NCBI GenBank assembly: GCA_036703985.1
Contig: DATNQN010000104.1
Location: 1-64,000 of the forward strand
Reading direction: 5' to 3'
DNA from: Leptolyngbyaceae cyanobacterium
GTDB lineage: Bacteria; Cyanobacteriota; Cyanobacteriia; Cyanobacteriales; Aerosakkonemataceae
Length of the DNA stretch: 64,000 bases
Shown here: piece after piece, positions 1 through 64,000 of the stretch
How positions within the stretch are numbered: position 1 is the first letter of the stretch
Layout of the letters: each line of letters begins with the position of its first letter
Notes under the pieces: model-generated
What the model was told of the DNA's origin: nothing
Databases searched by the model: none
The model's input: the letters and a program-made list of their open reading frames with translations, nothing else
Program-made: the position numbers and the translations under genes

Positions 1-40
1 CCTCCCCATCCCCCCATCTATATAAATTTTCTTTGGCGAC

Positions 41-82
41 AATGAATTAGCCCTGCCTTTTTAAGGGGGGCAGGGGGGTTAG
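41..82. repeat. Inverted repeat before the GNAT gene
   Basis: CCCTGCC at 51-57 pairs with GGCAGGG at 69-75, giving a hairpin just upstream of the first gene. The segment AATGAATTAGCCCTGCC resembles the core of the MITE-like family seen at 4859, 37543 and 41274, so this is probably a diverged or truncated member. It could also be the terminator of a gene to the left of the window. Confidence 0.4.
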
Positions 83-112
83 ATTTTCCGAATTTTTCAA
101 GCAATTTTATCC

Positions 113-922
113 ATGAATTCAATCAACTTTACCCAAAATACAGACGCCCAAATCGGGCAAGCGATCGAATCTAATATGCTTGGACATATGTCCTATTTTG
201 CCAACCATTTACCTGGTATGGAAGTACTCGATCGACCAGATATGCTAATAATTAATTCCCGTTTACCATCAGATACATTTAACTACGTGTGTCGGTTAAA
301 TTTCACCGAATCAGAAATCGATCTTTCCCTTAAATTTGCCCTTAATTACTTTCAACAACAACAGTTACCAGCCAGCTGGTGGATCGGTGTAAATTCCAAA
401 CTAACTAACCTCACCGAACATTTGGCAAAACACGGTTTAAAACAAGTAGAAGAAGCAGCAGGTATGGCAATGAATTTAAATCAACTTCCTGCTAAATCTT
501 CCCTACCCGCAGGATTAGAAATTAAGCCAGTAACCAATATTAATGAAATCGAACATTATGCTAATATAATCGCTACTTGTTGGAATCCATCCGATCCAAA
601 TGTCATCAAATTTTATCAACAAGCTGCTGCCATTGCTTTTCGTCCTGAAAGTCCCTTTCGTTTCTATCTCGGTTACTTAGAAAATCAACCTGTAGCTACG
701 GGTGAGTTATGTTTAAGTGGGGGAGTGGCAGGCATTTACGGCTTAGTGACCTTGGAAAAATATAGAAAAATGGGAATTGGTACGGCAATGACTTTTACCG
801 TTCTTTCTCATGCCAAAAATTTAGGTTATCAAACGGCGATTTTGCAAGCATCGGAAGATGGCAAAAGCATTTACTCCCGTTTGGGTTTTAGACAATTCTC
901 TAATTTCCTGATTTATCAATGA
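113..922 (+). CDS. GNAT family N-acetyltransferase
   Basis: A 269-residue protein whose C-terminal half (about 130-269) is a GNAT fold. The acetyl-CoA pyrophosphate-binding loop is visible as RKMGIGTAM (about residues 218-226), followed by the helix and the closing YSRLGFR motif typical of motif B. The N-terminal about 110 residues form an extra domain, as in two-domain GNATs that acetylate small molecules or protein N-termini; the substrate cannot be told from sequence. It is convergent with menH, and the two 3' ends overlap by 7 bp, so they are not co-transcribed. Family call is firm, substrate unknown. Confidence 0.85.
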   Translation: MNSINFTQNTDAQIGQAIESNMLGHMSYFANHLPGMEVLDRPDMLIINSRLPSDTFNYVCRLNFTESEIDLSLKFALNYFQQQQLPASWWIGVNSKLTNLTEHLAKHGLKQVEEAAGMAMNLNQLPAKSSLPAGLEIKPVTNINEIEHYANIIATCWNPSDPNVIKFYQQAAAIAFRPESPFRFYLGYLENQPVATGELCLSGGVAGIYGLVTLEKYRKMGIGTAMTFTVLSHAKNLGYQTAILQASEDGKSIYSRLGFRQFSNFLIYQ

Positions 923-1788
923 GAAATCTGCCAAAAATCACCTATTTGTTGCCAAAGTAAATCCGGTGATTCGATTAAGGGTGCGTGAGTTGTTTCTAAG
1001 GTTTTTAACTGAGCATTAGGCATGATTTCAACCAACTGGGAAGCGATTTCTAAATATTTGCGATCGCGCAACCCAGCGATAACTAATGCAGGTGTTTGAA
1101 TATCCGATAAAAGATGCCAAACAGAAGGCATGACTCCACTGCCAAAATGCTTTAAACTACAAGCTAATCCAGCAGGCTGAATGGGTAATCGTCTGGCAAT
1201 TTCCCGATCGAGAAAATCTTTACCTTTCTCGACTATTCCTTGGAAAAGAGGTTGCGTTAACCAAAAATTTAGAAAATCTAAAGGGTCGGAGTTGATAATT
1301 TTTTCCGCTAGTTTCTCATCGGCTTGCCTCCTAGCTTGACGAACAGATTCTGACTCGATCCCGGCAGTTGTAGAAACTAAAATTAGGGAATGGAGACGGG
1401 AGGAATTTTTGACAGCAAATTGCAATGCCAAACGCCCACCCATTGAATAACCAAATAAATGAAACTTGCCTACTCCTAAAAAATCAAGCCATTGTTCTAA
1501 TAAAAGTACTTGTCCGTTAGTTGGGAAAACGTCGCCATCTTCCCAAACGCTAGTTTTGCCATGTCCGGGTAAATCCGGCATCAAACAACGGTATTTATTG
1601 TTGATGAAATCGGAAATAGTGAAAAAATCGCGACTGCTGCCCGTGAAGCCATGCAAAAATACGATCGCATCCCCTGTTTCCAACCCAGAATCAACGTAAA
1701 AAAAGTCTCCCACAAGACTTTTGTAACAGCAATTTTTCACCAAATTAAAAGACTGATAAAGTTCGGTTGTGCTGTAAAAACCAGTCAT
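916..1788 (-). CDS. menH: Alpha/beta hydrolase, probable MenH (SHCHC synthase)
   Basis: A 290-residue alpha/beta hydrolase. The oxyanion region is FLHGFTGSS (44-52), the nucleophile elbow GYSMGG places Ser115, and Asp242 (GLRDRKY) and His268 (THAPLIE) complete a triad. This pattern and length match MenH, which removes pyruvate from SEPHCHC to give 2-succinyl-6-hydroxy-2,4-cyclohexadiene-1-carboxylate in phylloquinone/menaquinone synthesis; in cyanobacteria phylloquinone serves photosystem I. The first codons overlap the end of the upstream esterase gene by 44 bp, implying co-transcription or a slightly later true start. A general esterase is the alternative because alpha/beta hydrolases are hard to separate by motif alone. 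Confidence 0.75.
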   Translation of the reverse strand: MTGFYSTTELYQSFNLVKNCCYKSLVGDFFYVDSGLETGDAIVFLHGFTGSSRDFFTISDFINNKYRCLMPDLPGHGKTSVWEDGDVFPTNGQVLLLEQWLDFLGVGKFHLFGYSMGGRLALQFAVKNSSRLHSLILVSTTAGIESESVRQARRQADEKLAEKIINSDPLDFLNFWLTQPLFQGIVEKGKDFLDREIARRLPIQPAGLACSLKHFGSGVMPSVWHLLSDIQTPALVIAGLRDRKYLEIASQLVEIMPNAQLKTLETTHAPLIESPDLLWQQIGDFWQISH

Positions 1789-2389
1789 ATAATCCTGGAT
1801 TAGCGTAAGTTTCCGTCCAAGAATCGTGACCTGTTTCCGGGTAAACTGTAAACTTTACATTCCCGCCACAATCTTTCAGCGCCGTTACCATTTTTTCCGA
1901 TTCGCTAAAAGGAACGGCGGTATCGATCGCACCGTGAAACACCCAAATCGGAAGATCTTTTAGTTTGTAAGCATCCATTGGGTTTCCACGACCGCACACA
2001 GGCGCTATGGCAGCAAAACGATCGGGTTGTGCGGCAGCTAAACGCCAAGTGCCATAACCGCCCATGCTTAAACCAGTCAGATAAATTCGCTCTAAATTGA
2101 CATTGTAAGCTGCGATCGCTTCATCAAGTAAAGTATTCAAAAGCGGGACAGACCAATATTGACCGCGCGGACATTGGGGAGAAACCACAATAAACGGAAA
2201 TTCCGGTTTATTTTCGACAATTTTGGCAACTCCGTGCCTTTTTACATCATTTACATTAGAACCCCGTTCGCCAGAACCGTGCAGAAACAAAATAAGCGGC
2301 CATTTTCCCCTTGTGTCATATTGCTTGGGTAAAAATAGCAAGTAATCGTAGCTTTCTGTACGAGTAATCGGTATTTGCGTACTCAACAT
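1745..2389 (-). CDS. Alpha/beta hydrolase of the phospholipase/carboxylesterase or prolyl-oligopeptidase type
   Basis: A 214-residue single-domain serine hydrolase without a signal peptide. ILFLHGSGERG (33-43) is the oxyanion segment, GLSMGGYG puts the nucleophile at Ser108, Asp156 (FHGAIDTAVP) is the acid and His188 (ETGHDSW) the base. The layout matches the PF02230/dienelactone-hydrolase-like group of cytosolic esterases. Its 3' end overlaps the start of menH on the same strand, so the two are probably one transcript. Substrate unknown. Confidence 0.8.
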   Translation of the reverse strand: MLSTQIPITRTESYDYLLFLPKQYDTRGKWPLILFLHGSGERGSNVNDVKRHGVAKIVENKPEFPFIVVSPQCPRGQYWSVPLLNTLLDEAIAAYNVNLERIYLTGLSMGGYGTWRLAAAQPDRFAAIAPVCGRGNPMDAYKLKDLPIWVFHGAIDTAVPFSESEKMVTALKDCGGNVKFTVYPETGHDSWTETYANPGLYDWFLQHNRTLSVF

Positions 2390-2580
2390 AAACTTTTTTG
2401 CTCGTCAGTTTTCAACGCGATAGGTTATAAATAGTGTTTTATCACCAAATTCGTGCTAAAACACCTACAATTTGGCATAATTAGGCTACTGCGCTCGGCT
2501 AATTACTGCTTATTTAATTATTAGACCTCTCCCAAAAAGAATGTAGAGATCTTCTTCTTTTTAAAAGACTGAGTTACATA

Positions 2581-2611
2581 GAAACCCGGTTTCTTGAAGA
2601 AACCGGGTTTC
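2581..2611. repeat. AGAAACCCGGTTTCT-family inverted pair
   Basis: GAAACCCGGTTTCT (2581-2594), a TGA spacer, then AGAAACCGGGTTTC (2598-2611) form a perfect 14-bp hairpin. The same palindrome recurs at 10271-10303, 26581-26595, 62271-62285 and about 62324-62338, so it is a dispersed repeat rather than a terminator particular to this gene; no T run follows. Confidence 0.8.
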
Positions 2612-2667
2612 TCGGCTGATTGAAAAAGTCGATTTCTACAAATACAACCTGCTTAGTTTCTAATATT
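2611..2667. repeat. Direct duplicate of the miaB 3' end (copy 1)
   Basis: The first 31 bases, beginning CTCGGCTGATTGAAAAAGTC, are identical to 2751-2781. The rest is a diverged match to the last codons of miaB up to 2809. Read on the minus strand, copy 1 still resembles the MiaB C-terminus (ILETKQVV against ILEAKQAV) but has lost the stop codon. The copies lie 140 bp apart. Confidence 0.8.
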
Positions 2668-2670
2668 CCT

Positions 2671-2715
2671 CGTTCCCAGGTTCAACCTGGGAACGAAGAA
2701 TGGAGGCTCTGCCTC
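2671..2715. repeat. REP-like double hairpin (copy R1)
   Basis: The arms CGTTCCCAGGTT and AACCTGGGAACG with a one-base centre (2671-2695) are followed by GAGGC-TCT-GCCTC (2703-2715). The same two-hairpin unit flanks the RAYT pseudogene at 45139-45183 and, inverted, 45742-45788, and occurs alone at 62394-62440. It sits between the duplicated miaB ends. Confidence 0.75.
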
Positions 2716-2775
2716 TTGGTACAAGATTTGAGTCAATTTATCTATTGACCCTCGGCTGATTGAAAAAGTCGATTT

Positions 2776-4140
2776 CTACAAAACTACAGCCTGCTTAGCT
2801 TCTAATATTTTCCCAGTCAAGCTAAAGGCGCGAACTTCCGAGATTTTCACTTTCACCAATTGACCTTTTAGTTCATCGATATTGCCGTGGAAAAACGTCA
2901 AGCGGTTACCGCGCGTCCTACCCATTACTTGATGGGGGTCTTTAGGATTTTCAGCTTCTACCAATACTTCTTCTGGGCGATCGAAATAGCGCTGCGATCG
3001 CTCGGCTGCTTTAATAGAAACTAAATGATTGAGGCGTTGCAATCGATCGGCTTTCACCTCTTCCGGAAGTTGATTTTCCCACAAAGCAGCAGGCGTTCCC
3101 GGACGAGGAGAATAAGCCGCCGTGTTCAACAAATCGAAACCGATATCTTCCACCAATTTGAGCGTATTTTCAAATTGTTGTTCCGTTTCTCCGGGAAAAC
3201 CCACAATAGCATCCGCACTAATCGAAGCATCCGGCATATATTCCCGAATCTTATCAATAATCCGGCGATATTTTTCCTGCGTGTAGCCTCGCGCCATAGC
3301 CTTGAGTACTTCGTTATCCCCAGATTGAAAAGGAATGTGGAAGTGTTCGCAGACTTTAGGTAATTCTGCACAAGCTTTAATTAGCCGTTCTGTAAAATAA
3401 CGGGGGTGACTGGTAGCGAAACGAATGCGATCAATTCCCGGCACGTCATGCACGTAGTAAAGTAAATCGGTCAAAGTGTGCTGATGGCGACCTTCCGGAG
3501 TTACCCCAGGCAAATCTCGACCGTAAGCATCAATATTTTGACCCAGTAAAGTTACTTCCTTATAACCCAAACGTCCCAACTCAACCATTTCAGCACGAAT
3601 CGCTTCGGGAGTGCGAGACTGTTCCACACCCCGCACGTTCGGAACTACGCAATAAGTACAGCGTTCGTTGCAACCGTAAATCACGTTCACCCAAGCAGTC
3701 ACGGTACTATCCCGTCGCGGCTTGGTAATATCTTCCATAATATGAACCGGTTCTGTCGCCACAACCTGATTGCCCTGAAATACTTGTTCCAGCAAGTCTT
3801 CCAGGCGATTAGCGTGTTGTGGCCCCATCACTAAATCTAATTCTGGCACCCGCCGCAGCAGCGCTTCACCTTCTTGTTGGGCAACGCAACCAGCTACGAT
3901 CAAAGTCAAATCAGCTTCTTCCTGTTTCCGCTTGGCTTGTCTACCCAAGTACGAATAAACTTTTTGTTCGGCGTTATCCCGAATCGTGCAAGTATTATAT
4001 AGAATCAGGTTTGCATCGTTAGGGTCTTCTGACCACTCAAAACCCATATCTTCCAGGATGCCAGCCATGCGTTCGGAGTCGGCTTTATTCATCTGGCAGC
4101 CGAAGGTAGTGATGTGATAGCGGCGACGGGAGATGGTCAT
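2776..4140 (-). CDS. miaB: tRNA-2-methylthio-N6-dimethylallyladenosine synthase MiaB
   Basis: A 454-residue radical-SAM methylthiotransferase. The N-terminal UPF0004 domain carries the three cysteines of the auxiliary 4Fe-4S cluster (Cys15, Cys51, Cys85). The radical-SAM motif CNERCTYC supplies Cys157, Cys161 and Cys164, and a C-terminal TRAM domain runs from about 380 ([10 protein letters not shown] to TGKILEA). It converts i6A37 to ms2i6A37 in tRNAs reading UNN codons. Length and cysteine spacing match MiaB rather than RimO or MtaB. The gene appears monocistronic. The 3' end has been partially duplicated downstream (2611-2667). Confidence 0.95.
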
Positions 4141-4438
4141 GGTCAGTTACAAGCAAAAATGGTCAACAATTTTTAAACTCTTATAAATTATATATTTTTG
4201 CCCTCTATCTTGGCGGGTTTCGTCTTAGGCGCGATTTTGGCAATTGATTTTTTGCCACTTAAATTGGGAATTGCGAATTTTTCATGTGAAATAAGTAGGA
4301 AGGTGCTTTCTAAACAGAACTATCTAAGCTTTACCCCTCTTCCCTTGCAGCCTGCTAGCCGCTCTCAACGATCGATTTTCCGACCCACCTATTTAGATAT
4401 TGGTAATTTTTGGAAAACTGTCTATTTTTTTGACATCT

Positions 4439-4876
4439 ATGTTATTGATTCTCAATCAATCCAAACTATTTACGCGCTTCCTAACTTTTGGTGCTTTTTT
4501 AGTCATCCCGTCATCCCCAGCCTACCCACAAAACCAATCTTTTTTCACCTCATCCATACCAGCACAAGCACCTACTACCAGAGAGGATAGAGTTCTCAAA
4601 GCTATCTGGCAACTTCCGGAAGTCCAAAGAAAAGCAAGAGAAATTCAGAGACTATCAAATGGTAGAGTACGAGTCAAGTTAATGGTGGAAAGCGAACCAA
4701 CCGCTAATGAACCATACTATACAATTCGCGTTTTTGAGGATCGTCAGGATAGGATTGCTACTTTGTATTGGTTCCGAGTAGCTAGTCCCAGCGGTGTAAT
4801 TACCGTTCAAAATGAAGTTACAGGAGATTACATTTCTCTGGAACAGTGGCGGAAAAGATATAGCGATCCTAAATGA
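4439..4876 (+). CDS. Small exported protein of unknown function
   Basis: The ATG at 4439 gives 145 residues; the frame is open from a TTG at 4400, but the ATG puts a hydrophobic signal-like segment (about residues 9-28, ending SSPAYPQ) at the N-terminus. The mature part is about 115 residues, mixed alpha/beta (LPEVQRKAREIQRLSNGRV, then beta-rich YYTIRVFED), with no motif I recognise. The last codons YSDPK-stop are formed by the terminal repeat of a MITE-like element (4859-4963), so the native C-terminus may have been different. No obvious operon partner. Confidence 0.6.
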   Translation: MLLILNQSKLFTRFLTFGAFLVIPSSPAYPQNQSFFTSSIPAQAPTTREDRVLKAIWQLPEVQRKAREIQRLSNGRVRVKLMVESEPTANEPYYTIRVFEDRQDRIATLYWFRVASPSGVITVQNEVTGDYISLEQWRKRYSDPK

Positions 4877-4963
4877 ATTGCGAACAATCTTAACCCCTCC
4901 CAACCCTCCCCTTACCAAGGGGAGGGCTAGGGTGGGGTTGATTATTTAAATAGGATCGCTATA
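4859..4963. mobile_element. MITE-like element, copy 1 (105 bp)
   Basis: A perfect 13-bp terminal inverted repeat, TATAGCGATCCTA (4859-4871) and TAGGATCGCTATA (4951-4963), encloses a core rich in CCCTCCC/GGGAGGG that folds on itself (CCCTCCCCTTACC-AAGGGGAGGG). There is no coding capacity. Related copies are at 37543-37722 (same 13-bp ends) and 41274-41354 (reverse orientation, shortened). The left end overlaps the last codons of the preceding gene and provides its stop. Confidence 0.75.
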
Positions 4964-5304
4964 ATTCTCAATATTTTTTTTAGATTACTAAAAACTAAAA
5001 CAGCTTCACCCGTTTGGGTGATACAACTCGATAAATAAAGTACATAGACGCCGATTTTGATTTCGTCCGAGCGATGGGAAATTCAACTTTTTCCGTAAAT
5101 CGGCCTCTACCTATTTGTATCAATTATTAAGTTAACCCATATTACTATATGTACCTTTTTGAGGCATCACCTGAATTGGGTATTTGTTGACTGATAACGA
5201 TTAAATTAACGAGTGGTAAAATTTGAATTTTTTTTTATTTTATCCTGACGGTTTAACTATATAGGCGAATGACGCAGTAGAACCTCTAAATAAGGACATC
5301 TACA
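4964..5304. other. Upstream region of the RGSGR-repeat gene
   Basis: There are 341 bp without a gene, AT-rich, with a T9 tract at about 5229-5237. AAGGAC (about 5291-5296) lies 8 bases before the ATG at 5305 and is a plausible ribosome binding site. The long leader could hold regulatory sites for the downstream gene, but I see no clear NtcA site (GTA-N8-TAC) or HetR palindrome in it. Confidence 0.4.
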
Positions 5305-5856
5305 ATGCGCTCCTACAGTTCCCTACTCTTATCAGGCTTGTTACTCACCGGTATTGCATCTGGCCTTAAAATAGTTGAATATAAAAATCATGACAAATTA
5401 GGCAAGTTTGATTCTGAAAAACTTCATTTAGTAGTTCAAAAATGGGAAAATTCAAACAAAGAAAGTCGTGGCAGTGGAAGAGTTGCACCTGCTAGTCCCC
5501 TTCCCGATGCAGCTGAAGAAAATTTGTTAGCGCAGTCAGAAAGCGACAAAAAAGAAGCTCGTGGCAGCGGCAGATTTGCACCCGTTCATCCCCTTCCCGA
5601 TTCTGCTGAAGAAAATTTGTTAAGCCAGGTAGAGAGCGACAAAAAAGAAAGTCGTGGCAGTGGAAGGTTTTTACCTGCCAATCCTATTTCTGATGGGGTT
5701 GAAGAAAATTTATTAGCTGATGTACAGAAAGAAAACAAAGAGAGTCGGGGTAGCGGACGATTGGCTCCCGATTTTCCCCAGTTTGATTCTTCTCAAGAAA
5801 GTTTAGTAGCGGAGAGTAAAACCCGCAGAAGAAAAGTTGTGATTGTATATAGTTAA
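5305..5856 (+). CDS. Exported protein with four tandem RGSGR pentapeptides (PatX-like)
   Basis: A 183-residue protein with an N-terminal hydrophobic segment (about residues 6-21) that should send it to or through the cytoplasmic membrane. After a 30-residue linker come four units of exactly 31 residues, each containing RGSGR (55-59, 86-90, 117-121, 148-152). The unit consensus is roughly KESRGSGRxAPxxPLPDxxE followed by ENLLAQxES. The C-terminus is basic (KTRRRK). RGSGR is the active pentapeptide of PatS and HetN, which bind the master regulator HetR in Anabaena. PatX is the related exported RG(S/T)GR protein of filamentous cyanobacteria, including species without heterocysts. I infer that this is a PatX-type peptide precursor with four potential peptides; processing and a HetR partner are not shown in this window. 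AAGGAC precedes the ATG by 8 bases. Confidence 0.75.
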   Translation: MRSYSSLLLSGLLLTGIASGLKIVEYKNHDKLGKFDSEKLHLVVQKWENSNKESRGSGRVAPASPLPDAAEENLLAQSESDKKEARGSGRFAPVHPLPDSAEENLLSQVESDKKESRGSGRFLPANPISDGVEENLLADVQKENKESRGSGRLAPDFPQFDSSQESLVAESKTRRRKVVIVYS

Positions 5857-5952
5857 TTAAATTGCCAAGCCGGAATCATGCTGAAAACAGCTTTTGAATA
5901 ATTCATAGTTAGCTTTAACTAGTGGCTGTGTAGGTTGGTTGATGTTAATTCT

Positions 5953-7398
5953 TTATCTCTTCATTAGTTGTGGTTTCCAAGTACCATGAAAACTCATAGG
6001 AACTGGGCTAGGTAAAGCTAGTTTGCAGACAGGTTCTTCATCAAGTCTTTCGCTATCAAAAACCCAAACTTCGCTGCTGTTGGCGTTACCATCAAACACG
6101 ACAGTTAGTATCCAACTCCGCTCTGGAGTAATGGTATCTGCAACGTATATTGGTTCGGTAGGATAACGATTTTCTCCTAAATCTGCTTCGGTAAGGGTGG
6201 CTGTTCGATCGTCAAAACGCGCGATCGCACCATATATTTCTTTAGTGGTATCAATTCCTTGTCTGTGCAAAGATAAGTAAGTGGAGTGGGAAGCTTTCCC
6301 GACTCGCGCTGGTGGTACGATCGGGAATTCACAATCTCTATCTAATAATTCCTGAGTTGCCTTTACTTTACCAGTTTTGGGATCGAGATTGACTTGCCAC
6401 AGAGTTGATTTGGCTGGAGTTTGGGTTTGTCCGGTAGCGACTTCTTTGAGGCGCTGGTTAGTTTGAAAGTCGCGATAGTGAATGAAGTCAACGCTTACCG
6501 AATCGCGATCGTTTACATAACCGTTACTAAAATGCCATTGATACCAAGGTTCTGTTTCGCCGCGACTAAGTAAAGATAGAGTTTCTCGATCGAAAATTAA
6601 GATTTGAGTTCCTAGTTCGGGTTTCCATTCCATCGCATTGCTGAAACTAGATAAACCGATGACTGTCGGTAATAAATTTATTCGCACTGGCGGTATAAAA
6701 AATATTAAGTATTGTCCCGCCATGACAAAATCATGAACTAGGGGAATTCCATCGATGGGGAACGATGATTTTTGGATGATTTTACCCGTGCGATCGCTTT
6801 TAAAGAGATTCAGCTTGGCATGAATTCCTATACTGATGCCAAAGTTAAAAATTTCTCCCGTTTCTGGGTCGCATTTGGGATGAGCAGAATAAGCTATTCC
6901 TTTATCTAATCCTTCTAAATTATCTAATCCCCGAGTTTCTAATGTCTGAAGGTCGAGAGAATGGGGATTGTCACCTTCCCAAAGCGCTAGTAATTTATCG
7001 GGTAACGCCAGTACCGATGTGTTAGCAGCATTTTTGAGCGGTCTTAACCATTGATTCCAAAATGGCCCTGGCGGGGTCATTCCGTAGTTGCCATAAAGTA
7101 ATTTTCCAGCTTTTGATTCTGCTAAATAACCGACTGTTTGTACGTAACGATAAACGCCTGTTGCACCTTCATCGGTAAAATGGACGGCAAGAATTGCACC
7201 ATCTCCGTCAAACCAATGTCCTACTCTCATCCCACCGCGTTCTAAACGACCCGGGCCATTGCGATAGAGACTACCGCGTAAACCAGCTGGTATTTTGCCA
7301 CTTACTATTGGTAAAGGAGTGAGGGGAAATTCTCCAGCAGGTTGGGAAAGCGCTTTCCCCCAAGTTGGTTGGGTAGTTGATTTTGCGATCGCAGTCAT
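5953..7398 (-). CDS. Carotenoid oxygenase (apocarotenoid-15,15'-oxygenase type)
   Basis: A 481-residue member of the RPE65/NCED family of non-haem iron beta-propellers. The four iron-binding histidines can be assigned to His173 (YSAHPKCD), His222 (LVHDFVM), His289 (QWHFSNG) and His471 near the C-terminus (MSFHGTW). Length and motif spacing agree with the Synechocystis ACO/Diox1 enzyme, which cleaves apo-carotenals to retinal. No signal peptide, so it acts in the cytosol or at the membrane surface. The ATG at 7398 follows an AT-rich leader. It is a lone gene, so the substrate (apocarotenal or full-length carotenoid) cannot be settled from context. Confidence 0.9.
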   Translation of the reverse strand: MTAIAKSTTQPTWGKALSQPAGEFPLTPLPIVSGKIPAGLRGSLYRNGPGRLERGGMRVGHWFDGDGAILAVHFTDEGATGVYRYVQTVGYLAESKAGKLLYGNYGMTPPGPFWNQWLRPLKNAANTSVLALPDKLLALWEGDNPHSLDLQTLETRGLDNLEGLDKGIAYSAHPKCDPETGEIFNFGISIGIHAKLNLFKSDRTGKIIQKSSFPIDGIPLVHDFVMAGQYLIFFIPPVRINLLPTVIGLSSFSNAMEWKPELGTQILIFDRETLSLLSRGETEPWYQWHFSNGYVNDRDSVSVDFIHYRDFQTNQRLKEVATGQTQTPAKSTLWQVNLDPKTGKVKATQELLDRDCEFPIVPPARVGKASHSTYLSLHRQGIDTTKEIYGAIARFDDRTATLTEADLGENRYPTEPIYVADTITPERSWILTVVFDGNANSSEVWVFDSERLDEEPVCKLALPSPVPMSFHGTWKPQLMKR

Positions 7399-7421
7399 TC
7401 GATTTTAGATTTTGGATTTTA

Positions 7422-7580
7422 GATTTTGGATTGGCTGGGCAACGATCGGACGGAGCTTGAAATAAGCGAGAATTTCTATAGATGAGGGTATAGGGAGATA
7501 GAAAGACACAGACAGAGGTATAAAATAAGTTAAGTTTTATCCTTCAGACTTCATACTTCAGACTTCATCCTTCAGACTTC
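7422..7580. repeat. Low-complexity short-period repeats
   Basis: Short degenerate units (GATTTTAGATTTTGGATT near 7400-7430; CTTCAGACTTCATACTTCAG around 7540-7580) fill the gap between the carotenoid oxygenase and the TPR gene. Similar reiterated sequence appears at 12440-12590. No gene. Confidence 0.6.
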
Positions 7581-8831
7581 CTACTGTACGCCGACATTTC
7601 GCAATACGCGATCGATTTCTTCGGCTTTCTCGGTATTACCTTGCGCTCGATATAAATCGCTAGCTTGTTTAAAGGTAGCAATCGCTTCTTCTACTTTTAC
7701 TTGAGAAGCTAAAGCAACTGCTAAATTCTGATGAGCTTCTGGATATTTGGGATTAATGCGAATTGCTTCTTCCCACATAGAAATAGCTTGAGGTAAATTT
7801 TTTTGCTTATATAAAACTACGCCTAAGTTATTATAAGCTTCTGGATTTTGGGGGTTGAGTTTAATGGCTTTTCTTAATTCTGCGATCGCTTCATCGAATT
7901 GACCCCGATCGGCTAAATTACTTCCTAAGGTAGTATGAGCGGTGGCATAGTTAGGATTGATGCGAATTGCTTCTCTGTAAGCGGCAATTGCTTCTGATGT
8001 GTTGCCTTGATTTCGCAAAGCTACTCCCAAATTATAGTTAGCTTCTGCATAATTGGGATTGAGGCGAATGGCTTGTTGATAAGCTTCGATGGCTTCATTG
8101 AGTTGACCTCGTGCTTGCAAGGCTACTCCCAAGTTAAAATGAGCTTCTGGTAAGTTCGGTTGAAAGCGGATCGCTTCTTTAGTTTGTTCGATCGCTTCTT
8201 GCCATTTGCCTTGTTGCTGGAGAGTTAGTCCCAAGTTGGCATGAGCTTCTGCGTAGTTAGTGTTCAACTCAATGGCTTTGCGAAAAGCGGTTTCTGCTTC
8301 TGGGAGATTTCCTTGTTTGTAATGAGTAATTCCTTGATAAAAATAAGCGATCGCGTTTTGCTTATGAGATATGGCGTCTTGTATCGCCGCGATCGCCGCT
8401 TTGGGATCTCCCGATTCTTGTTCTACTAATGCTAGTCCCAGTTTTGCTTCCTGTAGTCTGGGATTTAGTTCGATCGCGTTTTTGTGAAATTCACGAGCAG
8501 TTGCCAAGTCTCCCAAACGGCGGTAAGCTTCTCCTAAATTGGTGTGAGCCTCCGCAAATTGGGGATTTTGGCTGATTTGCAGGCGATAACATTCAATTTT
8601 TTCTTGCAATTGTGCCTTTTCCCGATCGTTAAGCGTCGATTGATTAATCGAATGCGCCTGTTTTTGATCGATCAAGAATTCTCCACACTCTTCTATCACC
8701 ACGATCGGGGTCATTCTAGAGGATGGAGATGAACGACTAAAGTAGATCGCGGTAGCAATGCCAGCACCTAAGATACCGACGACACCGGCAGCAATACCAA
8801 TTCGGGTAGATACTTTAGGGATTGGTAACAT
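7581..8831 (-). CDS. Membrane-anchored TPR protein
   Basis: A 416-residue protein with one N-terminal transmembrane or uncleaved signal segment (about 10-31, GIAAGVVGILGAGIATAIYF), then about eight to nine 34-residue tetratricopeptide repeats from about residue 85 to 405. Typical TPR cores are obvious, for example YAEAHANLGLTLQQQGKWQE and PEAHFNLGVALQARGQLNEA. It should be a periplasm- or cytoplasm-facing protein-protein scaffold; partners are unknown. Not in an evident operon. Confidence 0.85.
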   Translation of the reverse strand: MLPIPKVSTRIGIAAGVVGILGAGIATAIYFSRSSPSSRMTPIVVIEECGEFLIDQKQAHSINQSTLNDREKAQLQEKIECYRLQISQNPQFAEAHTNLGEAYRRLGDLATAREFHKNAIELNPRLQEAKLGLALVEQESGDPKAAIAAIQDAISHKQNAIAYFYQGITHYKQGNLPEAETAFRKAIELNTNYAEAHANLGLTLQQQGKWQEAIEQTKEAIRFQPNLPEAHFNLGVALQARGQLNEAIEAYQQAIRLNPNYAEANYNLGVALRNQGNTSEAIAAYREAIRINPNYATAHTTLGSNLADRGQFDEAIAELRKAIKLNPQNPEAYNNLGVVLYKQKNLPQAISMWEEAIRINPKYPEAHQNLAVALASQVKVEEAIATFKQASDLYRAQGNTEKAEEIDRVLRNVGVQ

Positions 8832-9347
8832 ATCTGCGATCGCGGTTATGTATGATTGTCTTTTTAAAGTCTACCTACAAATATCTCATTGCGGTCAAAA
8901 AGTAAAGGTCATCCTTTAGCTAAATTCTCGACAATCTATTTCATTTTGGGCTAAGACAGTGTAGACGTTGCTGAAATACCCAATTTAGGAAAATTCGTTT
9001 TTCTATCAAAATCTTAGCTTTTTTACATTTATTTCATTAGCTATGACCATTTTTTGAATTCAAAATTCAAAATTCAAAAGAAATAAAATTTTTTAATTGA
9101 ATAATTCTGGGTACAAGCCACCACTGAATTTTATTCAGTGGTGCAACAATTCAGTGGGGGCTTGAAACCCACCACTGATTGTAATTTTGAATTAATAATT
9201 TTGAATTTTGAATTGTTTTGACAATACCACCCTCATTTTTATAATGAAATTTTGCCACATATTCCATAAGCTTGATTGCTATTTTCTCTTGTTTCGCTTC
9301 GGAAGTTCCTGCTTGCAAAGAAAGTAACGGCTGGCGTCAAGTAAAAT
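8832..9347. other. Gap with paired hairpins
   Basis: There are 516 bp without a gene. CACCACTGAAT (9119-9129), TTT, ATTCAGTGGTG (9133-9143) form an 11-bp hairpin. A second overlapping-family hairpin follows (ACAATTCAGTGGG about 9146-9158 with CCCACCACTGATTGT about 9168-9182). Around 9057-9080 and 9185-9215 there are AATTCAAAATTCAAAA-type low-complexity stretches. Their function is unclear; this could be an old MITE. Confidence 0.5.
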
Positions 9348-9509
9348 TTAAGTATCCTCCCTAGTTGATGTTTGGATTAAAGAAGAAACCACCCAGATAA
9401 CTGATGAGATCAACAAAAACATCATCAACAAAGATAAAGCGGAAAAAGGAGATACGAGCGTCATTACTAACATAGCGAATAACACGATCGTCAAAATTGA
9501 TTTATTCAT
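9348..9509 (-). CDS. Tiny two-helix membrane protein (53 aa)
   Basis: A minus-strand frame from the ATG at 9509 to a TAA at 9348 encodes 53 residues. Two hydrophobic stretches (about residues 4-20 and 24-45) are separated by a Pro/Ser turn (SPFSALS), and there is a short polar tail (QTSTREDT). AAAGG lies 4-5 bases before the ATG. Codon third positions are A/T-rich like the neighbouring genes. I do not recognise the family; membrane topology is the only prediction. It may be a regulatory micro-protein or a chance frame. Confidence 0.45.
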   Translation of the reverse strand: MNKSILTIVLFAMLVMTLVSPFSALSLLMMFLLISSVIWVVSSLIQTSTREDT

Positions 9510-9629
9510 AACCTTTTCTTTCGGTGATTTTTACTCTTTCAGCCTATCTACTCAATCTCGAATAAACCTCTAACTTTGGCCACATTTGCGCTACACTGAA
9601 AAAAGTCGAATTTGCGATCGCACCCCGTC

Positions 9630-10094
9630 ATGCTCTCCACCCCTCAATCGACAAATCCTGCGCTTATCCCAGGTAGCTTGCGGAAAGTTCACCACATCGC
9701 CATCAACGTCAAAAATATGCAAGCATCTCGCCACTTTTACGGCAACATCTTGGGATTGCACGAACTAACAGGGGATGAAGTACCGAAAACCTTAGTAGAA
9801 TTAGTCGCGGCGGGAAAAGTTGCCAACTTTGTCACCCCCGATGGTACGGTAATCGATTTATTTTGGGAACCGCAACTTTCACCCCCAGATCCCGATCCGA
9901 CTCATCAATTTACTCGCGCCAATCATCTAGCATTTGATATCGATCCCCAGTTATTTGATACCGCAGTTGATGTTTTGAAATATCATCAAGTACGGATAGA
10001 TCATGGCCCAGTTTCACGTCCGACGGGAAGAGGTGTTTATTTTTACGATCCCGATGGCTTTTTGATTGAAATTCGTTGCGATGCGATCGGTTAA
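9630..10094 (+). CDS. VOC (glyoxalase/bleomycin-resistance) family protein
   Basis: The ATG at 9630 is preferred to an in-frame TTG at 9612 and gives 154 residues. The fold is recognisable from VHHIAINVKNM (first strand with a metal-ligand His), FYGNILGL, the second module NHLAFDID and the closing YFYDPDGFLIEIR, where the final Glu is the usual metal ligand. This is a single-chain two-module VOC enzyme, cytosolic, using a divalent metal; the substrate is not predictable. It stands alone. Confidence 0.85.
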   Translation: MLSTPQSTNPALIPGSLRKVHHIAINVKNMQASRHFYGNILGLHELTGDEVPKTLVELVAAGKVANFVTPDGTVIDLFWEPQLSPPDPDPTHQFTRANHLAFDIDPQLFDTAVDVLKYHQVRIDHGPVSRPTGRGVYFYDPDGFLIEIRCDAIG

Positions 10095-10270
10095 AGTTGA
10101 ATAAGAGTGAGAATGTTTTATTAGATTAGAGGTTAAACTTTGCCGTTCGTATTTATTTATTCTATTGTGGGAGTTTCTGATGTTTCTAAGGTTTAATTTC
10201 TACCTAACAAAATGCGCTCACCTACGCTAAACTCTATTCAAGTCAAAGGGTGGTCGTCTATTCCCCGCAA

Positions 10271-10303
10271 AGAAACCCGGTTTCTCCAAGAAACCCGGTT
10301 TCT
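10271..10303. repeat. Two tandem AGAAACCCGGTTTCT palindromes
   Basis: Copies at 10271-10285 and 10289-10303 each read AGAAACCCGGTTTCT, separated by CCA. They are members of the dispersed palindrome family also found at 2581, 26581, 62271 and 62324. They lie just beyond the stop codon of the aspartic-protease-like gene on the opposite strand. Confidence 0.8.
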
Positions 10304-10322
10304 GAAGCCAGCGCGATCGCAC

Positions 10323-10688
10323 CTACCCCAACGTCAATACCCCCGCCGGAAAATCTGATACCAACCTTTTCATTTGCAGCCAATATACGCCCAACAGAAT
10401 ATCTGGCAATTCATCACCACCCAAAACTGAAACTGCAAACTCTCCCCCATCTAAAAAAACATTTCCCTGATACAAATTAAACAATGCTTCGCCGCGTGCA
10501 GTCTCCATATTTCGTTGTTGATTCTGAAGAAACCAACCCAAACTTTCAGCGTCTTGGTTATCAATTGCTAACCAACCAGTGAAACCCGTATCCAAAAGTG
10601 CTTTGACTGTAATAACATCACCATCAGCAGCAATTAAACCGATTTCAAAAATTAGCTCACCCTTATTATTAAACTCGCCTGAAATCAT
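10323..10688 (-). CDS. Clan AA (retropepsin-like) aspartic protease
   Basis: A 121-residue protein with the flap/active-site signature ALLDTGFTGWLAI; catalytic Asp33-Thr34-Gly35. The second hydrophobic-hydrophobic-Gly signature is ILLGVYWLQ (about 97-105). These small cyanobacterial proteins form dimeric pepsin-like active sites. It overlaps the upstream 105-residue gene by 4 bp (ATGA), which implies translational coupling and a two-gene module of the kind seen in toxin-antitoxin-like pairs. Substrate unknown; the partner is the obvious candidate. Confidence 0.75.
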   Translation of the reverse strand: MISGEFNNKGELIFEIGLIAADGDVITVKALLDTGFTGWLAIDNQDAESLGWFLQNQQRNMETARGEALFNLYQGNVFLDGGEFAVSVLGGDELPDILLGVYWLQMKRLVSDFPAGVLTLG

Positions 10689-11002
10689 ATTTTGCCGCAG
10701 GCTCCAGTTTCATTGAGACGCATGATGAGGCTCTTTTTATCAGGATATTTCTCACAAATTTTTTGGATAGCGGCTATTTCATTTGCATCAATTACGTAAT
10801 CGCCACTTTCAGGCTCAATGATAATAAACCAATCATAATGATCCTTAATTAAATTTGGTTTCACCCTCTCAAAAATTTCTTGACAACGCCTCGCAAACTC
10901 TTCCCCTTCAGCCTGACGACGAGCTTTTTCTTCTGGAGATAATTGGCGTTCTGGAAATACTCTTCCTCGTCGGTGATTCTGATTATCAGATAACAGAGTC
11001 AT
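10685..11002 (-). CDS. Small partner protein of the aspartic protease
   Basis: 105 residues, cytosolic. The N-terminal 25 residues are polar and rich in Arg/Gln (RRGRVFPERQLSPEEKARRQ); the middle is helical (EEFARRCQEIFERVKPNLI) and the C-terminal half has a conserved-looking WFIIIEPESGDYVIDANEIA segment. I recognise it only as the type of protein often found upstream of clan AA protease genes in cyanobacteria. It shares an ATGA overlap with the protease gene, so they are one operon. It could be the protease's substrate, inhibitor or antitoxin; none is demonstrated. Confidence 0.6.
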   Translation of the reverse strand: MTLLSDNQNHRRGRVFPERQLSPEEKARRQAEGEEFARRCQEIFERVKPNLIKDHYDWFIIIEPESGDYVIDANEIAAIQKICEKYPDKKSLIMRLNETGACGKI

Positions 11003-11320
11003 TGGATATCCTATTGATTAAAAAAGTTGTTGATTTTAATTGTAAATCAATTTTCTGGCCGGGTAATCTATGGCACAGTTCTACGATCGCGATCGCTCTT
11101 CATCTTTCTTCCAAAAACTCGGTTCTTTCGGGTTTATGCTGTGAAATATTCAAACTTACATCTTGCCCCATTCTCAACAAGACCTGAGTAGCACTGACGC
11201 CAGTGAATTGGTATAGAGCGCTCACGCCACTACACCAAAAACTATACCAGAACCCAACTTTTAAGTTGGATTCCCTTGGTGTCTAATTCACTGAAAGTCT
11301 TATATGTCAATTATTTCAAC
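11003..11320. other. Gap between the protease operon and tRNA-Ser
   Basis: 318 bp without a convincing gene. It contains the divergent promoter region of the protease pair and short inverted repeats (GGTATAG about 11210 with CTATACC about 11243; CCAACTT/AAGTTGG about 11254-11270). Nothing else recognised. Confidence 0.4.
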
Positions 11321-11406
11321 GGAGAGGGAGGGATTCGAACCCTCGTTGAAGTTGCCCCCAAACAGCATTTCCAGTGCTGCGCCTTCAACCACTCGGCCAC
11401 CTCTCC
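11321..11406 (-). tRNA. tRNA-Ser (anticodon GGA)
   Basis: An 86-nt class II tRNA read on the minus strand. The 7-bp acceptor stem is GGAGAGG/CCTCTCC, the D-arm GCCGAGTGGTTGAAGGC, the anticodon stem CAGCA/TGCTG with loop CTGGAAA giving anticodon GGA (Ser, UCC/UCU codons). There is a long variable arm, and the T-arm is GAGGGTTCGAATCCCTC. CCA is not encoded. The ferredoxin gene starts divergently about 79 bp away. Confidence 0.97.
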
Positions 11407-11484
11407 AAAACTGTGCTTTTACATACAAATTATAGTATTTTTCGCACAGACTTTTATTATATATATGTTGCTTCGATTTTGCAA

Positions 11485-11853
11485 ATGGTTTCCACATATA
11501 AAATTCGGATTCACCATCGCCAGAGAGACACCTACCATACTATTGAGGTGCCAGAAGATAGATATATCCTGCATTGTGGCGAAAATCAAGGAGTCGATTT
11601 GCCTTTCTCGTGCCGGAATGGTGCTTGTACTACCTGTGCCGTGCGGGTGATTTCCGGGGAAATTTATCAACCAGAGGCAATGGGGCTTTCTCCGGAACTG
11701 CGCCAGCGGGGTTACGCCTTATTATGCGTGAGTTACCCGCGTTCTGACTTAGAGGTAGAGACTCAGGATGAAGACGAAGTTTACGAACTTCAGTTTGGTC
11801 GGTATTTTGGTAAAGGGAAAGTAAGGCCGGGATTGCCGCTTGATGAAGACTGA
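11485..11853 (+). CDS. Plant-type [2Fe-2S] ferredoxin with C-terminal extension
   Basis: The ATG at 11485 is chosen because the longer frame would run back into the tRNA gene; it gives 122 residues. Cluster ligands Cys43, Cys48, Cys51 and Cys81 have the classic C-x4-C-x2-C-x29-C spacing. About 25 residues follow the usual end of a photosynthetic ferredoxin (ELQFGRYFGKGKVRPG), as in the FdC-type ferredoxins of cyanobacteria and plants. It should carry electrons in the cytosol, perhaps to a specialised partner rather than FNR. It overlaps the next gene by 11 bp. Confidence 0.88.
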   Translation: MVSTYKIRIHHRQRDTYHTIEVPEDRYILHCGENQGVDLPFSCRNGACTTCAVRVISGEIYQPEAMGLSPELRQRGYALLCVSYPRSDLEVETQDEDEVYELQFGRYFGKGKVRPGLPLDED

Positions 11854-12394
11854 GATCGATCGAAAGATAAAAAGATTAGTTCGTGGCTTTTTCCTAGTGG
11901 CTTTTTCCTTCGTACTTTTCTTGACAGGTTGCCAGTCTAAGAGCACTTTGCAGGGAGTAGAGGTAAAAGTAGCACAGGTAGTCAGCGGACAAGCTTTGGA
12001 GATCATCGATCCCCAAAACCAATCTGGCTTGATTTCGCGGGTGCGGCTGATTGGGGTGGAAGCACCGGATTTGCAGCAGCGTCCTTGGGGAGAAGCAGCC
12101 AAAGAGAGATTGCAAGAAATGATTGGCGAAAAACCTGTTTTACTAGAGTCCGATATCGAAGTGAAGGATCAGTACGAACGCCAGCTTGCCTATGTATGGC
12201 AAGATGGAGTGTTACTGAACGAACGAATATTAGCAGAGGGATATGGCCTTTTTCTATCGCGATCGCTAAATCACAAGTACGATAAACGTCTAGAACGCGC
12301 TCAAGAATACGCTAGAGTAATGGGTCTGGGTATTTGGAATCCAGAAAAACCCATGCGCTTAACTCCCACAGAATTTCGCAATCAATATAGATGA
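11843..12394 (+). CDS. Staphylococcal-nuclease-like lipoprotein
   Basis: The ATG at 11843 gives 183 residues. The N-terminus is basic then hydrophobic and ends in the lipobox LTGC (Cys30), so it is a lipoprotein anchored outside the cytoplasmic membrane. Residues about 40-170 are an SNase fold: VRLIGVEAPD corresponds to the Arg35 region of staphylococcal nuclease and QYERQLAYVW to the Arg87 region. The calcium-binding DGDT-type strand is replaced by SGQALEI, so metal-dependent cleavage may be impaired. It overlaps the ferredoxin gene by 11 bp, suggesting co-translation. Confidence 0.75.
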   Translation: MKTEIDRKIKRLVRGFFLVAFSFVLFLTGCQSKSTLQGVEVKVAQVVSGQALEIIDPQNQSGLISRVRLIGVEAPDLQQRPWGEAAKERLQEMIGEKPVLLESDIEVKDQYERQLAYVWQDGVLLNERILAEGYGLFLSRSLNHKYDKRLERAQEYARVMGLGIWNPEKPMRLTPTEFRNQYR

Positions 12395-12613
12395 TGGGAA
12401 GGTAGGAGGATGGGGAGATAGGGGGATGGGGAGATGGGGAGATGAAATAATTGTTTGACTCCTGAATTCTGACTCCTAAATTCCGAATTCTGAGTTCTAA
12501 GTTCTGAGTTCCGAATTCTGAATTCTGACTCCTAAATTCTGAATTCTGAATTCTGACTTCTTACTTCAGCCTTTATCCTTCAGCCTTCCCAATGCCCAAT
12601 TCCCAAATAAAAA
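12395..12613. repeat. Degenerate CTGAATTCTGACTCC-type reiterated sequence
   Basis: Between 12440 and 12590 there are about a dozen short units such as CTGAATTCTGACTCCTAAA and AATTCTGAATTCTGACTTC, preceded by GGGGAGAT reiterations (12405-12445). This is a common cyanobacterial intergenic low-complexity pattern; no gene. Confidence 0.65.
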
Positions 12614-13456
12614 ATGAGTAACCATACCCCAGAACAATTGCAAATATTCCTAGATATTGCCAGCGAAGCGGCGACTGCGGCTGGTGCGGTTTTACTATCT
12701 TATTTAGGCAAATTAGAATCAGTGGAAGAAAAGGGGCGTCCGGGAGATTTATTAACCGCAGCAGACAAAGCGGCGGAAGCTACCATTCTGGAAATTTTAG
12801 GTCGTCACTTTCCCCAGCACGGGATTTTGGCAGAAGAATCAGGTCAACTGGGAGAAAATAACAGCGAGTACCTTTGGGCGATCGATCCCTTAGATGGTAC
12901 AACTAACTTTGCTCACCAATATCCTTTTTTTGCCACCTCCATCGGACTTTTCATCGAAGGAGTTCCCCAAGTAGGAGTAGTTTTCGATCCTTTTCATAAC
13001 GAACTATATCGCGCCGCCAAAGGATTGGGTGCCACGCGCAACCGTCGCCCCATCAGAGTTTCCCCCACATCCGAACTAAACAAATGTTTGCTGGTTACTG
13101 GCTTTGCTTACGATCGCCGCGAAACATCAGATAATAATTATGCCGAATTTTGTCACCTCACCCATTTGACCCAAGGCGTGCGGCGCAGTGGTGCAGCATC
13201 CATAGATTTAGCTCATGTAGCTTGTGGCCGTCTTGATGGATACTGGGAAAGAGGTCTTTCTCCTTGGGATATGACAGCGGGAATAGTGTTAGTAGAAGAA
13301 GCAGGTGGCAAGGTAACTGCCTATGATGGTAGTCCCTTACAGATTAGTTCGGGACGGATTTTAGCTACTAATGGTTATATTCATCACACCTTAAGTAGCA
13401 AACTTATGCAGGTTCCTCCATTATCAGCATGGAGTAAAGCCGTAAATTCCCCCTAG
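12614..13456 (+). CDS. Inositol-1-monophosphatase family protein
   Basis: 280 residues. The metal-binding motifs of the IMPase/FBPase superfamily are visible: AEES (73-76), DPLDGTT (91-97) and the C-terminal SPWDMTAGIVLVEEAGG. It hydrolyses inositol-1-phosphate or similar phosphate monoesters with Mg2+; SuhB-like and histidinol-phosphatase (HisN) activities occur in the same family. Since hisZ lies two genes downstream, a histidinol-phosphatase role is conceivable, but the motifs do not decide it. Cytosolic. Confidence 0.88.
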   Translation: MSNHTPEQLQIFLDIASEAATAAGAVLLSYLGKLESVEEKGRPGDLLTAADKAAEATILEILGRHFPQHGILAEESGQLGENNSEYLWAIDPLDGTTNFAHQYPFFATSIGLFIEGVPQVGVVFDPFHNELYRAAKGLGATRNRRPIRVSPTSELNKCLLVTGFAYDRRETSDNNYAEFCHLTHLTQGVRRSGAASIDLAHVACGRLDGYWERGLSPWDMTAGIVLVEEAGGKVTAYDGSPLQISSGRILATNGYIHHTLSSKLMQVPPLSAWSKAVNSP

Positions 13457-13518
13457 CGCATATATAGATGTGGCGAAGTACACTAGATCTAATCGCTTCA
13501 GAAGACGGAAACTAAATT

Positions 13519-14490
13519 ATGGCTCTTAATATAGAACAAGGACTATTCAAGTTTGATTTCACAGACCACCATGCCGTTTTGGGAGTAGCGTTGGATGCGA
13601 CGGCAAATGACGTTCGCAAAAGGTATCTCAAAATTTCTCGTCGTCTTCATCCAGACAGTTGTCGTACCGAATCGGAAGAATTAAGACAACAAGCTAGCCA
13701 GTTGTTTGCTAAACTGGTGAACCCAGCTTACGAACAACTGTTTGCCGACCAAACTCGCGCCGAACATAATGCTCTTTTAAGTCGCATTAGTAAGCGTTTG
13801 GTTCAGGAAAAAGATAAGGTGCAAATCCAAAGCGAACTAGCTAAAAAATTATCGAAAGCTGGCAATATAGAACAGGAGTATCAAACAGCGCTGCAAAGTT
13901 TAGCTGAAAAACAATACGAATCGATCGATCGAGTGTTGGACAATATAGCTCAAATCAGCGAGTTAAATTTAGTTTACTTACAGCGGAAAGCAGGTCAGGG
14001 CGCTACCTCCAGACCTGCTCAACCAGCAGCCCAACCAGCACCTACCGCCGGGGGAGCAGGTATTTCAAGCACGGCTAAACCTGGTGCGGGAATGATGCCT
14101 TCTGTTGATAAAAAAGTAGAAAAACCCGAAAATTCAGCCGCTGAAGCTTACTGTCGTCGAGCAGAAGAATATCTGGAAAAAAATGTCATTCCAAAAGCCA
14201 TTTTGGAATTGAAAGATGCTTTAAAAATGGAGCCGAATAGTAGTCGCTGTCATGGCTTATTAGCAATAGCTTATTTAAGGCAAGACCAGATGACAATGGC
14301 AAAAGTTCATATGAACCAAGCTTTTAAGTTAAATCCACAAGAGCCAAAAGCTTTAGAAGTGAAAAAATTAATGGAAAAAATCGCAGATAAAGCGGCGGCG
14401 GCTGCTAAAAAGAAACAAGCTGAAAAATCCGGTGGTGGTTTATTTGGCTTATTTGGTAAAAAGACAGTCAACAACGAAAAGAAAAAGTAA
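13519..14490 (+). CDS. J-domain protein with C-terminal TPRs
   Basis: 323 residues. Residues about 15-85 are a J domain (HHAVLGVALDATANDVRKRY) with the HPD tripeptide at 44-46 needed to stimulate DnaK ATPase. A Pro/Ala/Gly-rich linker follows (about 158-195), then two TPR-like repeats (about 205-290) and a Lys/Gly-rich tail (KKKQAEKSGGGLFGLFGKK). The zinc and substrate domains of DnaJ are absent, so it is a type III J-protein, probably directing an Hsp70 to specific clients. Its last base overlaps a long upstream frame of hisZ, but the preferred hisZ start leaves about 80 bp. Confidence 0.85.
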   Translation: MALNIEQGLFKFDFTDHHAVLGVALDATANDVRKRYLKISRRLHPDSCRTESEELRQQASQLFAKLVNPAYEQLFADQTRAEHNALLSRISKRLVQEKDKVQIQSELAKKLSKAGNIEQEYQTALQSLAEKQYESIDRVLDNIAQISELNLVYLQRKAGQGATSRPAQPAAQPAPTAGGAGISSTAKPGAGMMPSVDKKVEKPENSAAEAYCRRAEEYLEKNVIPKAILELKDALKMEPNSSRCHGLLAIAYLRQDQMTMAKVHMNQAFKLNPQEPKALEVKKLMEKIADKAAAAAKKKQAEKSGGGLFGLFGKKTVNNEKKK

Positions 14491-14570
14491 TGGTGCATCA
14501 ATCACCCCTTGCCTTTCCCTCATCTTCCTCTTTCCCCTCCCCCAGAGGGGATAGTAGAGGAGCAAATTTT

Positions 14571-15824
14571 ATGCAAACCAATGATAAAGGACTGAATTTT
14601 TACGCGCCGGGGGCAAGGGATTTATTGCCTCTAGAGGTGGCTCAAAAACGATGGATTGAAGAACGCTTGCAGCAGGTATACCATCGGTGGGGCTATCACC
14701 GAATCATTACTTCAACTATCGAGCTTTTGGAAACTTTGATGGCTGGGGGAGCAATTAACCGCTCTACGGTGCTGCAAATCCAAAATGGAGAGGAAGAGGG
14801 GCTGGGACTGCGACCGGAACTAACTGCTAGTATTGCACGGACGGCAGTGACTCGGATGGCGGGCGTCACTTATCCGCAACGACTTTATTACAATGCCAAC
14901 GTATTTCGTCGATCGCACTCCAGCAGTCATAATAATCAGCAGGAGTTTTATCAAGCTGGGGTGGAACTGATCGGTGGGGCTGGATTGGTAGCTGATGCAG
15001 AAATTTTGCTTTTGCTCTCAGAATGTTTAAATCAGCTAGGTTTGGGTAACTGGAATCTGGTGTTGGGAGAAGCGGGACTCACTCGCAGCCTGTTATCAAC
15101 TTTCCCACCAGAGTGGCAAGATAGGGTAAGGCGTGCGATCGCGCATCTCGATCGCGTTACCCTAGAAACATTACCACTCTCAGAAGAACTGCGTCAAAGA
15201 GCGCTCATACTGTTAGATTTGCGAGGACGCCCCACAGACGTACTGGAAAAAGTTGCCCAATTCAACTTAGAACCACCCCAGCAAGCAGCACTCAACAATC
15301 TCAAATCATTGATTGAATTACTAGACCAAAGTTTTGCCCAAGCCGACGGAAAATCACCCATTAGCTCCAAAATAACTCTCGATTTGAGCTTAATTCAAAC
15401 CTTTGACTACTACACTGGAATAGTATTTGAAGTAGTTGGTGAAACCGAGACAGGACAGCGCATCTTAGGACAAGGCGGACGCTACGACCAACTACTCAGC
15501 CTTTATCACCCACAAGGGGAAAACGTTCCCGGTATAGGTTTTTGCCTGAATATCGAAGACCTCCATCAAGCTTTATTACCCACCGGTCAATTACCGCAGG
15601 AAAGTCCAGCCAGCGAGTGGTTAGTTGTCCCTGAAACTGACCGAGCTTACGGGGCAGCTTTTGCTTACGCTCAGAACTTGAGAGAATTAGCTAACCTAGT
15701 GCGTGTAGAAATTGACTTGGGAGGACGCGACCCCGATGAAATTCGCGAATATGCCCGTCGTCGTCGCATCCGCCAAATTGCTTGGGTAAAACCAGATGGT
15801 TCCCCTACGGTAGAAACTCTCTAA
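14571..15824 (+). CDS. hisZ: ATP phosphoribosyltransferase regulatory subunit HisZ
   Basis: The ATG at 14571 is chosen because GAGGAG lies about 9 bases upstream; the frame is open from 14490. 417 residues resembling histidyl-tRNA synthetase without the anticodon domain: FYAPGARDLLPLE at the N-terminus, motif-2-like LRPELTASIAR and YYNANVFRR, and the HisA-like LDLSLIQTFDYYTGIVFEV and GQGGRYDQLL. It activates the short-form HisG and mediates histidine feedback in the first step of histidine synthesis. hisG is not in this window. Confidence 0.92.
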   Translation: MQTNDKGLNFYAPGARDLLPLEVAQKRWIEERLQQVYHRWGYHRIITSTIELLETLMAGGAINRSTVLQIQNGEEEGLGLRPELTASIARTAVTRMAGVTYPQRLYYNANVFRRSHSSSHNNQQEFYQAGVELIGGAGLVADAEILLLLSECLNQLGLGNWNLVLGEAGLTRSLLSTFPPEWQDRVRRAIAHLDRVTLETLPLSEELRQRALILLDLRGRPTDVLEKVAQFNLEPPQQAALNNLKSLIELLDQSFAQADGKSPISSKITLDLSLIQTFDYYTGIVFEVVGETETGQRILGQGGRYDQLLSLYHPQGENVPGIGFCLNIEDLHQALLPTGQLPQESPASEWLVVPETDRAYGAAFAYAQNLRELANLVRVEIDLGGRDPDEIREYARRRRIRQIAWVKPDGSPTVETL

Positions 15825-15909
15825 GCAAAAAAGCATTAAAATTTGTAAATGCGAGCTACACCAAAAGTGAGATTCACACTCGTCTGCCGATTTCAAAAGA
15901 GAGAAGACC

Positions 15910-16137
15910 GTGCCCCATACAATTGTTACTGAAACTTGCGAAGGCGTTGCCGACTGCGTTGATGCTTGTCCGGTTGCTTGCATTCACGAAGGCCCTGGCA
16001 AAAATGTCAAAGGTACTGATTGGTACTGGATTGATTTTGCCACCTGCATCGACTGCGGCATTTGTCTCCAGGTATGTCCTGTAGAAGGTGCTATCGTCCC
16101 CGAAGAACGTCCAGATTTGCAGCAAACACCTCAGTAG
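15910..16137 (+). CDS. Bacterial-type ferredoxin with two Fe-S clusters
   Basis: A 75-residue protein from a GTG start (15910). Cysteines follow C10-x5-C16-x3-C20-P with Cys24, then CIDCGICLQVCP (Cys46, 49, 52, 56). This matches 7Fe/8Fe ferredoxins with one 3Fe-4S or 4Fe-4S and one 4Fe-4S cluster. It is a soluble low-potential electron carrier, close to the PsaC-like ferredoxins conserved in cyanobacteria. It is monocistronic, with direct-repeat DNA after its stop. Confidence 0.9.
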   Translation: MPHTIVTETCEGVADCVDACPVACIHEGPGKNVKGTDWYWIDFATCIDCGICLQVCPVEGAIVPEERPDLQQTPQ

Positions 16138-16210
16138 TCATTGGTTATTTGTCATTAGTCATTGGTCATTGGTCATTTGTAACAACACTGATTGATGACC
16201 AATGACTAAA
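16134..16210. repeat. GTCATTGGT short-unit repeat with inverted partner
   Basis: Several TCATTGGTCATT-like units (16138-16180) are followed by GATGACCAATGACT (about 16194-16207), the inverted version, so the region can form a hairpin after the ferredoxin stop. It may act as a terminator; the repeated unit is a common cyanobacterial intergenic pattern. Confidence 0.5.
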
Positions 16211-16247
16211 TATAAAGCCAATTCTTCAATCTAAAATCGAAAGTCCT

Positions 16248-16976
16248 ATGCCCAATGAGCCTTTATTAGAAGTAGAAGATGTTTATGCAGGATATGTCAA
16301 AGATTTGGATATTCTGCAAGGCGTTAATTTCCGAATCGAGCCCGGTGAATTAGTAGCAGTAATTGGCCCTAATGGAGCAGGAAAATCTACTTTGGCTAAA
16401 ACTATCTTTGGGCTTTTAACTCCTCATCAAGGCAAAATAAATTTTAAAGGTGAAAATATTGCTGGCTTAAAATCAGATCAAATCGTGCAAAAGGGATTGT
16501 GTTACGTACCTCAAATAGCTAACGTTTTCCCCTCTCTAACAGTAGAAGAAAATTTAGAGATGGGAGCGTTTATCCGCAATGTTTCTCTACAACCGCTGAA
16601 GGATAAAATCTACGCCACTTTTCCCGTGTTAGCTAATCGCCGTCGTCAACGTGCAGGTACGCTTTCTGGTGGAGAACGGCAAATGTTGGCAATGGGCAAA
16701 GCTTTGATGTTAGAGCCAAGTTTGCTACTGTTAGATGAACCTTCGGCTGCCTTGTCTCCCATCTTGGTAAATAACGTTTTTGAGCAAATCAAACAGATTA
16801 ATCAGACTGGAACGGCTATTGTATTGGTAGAGCAGAATGCTCGGAAAGCGTTGGAAATGTCTCATCGAGGTTACGTGCTCGAAAGCGGACGCGATCGCTT
16901 TTCCGGCCCTGGACTAGAATTATTAAATGACCCGAAAGTTGGAGAACTGTATTTGGGGGCAGGTAAAGCGCATTAA
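16248..16976 (+). CDS. ABC transporter ATP-binding protein, LivF/NatE type
   Basis: 242 residues, one complete nucleotide-binding domain: Walker A GPNGAGKST (40-48), Q-loop YVPQIANVFPSL (86-97), signature LSGGERQ (139-145), Walker B LLLLDEPS and the H-loop region VLVEQNARKAL. The short insert and the phrase NVFPSLTVEENLEMGAF are typical of LivF, the second ATPase of branched-chain/neutral amino-acid importers (NatE in cyanobacteria) or the urea importer UrtE. No permease or binding-protein gene is adjacent, as is usual for scattered cyanobacterial nat genes. Peripheral on the cytoplasmic membrane. Confidence 0.85.
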   Translation: MPNEPLLEVEDVYAGYVKDLDILQGVNFRIEPGELVAVIGPNGAGKSTLAKTIFGLLTPHQGKINFKGENIAGLKSDQIVQKGLCYVPQIANVFPSLTVEENLEMGAFIRNVSLQPLKDKIYATFPVLANRRRQRAGTLSGGERQMLAMGKALMLEPSLLLLDEPSAALSPILVNNVFEQIKQINQTGTAIVLVEQNARKALEMSHRGYVLESGRDRFSGPGLELLNDPKVGELYLGAGKAH

Positions 16977-17180
16977 GAGGAGAATTCAGGAGTCAGAATC
17001 ATAGGAATCATAAGATAGATTTTAAAAGAATACGATCGCCTAAATTTTTTTATGGATATAATTCAAATAAATATTTCAATTAGTCACGAATTTAGTCTTT
17101 GTAAATACAGAATTCTTATTGAAATACTCTAAAATTCCGGATTTTGGCTGCTGAATTCTTCTGAGTTGAAGAATAAACTT

Positions 17181-17627
17181 ATGAAAGTGGTAGAGCAAAC
17201 TTTAACTTTACTAACGCTGCAAGAGCGTCCAATCGGAATTTGGCTCTTGAGTATTGGGACAGCAACGGTAGGTTTGTTCATCTTTATATCTCAGAATCCA
17301 CCGATAGATTGGTTTGGGATGTTTTGCATTATTGGTGCCAACTTAATGATGTTTACTTCTCCAGTCAAAACTTGCCGATTTGATAAACATCACAATCGAG
17401 TAACTTTCAAACAGAAAGGCTGGCTGGGAACCAAAATGATTAGCTGTCCGATTAACAATATTACTGGCATACAAGTTGAATCCTTAAACTTAATGGGCAT
17501 TCAGTTTTACAAACTGAGCCTTAGATTAGTGCAAGGAGAACATTTTTACTTAACACCAGTTCCCAGTACAGACAGTCAACTCCTACAAAAGTTGGCTAGC
17601 TACATCCAACAATTCTTAAGAATTTGA
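17181..17627 (+). CDS. Two-TM protein with a PH-like cytosolic domain, unknown function
   Basis: The ATG at 17181 gives 148 residues (a TTG at 17166 is the alternative). Two transmembrane helices (about 19-37 and 44-62) are followed by a beta-rich tail beginning CRFDKHHNRVTFKQKGW. The phrase NNITGIQVESLN resembles bacterial PH-domain (DUF304/YdbT-like) membrane proteins. No catalytic motif seen. It stands between the ABC ATPase and the TnpB element. Confidence 0.65.
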   Translation: MKVVEQTLTLLTLQERPIGIWLLSIGTATVGLFIFISQNPPIDWFGMFCIIGANLMMFTSPVKTCRFDKHHNRVTFKQKGWLGTKMISCPINNITGIQVESLNLMGIQFYKLSLRLVQGEHFYLTPVPSTDSQLLQKLASYIQQFLRI

Positions 17628-17784
17628 AAAACTGGAAAAATCCCCCTCTAATCTGCGTTAATCTGCTTTAATTTGCGGTAAAAATTAATCTCTGATTCCC
17701 ACAAATAATTTAGTGGCAATTATTGAAAAATTAAAAGAATAGAAGATAAACTAATCAATGCCGTAAATTCATACAATACTATTG

Positions 17785-18018
17785 TTAGGGCAAAGGCCAT
17801 TCGCTCCGTTCTATCATAAATGGAGCTTTCTTGACCCCCGTTACAATCTTTAGATTTAACGGGAGATGAATTGAGCGTAGCGAATCCATTTTAGCCAAGC
17901 GTTTAATATAACCCCGAATCACGACCGAGCCAGAAAAAACTTTGCTTTTTGCGTCAAGGCTAATTTGTCCAAACGCTTGCTCAGTCAGTCTAATTTTAAT
18001 GCTTTTTTCTCTTGTCAT
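17785..18018 (-). CDS. Small protein divergent from tnpB, possibly ribbon-helix-helix
   Basis: 77 residues from the ATG at 18018. The N-terminus MTREKSIKIRLTEQAFGQI, followed by a second basic helix (VIRGYIKRLAKMD), could be a ribbon-helix-helix (CopG/Arc) DNA-binding fold; the rest is not recognisable. It is divergent from the TnpB gene, with the presumed starts about 55 bp apart, so a shared regulatory region is possible. Alternatively it is cargo or a chance frame in transposon-derived DNA. Confidence 0.4.
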   Translation of the reverse strand: MTREKSIKIRLTEQAFGQISLDAKSKVFSGSVVIRGYIKRLAKMDSLRSIHLPLNLKIVTGVKKAPFMIERSEWPLP

Positions 18019-18072
18019 ATCAGTAGAAATGTAGTAAAGTTTAAAGATAGTGTAAAAACTTGCTTTGTACTG

Positions 18073-18987
18073 ATGTTAAACGTTTTGAAGGTAAGAATTT
18101 ATCCAAACAAAAAACAGGAAATAGCTCTAGCCAAAAGCTTTGGTTGCTCCCGTTTTGTGTGGAATTATTACCTAAATAAAACTAACAATCAGTATCAAGA
18201 AACGGGGAAGAGAATGAGTTATTGCGATATGGCTCGCGACCTTACCCAACTTAAAAAACTCCCTGATACTGATGATTTAATAACCAATAAGCAAGGGAAG
18301 ATATCAGCAATCGATCTTGGGTTAAACAGTTTAGTAACTGTGTTTGATGGGGAAAAATGTTATAAAGTAGACCCAATCAAACTTACCAAAAAATACGCTA
18401 AACGATTGAAACGCAGGCAACAAGCTTTATCTAGAAAGATAAAAGGCTCCTTAAATAGCAAAAAGCAGGTGAAAAGAGTAGCTAAAGTCCATGAAAAGAT
18501 AGCTAATACTAGACTTGATTTCCTTCACCAACTCTCAAGAAGGCTAGTTGACAAAAACCAAGTCATTGTAGCAGAAAACCTTTGTGTTAAAGGATTAGCA
18601 CGAACCAAATTAGCCAAATCATTATTAGATGCTGGTTTGGGAATGTTGCTGAATTTTATAGGCTACAAGCTGAATAGAGAGGGAGGAAAACTTATTAAGG
18701 TTGACAGATTTTTCCCCAGTACAAAGCTTTGTAATTGCTGCAAATTTAAGAATGATTCATTAAATCTAAGCATTCGTGAATGGGTTTGTCCAAGTTGTCA
18801 AACTCACCATGATAGAGATGAAAATGCCGCAAAAAACGTAAGGGAAGAAGGGTTAAGAATACTGTCAACAAATACGGTAGGACATAACGTATTTCAAGCT
18901 TGTGGAGAGGATGTAAGACTTGTTGGTACTTTTACCAAAAAGCGTTTTTCTGTGAAACAAGAATCCCCGGTCACAGCGCCAGCTTGA
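18073..18987 (+). CDS. tnpB: TnpB-family (IS200/IS605) protein with internal deletion
   Basis: The start at 18073 (MLNVLKVRIYPNKKQ) matches TnpB N-termini and gives 304 residues, although the frame is open from 17965. The RuvC residues remain: Asp81 (AIDLGL), Glu168 (VAENL) and the DRDENAA motif (247-253), as does the zinc ribbon (Cys220, Cys223, Cys239, Cys242). Compared with the full-length TnpB at 54425, about 100 residues are missing between LTQLKK (residues 57-62) and the first RuvC motif, removing much of the RNA/DNA-recognition region. No tnpA is nearby. It is likely inactive as an RNA-guided nuclease, or a streamlined derivative; the frame itself is intact. Confidence 0.8.
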   Translation: MLNVLKVRIYPNKKQEIALAKSFGCSRFVWNYYLNKTNNQYQETGKRMSYCDMARDLTQLKKLPDTDDLITNKQGKISAIDLGLNSLVTVFDGEKCYKVDPIKLTKKYAKRLKRRQQALSRKIKGSLNSKKQVKRVAKVHEKIANTRLDFLHQLSRRLVDKNQVIVAENLCVKGLARTKLAKSLLDAGLGMLLNFIGYKLNREGGKLIKVDRFFPSTKLCNCCKFKNDSLNLSIREWVCPSCQTHHDRDENAAKNVREEGLRILSTNTVGHNVFQACGEDVRLVGTFTKKRFSVKQESPVTAPA

Positions 18988-18994
18988 CGGGGGA
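18964..18994. repeat. Right-end hairpin of the first TnpB element
   Basis: TCCCC-gg-TCA (18964-18973) pairs with TGA-cg-GGGGA (18985-18994) across the tnpB stop codon. The same style of GC-rich hairpin follows the second tnpB (55639-55663). In IS200/IS605 elements this is the right end and the source of the 3' part of the guide RNA. The target-proximal guide would lie beyond about 19000, towards serC. Confidence 0.55.
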
Positions 18995-19028
18995 GTGTCA
19001 ATGAGTATTTATTCAACTCGACTAAAAA

Positions 19029-20204
19029 ATGTCAGATCAATTAACTAACCCAACAACTAAACCTAGCATTCCTCATTTCTCCTCTGGGCCTTGTGCAAAA
19101 CCTCCAGGCTGGTCTGCAGCTAATCTTCAAAGTGCTTGTGTAGGTCGTTCCCATCGTTCTGAAGATGGTAAAGTGAGAATAGCAGAAGTTATAGAGCGCT
19201 CTAAGCAAATTTTAGGCGTTCCGGCTGATTATCGTTTAGGCATCGTTCCCGCTTCCGATACCGGTGCCGTCGAGATGGCATTGTGGTCGCTACTCGGACA
19301 AAGACCCGTGGATATCCTGGCATGGGAAAGTTTTGGCCAGGAATGGGTAAAAGATGTAGTAGATGAATTAAAGTTACCCGACCTTCGCTTGATGAAAGCG
19401 CCTTATGGCAGTTTGCCGGATTTAAGTCAAGTGGATTTCAGTCATGATGTAGTGTTTTTGTGGAACGGAACGACTTCCGGCGTGAGAGTTCCCAACGGTG
19501 ATTGGATAGACGACAATCGTCAAGGACTGACGATTTGCGATGCGACTTCGGCTGTTTTTGCAATGGATATTCCCTGGCAGAAAATAGATGTGCTGACTTA
19601 CTCTTGGCAAAAAGTGTTGGGTGGGGAAGCACAACATGGAGTCATCGTGCTTTCTCCTCGTGCTGTTGAAAGACTGGAAACCTATGAACCAGCTTGGCCC
19701 ATCCCCAAAATCTTTCGCTTATCTCAAAAAGGTAAGTTGATCGAGGGTATTTTTAAAGGGGATACGATCAATACGCCATCGATGTTGTGCGTGGAAGATG
19801 CGCTGTATGGATTGAAGTGGGCGGAAAGTGTGGGCGGACTATCTGGTTTAATTGGTCGTAGTGAGGCTAATCTAAATACGATCGCAAAATGGGTAGCACA
19901 AAGCAATTGGGCAGATTTCTTGGCCGAAAAACCAGAAACTCGCTCTTGTACCTCGATTTGCTTGAAAATCGTCGATACTGCCTTTACCAGCCTCTCTCCC
20001 GAAGACCAAGCCAAATTTGCCAAGAAATTAGCTAAACTGCTGGAGAAACAGCAAGTCGCTTATGATATTGCACCTTATCGCGCTGCACCTCCGGGATTGC
20101 GAATTTGGGGAGGTGCAACGGTAGAAACTTCTGATATAGAAGCGCTACTTCCTTGGCTGGATTGGGCATACGCTACTGTAAAAAGCGAGCTTGTGCCTGC
20201 ATAA
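19029..20204 (+). CDS. serC: Phosphoserine aminotransferase
   Basis: 391 residues, a PLP enzyme of fold type I. The opening [13 protein letters not shown] and [20 protein letters not shown], together with PLP lysine Lys195 in [15 protein letters not shown], match the archaeal/cyanobacterial type of SerC (about 380-390 residues) rather than the E. coli type. It converts 3-phosphohydroxypyruvate and glutamate to phosphoserine, in serine synthesis, and is linked to photorespiratory carbon. The start is a few bases downstream of the TnpB element, so the element ends very near its promoter. Confidence 0.92.
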
Positions 20205-20251
20205 ATTAAAGGATGAAGTAATATCATCTCCAGTGGCATCGTTAGTGTATC

Positions 20252-20316
20252 GTAGGGGCGGGTTTAGCGCACAATTCTGGTATCAAACACCACTTTTTCG
20301 TTAAAACCCGCCCTTA
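20252..20316. terminator. Hairpin between convergent serC and tpsA-like genes
   Basis: GTAGGGGCGGGTTTA (20252-20266) pairs, with minor mismatches, with TAAAACCCGCCCTTAC (20301-20316); the loop is about 35 bases. It lies between two convergent stop codons and could serve both, but the GTAGGGGCGGGTTT unit is also a widespread cyanobacterial intergenic repeat and lacks a clear T run. Confidence 0.45.
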
Positions 20317-20361
20317 CACAAAATATATGCAACCGGACATGATATAAAACGAATCAAATAA

Positions 20362-23300
20362 TTAACATTGATGAGTTCCTAATCCTGTAGCAAATGCAGT
20401 CACTCTAGATGCTTGTGCTACTAATGTTATTTGGCCTTTCTCATTTACTGTCCAACCTTGGGCTTCGACAATTTCAGGGGTTTGCCGAGTATGAGGGGAA
20501 CTAGGTAAACTAGATGTGCTAGAGCGATTTGGTTGAGTAGATTGAGAGATTGCGATCGGTCTTAAATCCATCCAAGTTGCTTCATCGCTAATGGTTTCAT
20601 CAGGAGTAGGTGGCAAACCGCCCCTTCCCGTAACGGTAAAACGGCTTTGTTCGTTTCCCCTGGCGCGACAACTAGAAGTAACCAGCGCCGTCGCATCTAC
20701 CAGATTTTCTGATAATTCCACTAAACCAGCACCCGGATTGATATCTGGGGTATTAACCGCCACCGTGCCACTTAAAGAAGCATCTTTACCAGTAGCGGTG
20801 ATATCGCTGCTAGGCAAACGGGAGGGAGCGAGCAATGCCGGAACATCGGTTTCGAGTAGGCGAATTAATTCATCTCTAGTGCGGACTTGTGCGCCAAAAA
20901 TAGCTTGAGAATTGATAATAACAGTACCACCTTGAGCGTTGACAGAATTGGCACTGATGTCGCTATTATCCAGTGCAGCGAGGGTATTGGTATTAATATT
21001 GATGTTGCCGCCTGTTGCAGTATCAGTAGCGTTGGTGTTAATTTGACTGCCTCGACGTAATATTAGGGATTGGGAATCTATATTAATATTCCCTTGATTC
21101 CCGGCTGCTGTTGTTGCGTCGAGTTTGCCATTATTATCAAGCACTATAGAGTCAGCGGTCACGTTCAAGTTACCTGCTTTCCCCAAACCTGTATTACTTG
21201 CAGAGACGCCTGCCCCATCCCTAACGATTAATCGTCCAGTATTAATTCTTAATGAACCAGCCGCGCCATCCCCCTCACTGAGTGCATTCAATCTGCTGGG
21301 GAAAACCTCCCCATCTTCTCTGACTCTAATTCCAGCCAATTCCACTAAGTCAGCGATGATGGTTAAGTTCCCTGCATTACCTGTACCAGAAGTAGAAGCG
21401 GATATTCCTGCCCCATCTCGGACAATTAACTCTCCAGTTTTAACAGTCAAGTCTCGTGCATCACCAGCAGCGAGGGCACTTGTTGTTAAGCGCGTGTTAC
21501 CGCTCAATTGTACAGATTTAGAAGCATCTACTGTAATGCTTCCCCCTGATGCTGAAGAATAAGTAAAAGCGGCTATGGAAGAATCATCATTCAGCTGCAA
21601 CCGTCCCGTTTCAATCCTAATAGTTCCCCCATTCCCAATTCTGGGAACTTCTTCCATTAAACCGGGAACTTCTTCCAATAAGAAACTAGAAGCTTCTATT
21701 CTGCTATCACCGCTCAATTCCACTACATTTGCTCGCACCAAAATATTGCCAGCGTTACCATCTCCAGTAGTGCCAGCAGAAATTGTACTATATCCTGTCA
21801 TGGTCAAGCGTTCGGTTTCTAAAGTTAGACTGCCACCCTCGCCCTTGGCGCTAGGAAAAACTGATGTAGTTAAACCAGTTACATTGTCAATTGAACCTCC
21901 AATCAGTTCAACCGCATCTTTTGCTCGAATCTCAATACTGCCAGCATTACCCAAACCATTCGTAGCAGCAGCCACCAACCCTCCATCGCGAATGCTTAAC
22001 ATCGGAGTTTCGATATTTATCCTGCCGCCTTGTGCATTAGTGGTTTGGCCTGATACAACTGCCTCAACCATACTGGGCAGACCATCGTCTTTGGCAACTC
22101 CAACAACTTCCATACGCTCATTGGCTCGTACTTGAATACTGCCAGCATTTCCTTTTCCCAATATTCCACTGCCTAGTCTTCCACCATCACTTAGTCTGAG
22201 TATGTTGGTGTCAATTTCTATTGACCCACCTTGTCCATCCCCATCGCTCAACACACTTGTAGAAATTTCACTAGATGACCTTATTCGGAAGTCTCCAAAG
22301 GTAATAACCCGGCTGGCTTCTACAATTTCTACAAAATCTGCTTTTACCTGAATATCTCCGCCTTGGCCTTTACCATATAACTGAGCGGAGACTTGTCCCC
22401 CATTCCGAATACTTAACATCGGAGTGTTAATAATAATATTGCCTCCCTTACCAACCGCATCGGAGCCAACATCCGAACTGATGTTGCTAGAAAGTCCACC
22501 TAGAAAAAAATCAGGCCCTTCACCCACTACTTCTACTAGCTCGGTAGCCCGAATTAAGAGATTGCCTGCATCTGCTTGACCATCTATTGACGTAGAAACT
22601 TCGCCTCCATCGCGGATGCTCAACTTCCCTGTCTCAATTATTAAATTGCCTCCTGTTACCCTCAAGCCTTCTTCTCCGTTAAGGACTTTAGTGGATAGTG
22701 TTGACTGCGGGAACCCTATAGGGCCTGTACCTAATACTTCTACGGAGTCTGTAGCCTGTACTAGTAAATTTCCTCCGTATGTGGATATTTCTGCTCCGTT
22801 CTCAAGGCTCAATTTCCTAGTTTGAATCGTTAAATCTCCTGCTTTTCCAATACCGAATGCTCGACTGAACAATCCCCCTGGATTGCCTTTTGGTTTGGTT
22901 CCACTTACTTCTACTGCTTCAGTTGCATTGACAAACAAATTGCCGCCTTGACCCGTGCCACCAGTGTAAGTTGAAACTGATGCTCCATCTCTCACAACTA
23001 ACCGTCCGGTGTTAATGGTCAAGCTTCCTGCTGCACCACTGACAAAAGTTTCTGCTTCTAAGCCACTAGGATATCCAGTATCTACCGAAGTGCCAATCAG
23101 TTCTACAAACTCTAACGCCTTGACTATCAGATTACCCCCTGTGCCTTGATTGATAGTACTGGCTGTGATTCTCGAACCTTCGACAAGACTTAAAGCAAGA
23201 GCTTGAATGGATACAGTCCCACCATTTTGACTGCCCAATGTATCTGCCAATATTCTTGATTCACCACTCAGGGCTACTCGTCCTCCTTGGACTTGAATAT

Positions 23301-24177
23301 CGCCCCCACCTTCACCGCTGGCAATCATTGTTGCTAGTTGAGAAAGTTGAACATTGCCAAAAGCGGGAATATTTGCATATCCTAATGCCCAGCCTTGCTC
23401 AGTAAGGTTTAGACTGACTACACCAGCATCAGCAACGCTACCTATTTCAATCCGTCCAGATGGTGCTTTCAATATGCCGCCTTCTAAAGCCATGTTACCA
23501 CCTACTAAGGCGAGGGTTCTTCCTGGCTGTACTCCTAAACCTACGGGGCTGTTGAGCCATTCTTGTTGTAATTGAATGTTTCTAGCTGCTTGTTGGGCTA
23601 TGGTTTCCCCATCTACAGGTCTAGGTAAAGGCAGCCCTTGTCCTTGTACGGTAAGACTTCCGGGATTAGTTGAATATTGCAAGCCAACCGGAACGTTAAT
23701 TGTCAGTAAAGATGTATTTTGATTTGGTGTTGTATTAAACTCTGTACCATCAGCAAACCTAATTCCACTAGCGGTACTCGCTAAAAACGAACCACCGATA
23801 TTCAATTGTGCATTGGCACCAAAAACAATCCCATTGGGATTCAGAAAAAACAAATTTGCCGTGCCGTTGGCTTTAATTAATCCATCAATATTAGAAATCG
23901 AACTACCAGTTACCCTAGTAAAAATATTGTTTATATCTACTGCATTGTTGAAGAAAGCTTCGCTACCAGTGGGAATGGAAAATTCTTGAAAGCTATGAAA
24001 TAGATTGCTCCCTGCTTTTGTTCCTCCCTCAATTAAATTAATATTTCCTTGTGGGGTGACGATCGAATTCACGGGCAACGTGCCATCGGGAACGATTTGG
24101 GCTGTCGTAACAATGGGAAATAAGCAAAAGAGTGAAGCAATCCCTAGTATGGAACTGGAAACGAGGTAGGTTTTCAT
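20362..24177 (-). CDS. Filamentous-haemagglutinin-type exported protein (TpsA)
   Basis: The ATG at 24177 (24198 is a TTG in the same frame) gives 1271 residues: a signal peptide (about 1-26, ending VTTAQ), then a two-partner-secretion domain with the marks NLFHSFQEFSIP and LFFLNPNGIVFGAN (about 60-125). A very long beta-helix follows with repeats of the kind GGxLTIxTxxLxxxDGAxVS, to about residue 1100. The C-terminal segment around the DATALVTSSCRARG motif is typical of cyanobacterial members. It should be exported by a TpsB/Omp85 pore and form a surface fibre, perhaps for adhesion or motility. No tpsB lies beside it. Confidence 0.88.
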   Translation of the reverse strand: MKTYLVSSSILGIASLFCLFPIVTTAQIVPDGTLPVNSIVTPQGNINLIEGGTKAGSNLFHSFQEFSIPTGSEAFFNNAVDINNIFTRVTGSSISNIDGLIKANGTANLFFLNPNGIVFGANAQLNIGGSFLASTASGIRFADGTEFNTTPNQNTSLLTINVPVGLQYSTNPGSLTVQGQGLPLPRPVDGETIAQQAARNIQLQQEWLNSPVGLGVQPGRTLALVGGNMALEGGILKAPSGRIEIGSVADAGVVSLNLTEQGWALGYANIPAFGNVQLSQLATMIASGEGGGDIQVQGGRVALSGESRILADTLGSQNGGTVSIQALALSLVEGSRITASTINQGTGGNLIVKALEFVELIGTSVDTGYPSGLEAETFVSGAAGSLTINTGRLVVRDGASVSTYTGGTGQGGNLFVNATEAVEVSGTKPKGNPGGLFSRAFGIGKAGDLTIQTRKLSLENGAEISTYGGNLLVQATDSVEVLGTGPIGFPQSTLSTKVLNGEEGLRVTGGNLIIETGKLSIRDGGEVSTSIDGQADAGNLLIRATELVEVVGEGPDFFLGGLSSNISSDVGSDAVGKGGNIIINTPMLSIRNGGQVSAQLYGKGQGGDIQVKADFVEIVEASRVITFGDFRIRSSSEISTSVLSDGDGQGGSIEIDTNILRLSDGGRLGSGILGKGNAGSIQVRANERMEVVGVAKDDGLPSMVEAVVSGQTTNAQGGRINIETPMLSIRDGGLVAAATNGLGNAGSIEIRAKDAVELIGGSIDNVTGLTTSVFPSAKGEGGSLTLETERLTMTGYSTISAGTTGDGNAGNILVRANVVELSGDSRIEASSFLLEEVPGLMEEVPRIGNGGTIRIETGRLQLNDDSSIAAFTYSSASGGSITVDASKSVQLSGNTRLTTSALAAGDARDLTVKTGELIVRDGAGISASTSGTGNAGNLTIIADLVELAGIRVREDGEVFPSRLNALSEGDGAAGSLRINTGRLIVRDGAGVSASNTGLGKAGNLNVTADSIVLDNNGKLDATTAAGNQGNINIDSQSLILRRGSQINTNATDTATGGNININTNTLAALDNSDISANSVNAQGGTVIINSQAIFGAQVRTRDELIRLLETDVPALLAPSRLPSSDITATGKDASLSGTVAVNTPDINPGAGLVELSENLVDATALVTSSCRARGNEQSRFTVTGRGGLPPTPDETISDEATWMDLRPIAISQSTQPNRSSTSSLPSSPHTRQTPEIVEAQGWTVNEKGQITLVAQASRVTAFATGLGTHQC

Positions 24178-24403
24178 TAACACCCAGATATTTTCCAAAT
24201 AAATCGCAATTATGGAGGTTTTTCATCCATAAGTCCAAAATAGCCAAGCTTTTATCAGAGTGACAATCGAACGTAGGATACTGGTTTTCTTTGATCTAAT
24301 TCTGGTAATATTAATTGTTTATCTTTAATAGCTATTAGTTTTGTTGAAATGCCCCACTATATCCCTCATAGAAAAATAGGAGAGGGGAAAATCTAAAATC
24401 AAT

Positions 24404-24865
24404 ATGATCGAACTGGAATCCCATCATTTACTAGCTATTCGCACTCATGCTGAAAGCACTTATCCTGATGAGTGTTGCGGTATCATCGTGGGACATTTAA
24501 GTGATGATGGCAAAAGGGTGGTAGAAATTTGGCCAATGGAAAATGCTTGGAATGAAGAGACGGCGAGGGAATTACCGGAGGGGGGAGGGGTAACGAGTCG
24601 AGAAAGTCGATATGCGATCGCACCTAGAGATATGCTAAATGCACAGAAGCAAGCACGCGATCGCAATTTGGATATTATTGGCATATATCATTCTCACCCA
24701 GATCATCCAGCGATACCTTCCGAGATGGATCGCGCGATCGCATGGCCAGTGTATTCTTATATCATCGTCTCCGTACCCCAAGGAAAAGCTGGCGAATTGC
24801 GTAGCTGGTGCCTCGATGACAATCACCAATTTCAGCCAGAGGAAGTTATTGCTTTTTCTGAATAA
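24404..24865 (+). CDS. JAMM/MPN+ metallopeptidase (Mec-like)
   Basis: 153 residues. The JAMM zinc motif is complete: Glu23, then HSHPDHPAIPSEMD giving His96, His98, Ser106 and Asp109. These M67 peptidases remove amino acids or peptides from the diglycine tail of ubiquitin-like sulfur carriers; in Mycobacterium, Mec frees cysteine from CysO. It is followed 93 bp later by a MoeZ-type activating enzyme, supporting a sulfur-carrier role. A Glu/Gly-rich insert (50-65, WNEETARELPEGGG) precedes the metal motif. No ThiS/CysO-like gene is visible between them. Confidence 0.85.
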   Translation: MIELESHHLLAIRTHAESTYPDECCGIIVGHLSDDGKRVVEIWPMENAWNEETARELPEGGGVTSRESRYAIAPRDMLNAQKQARDRNLDIIGIYHSHPDHPAIPSEMDRAIAWPVYSYIIVSVPQGKAGELRSWCLDDNHQFQPEEVIAFSE

Positions 24866-24958
24866 TTAAACAAATTGTAAAAACCGCTAAGGCACGAAGG
24901 GCGCGAAGGTAATTTTTAAAGGTAAAATATTAGATCCGCTTTTCCCTATCAGATTGCC

Positions 24959-26131
24959 ATGCTCAATCCGAACCTGGATGAAATCCAGTTATCAAAAGAA
25001 GAATACGAAAGATACTCCCGCCACCTAATTTTGCCGGAAGTAGGACTGGAAGGGCAAAAACGCCTCAAAGCCGCCAGCGTCCTCTGTATTGGTACTGGTG
25101 GGCTCGGTTCCCCGTTGTTGCTGTATCTAGCAGCAGCAGGAATCGGAAAACTCGGCATTGTCGATTTCGATGTGGTAGATAATTCCAACCTGCAACGCCA
25201 AGTTATTCACGGCACCTCTTGGGTAGGTAAACCAAAAATCGAATCTGCCAAAAACCGAATTTTGGAAATCAACCCGGCTTGTCAGGTTGAATTGTACAAC
25301 ACTCGCATATCTTCAGCTAACGCACTCGATCTCATTAAACCTTACGATATCGTAGTGGATGGCACCGATAACTTCCCCACTCGATATTTAGTAAACGATG
25401 CTTGCGTATTGCTGAATAAGCCAAACGTTTACGGTTCCATCTTCCGCTTTGAAGGACAAGCCACCGTCTTCAACTACCAAGATGGGCCAAATTACCGCGA
25501 CTTATACCCAGAACCCCCACCACCAGGAATGGTTCCCTCTTGTGCAGAAGGTGGCGTTTTAGGTATTCTCCCCGGAATAATTGGAGTTATTCAAGCCACA
25601 GAAACCGTCAAAATAATCCTTGGTAAAGGTACAACCCTTAGCGGAAGATTGCTGCTATTCAACGCATTAGAAATGAAATTCCGGGAATTAAAACTGCGAC
25701 CAAATCCAGTGCGCCCGGTCATTGAAAAACTGATAGACTACGAACAATTCTGCGGTATTCCCCAAGCAAGGGCAGAGGAGGCGAAACGGCAAATGGAAAT
25801 CTCCGAAATGTCCGTCCAAGAATTGAAGCAGCTACTTGATAGCGGCGCAAATGATTTCGTACTACTTGATGTTCGCAATCCCAACGAATACGAAATTGCT
25901 AGAATTCCCGGTTCTGTTTTAGTGCCATTACCGGATATCGAACAAGGCGAAGGCGTTGAAAAAGTTAAACAATTACTTAATGGTCATCGCTTAATCGCTC
26001 ATTGTAAAATGGGTGGTCGTTCCGCAAAAGCGTTAGGAATTCTCAAAGAAGCAGGAATTGAAGGTACTAACGTCAAAGGTGGAATTACCGCTTGGAGTCG
26101 GGAAGTCGATTCTTCAGTTCCGGAGTATTAA
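24959..26131 (+). CDS. MoeZ-like adenylyltransferase-rhodanese fusion
   Basis: 390 residues: an E1-like ThiF/MoeB domain (about 10-250) with nucleotide loop GTGGLGSP (45-52), the DGTDNFPTRYLVND motif and catalytic Cys195 (PSCAEGG), then a rhodanese domain (about 275-390) with active-site loop CKMGGRS (Cys349). The zinc CxxC of E. coli MoeB is absent (NYRDLYPEPPPP), as in MoeZ. It adenylates and thiolates the C-terminus of small sulfur-carrier proteins for molybdopterin, thiamine or cysteine synthesis. A strong hairpin follows the stop. Confidence 0.9.
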   Translation: MLNPNLDEIQLSKEEYERYSRHLILPEVGLEGQKRLKAASVLCIGTGGLGSPLLLYLAAAGIGKLGIVDFDVVDNSNLQRQVIHGTSWVGKPKIESAKNRILEINPACQVELYNTRISSANALDLIKPYDIVVDGTDNFPTRYLVNDACVLLNKPNVYGSIFRFEGQATVFNYQDGPNYRDLYPEPPPPGMVPSCAEGGVLGILPGIIGVIQATETVKIILGKGTTLSGRLLLFNALEMKFRELKLRPNPVRPVIEKLIDYEQFCGIPQARAEEAKRQMEISEMSVQELKQLLDSGANDFVLLDVRNPNEYEIARIPGSVLVPLPDIEQGEGVEKVKQLLNGHRLIAHCKMGGRSAKALGILKEAGIEGTNVKGGITAWSREVDSSVPEY

Positions 26132-26139
26132 ACATAAAT

Positions 26140-26166
26140 TTAACCCCCCTTTTTGAGGGGGGTTAA
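26140..26166. terminator. Hairpin after the MoeZ-like gene
   Basis: TTAACCCCCC (26140-26149) and GGGGGGTTAA (26157-26166) form a 10-bp stem with a T-rich loop just after the stop at 26131. No T run follows the stem, so termination is plausible rather than certain; the CCCCCC-type hairpin is also common between genes in this genome. Confidence 0.55.
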
Positions 26167-26248
26167 CAAAACCGTTTTAATGCTCTAATTGCTGAAATTG
26201 AGCTAACTGGAACTAAAGAATATCAAACTAACTAAGGAGATATTGGCA

Positions 26249-26608
26249 ATGCTAGCTGTAAAGGAAAGTAATACTAACAAACGACCTGCAATCCTTAACA
26301 AACGAGTCTTCTTTCTTGATGATTTTCCAGGAAAAGCCACTATTTATCAAAATGATCTTCTTTATTTACATCTAAAAAAGGAACATGGGAAAAGGAAATA
26401 TAAATGGCAATTTGTGTTCGATCTTATAGAAAGCGGTAAAAATCCGAGAGGGGTAACTTTTACAAAAGAAGAATACAAAACATTAATTGACTTATTGGAA
26501 TCAAAACCATTTGATTGGAGAAATCGAACTTTAGGTAATTCCTCGAAATATTTTAGTCAATGCTTGAACTTTACAGCAATAGAAACCGGGTTTCTTACAC
26601 CCGAATAA
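26249..26608 (+). CDS. Hypothetical protein with repeat-derived C-terminus
   Basis: The ATG at 26249 is preceded by AAGGAGA (about 26234-26240), a good ribosome binding site, and gives 119 residues. The protein is basic, mixed alpha/beta and cytosolic (KYKWQFVFDLIESGKNPRGV), with no motif I recognise. Its last ten residues, AIETGFLTPE-stop, are encoded by a copy of the dispersed AGAAACCGGGTTTCT palindrome (26581-26595) plus following bases, so the gene has probably been truncated or extended by repeat insertion. Confidence 0.55.
   Translation: MLAVKESNTNKRPAILNKRVFFLDDFPGKATIYQNDLLYLHLKKEHGKRKYKWQFVFDLIESGKNPRGVTFTKEEYKTLIDLLESKPFDWRNRTLGNSSKYFSQCLNFTAIETGFLTPE
26581..26595. repeat. AGAAACCGGGTTTCT palindrome inside a gene end
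   Basis: A single copy of the dispersed palindrome family (others at 2581, 10271, 62271), in frame within the preceding gene, encoding ETGFL of its C-terminus just before the TAA at 26606-26608. Confidence 0.75.
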
Positions 26609-26670
26609 CCGACTGAGCAATACAGATTTTTAGTTAAGAAATGTAAAAATTACGGATTTTTTTTAGAGAT

Positions 26671-26892
26671 GTGAAATTTTCCTTAAAAAAAGGGCATATT
26701 AGAAATAGGAAAGACATGGAGCGATTTTTGCGAAGTGTCTTTCCCAGGAACCCACAAATAGATACGACATTGTACGGTTATACAGCTATCAGCCTAGAAA
26801 TCAAATCCCCAAATAAAAAATACTTTATAGATCTAATATCTATAAAGTATTTTTTATTTGGGGAATCGAATAACGGATGGTTAAGTGTTTGA
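26671..26892 (+). CDS. Short doubtful frame spanning a long hairpin
   Basis: A GTG at 26671 opens a 73-residue frame (MKFSLKKGHIRNRKDMERFL at the start). The first 45 residues look protein-like and the DNA composition fits its neighbours. The part after KSPNKKYFIDL is encoded by a perfect 27-bp inverted repeat, so the C-terminal half is a mirror artefact. It may be the remnant of a longer gene truncated by the inverted duplication. No family recognised. Confidence 0.3.
   Translation: MKFSLKKGHIRNRKDMERFLRSVFPRNPQIDTTLYGYTAISLEIKSPNKKYFIDLISIKYFLFGESNNGWLSV
26806..26864. repeat. Perfect 27-bp inverted repeat with 5-base loop
   Basis: The left arm (26806-26832, starting TCCCCAAATAAAAAATAC) and right arm (26838-26864) are exact reverse complements around the loop CTAAT. 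It is AT-rich apart from the CCCC/GGGG ends and has no T run after it. It could be an unusually long terminator-like hairpin, a palindromic small element or an inverted duplication. Confidence 0.9.
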
Positions 26893-27574
26893 ACAAGGCA
26901 TCGCGTTGAAATCATCAACCAATCTCCTATAAGTGTACGGTTTTATTCGCTACATCCAGATTTGCGATCGCGATCCTGCCACGCTTTGCCGTTATCAAAC
27001 CCCCAATCAAGCACCGCAACGTGGATTTTCCCAATCCAGAAGACCCCCACTACTTCACTTAAACGCTGTCACTTTTAATTTTGGCAGGGGAAAGATAAAT
27101 GACACGGTTAAAGTGAATTTGTACCCGAAACCCTATTAAGCTAACCAAATTAACGGCTGGGAATGCACACCAAGCCGTGTTAAGCCATTTCAATTGAAAT
27201 GCTCATACTTACTACTTTAGGCGTGTCTTGACCGCACGCTGGACTCGATCGACCAAAAATCTTTGGCATAAAATAAAATATTTTTTTAAATCTTCGGTTT
27301 ATCGGTCAAGTTAGTGTAGTATAATCGATATCACAAATCTAGAGACTCTTGCTAGTAGCGGCTGATGAGGCCGATCGTCTTCAAATAGCAACATCCGATG
27401 AGAGGGGAAAGGTAGATTTTTCAACCGTTTCCCCCCTTCACCTTTTTCCACTGCACGCCTTATGCAACTTAGATGCCCGTTAACGAATTGCCAATTCCCA
27501 GAAAATGCTTAGATTCACCTCTACCCCGTTGAGGGATCGATCGTCAAAAACTTACAACATTATCATCATTAAAA
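26893..27574. other. Long leader upstream of the Crp-type regulator
   Basis: 680 bp without a convincing gene. One frame ends KPPIKHRNVDFPNPEDPHYF-stop near 27061, which looks like a gene remnant I cannot name. TATAAT at 27320-27325 is a good -10 hexamer. Downstream, TTGCTA (27349-27354) pairs with TAGCAA (27386-27391), and GGGGAAA (27404-27410) with TTTCCCC (about 27427-27433), so the leader RNA of the regulator may be structured. Confidence 0.4.
27320..27325 (+). promoter_or_regulatory. Candidate -10 box for the Crp-type gene
   Basis: TATAAT within GTGTAGTATAATCG, about 250 bp before the start codon. No good TTGACA lies 16-18 bases upstream, so it would depend on an activator or be an extended type. 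Placement is by pattern only. Confidence 0.35.
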
Positions 27575-28162
27575 ATGACTATTTTCCCAACTTCGCTAAC
27601 TAGTTCTTCCCCCTTAATACGACGCAGATTTGCATACAGATCCCTCTTACCGCTCAGCCAAGATTACTTATGGCAAATAGAAACAGGCGCTATTCGTACT
27701 GCAACCTGGTTAAAAGACGGAACGCCGATCACCATTGGATTGTGGGGATCGGGCGATATCGTTGGCAAAGCACTCTCAAAAGCCGATCCTTATAGAATAG
27801 AATGCTTAACTGACGTAGAAGCAACTGCACTACCTCTTAGTAAATTGCCTCAACTTACTCAATCTATGGTTTTGCACGCACAACAATTAGGAGAATTTTT
27901 AGAAATATTACACAGCAAACCAGTTGATGCAGCTTTACTGCGCTTACTGATCTGGCTATCCCAGAAATTCGGTCGAGAAACAAACCAAGGTAAACTAATC
28001 GATTTGCGTTTAACTCATCGAGACATCGCAGAAATTATCAGTTCTAGTCGAGTAACAGTTACCCGACTGCTCAATGAATTTGAAAAGCAAGGAATTATTC
28101 AAAGCTTAGGCCGTAAATTTGTAGTAACTAACGAACAACCTTTCTGGCATTACGAAATTTGA
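27575..28162 (+). CDS. Crp/Fnr-family transcriptional regulator
   Basis: 195 residues, shorter than the usual 220-230. The N-terminal half is a reduced cyclic-nucleotide-binding-like barrel (WQIETGAIRTATWLKDGTPI, then LWGSGDIVG); the classic cAMP-phosphate cassette with conserved Arg is not seen. A dimerisation helix follows (about 95-125) and a winged helix-turn-helix (about 148-190, LTHRDIAEIISSSRVTVTRL). It resembles cyanobacterial NtcA/CysR-type relatives in its DNA-binding motif. The target is unknown; sulfur genes on either side make a CysR-like role possible. The long leader suggests RNA- or multi-site control. Confidence 0.85.
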   Translation: MTIFPTSLTSSSPLIRRRFAYRSLLPLSQDYLWQIETGAIRTATWLKDGTPITIGLWGSGDIVGKALSKADPYRIECLTDVEATALPLSKLPQLTQSMVLHAQQLGEFLEILHSKPVDAALLRLLIWLSQKFGRETNQGKLIDLRLTHRDIAEIISSSRVTVTRLLNEFEKQGIIQSLGRKFVVTNEQPFWHYEI

Positions 28163-28348
28163 GCGGAAGAATTTAGGAGTCAGAAGTCAGGATTAAGAAT
28201 AAACTCTTGATTCTAGACTCTTTCTCTCCTAGTTATTTAATTGTCGGGTGGGTTAAGCACATAAGACAATCTCAGCATCAAAACCAATAATTAAATTACA
28301 GCGCCGTAACCCACCATTGCCAAATTTGTAACAATTAATAAAATTGAT

Positions 28349-29182
28349 ATGTTCAAATTTCCAATGGCTAAAAATAAAATACTTTATAGTAAACCTAGTA
28401 AGGTAGCGGCATTTTTATTATTAATGTTCCTTTTATTTACGCCATTCGTCATCGTGAATGCGGGAGAACGAGGCGTAATCATGGAATTTGGTAAAGTACA
28501 AACGCAAATTCTCGGAGAAGGCATCCATACGATCGTACCGATAATTAATACTGTTAAAAAGTTAAGCGTGCGAGTGCAAAAACAAGAAATTTCAGCAGAA
28601 GCTTCTTCCAAAGACCTACAAGATGTTTTTGCTGATGTTGCTCTTAATTGGCATCTAATCCCATCAGAAGTTAATCTAGTTTTTCAACAAATTGGAGATG
28701 AAAATGCAGTCATCGAAAAAATTATCAATCCAGCAGTAGAGGAAGTGCTAAAAGCTGTAATCGCTCAATATACGGCAGAGGAAATTATCACTAAACGAGG
28801 AGAAGTAAAAGCAGGTGTAGATGATGGGTTAACTAATCGACTAGCCAATTATCACATTGCTGTTGATGATATCTCTCTAGTTCACGTTCATTTTTCAGCG
28901 CGATTTGGGGAAGCAGTAGAAGCAAAGCAAGTTGCCGAACAGGAAGCTAAACGCGCTGAGTTTGTTGCATTAAAGGCATCTAAAGAAGCTCAGGCCAAAA
29001 TAAACTTAGCAAAAGGGGAAGCCGAAGCACAAAGACTGATTCGGGAAAGTTTAAATGGCGAGGTATTGCTTAAGCAAGCTATAGAAAAATGGAATGGAAA
29101 TTTACCTTTGTTTCTGAGCAAAGACCCTCCGAAATGGTTGGATTTAGGAAAATTCGCTTCACCTAATCAGCCAACTCAATAG
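28349..29182 (+). CDS. Prohibitin/SPFH (band 7) membrane protein
   Basis: 277 residues: an N-terminal transmembrane helix (about 18-38), an SPFH domain (about 40-200) opening NAGERGVIMEFGKVQ, then a coiled coil rich in Glu/Lys/Ala (about 195-245, AKQVAEQEAKRAEFVALKAS). Order and length match bacterial prohibitins, which form large membrane rings that organise lipids and FtsH-type proteolysis. A second in-frame ATG 15 bases downstream is also possible. No protease gene is adjacent. Confidence 0.9.
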   Translation: MFKFPMAKNKILYSKPSKVAAFLLLMFLLFTPFVIVNAGERGVIMEFGKVQTQILGEGIHTIVPIINTVKKLSVRVQKQEISAEASSKDLQDVFADVALNWHLIPSEVNLVFQQIGDENAVIEKIINPAVEEVLKAVIAQYTAEEIITKRGEVKAGVDDGLTNRLANYHIAVDDISLVHVHFSARFGEAVEAKQVAEQEAKRAEFVALKASKEAQAKINLAKGEAEAQRLIRESLNGEVLLKQAIEKWNGNLPLFLSKDPPKWLDLGKFASPNQPTQ

Positions 29183-29191
29183 TTTGTTATC

Positions 29192-29653
29192 TCATTTTCC
29201 AGAAAAGAATATGGGCGTATCGAGGATTTTCAGTTGAATTAATCCCAAGATTAGTAGGGTGTAAGCAGTTGAGGAGATTAAGCCAGTCAGTAACTCTTTT
29301 TTAAAATCGCGCTTTTCGTTTTCACCTTGAAAAACTTCTAAAGTTCCTATTTGCATTAAAAGAATACCAGCGATATTAGAAATCCAATATCCGACAATCA
29401 AACCCGGTAAAAGTAAATTCGACGATAACCAACTACAAATATAGCCAAAACAATAGGCGATCGGCAGATTAAACAACAGGTCGTTCCACCAGCACAGGGG
29501 CGAGAGTAAATAACCAAGGATTAGAAGTAATCCGCCTCCGAGTTTTTTCGGCGTCAATTTTTTAAATATATCTCGCGGTACTTTTTGTAATTTCACCTGG
29601 CTTTGTGGTTCGACAAAGCTTAATTCTTCACGCACTTTTTGGGCGTTTGACAT
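29192..29653 (-). CDS. Multi-TM membrane protein of unknown function
   Basis: 153 residues with three or four hydrophobic helices (about 40-56, 62-85, 80-103 and 123-143). The cytosolic N-terminus is polar (ELSFVEPQSQVKLQKVPRDI). GGAG stands 7-8 bases before the ATG. Convergent with the prohibitin gene (9-bp gap). I recognise no family; a small integral membrane protein is all that can be said. Confidence 0.6.
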   Translation of the reverse strand: MSNAQKVREELSFVEPQSQVKLQKVPRDIFKKLTPKKLGGGLLLILGYLLSPLCWWNDLLFNLPIAYCFGYICSWLSSNLLLPGLIVGYWISNIAGILLMQIGTLEVFQGENEKRDFKKELLTGLISSTAYTLLILGLIQLKILDTPIFFSGK

Positions 29654-29829
29654 TTTAACTCCGTAAAATCGGTTGGTTTATCGTAGTTTAATCTACAGAT
29701 TGATTAAAAGTCTAGTGGTAAATGCTCCAAAATGGAAAAAAATCTGTATAATAAGTTGCTTTTTTGAGCGGCCATAGAGCAGATGTTTGCCCGTTTATAC
29801 AAGAATGAAAGGGGCAAATGAGGATTAAT

Positions 29830-29899
29830 TTATTTAAATTACTATAAGTCGATTGGTATACCGTAGTATATTATAGATTAAGTTCGGCTTTTGATATAA
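29830..29899 (+). promoter_or_regulatory. Candidate operator/promoter of rrf2-cysK
   Basis: Just upstream of the Rrf2 start is TTGGTATACCGTAGTATATTATAG, written here as TTGGTATACC (about 29853-29862) plus GTAGTATATTATAG. The GGTATACC palindrome and the overlapping TATATTATA give a site where an Rrf2 regulator could repress itself. Pattern only; no footprint is known. Confidence 0.35.
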
Positions 29900-30337
29900 A
29901 TGGAACCGTCTAGTAAGGTGAAATACGCTCTGCTAGCGCTCTTAGAACTAGCTAGCCACTACGAACGAGGAAAACTCTTATCGATCGAACAGGTAGTGGC
30001 CGAGCAACAAATCCCAGAGCGCTATTTAGGGCAATTGCTGATCGAATTGCGTCGTTGCGGTATTGTCCGCAGTCAACGAGGAGTAAAAGGTGGTTATTTA
30101 CTAGCTAGAGCGCCCCAACAGATAGGGCTGCTGGAAGTTCTAGATTGCTTAGAAGGTAAGCAATACCGCCGCGAGTCCAATGAGAAAGAATCCCAAACCT
30201 TGGAAAATATCATCATTCAAGAAGTTTGGGAGGAAGCAACAGCAGCCGCGATCGCTGTTTTAGGACGCTATACCTTACAAGTTCTCCATGAGCGAAGAAA
30301 CGATCGTCAAGAGTCGAATCCCATGTACTTCATTTAG
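29900..30337 (+). CDS. Rrf2-family transcriptional regulator (CymR-like)
   Basis: 145 residues. A winged helix-turn-helix (about 1-80) begins [15 protein letters not shown] and has [20 protein letters not shown] and the wing [17 protein letters not shown]; a dimerisation helix follows. The three clustered cysteines of IscR/NsrR are absent (only Cys52 and one in VLDCLEG), so no Fe-S cluster is expected, as in CymR. CymR senses cysteine supply by binding CysK. Here cysK starts 17 bp downstream, which strongly suggests the same partnership. Confidence 0.88.
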
Positions 30338-30354
30338 CTTTAGCGAGTATAAAT

Positions 30355-31320
30355 ATGCGAATCGCCGGTGATATAACCGAACTGATCGGACGGACTCCTT
30401 TAGTTCAATTGAATAAAATTCCTCAATCGGAAGGTTGTTTGGCTCGGATTGTCGTCAAGCTAGAAGGAATGAATCCCGCCGCTTCCGTGAAAGACCGCAT
30501 TGGTGCGAGCATGATCGAGGCGGCGGAAGAAGCTGGACTGATTCACCCGGGAAAAACCATATTAGTCGAACCGACTTCCGGCAATACTGGCATTGCGTTG
30601 GCGATGATCGCAGCGGCGAAAGGTTACGCCTTAATTTTGACCATGCCGGAGACGATGAGTAAGGAACGGCAAAATATGTTAAAAGCTTACGGTGCCAAAC
30701 TAGAATTAACTCCCGGTTCTGAAGGGATGAAAGGAGCGATTCGCCGTGCGGAACAAATTGCTGCCGCGACGACTAATGCGTTTATGCTGCAACAATTTCG
30801 CAACCCAGCAAATCCCAAAATTCACCGGGAAACGACTGCGGAGGAAATTTGGGCGGATACGGATGGTGAAGTGGATATTTTAATAGCTGGGGTTGGTACT
30901 GGCGGTACGATTACGGGTGTTGCGGAAGTAATCAAGCCACGAAAACCGAGCTTTCGGGTGGTGGCTGTCGAACCAACGAGCAGTCCGGTGCTTTCTGGTG
31001 GGAATCCGGGAACGCATAAAATCCAAGGCATTGGCCCTGGATTTATCCCGGAAGTATTGCGATTAGAATTAATTGATGAAGTGGTAGCGATCGCAGATGA
31101 AGAGGCAATTTATTACGGTCGCCGACTAGCTAGAGAAGAAGGATTGCTATCGGGAATTTCTACAGGAGCGGCAATTGCGGCGGCAATTAAAGTTGGTAAG
31201 CGCGTATCTAATGCGGGGCGCTTGATTGTCGTAGTTCAACCGAGCTTTGGCGAACGCTATCTGAGTACGCCACTATTTAAGGATTTAGAGTTGATCGAGG
31301 AGACGGCTGCTCTTAATTAA
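30355..31320 (+). CDS. cysK: Cysteine synthase A
   Basis: 321 residues, a fold-type-II PLP enzyme: Lys46 in [11 protein letters not shown] is the Schiff-base lysine, [10 protein letters not shown] (74-83) the substrate loop, [10 protein letters not shown] the phosphate-binding loop, and the C-terminal region SGISTGAA is present. It joins O-acetylserine and sulfide to make cysteine. It is transcribed with the Rrf2 gene (17-bp gap). Length and motifs are those of CysK rather than CysM or cystathionine beta-synthase. Confidence 0.95.
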
Positions 31321-31408
31321 GATGGGGAGATGGGGGGACAGGGAGAAAATTTTTGACTTCATACTTCATCCCTTTCCCTAGCCCCTAGTCCCTAGCCCCT
31401 AGCCCCTT
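31321..31408. repeat. CTAGTCCCTAGCCCC-type short repeats
   Basis: Heptanucleotide-like CCCTAGC/CCCTAGT units (31375-31408) lie between the convergent cysK and secreted-protein genes; a shorter run occurs at 32177-32203. These are STRR-type repeats frequent in filamentous cyanobacteria. Confidence 0.6.
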
Positions 31409-32056
31409 TCAATCAACGGGAGCGTCGGGAGATGTTGCGTCAATATCGGCTTGCGATAAGGTAGGAACCTGCCAACTGGTTTCACCTGCTTTAAATACTT
31501 GAATGGGAGGAATGTTTAATTCGATCGCACCCGTATCTGGATTAGTAGTGGCAATTAACTGAGATCCCGGTACGAGTTTGAGCGCTAGAGGTTCGGCTAA
31601 TTCTTGTCCTTGGGGATCGCCAGCAACTAAGCCATCCACTTTAGCTCCAGCTGGCAGATATACGCCGTCGCAGTTCCACTCATCATCCGTAACTTCACCA
31701 TCTGCTAGATAGAAAAGAGTGCTTTCATTAGCATTGGGGAAGAAAGATTTTTTAGGTTTGTGAGCGTAAACTGCCAAGGTGCTTCCAGTTTGATTGCTGC
31801 ATAAGCTCCAATTTCTAGCGGTTTCTAGAATATACTTCTGTAGCTGTAAACCTCCGATTTTTTGTTGAAGCTGCTCTGGCTTATACTCTGTTTGGTTCGG
31901 ATCGCTTTGGATTTTTAAAATGTCGTTCAATGCTTGGGTTACTTGTTGGTATTCATTGCTTTTAGTAAATTGCGGTCTATCTGCCAAAGAAGGTTTGGCT
32001 ACTACTAGATTGACCAACAAAACTAAAAATACAAGCAAGATTTTCAACGCTTTCAT
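31409..32056 (-). CDS. Secreted protein of unknown function
   Basis: 215 residues with a clear signal peptide (1-26: basic MKALK, hydrophobic core, cleavage after LADR-type PSLA-D). The mature part has a helical N-terminal region (QQVTQALNDILKIQSD), two cysteines (in WSLCSNQ and EWNCDGV) that could form a disulfide, and an acidic C-terminus (ADIDATSPDAPVD). AAAAAGGAG precedes the ATG by about 8 bases. Periplasmic; function not recognised. It is upstream of the CadD-type gene on the opposite side of a 130-bp gap, same strand. Confidence 0.65.
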   Translation of the reverse strand: MKALKILLVFLVLLVNLVVAKPSLADRPQFTKSNEYQQVTQALNDILKIQSDPNQTEYKPEQLQQKIGGLQLQKYILETARNWSLCSNQTGSTLAVYAHKPKKSFFPNANESTLFYLADGEVTDDEWNCDGVYLPAGAKVDGLVAGDPQGQELAEPLALKLVPGSQLIATTNPDTGAIELNIPPIQVFKAGETSWQVPTLSQADIDATSPDAPVD

Positions 32057-32185
32057 GACTTTCTCCTTTTTAATTTTATTCGTGGTATTGGATACTGTTC
32101 GCGGTCACATAAAGAACGTTTTGAATGTATTGATTATGGCAAAATTAAATGTTTGATTCTACATTCTCAACTTCTTTGCTAGCCC

Positions 32186-32893
32186 CTAGCCCCGAATCCC
32201 TAGACGCAGGTTATTTCTAACCATAGTTAGCACGCAGCAACAACTAGCTATCAGTGCTAATAAAGTTAAATAGGTACTTTCCAAGGTATGACTTTTAAAC
32301 AAAATCAAAGCACCTAATCCAATCAAGATGAAAGGTACGACGCTGTTGCCATAGCGAGCTAGATTATCAGCGATCGCAGGCACGTTAGTTAGTCGGTATG
32401 CTGCATAGCACCAAACTCCTACTAATGTGAAAAATATTCCTAGAATAACTAGTAAGCTTTGCCAGTTACTACTAGCAAATAACGGCACGTAAATACCGAT
32501 ATTGTCGCTGCCATTGGCGATAGTAACGGCGGCAACTCCATAAGTTTGGGGAGACAGAAAACCAGACCATAGAGAGTTAGTAGATGGTACGATCTCTGGT
32601 TCGTCTTCCGATTCATCTGAATCTCGATTGAGCAAGCTGCTAATCCCGATCGCGATCGGCACGATACCCAACATTCCAATCCAAGCTTGCGGTACGATCA
32701 GGCTGCCGAAAAAGCCAGGGAGACTAGCAGCGACTAAAGTTGCAAAGCCCAAATATTGACCCAGCACGATATGCCTAGCCCGAAATGCCGCAGTAACTTG
32801 AGAAAAAAATAGGGTAAGGATGACGATATCATCCATATTGGTAGCGCTAAATGCTGTTACGCCCGTAGGAATTGCCGTGACTAATCCGTTCAT
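32186..32893 (-). CDS. CadD-family cadmium-resistance-type transporter (paralog 1)
   Basis: 235 residues with about six transmembrane helices. The hallmark is the N-terminal ATNMDDIVILTLFFSQV (about 19-35), with the acidic DD inside helix 1, then GQYLGFATLVAASLPGF and GIVPIAIGISSLL. A polar Asp/Glu-rich loop (DSDESEDEPE) interrupts the middle, and NGSDNIGIYVPLFA repeats the first motif in the second half. CadD proteins are linked to export of cadmium or related cations; cyanobacterial members are uncharacterised. Two paralogs lie at 39803 and 40549. Confidence 0.85.
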   Translation of the reverse strand: MNGLVTAIPTGVTAFSATNMDDIVILTLFFSQVTAAFRARHIVLGQYLGFATLVAASLPGFFGSLIVPQAWIGMLGIVPIAIGISSLLNRDSDESEDEPEIVPSTNSLWSGFLSPQTYGVAAVTIANGSDNIGIYVPLFASSNWQSLLVILGIFFTLVGVWCYAAYRLTNVPAIADNLARYGNSVVPFILIGLGALILFKSHTLESTYLTLLALIASCCCVLTMVRNNLRLGIRG

Positions 32894-33035
32894 CTTAAAT
32901 TGACCTTTTTTGTTACTTTGACTGCTGTTTGTGTGAGGATGCCGTTTTGGTTTATTGATTTGCGATCGCCAAACTCGTGAATATCTTCAAAAATGCTCAA
33001 AAAGATTTATTCTTCTCCAGCTTTAAGTTATCCAA

Positions 33036-34541
33036 TCAATCAATGCGGTCTGGATCGAAAGGAATGGGATTTAAGCGAGAACTACCAACCAGAGGAGTTT
33101 TTTCTTCAAATCTGGCATGAATTGCTTCGATACCTCGCTCCATCGAAACCACGATTTCTGGAGAGCGTAGCCGTTGCATAATAAACCAACCACAAGTAAC
33201 TAGTAAGTACATCAAGAACAAATAAGGAAACGCATCGTAAGGTGCTTCTGGTACGGGGAACATTTCGTTACCGGGAATTCCTACACTACCTAATACGGGG
33301 ATCGCCATAAACCCAACTGCTAAAACCGAGAAGCCGATATGTAGCGGGCGCAATTTGCCAATTTTATGCAAGTAAACTGGAGCAGCAATGGAAATTAGAA
33401 TATAAACCGTTAAAAATCCATAGCTACAAATGGCTCCCAAATATCCCATACTCTCAAACAAGGAAACATGAAATAGTGACAGCGAAGCAGGGATTAGAAA
33501 CATAATCATCGAACACATGGTAACTGCCACATGAGGTGTTTTATTCGATGAATGGGCAGTACCGATTGAAGAGTGAAATAACCCGTGACGAGCCATCAAG
33601 AAGAAAATTCTGGCGGCTGGATTGATACAACCCAAAACGCACGCAAAAAAGCTAAATAAAGCACCGATGCCTACCAATCCTCCCAAAAAACCCAATCCGA
33701 TTTGTTGAGACAGGAAGCCCAAAGGTTCTTCTGAGGTAGTAATGGATACTCCCGTACCGCTAAAACCCAACACTTGGATATATGTCATGCAGGTAAAAAA
33801 TAAACCTGCCAAGATAGTGCTGCCTAAAACTGCTCTGGGGATCGTTTTCAAGGGATTTTTTGCTTCGTCTCCCAAAGATGTGGCGCTTTCAAAACCTGAG
33901 AAAGCAAACATCACTAAAACCAGTCCGGTGGCGACGCTTCCTGGGGTAACGCCTTCTAAGGTGAGTTGGGACATATCTAGAGCAAAGCCTTTGTGGGCCC
34001 AGATTGCGACACCCAAGACCGAGATTAAAAGGAGAGTTGCTCCTTCCATCCACAGCATTGCTATTGCGGAAAGTTGGATATCTTTATAGGCGGCATACCA
34101 GGCAATTCCCGCGCCCAGTGCCAATAAAGTAATACTGGAGGGATGAATGCCTAAATGACCGATCAAAATACCGCTAAAATTGGCAAAACCGCACAGAACG
34201 GACATTCCGGTAAATAGGTAAGCCAATACTAAACTCCAACCACAGATCACGCCTGCTGTTGGCCCCAGTCCTTTGACGATATATGAATAAAGGGAACCTG
34301 GGGAAGCAGAACGACTGGCAAATTGGTTGATGTTGACGCTCACCAGTACCAGTCCTACTAAGCCAATCAAGAAACTCAACCAAGTGCCGTTACCGGAGAG
34401 CGCGACGATTAAGCCAATATTGGAGGCTGGGATGGTGGTAGGTGCAATTACGGCGAAGGATTGAGCCAGCACTTCTCCAAAGGAAAGGCAGTTCGGCTTG
34501 AGTCCGTGAACGCTATGATTTTTTTCCCTTCGATCGGTCAT
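33036..34541 (-). CDS. APC-superfamily amino acid permease
   Basis: 501 residues with about 12 hydrophobic helices. Helix 1 has the SFGEVLAQSFAVIAPTTIPASN motif region of APC carriers, and the FAFSGFESATSLGDEAKNP stretch (about 215-235) is the APC signature. It probably moves an amino acid or amine across the cytoplasmic membrane with H+ or by exchange. AAAGGAG lies about 7 bases before the ATG. It is divergent from the LysR gene (220-bp shared region), which is the likely regulator. Confidence 0.85.
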   Translation of the reverse strand: MTDRREKNHSVHGLKPNCLSFGEVLAQSFAVIAPTTIPASNIGLIVALSGNGTWLSFLIGLVGLVLVSVNINQFASRSASPGSLYSYIVKGLGPTAGVICGWSLVLAYLFTGMSVLCGFANFSGILIGHLGIHPSSITLLALGAGIAWYAAYKDIQLSAIAMLWMEGATLLLISVLGVAIWAHKGFALDMSQLTLEGVTPGSVATGLVLVMFAFSGFESATSLGDEAKNPLKTIPRAVLGSTILAGLFFTCMTYIQVLGFSGTGVSITTSEEPLGFLSQQIGLGFLGGLVGIGALFSFFACVLGCINPAARIFFLMARHGLFHSSIGTAHSSNKTPHVAVTMCSMIMFLIPASLSLFHVSLFESMGYLGAICSYGFLTVYILISIAAPVYLHKIGKLRPLHIGFSVLAVGFMAIPVLGSVGIPGNEMFPVPEAPYDAFPYLFLMYLLVTCGWFIMQRLRSPEIVVSMERGIEAIHARFEEKTPLVGSSRLNPIPFDPDRID

Positions 34542-34760
34542 TTAGTATCTCCTTTTACTGAAATTCGCGCAGCGTTAGCTGATAACGCGATCGCATTTCA
34601 TTTGATTAAATGTGATAAATTTGCCTCGGATTAAATCCCCCTGCAAGGCTTGGTTTTTACTTTAAATCTTGTGACTTCTAAAAATCAAACATTCTTTTTT
34701 TTCAAATCCATCAATATAATTTATTAAACACACTAAACCCCCATTTAAAAGGTTGCAAAA

Positions 34761-35699
34761 ATGGCCGCAATGACCCTCGATCAACTACGAATTTTCCTGG
34801 CCGTAGCCGAACATTTACACTTTACTCGCGCAGCAGAAGCGCTATATATTACGCAACCGGCTGTGAGTGCAGCGATTCAAAGTTTAGAGGAGGAATATGG
34901 CACTAAGTTATTTCATAGAATTGGGCGTCATATTGAAATTACAGAAGCGGGAATGTTGTTACAAATGGAGGCACAAAGTATCCTCGATCGAGTGAAGCTG
35001 ACAGAGCGAGCATTGCGAGAGCTAAATGATTTGACTAGGGGTGAATTGCGGTTAGGCTCTAGCTTGACGATCGGTAATTATTGGTTGCCGGAAAAGATCA
35101 GCCAATTTAAGCGCCAATACCCCGGTATTTTTGTCAATTGCACTCTCGCTAATACTGAAGATATTTGTGAAGGAACGGCGAATGGTAAGTTTGATTTGGG
35201 ATTGATTGAAGGAGAGGTAAAACCATCATTAGAAAAGTCTTTGGAACAAGAAGTTGTAGGAGGCGATCGCTTACTGATCGTGGTCGGTCAATCTCATCCT
35301 TGGTTTGGACTTTCCAAGATTTTTTTATCGGAACTTAACCGTACCAGTTGGGTAATGCGAGAAGCTGGTTCGGGAACTCAACAGCGCTTCGAGCAAGCCT
35401 TGGGAAGTTGGGGGATCGATCGAGATGGGTTGGACGCGATTTTAGTTTTGAGTAGCGGGGAAATGGTGAAAGCCGTTATCGAAAGCGGGGTTGGTGCGGC
35501 TGCCATTTCGGAGTTAATGGTGAAAAAAGAGTTACAACTCGGTACGCTAAAATCTATTCAAGTTATAGACGATAGAACAGATGAAACTGGTATTTTAGAA
35601 ATTGCACGTCCTTTTTTGAAATTGAAACATCTCAAGCGTTTTCAAACTAATCTTTCCAGGGCATTCGAGCAAATGCTAACAGCTAAAATAGCTGTTTAA
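34761..35699 (+). CDS. LysR-family transcriptional regulator
   Basis: 312 residues (an ATG at 34770, MTLDQL, is also possible). Winged helix-turn-helix 4-62 (LDQLRIFLAVAEHLHFTRAA, TQPAVSAAIQSLEEE), linker helix, then the type-2 periplasmic-binding-protein-like effector domain (about 90-300). It lies between an APC permease and a TauE/DUF1634 pair, both on the opposite strand, so it probably controls one of them; effector unknown. The 3' end overlaps the DUF1634 gene by 4 bp. Confidence 0.9.
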   Translation: MAAMTLDQLRIFLAVAEHLHFTRAAEALYITQPAVSAAIQSLEEEYGTKLFHRIGRHIEITEAGMLLQMEAQSILDRVKLTERALRELNDLTRGELRLGSSLTIGNYWLPEKISQFKRQYPGIFVNCTLANTEDICEGTANGKFDLGLIEGEVKPSLEKSLEQEVVGGDRLLIVVGQSHPWFGLSKIFLSELNRTSWVMREAGSGTQQRFEQALGSWGIDRDGLDAILVLSSGEMVKAVIESGVGAAAISELMVKKELQLGTLKSIQVIDDRTDETGILEIARPFLKLKHLKRFQTNLSRAFEQMLTAKIAV

Positions 35700-36265
35700 T
35701 AATAAGCTCCTACAATGCTGTATATTAGTCCGGCTATTACTAGAAAAGTAATTGTAATATAGCTAAAGTCTCGTTGCCGAAGAAAAAATAGTAGAGAAAG
35801 TGCTACGCGAATAATGGGGGTGGCAATGAGTACTAGCAATCCGAATTGAATGAGTCCTTCTCGGCTACCTGAGAGAACAGCATTGATGATTCCGGCTGGC
35901 GATCGCAATTCTGAAGGTTCTCCTCGAAATAAGTGGTAATCAGCCAGTTGGAAGCCGTGGTGAATTAAGTAAAAAAGTCCACCTGCAAAAACGATCGCGC
36001 TAGCTATAAACACTCCATATTGCAGCCAATTACTGAGTAGTTGTTCGAGTTGGCGTTCGCTGGATGTTTTGATAATGTCATTTACGCGATCGCTTTTCAT
36101 ATTAATTGGCCGTTCTGCGATCGGATTGAAGCCATCCTGTGTTACTAATTCATCAAGGCTTTCTCGTTCGTCTTCTAAGTTTTCCGACGGCAATGCAATT
36201 GAAATTACTTTACTTTTTAAGGGTAAAGAAGAAAGCAATTGATAGCTGGAATCCAATTGATACAC
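35696..36265 (-). CDS. DUF1634 membrane protein
   Basis: 189 residues from a GTG start at 36265 preceded by AAGGAGG, which overlaps the tauE stop codon. A polar N-terminus of about 70 residues is followed by three transmembrane helices (about 85-105, 135-157, 165-188). DUF1634 proteins commonly follow TauE/SafE genes and are assumed to be accessory subunits. The 13-bp gap and shared signals make a two-gene operon clear. The unusually long acidic N-terminus (SENLEDERESLDELV) is notable. Confidence 0.82.
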   Translation of the reverse strand: MYQLDSSYQLLSSLPLKSKVISIALPSENLEDERESLDELVTQDGFNPIAERPINMKSDRVNDIIKTSSERQLEQLLSNWLQYGVFIASAIVFAGGLFYLIHHGFQLADYHLFRGEPSELRSPAGIINAVLSGSREGLIQFGLLVLIATPIIRVALSLLFFLRQRDFSYITITFLVIAGLIYSIVGAYY

Positions 36266-36278
36266 TTGAAAATCCTCC

Positions 36279-37106
36279 TTAAATTATGCTGTTATAAACC
36301 ATTTTGAAAGCCATTAGGACTAGTACGAAACTGAAGACAATCCTTAAAATCCGGGTTTGAGCGCCGATTAAAACTTTTGCTCCCAACAAAGCACCGGGTA
36401 AAACGCCTAATATGACTGGCATGGAAAGTCCGGGATCGATATATCCTCTTGCTAGATAAACTCCCGCCGATGCTGCTGCGGTGACGCCGATCGTGAAATT
36501 GCTGGTGGTGGTGGAAACTTTAAATGGTAGGCGCATTGCTTGATCCATTGCTAGCACTTTGAATCCACCAGAACCGATTCCCAACAATCCCGAAAGGATT
36601 CCCGCACCTAACATAATGCTAAATCCGGCTGGTACGGCGCGGACTTGATAAGGCATTAGTCCGTTGGCAGTGGGACAAGTTCCGTTGAGTTTGAGGTTGC
36701 TGGCGATCGGATCGAGAGCTTCGGTTTCGGAATTTTCCGGTCGCGGTTGCTGGGATAAATAAGCTGAATAAAGCAGCACGATCGCTAACACGATGGTTAA
36801 TGCTTTAACCGATACGAAAGTAGCAATCAAAGCACCGATTAATGCTCCGATCGTAGTAGCTACTTCCAAAAACATTCCCAGTCGCAAGTTGGTAAAGCCT
36901 TGCTTGATGTAAGTGGAAGCTGCACCGGCAGAAGTGGCGATTACAGATACTAATGAAGCGCCCACAGCATATCGAATATCAACGCCAAACACGGAAGTTA
37001 AGAGGGGAACGATTACCACTCCACCGCCTAAGCCGCTGAGCGCTCCTACAAAACCAGCCGTAAACGAACAAAACCAAACTAATAAAGAAAATTCCCAAAT
37101 GTTCAA
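36279..37106 (-). CDS. TauE/SafE-family sulfite/anion permease (paralog 1)
   Basis: 275 residues from a TTG start at 37106 supported by AGAGGA 6-8 bases upstream. About eight transmembrane helices in two related halves; the family mark GxGGGxxxxP is seen in GLGGGVVIVPLL (about 26-37) and GLLGIGSGGFKVLAMDQAM in the second half. Members export sulfite, sulfoacetate or other organosulfonates, or move sulfate or nitrite. Transcribed with DUF1634. Substrate unassigned. Confidence 0.85.
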   Translation of the reverse strand: MNIWEFSLLVWFCSFTAGFVGALSGLGGGVVIVPLLTSVFGVDIRYAVGASLVSVIATSAGAASTYIKQGFTNLRLGMFLEVATTIGALIGALIATFVSVKALTIVLAIVLLYSAYLSQQPRPENSETEALDPIASNLKLNGTCPTANGLMPYQVRAVPAGFSIMLGAGILSGLLGIGSGGFKVLAMDQAMRLPFKVSTTTSNFTIGVTAAASAGVYLARGYIDPGLSMPVILGVLPGALLGAKVLIGAQTRILRIVFSFVLVLMAFKMVYNSII

Positions 37107-37426
37107 GTTTGATTCCTCTTTCGGTAGATGCTTTTACAGATTTGAATAAACTTATTGGCAGATCGAATTGATAATATGAAAAACAATTAGTCTTAAATTC
37201 AAAGTAAATATTATTGGCGGTTTCATCGTTTTTCCTAATAGATATTACCCGGATTCATTTATGAAGCGCTTGAGGCTTTTAAAGCGCTTTTTAGTTGATG
37301 CGGATGTTCTGTGCGCGATTCATTATAGTAGTTTATTTCTTTAAAATAAGCAAGTTATCCAGCCATAAATTTAGGTTTTTTTACATTAATTTAATTCGTA
37401 TTAATTGCATCAGAATAATACATATT

Positions 37427-37526
37427 GAATTTACGTAAATTCCATCAAGATACTATGAATTTAATCTACGATAATTTTATCAAGATACTATGAATTTAAT
37501 TTACATAAAGTTTATCGGGATAGTTG
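37427..37526. repeat. About 35-bp tandem repeat, three units
   Basis: Units begin GAATTTA and end ATCAAGATACTAT or a variant: 37427-37456 (30 bp), 37457-37491 (35 bp) and 37492-37526 (diverged, ATCGGGATAGTTG). They lie immediately before the second MITE copy. Confidence 0.65.
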
Positions 37527-37542
37527 AAAATTGAATCTAAAC

Positions 37543-37722
37543 TATAGCGATCCTAAATGAATTGCTAACAACTAAACCCCTCCCAACCCTCCCCTTACTA
37601 AGGGGAGGGCTAGGATTCTTTTACTGCCACTACAGCTTTTTCAAATCCTAACGCCCTCCCAACCCTCCCCTTACTAAGGGGAGGGCTAGGGCGGGGTTGA
37701 TTACTTAAATAGGATCGCTATA
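37543..37722. mobile_element. MITE-like element, copy 2 (180 bp)
   Basis: Ends TATAGCGATCCTA (37543-37555) and TAGGATCGCTATA (37710-37722) are identical to copy 1. The core contains the CCCTCCCAACCCTCCCC/GGGGAGGG hairpin twice (about 37567-37610 and 37652-37690) separated by unrelated sequence, so it looks like an element with an internally duplicated core or one inserted into another. Confidence 0.75.
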
Positions 37723-37804
37723 TGTTTGAATAGGTTAAGAAAAAAGGAAAAAATCCTACGATCGCCTTTTTTCCTTCTTCCCTGCTCTCCTCATAAGTCC
37801 TAAC

Positions 37805-38572
37805 TTAATTACTGGTAGCTGTTTCTTCAGGTAGTAACGAATCTTCTTTGGCAGACTGATTATTTTCTGCGATCGCTTTAGTCAAATGTGGTTTGATGAG
37901 GAAAGCGATCCCAACTGTCCAAGCGAGTGAAACCATCCAACCTGCTAGTATGTCGCTGGGAAAATGAACGCCCAAATACAATCTCGTCCAGGCAATTGCG
38001 ATCGCGTACAAGCTGCCGACGATCGCAATTGGTAAGCACCAAAAGCTATTCCAAGTTAAAACAATCAAAGCTACTGCGATCGTCATGCTAGTCATGGCAT
38101 GACCGCTAGGAAACGCATAGCTGTGGGGTAATGGATAAAACGATTCCCATAAGTGGGGACGCACCCGATGCAGGAATGTTTTTGCAGCGTTATTAATGAT
38201 GGCACTGCCTAGCAAAGCAGTGATTAAATAAATTAGCGATCGCCAGCGTCGTTGCAGCAATAATCGCAGAGAAAGCAAGATGGCGATCGGAAACGCGATC
38301 GAAAATGAGCCTAATTTAGTCAGGGTGGCTGCAAAAACATCCAGTTGAGTACTTGCTGTACCATGAACTGCTAATAAAATTCGTTCATCCCAAGGAAATG
38401 CTCCTTGATTTTGCCAAATTTCTACTGCCAGTAACTCAAAAATTTGCAATGGTACGTAAACACCCACCAGCAGCGTCAGTAAAGAACGCCAATGAGCGAT
38501 TAGCACTTGCTTAAAAAAGCTAACAAAGGAGCGAAGAAGCTTACCTAAATTAGATGGCGATTTAATTTCCAA
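37805..38572 (-). CDS. PAP2-superfamily membrane phosphatase
   Basis: 255 residues from a TTG start (38572) with AAGAGG about 8 bases upstream. About six helices and the three phosphatase motifs: KTFLHRVRP, PSGH (about 152-155) and RLYLGVHFPSD. These enzymes dephosphorylate lipid pyrophosphates or phosphatidic acid on the periplasmic face. Alone; the lipid substrate (undecaprenyl pyrophosphate or PA) cannot be decided. Confidence 0.9.
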   Translation of the reverse strand: MEIKSPSNLGKLLRSFVSFFKQVLIAHWRSLLTLLVGVYVPLQIFELLAVEIWQNQGAFPWDERILLAVHGTASTQLDVFAATLTKLGSFSIAFPIAILLSLRLLLQRRWRSLIYLITALLGSAIINNAAKTFLHRVRPHLWESFYPLPHSYAFPSGHAMTSMTIAVALIVLTWNSFWCLPIAIVGSLYAIAIAWTRLYLGVHFPSDILAGWMVSLAWTVGIAFLIKPHLTKAIAENNQSAKEDSLLPEETATSN

Positions 38573-38971
38573 AACTGAACCTCTTATTCAATCAAAGCTG
38601 AAAATAACGAAAACAAGCTGATTTTTCTGCTTTAAAGTGAGCGCGATCGGTCTTTCCCGCCCTCTCTTTTGGGAGGCGAGGGGAAAATTACGTTGTAGAT
38701 CGGCAGATCGGGTATTTCAGACGATTTTGTATGATTCCTTACATTTGAACCTAGACTTGAGCTACCTATATCGAATAAACTACGATAAGCCGATCGAGAT
38801 TATGTACTTAATATGGCAAATTTCATGGAAGTCAACAATGTCCACCTTAGAACGATCGCCCCAGATCACAACAAGTAGGAAACAACCGACGGAACATGGA
38901 GAAAAGGGGTCATCAATCCAGTCTGAGCGATCGGTAAACATGAAAACCTTAATTTACTTCGGATACCAGTA
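38573..38971. other. Upstream region of the second tauE-like gene
   Basis: About 400 bp. A frame from an ATG at 38838 (MSTLERSPQITTSRKQPTEH...) ends at a TAA overlapping the next ATG (TAATG, 38970-38974); it could be a translated leader but has no recognisable family. No other gene seen. Confidence 0.4.
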
Positions 38972-39769
38972 ATGGACTATTTTTTACTACCGCTTTTAAG
39001 TTTCGCTGTCGGAATCATCGTTGGCTTAACGGGAATAGGTGGAGCGTCTTTAATTACGCCAATGTTAATCTTTGTATTTCAAGTACCCCCTTCCATCGCC
39101 GTGAGTTCTGATGTAGTAGCTGCTACTTTGATGAAAATAGTGGGAGGAATCAAACACTGTCAGCAAAAAACGATCGACTTGCAAGTCGTGAAATGGTTGG
39201 TTTTTGGAAGCGTACCCGGTTCGCTGGCTGGGGTGGGAACTTTATATCTGCTGAGGCGCAATGAAGCGGTGAACGTAGATGGAGTTCTGCTTCGCTTGCT
39301 GGGAATCATGATTTTTTTGGTTGCTCTCTCAGCGTTAAGCCAATTGTTACTGAGGTCTTTTGCGCCCAAATTGCAACTACCATCTATACCGAAGTTTGAC
39401 CTGAAAACCAATCGGGGCCGATTTTTGACGGTAGTTGTGGGAGCTATTCTAGGCTTTACGGTTGGTCTGACGAGCGTATCTTCAGGTTCGATGTTCGCGA
39501 TCGTATTAATCGCATTTTTTCAATTAGACTCTCGTAAATTAGTCGGTACAGACCTTACGCAGGCAGCCATTTTATTAATGTTTACTTCTCTGGGACACCT
39601 TAGTTTAGGCACGGTTAATTGGAACTTAGTATTGCCAATTTGGTTAGGTACCGTACCGGGCGTATTAGTAGGTGCTAAACTCTGCAAAAGCGTTCCGCAA
39701 AGCGCTCTTCGAGTAGTCATTTACAGCATTTTGGTGATGGTTAGCTGGAAATTAGTTTATCAGGCGTGA
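38972..39769 (+). CDS. TauE/SafE-family permease (paralog 2)
   Basis: 265 residues, about eight transmembrane helices. The half-motifs are GIIVGLTGIGGASLITPMLI (about 14-33) and GAILGFTVGLTSVSSGSMFA. It is only distantly like the paralog at 36279 (GGAS instead of GGGV, and no DUF1634 partner), so it may carry a different sulfonate or sulfite. It sits between PAP2 and two CadD genes. Confidence 0.85.
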   Translation: MDYFLLPLLSFAVGIIVGLTGIGGASLITPMLIFVFQVPPSIAVSSDVVAATLMKIVGGIKHCQQKTIDLQVVKWLVFGSVPGSLAGVGTLYLLRRNEAVNVDGVLLRLLGIMIFLVALSALSQLLLRSFAPKLQLPSIPKFDLKTNRGRFLTVVVGAILGFTVGLTSVSSGSMFAIVLIAFFQLDSRKLVGTDLTQAAILLMFTSLGHLSLGTVNWNLVLPIWLGTVPGVLVGAKLCKSVPQSALRVVIYSILVMVSWKLVYQA

Positions 39770-39802
39770 TTTGAATAATTTGTAAAGAGCGTGCTGGTTT
39801 GT

Positions 39803-40456
39803 TTAGCGCAGTAAACTAAATGTACCTCTTTCATACATAATGAACAAACCCAAAGCAATCAATACAAAAGGAACCAGAGGCTTACCGTAGCGAGTTAAAA
39901 CACGAGCAATTGTGGGGTGGCGAGTTAATAGGTAAGCAATCGAGCACCAAACGCCTACCATTACCAAAAAAGTGCCAACAATCGTACTTAAACTAGTAAA
40001 GTTAGTACCGGCAAATAAGGGAATATAAATACTGATATTATCGCCTCCATTAGCAATCGTTACTGCTGCCACTTTATAAGTTTGCGGACTTAACGCGCCC
40101 AGGAGGAAAGACGTTACTCGGTTACTGGATGAGGAACGCTCGAAATGAAGATTGACCATCTGCACTTGGTCATCATTTTCGCTTCCTCGATCGAGCAATT
40201 GCTTAAATCCGATCGCGATTGGTAGCACTCCCAACAAACCGATCCATTCTTGGGGTACTACCAAACCCCCAAAGTAACCAGGTAAGCTAGCTAAAATAAG
40301 TACTACAAAACCAAGATACTGACCGATCACAATATGACGGCGACGAAAATTAGCATCCACCTGGGAAAAAAATAGTAACAAGATAATAATGTCATCGAGA
40401 TTAGTGACTACAAAAGCTATTAATCCTCCTGTTAAAACCGTGATAAATTCACTCAT
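39803..40456 (-). CDS. CadD-family transporter (paralog 2)
   Basis: 217 residues, about six helices. First-half motif VTNLDDIIILLLFFSQV, then GQYLGFVVLILASLPGYFGG; second half NGGDNISIYIPLFAG. The loop is short and polar (DRGSENDDQVQ). AGGAAA precedes the ATG. It is closest in pattern to paralog 1 (32186) and convergent with tauE-2; paralog 3 is divergent from it, 92 bp away, so the two may share a regulatory region. Confidence 0.85.
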   Translation of the reverse strand: MSEFITVLTGGLIAFVVTNLDDIIILLLFFSQVDANFRRRHIVIGQYLGFVVLILASLPGYFGGLVVPQEWIGLLGVLPIAIGFKQLLDRGSENDDQVQMVNLHFERSSSSNRVTSFLLGALSPQTYKVAAVTIANGGDNISIYIPLFAGTNFTSLSTIVGTFLVMVGVWCSIAYLLTRHPTIARVLTRYGKPLVPFVLIALGLFIMYERGTFSLLR

Positions 40457-40548
40457 TAATAAATTTCCTAGTTAAGTTGGATGGTGAGTATTAGTTTAAT
40501 GATAATTTCCTTGAAACACAACTAGCTTAACTATAAAATCCCCATTAA

Positions 40549-41229
40549 ATGAATCACTTGTTTACTGCTGCTATCAATGGGTTCGCCGCTTTTTTTGCTA
40601 CTAATATCGATGATATCGTCATTTTATTGTTACTTTTCTCGAAAGTGAATGTAACGTTGCGGGTTTGGCATATTGTTACTGGTCAGTATCTAGGCTTTAC
40701 GGCAATCATCATCGCCAGCTTACCCGGTTTTGTGGGAGGATTAGTCATATCGCGGCAGTGGATTGGGTTACTTGGCTTAATCCCGATCGCAATTGGTTTG
40801 AGTAGCTTGTTAAACCAGGAGGATAGTAAATTAGAAAACGTTGAGGCAGAAGTAAACTTGTTAAATAATTCGTCAATAGGTAATATAATTTATCCCCAGA
40901 TTTACAGTGTGGCTGCTATCACGTTTGCTAATGGCTCTGATAATATTAGCACCTATGTACCTTTGTTTGCGAGTAGTAATTGGTGGGATATCGCGATAAT
41001 TTTAAGCATATTTTTTATGATGGTAGGTATTTGGTGTTATACCGCTTATAGATTAATCAATTTGCCTAATTTTCCTAAGCAATCACCCGATTATATCCGA
41101 AATTTTATACCTTTTATTTTAATCGGATTAGGAGTTTTTATTATATTAGAATGTCAAGCTTTAAGTATGATTAAACTGATAGTCGGTTGCTGCTGTTTAA
41201 TAATTATTATTCAGGTTGACGAGCGATAA
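40549..41229 (+). CDS. CadD-family transporter (paralog 3)
   Basis: 226 residues, about six helices. ATNIDDIVILLLLFSKVNV at the N-terminus and NGSDNISTYVPLFASSNWWD in the second half; C-terminal helix ends in a cluster GCCCLIIIIQ. The AAACTC/AACC loop region is longer in Glu (SKLENVEAEVN). Divergent from paralog 2. Same family assignment as the two others. Confidence 0.85.
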   Translation: MNHLFTAAINGFAAFFATNIDDIVILLLLFSKVNVTLRVWHIVTGQYLGFTAIIIASLPGFVGGLVISRQWIGLLGLIPIAIGLSSLLNQEDSKLENVEAEVNLLNNSSIGNIIYPQIYSVAAITFANGSDNISTYVPLFASSNWWDIAIILSIFFMMVGIWCYTAYRLINLPNFPKQSPDYIRNFIPFILIGLGVFIILECQALSMIKLIVGCCCLIIIIQVDER

Positions 41230-41542
41230 ATATAAAAATATATTTTCCCTCGTAAATCGAGTCTTTAAAAAAATATAGCCACCCTAGCCCTGCCCTTGGT
41301 AAGGTGAGGGTTGGGAGGGTTCTAGTTGTTTGCAATTCATTTATGATTGCTATATAAAAAATAAAAAGGTGACAATTTTATAGTAAAACAATAAATTTAT
41401 TTAGAAAATTTAGAAGACTAATTATACGCGCTTACCCCGTACCCGTACCCTTTTTGTGCTTTCCTTTTTTGCCCTTTACCTTTCCCTTTTCCCTTATTTC
41501 GTGTCAAAATTGGAGCCAGCACTGCTACCAGATACCAACCTA
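41230..41542. other. Gap upstream of the kinase gene with MITE copy 3
   Basis: 313 bp. Holds the reversed, shortened MITE (41274-41354) and an AT-rich stretch before the kinase; no gene other than the in-frame upstream extension of the kinase frame (41456-41542), which is discarded. Confidence 0.5.
41274..41354. mobile_element. MITE-like element, copy 3 (81 bp, reversed)
   Basis: TATAGC (41274-41279) to GCTATA (41349-41354). The right part, TGCAATTCATTTATGATTGCTATA, is the reverse complement of the left end of copies 1 and 2 with two changes; the core TAGCCCTGCCCTTGGTAAGG... is the usual CCC/GGG hairpin. The right arm of the original element (TTATTTAAATAGGATCG) is missing. Confidence 0.65.
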
Positions 41543-43531
41543 ATGCTTGGACAAATACTGCGTGGGCGCTATCAAATTATTCGCTTGCTAGGAAGCGGGG
41601 GATTCGGTGATACTTATTTAGCGATCGATCGCGATCTCCCTGGTAGTCCTCAGTGCGTTGTCAAGCAACTAAAATCGAAAAACGTACAAAGTTCGGTTTG
41701 GCAGACAGCAAGACGGTTATTTGAAACGGAAGCTCAAGTATTATACCGTTTGGGTAAACACGATCGAATACCGCAGTTGCTTGCACACTTTGAGGAAAAC
41801 CAAGAATTTTATCTAGTTCAAGAATTCATTGAAGGAGAAGATCTCAGCCAAGAACTTATCCCTGGTAAACAACTCAATGAAGCTGAGGTAATTGCTTTAT
41901 TAGAAGATATTTTGACAATTTTGGGATTCGTTCACCAACAGAACGTGATTCATCGCGATATTAAACCCTCTAATTTAATCAGACGCCAACAGGATGGCAA
42001 ATTCGTGTTGATTGACTTCGGCGCGGTGAAAGAAATCAGCACGTTAGTAGGTAATACGCAAGAACAGATTGGCGGTACTGTTCTGATTGGTTCTTCTGGT
42101 TATATGCCAAGCGAACAGCTAGGAGGAAAACCACGTTTTAACAGCGATATTTATGCCTTGGGAATGACGGCAATTCAAGCATTAACTGGTACTTTTCCCG
42201 ATGAGTTACCAGAAATTTCGGAAACGGGGGAAGTTGACTGGCGCGAATACGCTAGGGTGAGCAATCGATTAGCGGCAATTTTAAATAAAATGGTGCGATC
42301 GCATTTTCGCGATCGCTACCAATCAGCCACCGAAGTGCTTGCAGACTTGGTAAAATTAAAAATGGCGACTGGTAGTTTTACTCAACGTTTTGTACTGTTA
42401 GGAGGTAATCAAAAGCCATTTGTCAGGTATTATCCCTTAATAATTATAGTTATTTCCATTTTTATTACTTTCGGAATTTCCAAGTTATTGGCATTTTTAC
42501 CCAGCAACGAACCACCATCGATCGCCATCAGTAAACCGACTCTTTATCCCCATATTCCAGCAGCTGTCGAATCGTTGAATCAAGGCAAAACCCTGGTAGA
42601 ATTACGCCGTTATGAAGAAGCAATAATTACGTTGGAAAGAGCCGTACAAATCGATCCGAAATACCCGGAAGCTTGGTTAGAACGCGGCAAAGCCTTAGAA
42701 AAATTACAAAAGTATGAAGATGCCCTACGTTCGTATGACGAAGCACTTAAACTTCAGTCAGATTATTCAGAAGCTTGGTATAATCGGAGTGTCGTACTGT
42801 CAGAATTAAAGCGCTACGACGATGCGCTCATTTCCTTAAATAAAGCAATTGAAAAACAGCCAAAATATCCAGAAGCTTACTATTTTAAGGGAGTTTTGCT
42901 AGACAAGTTACAACGAGATGAAGAAGCCTTATCTTCTTTAAATAAAAGTATAGAAATCAATCCTGATTATGGATTGGCTTGGTATTATCGAGGCTTGATA
43001 CTAAATAATTTAGAACGATATCAAGAAGCACTAGAATCTTTAGAAAAAGCGATACAAATCGAGCCATCTTCGGTAGAAATATGGGTAGAAAAAGCTTCTA
43101 CATTAGATAAATTAAATCAATATGAAGAAGCCATTAGATGTCTGCAACAAGCTTTGGAAATCAAACCAGATTATGCAGAAGCTTGGCAAGAAAGAGGAAA
43201 TGTACTCAGCAAATTAAAAAGATATGAAGAGGCATTAGCTTCTTTAGATAAAGCCGTTCAAATTAAGCCGGATTATGCAGAAGCTTGGTACATTCGAGGC
43301 ATGGTTTTAGAAAAAATACAAAAGTATGATTTGGCAATCCAATCATTAGATAAAGCTACTCAAATTAAGCCGGATTATTGGGAATCATGGTATCGGCGAG
43401 GCGTTATTTTAGAAAAAATGGAAAAGCTTGAAGAGGCGGTTGGTGCTTATGGTAAAGCAATTGAAATTTGGCCTGCCCATCGAGAAGCGATCGAGAATAG
43501 AAAGCGATTGCTGAATAAACTAGGAAGATAA
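41543..43531 (+). CDS. Serine/threonine protein kinase with TPR tail
   Basis: The start is taken at the ATG at 41543 (MLGQILRGRYQII), matching cyanobacterial kinases; the frame is open from 41456. 662 residues: kinase domain about 8-275 with GSGGFG (17-22), Lys41, HRD (137-139) and DFG (158-160); a transmembrane helix (about 296-320); then about eight TPRs on the far side of the membrane (about 340-650). A sensor kinase that phosphorylates cytosolic proteins in response to a signal recognised by TPRs or partners. No phosphatase is near. Confidence 0.9.
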   Translation: MLGQILRGRYQIIRLLGSGGFGDTYLAIDRDLPGSPQCVVKQLKSKNVQSSVWQTARRLFETEAQVLYRLGKHDRIPQLLAHFEENQEFYLVQEFIEGEDLSQELIPGKQLNEAEVIALLEDILTILGFVHQQNVIHRDIKPSNLIRRQQDGKFVLIDFGAVKEISTLVGNTQEQIGGTVLIGSSGYMPSEQLGGKPRFNSDIYALGMTAIQALTGTFPDELPEISETGEVDWREYARVSNRLAAILNKMVRSHFRDRYQSATEVLADLVKLKMATGSFTQRFVLLGGNQKPFVRYYPLIIIVISIFITFGISKLLAFLPSNEPPSIAISKPTLYPHIPAAVESLNQGKTLVELRRYEEAIITLERAVQIDPKYPEAWLERGKALEKLQKYEDALRSYDEALKLQSDYSEAWYNRSVVLSELKRYDDALISLNKAIEKQPKYPEAYYFKGVLLDKLQRDEEALSSLNKSIEINPDYGLAWYYRGLILNNLERYQEALESLEKAIQIEPSSVEIWVEKASTLDKLNQYEEAIRCLQQALEIKPDYAEAWQERGNVLSKLKRYEEALASLDKAVQIKPDYAEAWYIRGMVLEKIQKYDLAIQSLDKATQIKPDYWESWYRRGVILEKMEKLEEAVGAYGKAIEIWPAHREAIENRKRLLNKLGR

Positions 43532-43633
43532 TTTTTGAAAGAAGTCAAAATGAATTGAAGTTCGGAAAGTTGTAAAATTTTTAATTATATCTGATATAAA
43601 TAGATAGATATCCCCATCTTTAATAAAATACCC

Positions 43634-45106
43634 ATGATTACCCAAGCGAAATCACAAATAAACTGGCAACCAATCATCAAACAATTTGAAGCCGTCGTTG
43701 GCAAAAATGGGGTAGTTCAACGTCGGGAAGAATTGCTGACTTATGAATGCGACGGACTGACTAGCTACCGAAAACGACCAGCAGTAGTAGTGCTACCCCG
43801 CACCACAGAACAAGTAGCAGAAATAGTGAAAATTTGCGCTCGAGATCGAATAGCTTGGGTTGCGAGGGGTGCGGGTACTGGTCTTTCCGGCGGCGCATTA
43901 CCAGTTGAAGATTGCGTCCTCATTGTCACCGCCTTAATGAAACAAATCCTGGAAATAGATTTAGAAAATCAGCGCGTAGTAGTGCAACCAGGAGTAATTA
44001 ATAACTGGGTAACTCAAGCTGTCAGCGGTGCGGGTTTTTATTACGCACCAGACCCTTCCAGCCAAATTATCTGCTCGATTGGCGGTAACGTTGCCGAAAA
44101 TTCCGGTGGCGTTCATTGCCTCAAATATGGAGTGACCACCAATCACGTATTAGGATTAAAATTAGTTATTCCCGATGGTTCGATTATTGATGTAGGAGGC
44201 GCTGTTCAAGAAACACCAGGTTATGATTTAACGGGATTATTTGTAGGTTCAGAAGGCACCCTTGGTATTGCTACAGAAATTACTTTGAGAATTCTTAAAA
44301 CAGCCGAATCAATTTGCGTTTTATTAGCAGATTTTACCAGCGTGGAATCTTGCGGTGCAGCAGTATCAGATATTATCAGTTCCGGTATTATTCCTGCTGG
44401 TATGGAAATCATGGATAACTTGAGCATTAACGCTGTAGAAGATGTGGTAGCCACAGGTTGTTATCCCCGTGATGCGACTGCAATTTTGCTAGTAGAAATA
44501 GACGGTTTAGAAGTAGAAGTGGCTGCGAATAAACAGCGAATTGCAGAAATTTGCCGAAAGAATGGCGCTCGTAATATTACCACTGCGAACGACCCAGAAA
44601 CTAGATTAAAATTTTGGAAAGGACGAAAAGCAGCATTTGCGGCGGCTGGTCACATGAGTCCAGATTATTACGTGCAAGATGGGGTAATTCCCCGTACTCA
44701 ATTGTCTTATGTTTTGCAAGAAATTGAAAATTTAAGTCAGAAATATGGATATAAAATTGCCAATGTATTTCATGCTGGCGATGGCAACCTTCATCCTTTA
44801 ATTCTTTATGATAATTCCATACCTGGTGCATTGGAAAAAGTAGAAGAATTAGGGGGAGATATTCTCAAACTTTGCGTGAAAGTTGGGGGTAGTCTTTCTG
44901 GAGAACATGGCATTGGTGCTGATAAAAAATGCTATATGCCAGAAATGTTTACCGAGACGGATTTAGAAACTATGCAATGGGTGCGAAAAGTTTTTAATCC
45001 CAAAGAATTAGCTAATCCGGGGAAAATTTTCCCAACGCCGAAAACTTGTGGGGAAGCTGCACACGCTCAAATTGAGAAGAAGTTTGAAAAAATAGAGGTG
45101 TTTTAA
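43634..45106 (+). CDS. glcD: Glycolate dehydrogenase FAD subunit GlcD
   Basis: 490 residues. FAD-binding PCMH domain about 40-220 (VVLPRTTEQVAEIVKICARD, GAGTGLSGGALP, DPSSQIICSIGGNVAENSGG) and a C-terminal FAD-oxidase domain with the HAGDGNLHPLI and SGEHGIGADK motifs. With GlcE and GlcF it oxidises glycolate to glyoxylate in photorespiration at the membrane. Here it is separated from glcE/glcF by about 4.4 kb containing the RAYT remnant, glgP and an HD gene. Confidence 0.93.
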   Translation: MITQAKSQINWQPIIKQFEAVVGKNGVVQRREELLTYECDGLTSYRKRPAVVVLPRTTEQVAEIVKICARDRIAWVARGAGTGLSGGALPVEDCVLIVTALMKQILEIDLENQRVVVQPGVINNWVTQAVSGAGFYYAPDPSSQIICSIGGNVAENSGGVHCLKYGVTTNHVLGLKLVIPDGSIIDVGGAVQETPGYDLTGLFVGSEGTLGIATEITLRILKTAESICVLLADFTSVESCGAAVSDIISSGIIPAGMEIMDNLSINAVEDVVATGCYPRDATAILLVEIDGLEVEVAANKQRIAEICRKNGARNITTANDPETRLKFWKGRKAAFAAAGHMSPDYYVQDGVIPRTQLSYVLQEIENLSQKYGYKIANVFHAGDGNLHPLILYDNSIPGALEKVEELGGDILKLCVKVGGSLSGEHGIGADKKCYMPEMFTETDLETMQWVRKVFNPKELANPGKIFPTPKTCGEAAHAQIEKKFEKIEVF

Positions 45107-45219
45107 TTCACATTCATCTCGTTTTATCTCGTTCATCTCGTTCCCAGGTTCTACCTGGGAATGCTTTTTAGAGGCTCTGCCTCCCGTCACAAATCAATCA
45201 CATCTACTTCTAGCAACGC
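45107..45219. other. glcD-RAYT junction
   Basis: The short gap carries the left REP-like unit (45139-45183); nothing else. Confidence 0.5.
45139..45183. repeat. REP-like double hairpin (copy R2, left flank of RAYT)
   Basis: CGTTCCCAGGTT-C-TACCTGGGAATG (45139-45163) and GAGGC-TCT-GCCTC (45171-45183). Identical in layout to 2671-2715. It lies just past the stop of the RAYT pseudogene. Confidence 0.8.
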
Positions 45220-45720
45220 TTATTTTCCCATGTAATTGCGATAACTAGAATACCGCCAATGAACAGGGTCATCTACATAGCCACGTCGAACCGGATTATT
45301 GTGAATATAATCCAACTTCTGGATAAACATTTCCTAGTTCAGAATAGCTTGCGGATGAAATCCTTCTTGCCAAACTTGATATTCCTGGTCTGTTTTATAG
45401 GGGAGTTTGTGAAACTTAAGCTGATTGAGAATATAGTTTGCTTGATTTTTTTTTAGCAAGTCAATAATTGTCCGAGCCGTGAATGATTTAAAATTTCCTA
45501 TTTCCTTGGACAAACTTGCAGTAGATGCCAGCAGATGAAGATGGTTTTCCATGAGTATATAGCCGTATAATTTGAGGCGTTGCTGGCATTGCAAAAATTT
45601 CAGGGAATCTAAAACAATTTCTGCTATTTCTATTTTACTAAATAGAGGTATCCAATTAATTACTGTGCAGGTGACGAAATGTGGCTGGTCTCCCAGTACG
45701 TGGTAGCGGCTGCGTCTCAT
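45220..45720 (-). pseudogene. REP-associated tyrosine transposase (RAYT), interrupted
   Basis: The open part is 128 residues from the ATG at 45720: a Y1/HUH transposase with the HLH metal-binding motif (His60-x-His62 in MENHLHLL). After HPQAILN an in-frame TAG stops it, but the same frame continues to 45220 with EMFIQKLDYIHNNPVRRGY and DDPVHWRYSSYRNYMGK, the standard RAYT C-terminus. One base change would restore a protein of about 166 residues. It is bracketed by inverted REP-like hairpins, its presumed substrates. Confidence 0.85.
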
Positions 45721-45741
45721 TGTATTAATTTTAGTTGGAGT

Positions 45742-45788
45742 GAGGCAGAGCCTCTAGAATATCATTACCAGGCTCCAGCCTGGTAACG
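45742..45788. repeat. REP-like double hairpin (copy R3, right flank of RAYT, inverted)
   Basis: GAGGC-AGA-GCCTC (45742-45754) then CATTACCAGGCT...AGCCTGGTAACG (45763-45788). The order is inverted relative to R2, so the two units form a mirrored pair around the transposase gene. The larger hairpin has diverged (ACCAGGCT instead of CCCAGGTT). Confidence 0.75.
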
Positions 45789-45929
45789 AGAAGCGTGCAG
45801 TTAGCTTATGTGTAAACGGTTACGGAAAAGTTAATGCAATAAAAAGAAAATATGATGTTCGATCGATTATCGATCGACAACTTATATACTCACAACCAGT
45901 CAAAATATAAAATCCTAAAGGATTAAGTT

Positions 45930-48476
45930 ATGCAAACTGTACCAAATCCCGCCTTGGAATGTAAACCGATCGTTCAGGTAGAGGATGACCGCACGGGGTT
46001 GAGCATCGAAACGTTAAAACGAGCTTTCTTAGAAAACCTTTTCTACTTGCAAGGAAAGTTTCCCAGTATTGCCACGAAAAACGATTGCTACATGGCATTA
46101 GCTTACACGGTACGCGATCGCTTATTCAAGCGCTGGATCGATACGGCGGAAACTTATACCAAAAACGGTTCGCGGACGGTTTGCTATCTGTCGGCGGAAT
46201 TCCTCATGGGGCCACACTTGGGTAACAACCTGATCAATTTGGGTATCTATGACCAAGTGAAACAAGCCATCTCAGAATTGGGACTCGATTTTGATGAATT
46301 GCTGGAACAAGAAGAAGAACCGGGACTCGGTAACGGTGGTTTGGGGCGATTGGCAGCTTGTTACCTGGATTCGATGGCAACTTTAGAGATTCCTTCTCTA
46401 GGTTACGGCATTCGCTACGAGTTTGGCATCTTCGAGCAGAAAATTCAAGATGGCTGGCAAGTGGAAGTTACCGATAAATGGTTACGTTTTGGCAATCCTT
46501 GGGATATTCCGCGTCCGGAATGGTCAGTGGAAGTGAAACTCGGCGGTCATACAGAAACTTATGTTGACGATCGCGGTCGTTATCGAGTACGCTGGATTCC
46601 CTTCCAAGTTGTCAAAGGCATACCCTACGATACTCCGATTTTAGGATACAAAGTTAACACTGCCAATACTTTAAGATTGTGGGCAGCAGAAGCACCAGAA
46701 TCTTTCGATTTTGAAGCTTTCAATTCGGGGGATTATCTGAAAGCCGTCCAAGCAAAAATGACTTCCGAAAATCTCTCGAAAGTTCTTTACCCCAACGACA
46801 ACGTATCGCAAGGTAAAAAATTGCGATTGGCGCAACAAATCTTTTTCGTATCTTGTTCATTGCAAGATATGATTCGGATCGTGCAAGGACAAAAGATTCC
46901 CTTAGAAAAATTCCACGAAAAATTTATCATTCAACTAAATGATACCCATCCTTCGATCGCCGTTGCCGAACTAATGCGATTGTTAGTTGACGAACACGGC
47001 ATGGAGTGGGAACAAGCTTGGAATATTACTACTCGTACTTTCGCTTATACCAACCATACGTTATTACCAGAAGCCTTAGAAAAATGGCCTCTCAAATTGT
47101 TTGGGGAAACACTACCGCGACATCTAGAAATTATTTATGAAATTAACGGTCGTTTCCTCGACGATGTGCGGATTAAGTTTCCCGATGATTTTGCAAGACT
47201 GTCGCGAATGTCGCTAATTGACGAAAGCGGAGAACGCTACATTCGCATGGCAAATTTAGCTTGCGTTGGTAGCTTTGCAATTAATGGGGTGGCACAATTG
47301 CACACCGAATTATTGCAAAAAGATGTCTTGCACGACTTCTATGAAATGTATCCAGAGAAGTTCAATAACAAGACAAATGGCATCACGCCGCGCCGTTTTA
47401 TGGTATTGAGCAATCCCCAATTGTGCAACCTTATTCACGGCAAGATAGGGGATAGCTGGATTAAGAATTTGGATGAACTGCGTCAGTTGGAATATTTGGC
47501 AGAAGATGCTGAATTTCGCCATCAATTCCGGCAGATAAAACAATCTATTAAGCAAGATTTAGCTGCACATATCAAAGCTAAGAACGGAATTGAAGTGGAT
47601 GCTAATTCTTTGTTTGATATTCAAGCTAAACGTTTTCACGAATACAAGCGACAGCACTTAAATGCACTGCACATCGTTACCTTGTATAACCGAATCAAAG
47701 CTAATCCCAATTTGGATATTACGCCGCGCACTTTCCTATTTGGTGGCAAAGCAGCACCCGGCTATTATATTGCCAAATTGATTATCAAATTGATCAATTC
47801 GATCGGTGAAGTAGTCAATCGCGATCCAGATGTGAGAGGACGGCTGAAAGTTGTTTTCTTAGAAGATTACAGCGTTAAATTTGCCCAACGAGTTTATCCG
47901 GCGGCGGATTTGTCGGAACAAATTTCCACGGCTGGCAAGGAAGCATCGGGAACTGGTAATATGAAATTTGCTCTCAATGGGGCGCTAACTATTGGTACTT
48001 TGGATGGCGCGAATGTGGAAATCCGGGAAGAAGTAGGAGAAGAAAACTTCTTCCTATTTGGATTAACGGCGGAAGAAGTTTATGCCAAAAAAGCAGAAGG
48101 CTACGATCCGATGTACTATTACAATACCGATGCGGAATTGAAATTAGCGATCGATCGCATTTCTTCTGGTTTCTTCTCCCACGGCGATCCGAATTTATTT
48201 AAACCTTTGTTGGATACCCTGTTGTATCACGATGAGTATATGCTGTTGGCAGACTATCGTGCTTATATAGAATGTCAAGAACGAGTTAGCCAAGCTTACC
48301 GAGATGAAGAAAATTGGACTCGGATGGCAATTCTAAATGTAGCACGGATGGGTAAGTTTTCTTCCGATCGATCGATCGGTGATTATTGCCAAGATATTTG
48401 GAAAATTAAACCCGTGAAGATTGAATTGGTGGACTATATTCAGACAGCAATGAATCAACTGAAAATAGGGTTGTAG
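45930..48476 (+). CDS. glgP: Glycogen phosphorylase
   Basis: 848 residues, the usual size. Lys679 in the GTGNMKFALNGA motif carries PLP; NGGLGRLAACYLDS (about 132-145) and KRFHEYKRQ are also family hallmarks. It releases glucose-1-phosphate from glycogen by phosphorolysis at night in cyanobacteria. AAAGGA is 7 bases before the ATG. Regulatory N-terminal phosphorylation and AMP sites of the muscle enzyme are not expected. It is the first gene of no clear operon. Confidence 0.96.
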   Translation: MQTVPNPALECKPIVQVEDDRTGLSIETLKRAFLENLFYLQGKFPSIATKNDCYMALAYTVRDRLFKRWIDTAETYTKNGSRTVCYLSAEFLMGPHLGNNLINLGIYDQVKQAISELGLDFDELLEQEEEPGLGNGGLGRLAACYLDSMATLEIPSLGYGIRYEFGIFEQKIQDGWQVEVTDKWLRFGNPWDIPRPEWSVEVKLGGHTETYVDDRGRYRVRWIPFQVVKGIPYDTPILGYKVNTANTLRLWAAEAPESFDFEAFNSGDYLKAVQAKMTSENLSKVLYPNDNVSQGKKLRLAQQIFFVSCSLQDMIRIVQGQKIPLEKFHEKFIIQLNDTHPSIAVAELMRLLVDEHGMEWEQAWNITTRTFAYTNHTLLPEALEKWPLKLFGETLPRHLEIIYEINGRFLDDVRIKFPDDFARLSRMSLIDESGERYIRMANLACVGSFAINGVAQLHTELLQKDVLHDFYEMYPEKFNNKTNGITPRRFMVLSNPQLCNLIHGKIGDSWIKNLDELRQLEYLAEDAEFRHQFRQIKQSIKQDLAAHIKAKNGIEVDANSLFDIQAKRFHEYKRQHLNALHIVTLYNRIKANPNLDITPRTFLFGGKAAPGYYIAKLIIKLINSIGEVVNRDPDVRGRLKVVFLEDYSVKFAQRVYPAADLSEQISTAGKEASGTGNMKFALNGALTIGTLDGANVEIREEVGEENFFLFGLTAEEVYAKKAEGYDPMYYYNTDAELKLAIDRISSGFFSHGDPNLFKPLLDTLLYHDEYMLLADYRAYIECQERVSQAYRDEENWTRMAILNVARMGKFSSDRSIGDYCQDIWKIKPVKIELVDYIQTAMNQLKIGL

Positions 48477-48808
48477 TTTTAAGAAAATCCTGATTTTCTG
48501 TAAAGATGCAGATTTTCGTAGGTTGGGTTGACGCCAGGAAACCCAACACCACAATTCCAAAACCCGTGCAGTATTGGGAGTGTAGGTTTTAGAGAATTCT
48601 GATTTTCTGTAAAGATGCAGTTAATTAGGTAAGTTCTGTAAGGAATGTCGGAAAATGTCTAGTAGACAGTTTTCGGCATTTTTTACTTGATATGCGTGTA
48701 AGATTAATGGGAATTTTGATGGTGGGAATCAGGGGTTAAATTTTTACCGCAGATGTAGAAGGATGAACGCAGATAAACGCAGATAAGAAAGTTATAAATG
48801 AGAAATTT
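48477..48808. other. Gap between glgP and the HD gene with direct repeats
   Basis: 332 bp. CTGATTTTCTGTAAAGATGC plus AG occurs twice (48490-48511 and 48599-48620). Between them GTTGGGTT (48522-48529) and AACCCAAC (48540-48547) form the widespread GTAGGTTGGGTTGA hairpin. The copies flank a 109-bp unit and may mark a small insertion. No gene. Confidence 0.65.
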
Positions 48809-49468
48809 ATGGCAAAGAAAATAGTGGATGCAAAATTGAAATGGCAGTCTTTGTTATCAACGGTTAAAGTCGATCTAAATCTTGGCGATCGAGTCTTTAT
48901 TGACTTAATTACAGCTTATTCTACTCGGCAAAGATATTATCATAATTTGGCGCACGTCGAGCAGGTTTTAGAAGTAATTGAAAAAATGCGATCGCACTCC
49001 CGAAATTTCCCGGCAATTCAGTTTGCTGCCTGGTTTCACGATATCATTTATGACCCAAAAGCTAAAGATAATGAAGAAAAAAGTGCCGCATATGCAGCAA
49101 AAGCTTTGACAAGTTTGGGAATTACATCAATTATAGATAAAGTGAGTGAGCTAATTTTAATTACTAAAAGTCATCAACTGACAGACAATGAAGATATCGA
49201 TAGCCAAATTCTCCTCGATGCAGACTTATCCATATTAGGTACATCTGCGCCAGAGTATCGAATTTATGCTAATGCGATTCGACAAGAATATGCTTGGTTG
49301 TGCGAATCAGAATATCGAACAGGTAGAATAAAAGTATTAGAGAAATTTTTACAACGAAAAAGAATTTATTATACCGAGGAAATGTTTGCTAATTTAGAAT
49401 TAACTGCTAGACAGAATATCGAAGAAGAAATAAAATTCCTATCAGCAGTAAACGATTATACAATATAG
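48809..49468 (+). CDS. HD-superfamily metal-dependent phosphohydrolase
   Basis: 219 residues. The HD residues are His45/His49 (YYHNLAHVE) and His77-Asp78 (WFHDIIYD), with an Asp further on (LLDADLSILG). Predicted HD phosphohydrolase of the type often annotated by similarity only; the substrate is unknown. The stop is 2 bp from the glcE start, so it is transcribed together with glcE and glcF. Confidence 0.85.
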   Translation: MAKKIVDAKLKWQSLLSTVKVDLNLGDRVFIDLITAYSTRQRYYHNLAHVEQVLEVIEKMRSHSRNFPAIQFAAWFHDIIYDPKAKDNEEKSAAYAAKALTSLGITSIIDKVSELILITKSHQLTDNEDIDSQILLDADLSILGTSAPEYRIYANAIRQEYAWLCESEYRTGRIKVLEKFLQRKRIYYTEEMFANLELTARQNIEEEIKFLSAVNDYTI

Positions 49469-49470
49469 TA

Positions 49471-50793
49471 GTGATTCAAAAAACGAACGCGATCGCATCC
49501 CAACTAGAAAATATCGTCGGTTCCTCTGGTGTCCATGCTTGGGACGACATCGAAATCGATCGACAAAAACCCATAATTAATACAGTATCATCAAGCACAA
49601 CTCCCGCTTGCGTAGTTTATCCCAACACTCAGGAAGAACTTGCCGAAATTGTTGCCTGCGCCCGCCAAAATCGTTGGCGCGTCTTACCTTGCGGCAACAG
49701 CAGCAAACTAAGTTGGGGAGGAACGGCCAAAGAAATTGATGTAGTAATTAGCACTGCACGACTCAACCGGGTAATCGAACACGCTGTCGGTGACTTAACC
49801 CTCACCGTAGAAGCAGGCGTCAAATTATCCGATATTCAAACAAATTTAGCTAAAGATAGGCAATTCCTTGCTCTCGATCCAGCTTATCCCCAAATCGCTA
49901 CGATGGGCGGCATCGTAGCTACTGCTGACGCTGGTTCCCTCCGACAACGCTATGGCGGCGTGCGAGATATGCTGTTAGGGATCTCCTTTGTTCGTTACGA
50001 TGGACAAATCGCCAAAGCAGGCGGCAGAGTGGTAAAAAATGTAGCCGGATACGATTTGATGAAGCTGTTTACTGGTTCCTTTGGCACGCTAGGAATTATC
50101 AGCCAAGTGACTTTTCGGCTTTATCCTTTACCGGAAGCATCCCAAACCGTAGTATTAACAGGCACTTCGGATAACATTGCCCAAGCTACTCAAACTTTGC
50201 TAGCTTCTGCCTTGACTCCCACCGCCATCGACTTGGTATCCACTCAATTGGTAAATCGTTTAAACCTTGGGAAGGGAATGGCTTTAATTACTCGCTTCCA
50301 AAGTGTGGGGGAAAGCGTCAAAGAACAATCAAATCGGCTTTTGGAAGTGGGAGAAAAGCTGAGTTTGCAAGGTAGCAGCTTGTCGGGAGATGAAGAGGCG
50401 AGTCTATGGCAACAATTACAAGAATCAATGTGGGTGTGTGGTAATGAAAATGCGATCGCTTGCAAAATAGGAGTATTACCCAATGCTACCGTTGCTACTC
50501 TCGCTCAATTAGATCATACTCAAATGGGAATCGGTTTGATTCACGCTGGTAGCGGTTTGGGTTTTTTGCGATTTGAGAATCCAGAGGTGAAAAAACAAAC
50601 GATTTTGGAAATGAGGAATTTCTGCCAATCTCAACAGGGATTTCTAACTGTTTTAGAAGCACCTTTGGCTTTTAAAGAAAATTTTGATGTGTGGGGTTAC
50701 AGTGGCAATGGGTTGGATTTGATGCGGCGAATTAAGCAGCAGTTCGATCCGGATAATATGTTTAGTCCCCATCGGTTTGTGGGTGGGATTTAG
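49471..50793 (+). CDS. glcE: Glycolate dehydrogenase FAD-binding subunit GlcE
   Basis: 440 residues from a GTG start two bases after the HD gene. A PCMH FAD domain shorter than GlcD (VVYPNTQEELAEIVACARQN, RVLPCGNSSKLSWGG, DPAYPQIATMGGIVATADAG) and a reduced C-terminal part ending LMRRIKQQFDPDNMFSPHRF. Together with GlcF it completes glycolate dehydrogenase. Strong gene order glcE-glcF. Confidence 0.92.
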   Translation: MIQKTNAIASQLENIVGSSGVHAWDDIEIDRQKPIINTVSSSTTPACVVYPNTQEELAEIVACARQNRWRVLPCGNSSKLSWGGTAKEIDVVISTARLNRVIEHAVGDLTLTVEAGVKLSDIQTNLAKDRQFLALDPAYPQIATMGGIVATADAGSLRQRYGGVRDMLLGISFVRYDGQIAKAGGRVVKNVAGYDLMKLFTGSFGTLGIISQVTFRLYPLPEASQTVVLTGTSDNIAQATQTLLASALTPTAIDLVSTQLVNRLNLGKGMALITRFQSVGESVKEQSNRLLEVGEKLSLQGSSLSGDEEASLWQQLQESMWVCGNENAIACKIGVLPNATVATLAQLDHTQMGIGLIHAGSGLGFLRFENPEVKKQTILEMRNFCQSQQGFLTVLEAPLAFKENFDVWGYSGNGLDLMRRIKQQFDPDNMFSPHRFVGGI

Positions 50794-50835
50794 TTTTAAC
50801 GAACCGCAGAGGCGCAGAGAAAGCAGAGAGAGAAA

Positions 50836-52194
50836 ATGGAAATTTCAGAAACTAAGATAACAAGTTCAGAAAATTCGTTTAACTTCAAGAATTTGCCAGG
50901 TTTTGATGCTAATCATCCGCCAGATCCGAAGTTGATTGATACTTGCGTGCATTGTGGATTTTGTCTTTCTACTTGTCCGAGCTATCGGGTAATTGGTAAG
51001 GAGATGGATTCGCCGAGAGGACGAATTTATCTAATGGATGCTATTAATGAGGGTGAGGCGGCGCTGGGTGAAGGAACGGTGCAGCATTTTGATAGTTGTT
51101 TGGGTTGTCTGGCTTGTGTTACTACTTGTCCGTCGGGGGTACAATATGACAAGTTGATTGCGGCAACTCGTCCCCAAGTTGAACGAAATTATCAGCGCAG
51201 TTTGCCAGATAATTTGTATAGAAAACTCATTTTTAATCTATTTCCATATCCCCATAGATTACGATTTTTACTCGCGCCTTTGCTGCTATATCAAAAGTTG
51301 GGATTTCCTAAATTCTTTCGCGCTACTGGATTGCTGAAAAATATCAATCCTCGTTTGGGTGCGATGGAATCTCTGCTGCCAAATGTAACTTTGAAATCTT
51401 TTGTGGATACTTTGCCAGAAGTGATACCAGCAAAGGGTAAAAAGCGCTATCGGGTAGGAGTAATTTTAGGTTGCGTGCAGCGATTGTTTTTCTCGAATGT
51501 GAATGAAGCAACGGTGCGGGTTTTAACAGCAAATGGCTGTGAGGTTGTCATACCAAAAAGCCAAGGTTGTTGTGCTGCATTACCCGAACACCAAGGGCAA
51601 AAAGAACAAGCCCAAGCTTTAGCAAGGCAGATGATTGATAGTTTTGAAAACACTAATGTTGATTTTATCATTATCAATGCGGCTGGTTGCGGTCATACTT
51701 TGAAGGAGTATGGACATATATTAGAAGATGATCCGAATTATCGAGAAAAAGCCAAAGCATTTGCGGCGAAAGTAAAAGATGCCCAAGAGTTTTTAGCGGC
51801 AGTTGGATTAACGGCTGAGTTATCACCTTTAACTGATGGTGAATTAACTTTGGTTTATCAAGATGCTTGTCATTTGTTGCACGGACAAAAGATTAGTGTG
51901 CAACCTCGTCAGCTATTACGACAAATTCCGGGTGTGAAGTTGCGAGAACCAATTGATGCGGCTTTGTGTTGCGGTAGTGCTGGTGTTTACAATATGCTGC
52001 AACCGGAAGTAGCGGAGGAATTGGGACAGCAAAAAGTTACCAATTTACTAAATACTGGGGCGCAGTTAATTGCTTCGGCTAATCCGGGTTGTAGTTTGCA
52101 AATTACGAAACATTTGCAATTGCAAGGTAAGGAAATTAAGTTAATGCACCCGATGGAATTGTTGGATTATTCGATGCGGGGTGAGAAAATTTAA
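50836..52194 (+). CDS. glcF: Glycolate dehydrogenase iron-sulfur subunit GlcF
   Basis: 452 residues. Two 4Fe-4S motifs near the N-terminus (CVHCGFCLSTCPSY about 37-50 and CLGCLACVTTCPSG) and two CCG domains (GCCAALPEHQG and CCGSAGVYN). It accepts electrons from GlcDE and passes them to the quinone pool. 42 bp from glcE. Family call firm. Confidence 0.95.
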   Translation: MEISETKITSSENSFNFKNLPGFDANHPPDPKLIDTCVHCGFCLSTCPSYRVIGKEMDSPRGRIYLMDAINEGEAALGEGTVQHFDSCLGCLACVTTCPSGVQYDKLIAATRPQVERNYQRSLPDNLYRKLIFNLFPYPHRLRFLLAPLLLYQKLGFPKFFRATGLLKNINPRLGAMESLLPNVTLKSFVDTLPEVIPAKGKKRYRVGVILGCVQRLFFSNVNEATVRVLTANGCEVVIPKSQGCCAALPEHQGQKEQAQALARQMIDSFENTNVDFIIINAAGCGHTLKEYGHILEDDPNYREKAKAFAAKVKDAQEFLAAVGLTAELSPLTDGELTLVYQDACHLLHGQKISVQPRQLLRQIPGVKLREPIDAALCCGSAGVYNMLQPEVAEELGQQKVTNLLNTGAQLIASANPGCSLQITKHLQLQGKEIKLMHPMELLDYSMRGEKI

Positions 52195-52299
52195 GTGTAG
52201 TAACGCATCACCTTGAAAAGCGAGGTAAAAAAATTACTTAAAGCTGAAAATTAACTTAAGCTAGTTGGGCGATCGCAAGCGGCTGGCTACACCAACCTG

Positions 52300-53084
52300 A
52301 TGATTCAACCTTTTCCTATCATTACGATTCCGGCAGATGCTGCCGAAGCAACCGAGGCAATAGGAACCAAGTTTAAATTCTGGTTTCACCATCCTGAACT
52401 GGGCTATTGCCTCTATAAGCAAGCACGACCCAATACAGGTGAGGATTGGGCAGAAAAGATAGCATCAGAGTTGTGTGCGTTACTCGGACTGCCATACGCT
52501 CGAATTGAACTGGCTAGCTGGAACAAGGCTGGCGGGACGGTTTCGCCCTCATTTCTCCCGAATGGTGGTTCGCTTATCTTGGGTAATGAAATTTTAGGCC
52601 CAATGGTGCCAGACTACCCGCAATTTCAAGCTTTTAATGTGTCGCAACATACTCTTGATATTGTATTAACTGCTATTAGCAATAGTGGAATAAACTTGCC
52701 GTTAGATTGGATACCTCCGGAAGGCATCCAGACGGCAGTGGCAACTTTTGTGGGTTATTTATTATTAGATGCTTGGATAGGAAATAGCGATCGCCATCAC
52801 GAAAACTGGGGTTTCATCGAAACTCCGCGAACACCTGAGACGCCCAAGTAGGAGACAAAAAAGCTCTGACTCCCCTGGATGCGTTTCGGATAGTGGCGCA
52901 ACGTTATCCTTATGCAGCTAATGTATGGTTGGAACGGCTAGCCAGAGTGTCTCTCACGGATACCCTGGCGTTATTCAACCGAATTCCCAGACAGTGCATC
53001 TCAGATGTTGCGATCGCTTTTGCACAACAGATACTAGAAATAAACCAACGCCGACTGCTTTTCCTACGGGAGGAATTACCTTGA
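52300..53084 (+). pseudogene. HipA-like kinase C-terminal gene, frameshifted with a deletion
   Basis: The first frame (52300-52851, 183 residues) carries the HipA/PI-kinase-like catalytic motif LDAWIGNSDRHHENWGF and then stops. The second frame (about 52851-53084) resumes with DKKALTPLDAFRIVAQRYPY and ends LFLREELP, the normal C-terminus of the family. About 70-90 residues (the segment after ENWGFI, normally with an Asp metal ligand) are missing and the frame has shifted. The gene is followed by the HIRAN protein with a TTGA overlap, so it was once a two-gene operon. Confidence 0.75.
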
Positions 53085-53818
53085 AAACACTTTTTCTTGC
53101 TTGGCAAAATCCAGTCAGCGATGCTTGGTTTCCGATCGGTCGCTTATCCTTTGATGGTAAGCGCTACCAATTTGTTTACACCCAAGGAGTAATAGCAGCG
53201 CAACAACAGTGTGGCTTTCAACTGTTGTCATCATTTCCAGATTTAGATCGGGTGTATGAATCGCCAGAACTATTTCCGTTATTTACTAATCGCCTATTGC
53301 GTCGTAGCCGCCCCGATTACGCGGATTTCATGCAGTGGTTAAACTTGCCGATCGATGAAGATGATCCGATCGCCATATTAGCCCGTAGTGGGGGACAACG
53401 GGTAACAGATAATTTAGAGGTTTTCCCATATCTAGAACCGGATGAAAATGGAGTTTATCATCTCCACTTCTTCGCGCAAGGGTTACTTAATCTATCGCCT
53501 GAAACTGGCGATCGAATTAGTCGCCTACAGACGGGCGAAGCATTGCATTTAGTATGCTCTATGGATAGTCATGCTTTGCGTACAGAAGATCGCTACCTGG
53601 TGGGCTATTGTCCCCGCTATTTACTAGATAATTTATTGGAAGTGCTGCGCCAGTATCCAGAACAGGTGAAAGTGAAAGTCGATCGCGTTAACCCCCCTCC
53701 TACACCCCTACAATTGCGATTACTTTGCCACCTGAAAGCCCATTTGCCGTCAGGCTTTCACCTGTTCTCTAATGCGATGTACCAACCACTCAGATCTCTG
53801 GCTTTTTCCGAAGCTTAG
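53081..53818 (+). CDS. HIRAN-domain-like protein next to a HipA-like gene
   Basis: The TTG at 53081 is the likely start: GGGAGG lies just before it and it overlaps the preceding stop (TTGA). 245 residues. The opening KTLFLAWQNPVSDAWFPIGR, followed by SFDGKRYQFVYTQGV, is like the N-terminal segments of HipA-type and HIRAN proteins. The C-terminal half holds a HIRAN-like stretch (TEDRYLVGYCPRYLLDNLLE). HIRAN folds bind 3' ends of ssDNA. The pair HipA-like plus this gene recalls HipA-type toxin/antitoxin modules, but the role is unknown. Confidence 0.65.
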   Translation: MKTLFLAWQNPVSDAWFPIGRLSFDGKRYQFVYTQGVIAAQQQCGFQLLSSFPDLDRVYESPELFPLFTNRLLRRSRPDYADFMQWLNLPIDEDDPIAILARSGGQRVTDNLEVFPYLEPDENGVYHLHFFAQGLLNLSPETGDRISRLQTGEALHLVCSMDSHALRTEDRYLVGYCPRYLLDNLLEVLRQYPEQVKVKVDRVNPPPTPLQLRLLCHLKAHLPSGFHLFSNAMYQPLRSLAFSEA

Positions 53819-54051
53819 GTGAATTAGGCAAAAAAGATCTACCTTACATCCTCAATTGGGGTCTTCCAGAATGATGGTGAGAATAGTAACAAAAGCTACA
53901 GAAAGCCAGATGGAAGTAATTAAACTGAAGATCGCTTTCAGGGCGCGAGAATCAAGAAAAATATGGCTCAAAAAAGCACTGCGCCCTGAAAGCAATCTTA
54001 AACAAAATTTAAATTGTTGTCAGTCTACTCGCGCTAGAAAACAGCCTATTT
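53819..54051. other. Junction to the IS remnants
   Basis: A short gap. A plus-strand frame of 82 codons (53856-54104) overlaps the transposase start and looks like a shadow. Probably insertion-sequence debris. Confidence 0.35.
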
Positions 54052-54384
54052 ATGGACTTTCATTTAGATGCACTGTTAAACTTACCCAACGTGACAGTTT
54101 TTAGTTATCGCCAAGAATCAGACTTAATAATTTTACAATTGGAGTTATTAAACCAAGGAATTAAGTGTCCACATTGCCAAACATATACGGATGACCTCAA
54201 TCAAAATCGACCAATTTTGGTGAAAGACTTAGCTATTTGTGGGCAAAAAGTTTACTTACAAGTACCCCGACGCCAATTTTATTGTTCAAGTTGTGCGAGG
54301 TATTCAACAGAAAGATTAGACTGGATGGAGATGGGACATAATTACACCAAAAGATACTCTGCTTATATTTATACTACTTACTGA
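54052..54384 (+). pseudogene. ISL3-family transposase, N-terminal remnant
   Basis: 110 residues that match the zinc-finger region of ISL3 transposases: CPHCQTYTDDLNQNRP, then FYCSSCARYSTERLDW, then the beginning of the helix-turn-helix (HNYTKRYSAYIY). It ends at TTY-stop a few bases before the TnpB element, so the rest of the transposase (about 280-300 residues) has been lost. Confidence 0.8.
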
Positions 54385-54424
54385 CCTAGCTATAATATTA
54401 ATACAGACTCATTCAGTATAGCGC

Positions 54425-55636
54425 ATGAAAGCAAGGTATCAATATAGAATCTACCCTACCGACCAACAGAAGAACCTTTTGGCTCAACTGTTCGGTTGTG
54501 TTAGGGTAGTTTTCAATGATGCCTTAGCTTACTGTCAGGAAAAATATAAGAATGGTGAGAAGAAGCCAAATAGCACAGAACTTTCTAAGCGATTAACCGA
54601 AATTAAGAAAACCGAGGAAAAAATCTGGTTAGGCGAAGTTTCTGCTATCCCTTTACAACAAAGTTTAAGGGATTTAGAGCAAGCCTATCAGAACTTTTTC
54701 AAATCTTGCTCCGATCAACGAAAAGGCAGGAAAGTCAGACCTCCTAAGTTTAAAAAACGGAAGGCTAAACAGTCTGCTAGGTTTACAGATAATGGATTCA
54801 AGATTAGACAGCATAAGGTCTATTTGCCCAAGATAGGTGATTTAGATATAGTTTGGAGCCGTCCATTACCATGTAAGCCATCAAGTGTCACTGTCATCAA
54901 GGATAGTGCTGATAGGTATTTCTTAAGCTTCGTAGTTGAAATCATTCCTGAAAAGCTACCTGATAACGGTAAGGCTATAGGTATTGATTTAGGTATCACA
55001 GATTTCGCGACTTTCAGCGATGGCGAAAAAGTCAAAGCACCCAAGCCATTAAAGAAGAAACTCAAGAAACTGAACCGATTACAGCGTAAGTTTCAAGGGA
55101 CAAGTAAAGGGAGTAATCGACGTGAGGTAGCACGTAAAAAGATCGCGAAATTACACGCAAAAATCTCTGATACTAGGAAAGATTTTCTTCATAAGTTGTC
55201 AACTAAGGTAATTCGTGAGAATCAAACGATCGCCTTAGAAGACTTAAATGTTAGCGGCATGGTTAAAAATCGGAAATTAGCCCGTGCTATTTCAGATAAT
55301 GGTTGGCGAACATTCCGGGAAATGTTAACTGCTAAATCTGAGAAGTATGGGCGTGATTTGCGGATAATCAACCGCTGGGAAGCGACATCTCAAAAATGCT
55401 CATACTGTGGCAAAAAGGGCGGAAAGAAAGAACTCCATATTAGAGAGTGGGCTTGCATGAGTTGTGGTGCAGAACACGACCGAGATATCAATGCTTCTGT
55501 GAATATATTGAACGTCGCGGTAGGGCATACCGAGACGAAAAACGGATTGCAGAGGAAGCGTAAGACTGGTGTAAAATCAGCAGCATCCCGTGAAGCGTCA
55601 ACCACCTTTCAACCAGTTCAATTGAGCTTGTTTTAG
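54425..55636 (+). CDS. tnpB: TnpB (IS200/IS605, IS1341 type), full length
   Basis: 403 residues, the normal size. N-terminal MKARYQYRIYPTDQQKNLLA, the REC/WED region with PPKFKKRKAKQSARFTDNGF, RuvC Asp188 (GIDLGI), Glu272 (LEDLN), DRDINA, and the zinc ribbon CSYCGKKGG...CMSCGAEH. TnpB proteins are RNA-guided nucleases that use an omega-RNA from the right end. There is no tnpA, so it is a non-autonomous solo element. It sits next to a broken ISL3 transposase. Appears intact. Confidence 0.92.
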   Translation: MKARYQYRIYPTDQQKNLLAQLFGCVRVVFNDALAYCQEKYKNGEKKPNSTELSKRLTEIKKTEEKIWLGEVSAIPLQQSLRDLEQAYQNFFKSCSDQRKGRKVRPPKFKKRKAKQSARFTDNGFKIRQHKVYLPKIGDLDIVWSRPLPCKPSSVTVIKDSADRYFLSFVVEIIPEKLPDNGKAIGIDLGITDFATFSDGEKVKAPKPLKKKLKKLNRLQRKFQGTSKGSNRREVARKKIAKLHAKISDTRKDFLHKLSTKVIRENQTIALEDLNVSGMVKNRKLARAISDNGWRTFREMLTAKSEKYGRDLRIINRWEATSQKCSYCGKKGGKKELHIREWACMSCGAEHDRDINASVNILNVAVGHTETKNGLQRKRKTGVKSAASREASTTFQPVQLSLF

Positions 55637-55638
55637 GA

Positions 55639-55663
55639 ATCCCCGACCGTTCACGGCGGGGAT
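55639..55663. repeat. Right-end hairpin of the second TnpB element
   Basis: ATCCCCG (55639-55645), with an inner CCG-TTCA-CGG, pairs with CGGGGAT (55657-55663). It follows the tnpB stop by two bases. Typical IS605-type right end and 3' scaffold of the omega-RNA; the guide would start about 55664-55672 onward. Confidence 0.6.
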
Positions 55664-55717
55664 GGATGTCAAATACAAGATTTATGGGGAAGGTAATTGT
55701 AGCGATCGCATTCCTCT

Positions 55718-55975
55718 TCACAAACAGGGAACCGATACGTAAAAATTAGTTGGCCCTTCGGAGGTAACGCGCACTTTGCAATTGACGCCGATACGATCGC
55801 TACACGCCAGCGCAAATTCTCCCGCCGTTCTCAGTTCCTTAAACCAAATTTCCGCCACGCATCCGGAAAAAGCGCGATCGCTAATTCTCCAAAAACATTC
55901 TACCGCCCCGGCAGCTTGGGCAAGTTGCCTGACTACTTCATAAGGAAGTGCTTGTCTAGTCGTATCATTTTCCAC
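55718..55975 (-). CDS. Small hypothetical protein
   Basis: 85 residues from a GTG at 55975. Two cysteines occur in SGCVAEIW and LACSDRIG, with others at ECFW, NCKV and PCL (five in all). Compact alpha/beta appearance (YEVVRQLAQAAGAVECFWRI). It looks like a conserved cyanobacterial hypothetical but I recognise no family. Divergent from the WG-repeat lipoprotein. Confidence 0.5.
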   Translation of the reverse strand: MENDTTRQALPYEVVRQLAQAAGAVECFWRISDRAFSGCVAEIWFKELRTAGEFALACSDRIGVNCKVRVTSEGPTNFYVSVPCL

Positions 55976-56068
55976 CGGAAAATATCTCTGCGATAAAATC
56001 CCAAATCTATCAAACCTGGGCTAAATTATATTCGTTAACGTCAGAGATCGCCCGTATCCCGATCGCAA

Positions 56069-56686
56069 ATGAACGTAAAAATCAACAAATCCATTTCTTT
56101 GTTTCTTTCCCTGACTCTTCTAGGTTTAGCATCCTGTCGCCCGGTAGAACAAACGCAAGCTTCCACTACCTCACCGCAGGCAAAACCAGAAACAAACCAA
56201 CTATTTCCCGTTAGAGAAAATGGTAAATTCGGTTATATTGACAAAACTGGAAAAGTCGTCATTTCGCCACAGTTTAATGATGCTAGCGATTTTTCCGACG
56301 GACTAGCACGGGTAGAAATTGGCGAAAAATTCGGCTATATTGACCAGACGGGAAAAATTGCGATCGAACCCCAATTTGATGATGCCGATAGCTTTTCTGA
56401 GGGGTTGGCAGCAGTGATGACTGATGACAAATTGGGATATATCGATAAAACAGGTCAAATGGCGATCGCACCTCAGTTTGACGACGCGGAAGCATTTTCT
56501 GAGGGTTTAGCAGAAGTAAAAATTGGTGAAAAATGGGGTTATATCGACAAGTCCGGGGAAACTGTTATTTCACCTCAATTCGACGATAGTGAAAGTTTTT
56601 CCCAAGGAATTGCTGCCGTAAAAGTAGGCGATAAATGGGGTTATATCGATAAAGCTGGCAAATTTCTTTGGAATCCTTCTAACTAA
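56069..56686 (+). CDS. WG-repeat lipoprotein
   Basis: 205 residues. A signal peptide ends in the lipobox LASC (Cys23). Residues about 47-202 are five WG (KWG/beta-rich) repeats of 34 residues, each of the form GYIDKTGKxxISPQFDDAxx followed by FSEGLAxVKxGEK. These fold into a beta-propeller-like or solenoid surface used for protein binding. Anchored in the outer leaflet of the cytoplasmic or the inner leaflet of the outer membrane. No partner nearby. Confidence 0.85.
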   Translation: MNVKINKSISLFLSLTLLGLASCRPVEQTQASTTSPQAKPETNQLFPVRENGKFGYIDKTGKVVISPQFNDASDFSDGLARVEIGEKFGYIDQTGKIAIEPQFDDADSFSEGLAAVMTDDKLGYIDKTGQMAIAPQFDDAEAFSEGLAEVKIGEKWGYIDKSGETVISPQFDDSESFSQGIAAVKVGDKWGYIDKAGKFLWNPSN

Positions 56687-56911
56687 TTTCGACGCAGTAG
56701 GGTTTGTTATTAACGCACCCTACAATAACTTAATTTTATATACTTTTGGTGCGTTACAAAGATTAACGCACCATACAAAAATTAGTACCATATTTCATGG
56801 GTAAGCCTTGAGATAGAGCGAATAAATCTACCAAAAGGACATTTAGAATAGAAAGCATAGGCTTGTAAAGTTCAGAGTAATAACCTAAATTATGGCGGCC
56901 TATCTTCCTAT
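56687..56911. repeat. AACGCACC inverted repeats
   Basis: GTTATTAACGCACCCTAC (56705-56722) and GGTGCGTTAC/TTAACGCACC (56750-56773) form alternate hairpins, a repeat common after cyanobacterial genes. They may act as terminator of the WG gene. Confidence 0.5.
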
Positions 56912-58177
56912 ATGGATATTTATATTCTCGATCTATTTATAATTGGCTTACTGCTACTAATTGTTACATTAGGCTCTGGTTGGATTGCTCGCTTACCCCT
57001 TTCTTTCGCTCTCATATACTTAATAGTAGGCATTTTGCTTGGCCCCTATGGAATCAATTTAATTCAATTGCGACCAAATGCAGAGTTCCTAGAAAGACTA
57101 ACAGAATTTGTCGTAATTGTTTCTTTATTCAGTTGTGGACTAAAAATGAACCGCCATCTCAACTTGTGGACGTGGCGTTCTACCATACGGTTGATTGGTT
57201 TTTTGATGCCAATTTCTATTTTGGCCATTGCTGCGATCGGTCATTTTATCTTAAATATGGAGTGGGGGCCAGCAGTTTTACTCGGAGCAATTCTCGCACC
57301 AACCGACCCAGTTTTAGCTTCCGAAGTACAGCTATCTCATGTAGAAGATAAGGATGAATTGCGTTTTGGTTTAACTTCTGAAGGTGGATTAAATGATGCA
57401 CTGGCTTTTCCATTTGTTTATTTTGGTATTCATTGGTTACAAAAAGGTAACGATTGGCAAACCTGGTTTAAAAATTGGGTAGCAGTTGATTTAATTTGGG
57501 CAATTGCTGCCGGTATTGTTATGGGAATTCTCGTACCTAAGACCATTGTTTTAATTGATAAGCGGCTACAAAAACAAAGAAAAGCCGACGAGTTAATGGA
57601 GGATTTTGTAGCTATTGGGATCATTTTATTAACCTATTCTCTTACAGAAATTGTTAACGGTTATGGATTTTTAGCAGTATTTGTTGCCGGAATTGTAGCG
57701 CAACGCAGTTATCACGATCCCGAAAAGAGACATTCTCAGCTAGAATTTACAGAACGGATTGAAAAGCTGATGGAAGTTGGCACGATTTTATTACTAGGTT
57801 CTTTGCTCCGACTACCGCAAATTCAGCAATTTGGCGCAGAGGCATTATTAGTAGCTGGATTGCTAATATTTGTAATTCGACCTGTAGGAGCCTGGATTAG
57901 TACAATTGGTGGTGGTTTTACTTCCATAACTCGCTATTTGTTTGGCTGGTTTGGTATTCGCGGCGTTGGTTCTTTATATTATTTATCCTATGCTTTTGGT
58001 GAAGGTTTAAAAGATGAATTGGGTGAGCAAATTGCTTGGATTACTTATATCACTGTCGTTATTTCGGTAATTTTGCATGGCATTAGCGCTACTCCTTTAA
58101 TGAAGTGGTACGAAGCAAATATAAAAAAGCGTCGCGAAAATCACCAACCTGTAGCAACAGCCCTTGATAAATCTTGA
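56912..58177 (+). CDS. CPA1-type Na+/H+ antiporter
   Basis: 421 residues with about 11-12 helices. The ion-binding ND/DD region is EGGLNDALAFPFVYF (about 153-167), preceded by LAPTDPVLASEV (about 128-139), the CPA1 signature. It exchanges Na+ for H+ across the cytoplasmic membrane. No C-terminal regulatory domain. The next gene starts 6 bp later. Confidence 0.9.
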   Translation: MDIYILDLFIIGLLLLIVTLGSGWIARLPLSFALIYLIVGILLGPYGINLIQLRPNAEFLERLTEFVVIVSLFSCGLKMNRHLNLWTWRSTIRLIGFLMPISILAIAAIGHFILNMEWGPAVLLGAILAPTDPVLASEVQLSHVEDKDELRFGLTSEGGLNDALAFPFVYFGIHWLQKGNDWQTWFKNWVAVDLIWAIAAGIVMGILVPKTIVLIDKRLQKQRKADELMEDFVAIGIILLTYSLTEIVNGYGFLAVFVAGIVAQRSYHDPEKRHSQLEFTERIEKLMEVGTILLLGSLLRLPQIQQFGAEALLVAGLLIFVIRPVGAWISTIGGGFTSITRYLFGWFGIRGVGSLYYLSYAFGEGLKDELGEQIAWITYITVVISVILHGISATPLMKWYEANIKKRRENHQPVATALDKS

Positions 58178-58183
58178 GCAATC

Positions 58184-60481
58184 ATGGAAGAAAACCAAGC
58201 AAAGATAGATGTGTTAACAGCAGAAGCATTATCACTTTATTATCGCGGAGAATTTACGGAAGCCGAACGAAAATATCGAGAAATTTTACAACTTAATAGT
58301 AATCATGCGGAAGCATGGTGGGGTTTGGGAATAGTTTATTATATGCTGGGTGAATATCAAGATGCGCTAGAAATGTTGTATCGTTCTTTAGACTTCGATT
58401 CAGCCAGCCCTAACTCACACTATAGCTTAGGTTTAGTGTTAGAGAAAATTGGTTATCTTCCCCAAGCAGTCCAGGCTTATAAAAAAGCGATCGCACTCGC
58501 TCCTCACTGGATAGAAGTTTATGATAATTTAGGAAAAGTTCTCTCGGAAATGGGAGAAATCGAACAAGCCGAAGCTACTTACATTCAGGCAATTGCTACT
58601 GATAAAAAGAATTATATAAATTATCTAAATTTAGGCAATATTTTAATGATGAGGCAGCAAATTAAAGAAGCAATAGCTGCCTATGAAATGGCTCTCCAAT
58701 TAAAACCTCGCGACCCCATAATTCTCAATAATTTAGGTTTAGCTTGGCAAGCTCAAAACGAACCAGTACAAGCCTCTCTTTATTTCGGATATGCTGCTTA
58801 TCGTCAGGGAGATTACCAAGCAGCAATTACTCATTATAAAAACTTTTTAGCCAATCAAATAGGCGATGTGGAAGTTTATATTGCTCTTGCCGAATGCTAT
58901 CAATATCTTGATTTATATGAAGAAGTTATCAAAACTTACCGAGAATGCCTGATATTTTATCCCCAAGTTGAGATTTATTTGCGATTAGCACTAACTTTGC
59001 AAGATAGCGGGCAAACTGAAGCTGCGATCGACATTATCAATGAAGCTTTAGAAATATTCCCCGATGAAATATCCCTACAACTAGAACAACTTAGAATCTT
59101 ACCAATTATCTACGAAAATCAGGAAGAAATTAGATATTATCGCCATCGATTTAGTCAGGGTTTAGCCGATTTAATTCAACGCACATCATTAGAAACACCA
59201 GAAGCAAAAGAAAGTGCTTTGAGAGCGATTGGTTGGCGAACGAACTTCTATTTACAGTATCAAGGTTGTAATGATTTAGAATTACAAAAACAGTACGGTC
59301 AATTCGTGCATCGAGTGATGGCGGCTAACCATCCGGAATGGGTAAAAAAAGTTCCGATGCCAAATGTGGATCGAGAGGAAAAAATACGCATTGGTTATGT
59401 TTCGGATTGCTTCCATTTTCACACTGTTGGTATGGTATTTCTTGGCTGGCTGAAAAATTGCGATCGCGAAAAATTTCACATCTCTTGTTACTACACTAAT
59501 AACCAAATAGATGAGTACACCCAACAGTACCAAATCTCTTGCGATAACTTCTACCATATCCCTGATAATTTAGAAGCAATCTGTCAACAAATAATTGGCG
59601 ATCGCATACACATTCTAGTATTTTTAGATATAGGCATGGTTCCCCAAATGACCCAGCTTGCAGCACTACGCCTTGCGCCAATTCAGTGTGCAGCCTGGGG
59701 ACATCCAGTAACTACTGGTTTGCCAACCATTGATTATTTCCTTTCCGGTGATTTTATGGAACCGGAAAACGCACAACAGCATTATTCAGAACAGTTAATT
59801 CGCTTACCTAATATAGGAATATCATATTCCAAACCAATCATTCCCGCACCAACCAAAACTCGCTTTGACTTTAATCTAAAAGAAAACGCTGTAATTTATA
59901 TTTCCTGCCAATCCCTATTTAAATACTTACCTCAATACGATTATATTTTTCCATCAATTGCCCAACAAGTACCCCAAGCACAATTCGTTTTTCTATCCCA
60001 ACTGCCAGCACCGATTAACCAACAATTCCGCCAGCGTCTTCACCGCGCTTTTGCCGAATTTGGTTTGGATAGCGAACAATATTGTATAATTTTACCTCGG
60101 CAAACCCATATAGATTATTGGCATCTCAATTTAGTATCGGATGTTTTTCTAGATACTTTTCGATTTACTGGATTTCTCACCACGTTAGAAAGTATTGCTT
60201 GTCGCTTACCTATTGTCACTTGTCCTGGTGAGTTCATGCGTTCTCGGCAATCTTACGGGATTTTGAAAATGCTAGGAATTAGCGAAACGATCGCTCAAAA
60301 TGAAGCAGAATATATTGAAATTGCCGTAAAGTTAGGATTGCAACCGGAATGGCGACATAGTATCGTAAAACGAATCGGAAATTATCAAGAGTTTCTCTAT
60401 GAGGACAAAGCTTGTATAGAAGCGCTTGAGGCATTTTTTGAGCAAGAGATCGGGGGATGGAGATCGTTAGAAGTACGGTGA
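58184..60481 (+). CDS. TPR-containing O-GlcNAc transferase-like glycosyltransferase
   Basis: 765 residues. N-terminal TPRs (about 10-330), then a GT41/SPY-like catalytic region (about 400-750) with IGYVSDCFHFHTVGMV, AAWGHPVTTGLPTIDYFLSG, DVFLDTFRFTGFLTTLESIA and a conserved MRSRQSYGILKMLG. Such proteins transfer a sugar to Ser/Thr of proteins. It starts 6 bp after the antiporter gene. The acceptor protein is unknown. Confidence 0.87.
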   Translation: MEENQAKIDVLTAEALSLYYRGEFTEAERKYREILQLNSNHAEAWWGLGIVYYMLGEYQDALEMLYRSLDFDSASPNSHYSLGLVLEKIGYLPQAVQAYKKAIALAPHWIEVYDNLGKVLSEMGEIEQAEATYIQAIATDKKNYINYLNLGNILMMRQQIKEAIAAYEMALQLKPRDPIILNNLGLAWQAQNEPVQASLYFGYAAYRQGDYQAAITHYKNFLANQIGDVEVYIALAECYQYLDLYEEVIKTYRECLIFYPQVEIYLRLALTLQDSGQTEAAIDIINEALEIFPDEISLQLEQLRILPIIYENQEEIRYYRHRFSQGLADLIQRTSLETPEAKESALRAIGWRTNFYLQYQGCNDLELQKQYGQFVHRVMAANHPEWVKKVPMPNVDREEKIRIGYVSDCFHFHTVGMVFLGWLKNCDREKFHISCYYTNNQIDEYTQQYQISCDNFYHIPDNLEAICQQIIGDRIHILVFLDIGMVPQMTQLAALRLAPIQCAAWGHPVTTGLPTIDYFLSGDFMEPENAQQHYSEQLIRLPNIGISYSKPIIPAPTKTRFDFNLKENAVIYISCQSLFKYLPQYDYIFPSIAQQVPQAQFVFLSQLPAPINQQFRQRLHRAFAEFGLDSEQYCIILPRQTHIDYWHLNLVSDVFLDTFRFTGFLTTLESIACRLPIVTCPGEFMRSRQSYGILKMLGISETIAQNEAEYIEIAVKLGLQPEWRHSIVKRIGNYQEFLYEDKACIEALEAFFEQEIGGWRSLEVR

Positions 60482-60579
60482 TTTTTGATACTTGAGAATT
60501 TATCCTTCCGACTTTATCCTGCAAACTCGAACATTTTTTCTGCTTTCTCGTCTAGGTGGGAAACGAGTGAGAAATTTTT

Positions 60580-61500
60580 ATGAAAAAAGATACCAAACAA
60601 AAACTAATTCTAGCTCCTAAAATTGCGATCTTATGCCTTGCGGTGATTTTGCCGTTGGTCGGGAATCTACAAGCGCAATCTTCCTTAGATTTAGAGATTA
60701 TTTCCCATATTGAAAAATTAAAAGATCGTAACCAATTAGAACGTTTGAATGCCGTCAAAGCATTGCGGAAAATAGGTTCTCCGGCAATTTCCGCGCTAAC
60801 GGTAGCTTTACGGGAAGAAGAAACAGAGATTCGCGGTGGTGCGGCTTTTGCTTTAGGCGCGATCGGTCAAGAAGCAAGATCGGCGATTCCCCATCTAATT
60901 GAAATGTTAAAAGATAACGACGAGCAAGTGCGTTTAGATGCGGCTGTAGCGTTAAGAAGAATTGGTTTTCCGGCGGTAGCTGCTTTGACCGAAGCATTGC
61001 AGAGTAAAGACGTACAGGTAAAGAGAGGCGCGACTTTTGCATTAGCGGGAATTGGTACTCAAGCTAAAGAAACAGTCCCCATGCTGATCGAAATGTTGAA
61101 AGATAACGACGAGCAAGTACGTTTGAATGCGGCGATCGCTTTACGGGGAATTGGTTCTCCCGCCGTACCGGAATTAAATAAAGCATTGCAAGATAAAAAC
61201 GAACGAGTTCGCAGAGGTGCTGCGATCGCATTGGGGAAAGCCACTACTTCCAATGTGCCTTCTATTACTAAAAAACTACGAGGAGACGATCGGCCATCAA
61301 GCAAACAACTAAATGTTAATCGATGTGCCTCTTTTCCAGCTCCTACTCCCACTAGCTACCGTCCCGGTTCTTGCGCCATGACTCCTACCCCTCGCGTGAC
61401 TCCCACCCCCGCGCCTCGCGTGACTCCCAAACCGATTCCTTGTAGCGTAATTCCCAACGCTGGCGGAACCAGAATTCCTCAAAACAAAGGGTTACTTTAA
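60580..61500 (+). CDS. Secreted HEAT-repeat protein
   Basis: 306 residues: signal peptide (1-33, cleaved after LQAQ), then five to six HEAT/PBS-lyase-type repeats (about 45-225), e.g. DNDEQVRLDAAVALRRIG. A low-complexity tail of Pro/Thr/Arg (TPTPRVTPTPAPRVTPKP) follows. A periplasmic or surface scaffold. Not a phycobilin lyase because it has a signal peptide and lacks lyase domains. Confidence 0.8.
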   Translation: MKKDTKQKLILAPKIAILCLAVILPLVGNLQAQSSLDLEIISHIEKLKDRNQLERLNAVKALRKIGSPAISALTVALREEETEIRGGAAFALGAIGQEARSAIPHLIEMLKDNDEQVRLDAAVALRRIGFPAVAALTEALQSKDVQVKRGATFALAGIGTQAKETVPMLIEMLKDNDEQVRLNAAIALRGIGSPAVPELNKALQDKNERVRRGAAIALGKATTSNVPSITKKLRGDDRPSSKQLNVNRCASFPAPTPTSYRPGSCAMTPTPRVTPTPAPRVTPKPIPCSVIPNAGGTRIPQNKGLL

Positions 61501-62178
61501 TCGAATGCCGCCACATTAGTGTTCGGCCAAAAGGCAGTCATATCGTAAAATGGTTGAGACAGGTTTGATGGATTTCGCGATCGCTTTACCCATCTTTACA
61601 AAAAAAATTTTCTAGAAAAAAGTTTTGTGGTAATTTTCCGCAACCAAGGTAAGGCAAATCAAGAAAAAGCGATCGAACTCTCTTAGCCTAATACTTTTAG
61701 ATTTTCATGACGATAACTAACTAATCCTCCCCCTGGGGGGGATTGAAAATAAATAGGTAACGTTTTACCTTTAAATTCATGGCTAGTAGCTATGTTCGAT
61801 AAATGGGACAACATTATTCGCGATCGGGCGATCGCGAGAACGTTGAATTATTCTGTGTCCTAATTCACCATTTCGCTTTCCCAATCAAAAAGAACATTTT
61901 TTACCCTGGATAAGTAGAAAGCGAGATGCACCCTAAATAAACGCCTACTTCCTTCAATGCAATCACCTTAGGAAGTCATTCTATTGAATAGCTCAATTAA
62001 GGTGCTTTGGGAAAGAGGGGTAAAACCCCTAATTTGCTTAATTCTTATGGCTGTAATCAGTTTGGAGAATGTTAAGAATTAAAAAGTAGTATATAGAACA
62101 TTTGTATGTTACTTTTCTGAAGATAAAAGTATATATTTTTACTATGTAGATATAGATGCACCCTGAACCAACGTTAAG

Positions 62179-62201
62179 CCCCCTTGATTAAAGGGGGTTT
62201 T
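62179..62201 (+). terminator. Rho-independent terminator-like hairpin
   Basis: CCCCCTT (62179-62185), loop GATTA, AAGGGGG (62191-62197), then TTTTA. A compact 7-bp GC-rich stem followed by T's, the best intrinsic terminator seen in the window. No gene has been assigned immediately upstream, so it may end a small RNA transcribed from the 61.5-62.2 kb region. Confidence 0.6.
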
Positions 62202-62270
62202 ACTTTGTGCTTGCCGAACAAATGGGTTTACTGAGATTTTGCACTAAGACTCAGATCTTGCACCAGGGCT

Positions 62271-62338
62271 AGAAACCGGGTTTCTTGCCAGCAGCCTTAG
62301 CTGAAAGCCTATATTTCTCGTTTAGAAACCCGGTTTTT
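62271..62338. repeat. AGAAACC(C/G)GGTTTCT palindromes, two copies
   Basis: 62271-62285 (AGAAACCGGGTTTCT) and about 62324-62338 (AGAAACCCGGTTTTT, last bases changed). Members of the dispersed palindrome family. Confidence 0.75.
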
Positions 62339-62393
62339 GATGTCTTCTTGAGAATGGTGCAAGATCTAAGAAGAGGCTCCAGCTTCTGTTTCT

Positions 62394-62440
62394 CGTTCCC
62401 AGGTTCAATCTGGGAATGAGGTTTTGGAGGTTCTACCTCC
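62394..62440. repeat. REP-like double hairpin (copy R4)
   Basis: CGTTCCCAGGTT-C-AATCTGGGAATG (62394-62418) plus GGAGGTTCTACCTCC (62426-62440). Solo copy of the unit flanking the RAYT pseudogene, 20 bp from the stop codon of the next gene. Confidence 0.75.
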
Positions 62441-62459
62441 ATTGCTGCAAAATTTGAGT

Positions 62460-64000
62460 TTAAAACCAACTACCGATTGCATGATTAGCCACTACGCCCA
62501 AAACTGGTGTTTTAGCTACTTTTAACTCTTCTAATGCTTGTTCTAATAAGGGGCGTTTTAGCTTACCCAGACCGACTACCAATAAAACTCCATTCGTATT
62601 AGCTGCCATCCAAGAAATATCTGCCACGCCAATCAGGGATGGAGTATCGTAGATCACTACATCAAAATTATCTTGCAGTTGTTCCATTAAATCTTGCATT
62701 TTCGGAGATGCGATCACTTTCAGCGGTTCTGATAAAGCAGAACCGGAAGCCATGATAAATAAGTTATCTTCTAGATGCGATCGCTCAATAACTTCGGTGA
62801 AATTAATATCTTTTGAAATAACATCTGTTAATCCCTTCTGACTTAACAAACCCAAGTAATCGTGAAGAGATGGTTCCCGCAGATTAGTATCTACTAACAA
62901 TACTTTTTGGCCGATTGCAGCGATCGTTCGTGCTAAATGTACGGCAACCGTAGACTTACCTTCTTTAGCAGCAGATGAGCTTATCACGAGAGAACGAATA
63001 GAAATATCGGGACTGAGGAAATGAATGTTCGTATAAAGAGAACGAAAAGTTTCCTGGAAGCGATTATTATGGCGTTGGGTAATTTTTTTATGCTGAAAAC
63101 CTTTTAGATAAGCATAAAATAATTTAGGTAAAAAACTCCTCTTATCGACATAAGTAAATTTTTTAACTTCGCGCTCAAAGGGAATTATTCCGAGCAATGG
63201 AAATTTAGTAATAAATTTTAATTCTTTCGGAGAATAGAGAATATTAATCACTTTATCTAGCCCTAAAGCTGCTCCCAAGCCTACTAAAAAACCTAGCAAC
63301 GTTCCCAAAATCAAATTTTTCTTAAAAGTAGGGGGAGAAGGTTCGGGATCGGTAACGGGCGTGAGTAATTGCCAAGGCACTTCTCTTTGGGCAGAATCAA
63401 TTCGTAAAGCTTCTCTTTTGGTTAAAAATTGATTCAAATTCTCAGTGGCAATTTTTAATTCTCGTTGGATATCCGAGTATTGGCGAGCTAACATGGGTAA
63501 TTGCTCTAATTGCCCATTTAAGCGATTTATAGCTTGGCTTAAAGCTTGATTGCGAGAGTCAATTTCCCGGATTTGGTCGGCAAGCTCTTTCTGCACTTGT
63601 TGCCCTTCCTGTTTCAGCAAAGGAAGCAAATTCTGCCGCTTTTCTCGTAGGGATTGGATATTTGGATTGACTTCCGAAAATCGAGTGGAATCCTTGGCAA
63701 TCTGAAGGTCTATTTCTTTAATTTGCCCTAATAAATTTTGATAGCGGCTAGACTGACTCAGCACGGAAGCAGTAGCAGATTCTCTAGGTTGCAGCAACAA
63801 TTCTTTTTGTAGGTTGGTATAAATAGAACGAGCTTCATCTAATTTTACTTGGTTGTCTAACCTTTGTGTTGTCAAGGTGCTGATTTGAGACGATAGTTGT
63901 TGACTTTGCGTTTCCGGATCGATCAAGTTATACCGTTGTCGAAATTTTTGCAATCTTTCTTGCAAGATTTCTACCCGTGACTGTAATTCCGGTAGCTGTT
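62460..64000 (-). CDS. Wzc/GumC-type polysaccharide co-polymerase with ATPase domain (partial)
   Basis: The frame stays open to the right edge of the window; the N-terminal part, including the first membrane helix, lies outside. Visible: a long periplasmic coiled coil, a transmembrane helix (NLILGTLLGFLVGLGAALGL), then a BY-kinase/CpsD ATPase domain with Walker A AAKEGKSTVAVHLAR, Walker A' VLLVDTNLREP and Walker B DVVIYDTPS. It controls chain length/export of exopolysaccharide. The C-terminus (NHAIGSWF) has no tyrosine cluster, so autophosphorylation control of the Wzc type may be absent. Confidence 0.9.
   Translation of the reverse strand, partial: QLPELQSRVEILQERLQKFRQRYNLIDPETQSQQLSSQISTLTTQRLDNQVKLDEARSIYTNLQKELLLQPRESATASVLSQSSRYQNLLGQIKEIDLQIAKDSTRFSEVNPNIQSLREKRQNLLPLLKQEGQQVQKELADQIREIDSRNQALSQAINRLNGQLEQLPMLARQYSDIQRELKIATENLNQFLTKREALRIDSAQREVPWQLLTPVTDPEPSPPTFKKNLILGTLLGFLVGLGAALGLDKVINILYSPKELKFITKFPLLGIIPFEREVKKFTYVDKRSFLPKLFYAYLKGFQHKKITQRHNNRFQETFRSLYTNIHFLSPDISIRSLVISSSAAKEGKSTVAVHLARTIAAIGQKVLLVDTNLREPSLHDYLGLLSQKGLTDVISKDINFTEVIERSHLEDNLFIMASGSALSEPLKVIASPKMQDLMEQLQDNFDVVIYDTPSLIGVADISWMAANTNGVLLVVGLGKLKRPLLEQALEELKVAKTPVLGVVANHAIGSWF

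Follow-up and report, generated by a model that had tools for sequence, protein, structure and literature searches.

The window, a stretch of 64,000 nucleotides (64 kb) from an assembly of 7.68 Mb (151 contigs, completeness 100), carries an ORF of 183 codons whose product contains the pentapeptide RGSGR four times. The copies start at residues 55, 86, 117, and 148 and are thus separated by exactly 31/31/31 residues, as stated in the original prediction, which had been made from the letters of the DNA alone. A chance origin of the four copies was considered and ruled out: no other RG[ST]GR string occurs in any of the six reading frames of the window, so chance is no reasonable explanation. The features of the locus are as follows.

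5243–5248, + strand: DIF1-like promoter box (TCCTGA), located at −62 relative to the start codon of the multi-copy gene
5305–5856, + strand: multi-copy PatX-type precursor gene, ATG start, 183 aa, match to NCBIfam NF047413
5314–5364, + strand: hydrophobic N-terminal export segment, approximately residues 4–20 (limits set by eye), based on hydropathy, a predicted helix, and invariant residues
5454–5762, + strand: tandem array with a 93-nt period, approximately 3.3 copies, found with Tandem Repeats Finder independently of the motif reading
5467–5481, + strand: RGSGR copy 1, residues 55–59
5560–5574, + strand: RGSGR copy 2, residues 86–90
5653–5667, + strand: RGSGR copy 3, residues 117–121
5746–5760, + strand: RGSGR copy 4, residues 148–152
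5953–7398, − strand: RPE65-type carotenoid oxygenase (PF03055, 421.9 bits), syntenic neighbor, convergent with the PatX gene
7581–8831, − strand: TPR protein, syntenic neighbor (name judged by eye from the sequence)

Repeats of other kinds also occur in the window. Tandem Repeats Finder reported an array of a CTGAATT-like 7-base repeat at 12456–12567; there are short heptad arrays at 7401–7432, 7542–7585, and 16131–16177, and 102-nt tandem repeats at 56327–56550 and 43217–43437, which appear coding-like by eye from their consensus units.

The window protein matches the curated NCBIfam equivalog model NF047413 (heterocyst_PatX) with 48.7 bits (E = 9.4e-13, cut-off 30), in agreement with the proposed assignment to the PatX family, and the alignment begins at residue 1. 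At E ≤ 0.001, this is the only match to the PatX model in the whole genome; a Pfam search of the ORF gave no match above cut-off. PatX usually has a single RG(S/T)GR motif, although the NCBIfam model does not require this; the window gene departs from the usual form in carrying four motifs, the last at residues 148–152 of 183. It is a true PatX family member with several motif copies. The predicted N-terminal hydrophobic segment is also present, with a mean Kyte–Doolittle hydropathy of 2.27 over residues 7–17, and export itself is inferred from it.

Multi-copy PatX genes lie near RPE65-type and TPR genes in four relatives from the same family (G032, G055, G091, and G139). These two neighbors mark the orthologous locus and are not part of the system. 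Identity to the window's proteins amounts to 74–77% for the RPE65-type oxygenase and 69–70% for the TPR protein, compared with 31–35% (tblastn) for PatX. The G055 protein is identical to that of Argonema antarcticum A004/B2 (Oscillatoriaceae). The four orthologues carry 3, 3, 3, and 4 intact copies, respectively, at spacings of 26–32 residues; in all counts, only RG[ST]GR was taken as an intact copy. An alignment of the orthologues shows conservation in the export segment and in RGSGR; M1, R2, Y4, S6, L9, S10, G11, L12, and L13 are invariant in five family members. Spacers, unit length, and copy number vary between the four relatives, and RGSGR and the DIF1-like promoter are kept. Loss of RGSGR with retention of the spacer, which would have refuted the prediction, is the reverse of what is seen at this locus.

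The residues around the motif fared differently. KES before, and AP and PLPD after, each RGSGR had been proposed as possible processing signals. They do occur in most units of the window gene, but they are not kept in the orthologues, which carry DDDDS, FTTN, and the like instead, and the idea of conserved processing signals was rejected. The only recurring feature of the spacers across orthologues is their acidic character.

A PatX-model profile search of 388 genomes of the window's order, followed by reading of the ORFs, was used to assess how widespread multi-copy forms are. The model matched in 178 of the 388 genomes, and multi-copy forms, with 2 to 11 RGSGR copies, were verified in at least 25 genomes from seven families, so copy number does vary among other cyanobacteria, a point that the original prediction had left to be checked. 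The number 25 is a lower bound, since only part of the matches, and only part of the candidates in each genome, entered the count. The verified genomes, with intact copies in brackets and the source genome of the window denoted G000, are as follows.

Family f1: G000 (4), G032, G055, and G091 (3 each), G139 (4)
Family f21: G047 (2), G020, G069, G087, and G136 (3 each), G104 (5), G121 and G150 (6 each)
Family f9: G008 (11), G037, G060, and G192 (3 each)
Family f12: G115 (4)
Family f15: G173 (5), G214 and G246 (4 each)
Family f29: G122 (4), G105 (2)
Family f5: G076 and G093 (2 each)

In f33, the family with the best-scoring matches, all 34 PatX genes read were single-copy; 30 of these are top-scoring loci, which tilts the selection toward canonical forms. 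A second set of 386 genomes, drawn from across the phylum and overlapping the first, gave 16 matches, and one multi-copy form was found outside the order. This genome (G500, locus L216), which belongs to another order, has one ORF with RGSGR, RGTGR, RGSGR, and RGSGR, and so contains both known active forms; it stands outside the HetR tally and the PatX-model scoring. The window gene is one of several independent-looking multi-copy expansions. The 11-copy protein of G008 is the same as that in Oscillatoriaceae cyanobacterium M33_DOE_052 (loci L062 and L149), and its eleven RGSGR copies follow an alternating 11/12 spacing after the first copy.

Such expansions could be selectively neutral, having arisen by tandem duplication in a protein that is unfolded and evolves quickly; one RGSGR would then suffice, and copy number would drift. 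Several relatives contain decayed copies (FGNGR in Argonema; RTGR and GSGR in G139; RDSGR and NSGSGR in G246), which indicates that not every copy is under strong constraint. Flank residues of the units are 57% identical within a gene versus 21% between genes (window, Argonema, and G139), so duplication or homogenization must be frequent, and the arrays have been re-amplified or homogenized separately. No multi-copy form turned up in genera g3 and g4, which account for the other half (5 of 10) of the family's genomes, and drift would also accommodate this. However, all four window copies are intact. In pairwise comparisons between the four window units, the motif codons comprise 12 identical, 18 silently different, and 0 changing pairs (n = 30), compared with 52 identical, 18 silent, and 86 changing pairs in the flanks (n = 156). 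All 18 motif differences are thus silent, whereas 86 of 104 flank differences are not, and the silent changes imply that the window copies are not fresh duplicates. These comparisons carry two caveats: the codon pairs lack independence, and the core was itself selected on the motif. A corresponding test over all 24 multi-copy genes was set aside as biased because the copies were chosen by motif match; the codon evidence thus rests on the window gene only, the units of which are delimited by the tandem array. Neutral drift is further opposed by the presence of multi-copy forms in seven families and once outside the order, with up to 11 intact copies, and by the fact that one of the four copies in G500 is the known active RGTGR, even if only RG[ST]GR was counted as intact. 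Taken together, we regard purely neutral duplication as unlikely.

The upstream region contains a box that resembles an element known from patX genes. DIF1, TCCGGA, is described as a consensus element of patX that drives patS, patX, and hetR in Anabaena in a HetZ-dependent manner (PMC7377430). The window box, TCCTGA, is one base off TCCGGA, and the orthologue in G139 has TCCGGA at the aligned place; the approximately 90 nt before the start codon show 85% mean column identity between the window and three orthologues. Among single-copy genes, 59 of 81 have a TCC[GT]GA box at −70 to −55, and among multi-copy genes, 13 of 24 do; in 16-bp control windows, the mean count was 0.7 (at most 4) for the former and 0.1 (at most 2) for the latter. 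The genes in these counts are related and not independent. The box is absent from this position in 11 of the 24 multi-copy genes; besides the 13 that have it, six multi-copy genes show, by eye, TCCAGA at a similar position. The 300 nt upstream contain the exact TCCGGA in 4 of 23 multi-copy genes versus 43 of 80 single-copy genes (shuffle means of 1.1 and 3.2). The NtcA box, GTA-N8-TAC, was not found within 2.9 kb upstream of the window gene, and the window as a whole contains 14 such boxes versus 7.8 expected.

At loci L074, L075, L087, and L153, inverted repeats with differing arm sequences were noticed in the approximately 40 nt that immediately precede the start codon. An inverted repeat at the presumed transcription start was rejected as a general patX feature, since arms of at least six bases occur in 7 of 38 distinct patX genes versus 4 in control windows.

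A profile search found HetR_C once in the genome, on contig C70. The corresponding HetR has 299 aa and scores 581.1 bits with the HetR model, and HetR chains of known structure align with it end to end (phmmer; E = 2.2e-165 for 4hri_B, from Anabaena). Residue 223 is arginine, and R223 of HetR is reported to be required for PatS binding (PMC7476756). Absence of hetR would have refuted the prediction; the gene is present at full length, with R223 kept. Next to it lies another gene with the motif.

7145–7381 of G000 contig C70, − strand: single-copy PatX-like ORF, 78 aa (locus L119), on the same strand as hetR and 916 nt upstream of it

This ORF ends in CHRGSGRRCAAH and scores 23.8 bits with NF047413, below the cut-off of 30, so that the curated model misses it. 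An RGSGR ORF upstream of hetR on the same strand is found in all 10 genomes examined from the window's family, although it is only 31 aa long from the first ATG in three of them (genus g3). The window gene is thus a second, multi-copy PatX at another locus. A degenerate DNA pattern for RGSGR gave 156 sites in the genome, 100 of which were itemized; besides the window gene, 51 sites were read (30 loci, 5 more, 15 with by-eye possible RG[ST]GR codons, and the hetR-linked one). Judged by eye, the hetR-linked ORF was the only exported RGSGR candidate among these, and the other 50 were short frames or out of frame. As the remaining sites were not read, a third exported RGSGR gene is not excluded. 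TIGR01287, the model for nifH, gave no match above cut-off in the genome; its best match (219.5 bits vs 394.35) is a 296-aa frame taken for ChlL, a related chlorophyll enzyme. Heterocysts are therefore unlikely, a conclusion that rests on one gene.

We also considered that the peptides might act mainly elsewhere than on the producer's own HetR, through another receptor or on the HetR of neighboring filaments of other species. HetR is present in 24 of the 25 multi-copy genomes of the order (5/5 in f1 and 19/20 in the others), which speaks against this idea, and the exception is G008, the genome with the most copies, for which the HetR_C search gave no match (assembly 99% complete). In four genomes, the multi-copy gene is itself linked to hetR, on the same strand; the distance from its end to the first hetR ATG is 262, 313, 311, and 310 nt in G122, G173, G214, and G246, respectively. 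Moreover, the kept motif is exactly the one known to bind HetR. The site just before hetR matches the arrangement reported for patX in Leptolyngbya BL0902 (PMC11298460). In the same organism, effects of PatX on transcription are described as basically independent of HetR (PMC11298460), and the window genome already has a hetR-linked single-copy PatX-like ORF; both are compatible with another target. G008 and the BL0902 report stand against a simple HetR story, but a main target other than the producer's HetR seems to us quite improbable. Loci at which the hetR-linked patX is itself multi-copy are L172 (G246), L176 and L179 (f15), and L169 (f29).

Based on these observations, we consider it likely that the window gene encodes an exported, unfolded multi-copy PatX precursor giving rise to several HetR-inhibiting peptides in a filament without detected nifH, with everything from cleavage onward being inferred. 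The gene would be transcribed from a DIF1-type promoter as a second, multi-copy PatX, and the precursor would be exported by its N-terminal signal and stay largely unfolded. Nostoc PatX is reported to need export and to be processed by the peptidase PatP (PMC12756182), and by homology a similar periplasmic activity could cut around each RGSGR, so that a single molecule would yield as many as four HetR-inhibiting peptides rather than just one. Such peptides may then move along the filament and restrain HetR; HRGTGR is reported to bind HetR at 88 nM and to block DNA binding or remove HetR from DNA (PMC12756182). The acidic spacers would be free to vary, with copy number as the evolving variable. 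Since no NifH scored above cut-off in the genome, heterocysts are probably not what is controlled here; the trait may be another patterned decision, such as the placing of necridia, the filament breaking points. No expression, peptide, or protease data stand behind this precursor reading of the window gene, which counts against it; export, cleavage, peptide release, HetR inhibition, a dose effect, and a role in necridia all remain inferences.

A folded structural repeat protein without processing was the remaining outcome that would have refuted the prediction, and nothing points to one. The AlphaFold model of the window protein has an N-terminal helix (residues 4–52; block of residues 1–20 at pLDDT 74–78) and is otherwise without structure (mean pLDDT 51.4; 113 of 183 residues below 50), which is weak evidence on disorder because the alignment held only four sequences. 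It is highly improbable that the protein works in its uncut form, be it in a multivalent extracellular or structural role or by binding HetR at several sites: spacing is regular inside some multi-copy genes (31, 32, 35, and 21 residues) and spacers are net negative in 24/24 distinct multi-copy versus 54/82 single-copy genes, but intact copies lie anywhere from 11 to 63 residues apart among relatives (the 63 in G246 spanning decayed units), spacers look unrelated between families, disorder is predicted, HetR sits on DNA in the cytoplasm whereas PatX is exported, and PatX without its signal is reported not to interact with HetR in a two-hybrid test (PMC12756182). As each RGSGR brings two positive charges, the acidic spacers balance these partly or wholly. 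The reading as a multi-copy signal-peptide precursor thus stands, with hetR present, RGSGR kept at the orthologous locus, and no folded repeat in evidence, and with cleavage, release, and cell-to-cell signaling as inferences.

HetR and PatX have been described as an ancient patterning pair, older than heterocysts, and Khudyakov and co-workers conjecture that the HetR–PatX/PatS mechanism first served nonrandom filament breakage via necridia (PMC7761841). The role of the pair in filaments without heterocysts is open, and multi-copy precursors bear on that question: retention of the motif amid changing spacers suggests that, in such organisms, the peptide is what selection acts on. Repeating RGSGR, which elsewhere turns off the cell-fate regulator HetR, inside one precursor may be a way to raise signal dose. 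More generally, it is conceivable, at somewhat less than an even chance in our estimate, that filamentous cyanobacteria adjust how strong the HetR-inhibitor signal is, or how far it reaches, through the number of RGSGR copies per PatX precursor, a solution reached repeatedly (eight families to date, 2–11 copies); its use where PatS and HetN have not been added as extra genes is an inference, neither having been surveyed. Copy number would offer reaction–diffusion models a natural, countable dose variable, and with several units per precursor, peptidomics would have more than one opportunity to detect the mature peptide and locate its cleavage sites.

Multi-copy PatX is a variant of a known family, reportedly defined by Elhai and Khudyakov in 2018. 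No description of multi-copy PatX or RGSGR repeats was found in open-access titles, the first parts of abstracts, and text passages; these did not cover the founding PatX paper, and whether there is an earlier description is unsettled.

At 183 aa, the window protein is far longer than Nostoc PatX, reported to have 56 aa (PMC12756182). It resembles PatX of Nostoc/Anabaena PCC 7120 in its hydrophobic N terminus, its RG(S/T)GR motif, a DIF1-like box (here one base off TCCGGA) near the start, and the presence of HetR in the genome, and differs in having four motifs in acidic tandem units instead of one, in not lying beside hetR, and in belonging to a genome without NifH above cut-off. PatS and HetN of Anabaena, the latter an enzyme-like protein, contain the same pentapeptide, RGSGR, but in single copy. 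For both, the cytoplasm is the probable site of synthesis and cleavage (PMC12756182). Our inference is that genes are added in Anabaena, and copies within one gene in this lineage. Cyanobactin precursors, which are multi-core RiPPs of cyanobacteria, likewise hold more than one active core each. Microviridin is described as a further such case in cyanobacteria (PMC5934393). Like the window gene, these precursors hold several cores, but they yield secondary metabolites and come with modifying enzymes, none of which was noticed by eye among the ORFs of window positions 1–14000 (no dedicated search was made). The yeast alpha-factor precursor is exported and contains several copies of one signal peptide with spacers between them. 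It has the same layout as the window protein but is unrelated to it, and processing sites are known only for the yeast protein; if filamentous cyanobacteria do tune the signal by copy number, multi-copy PatX would represent the bacterial equivalent of this yeast pheromone precursor.
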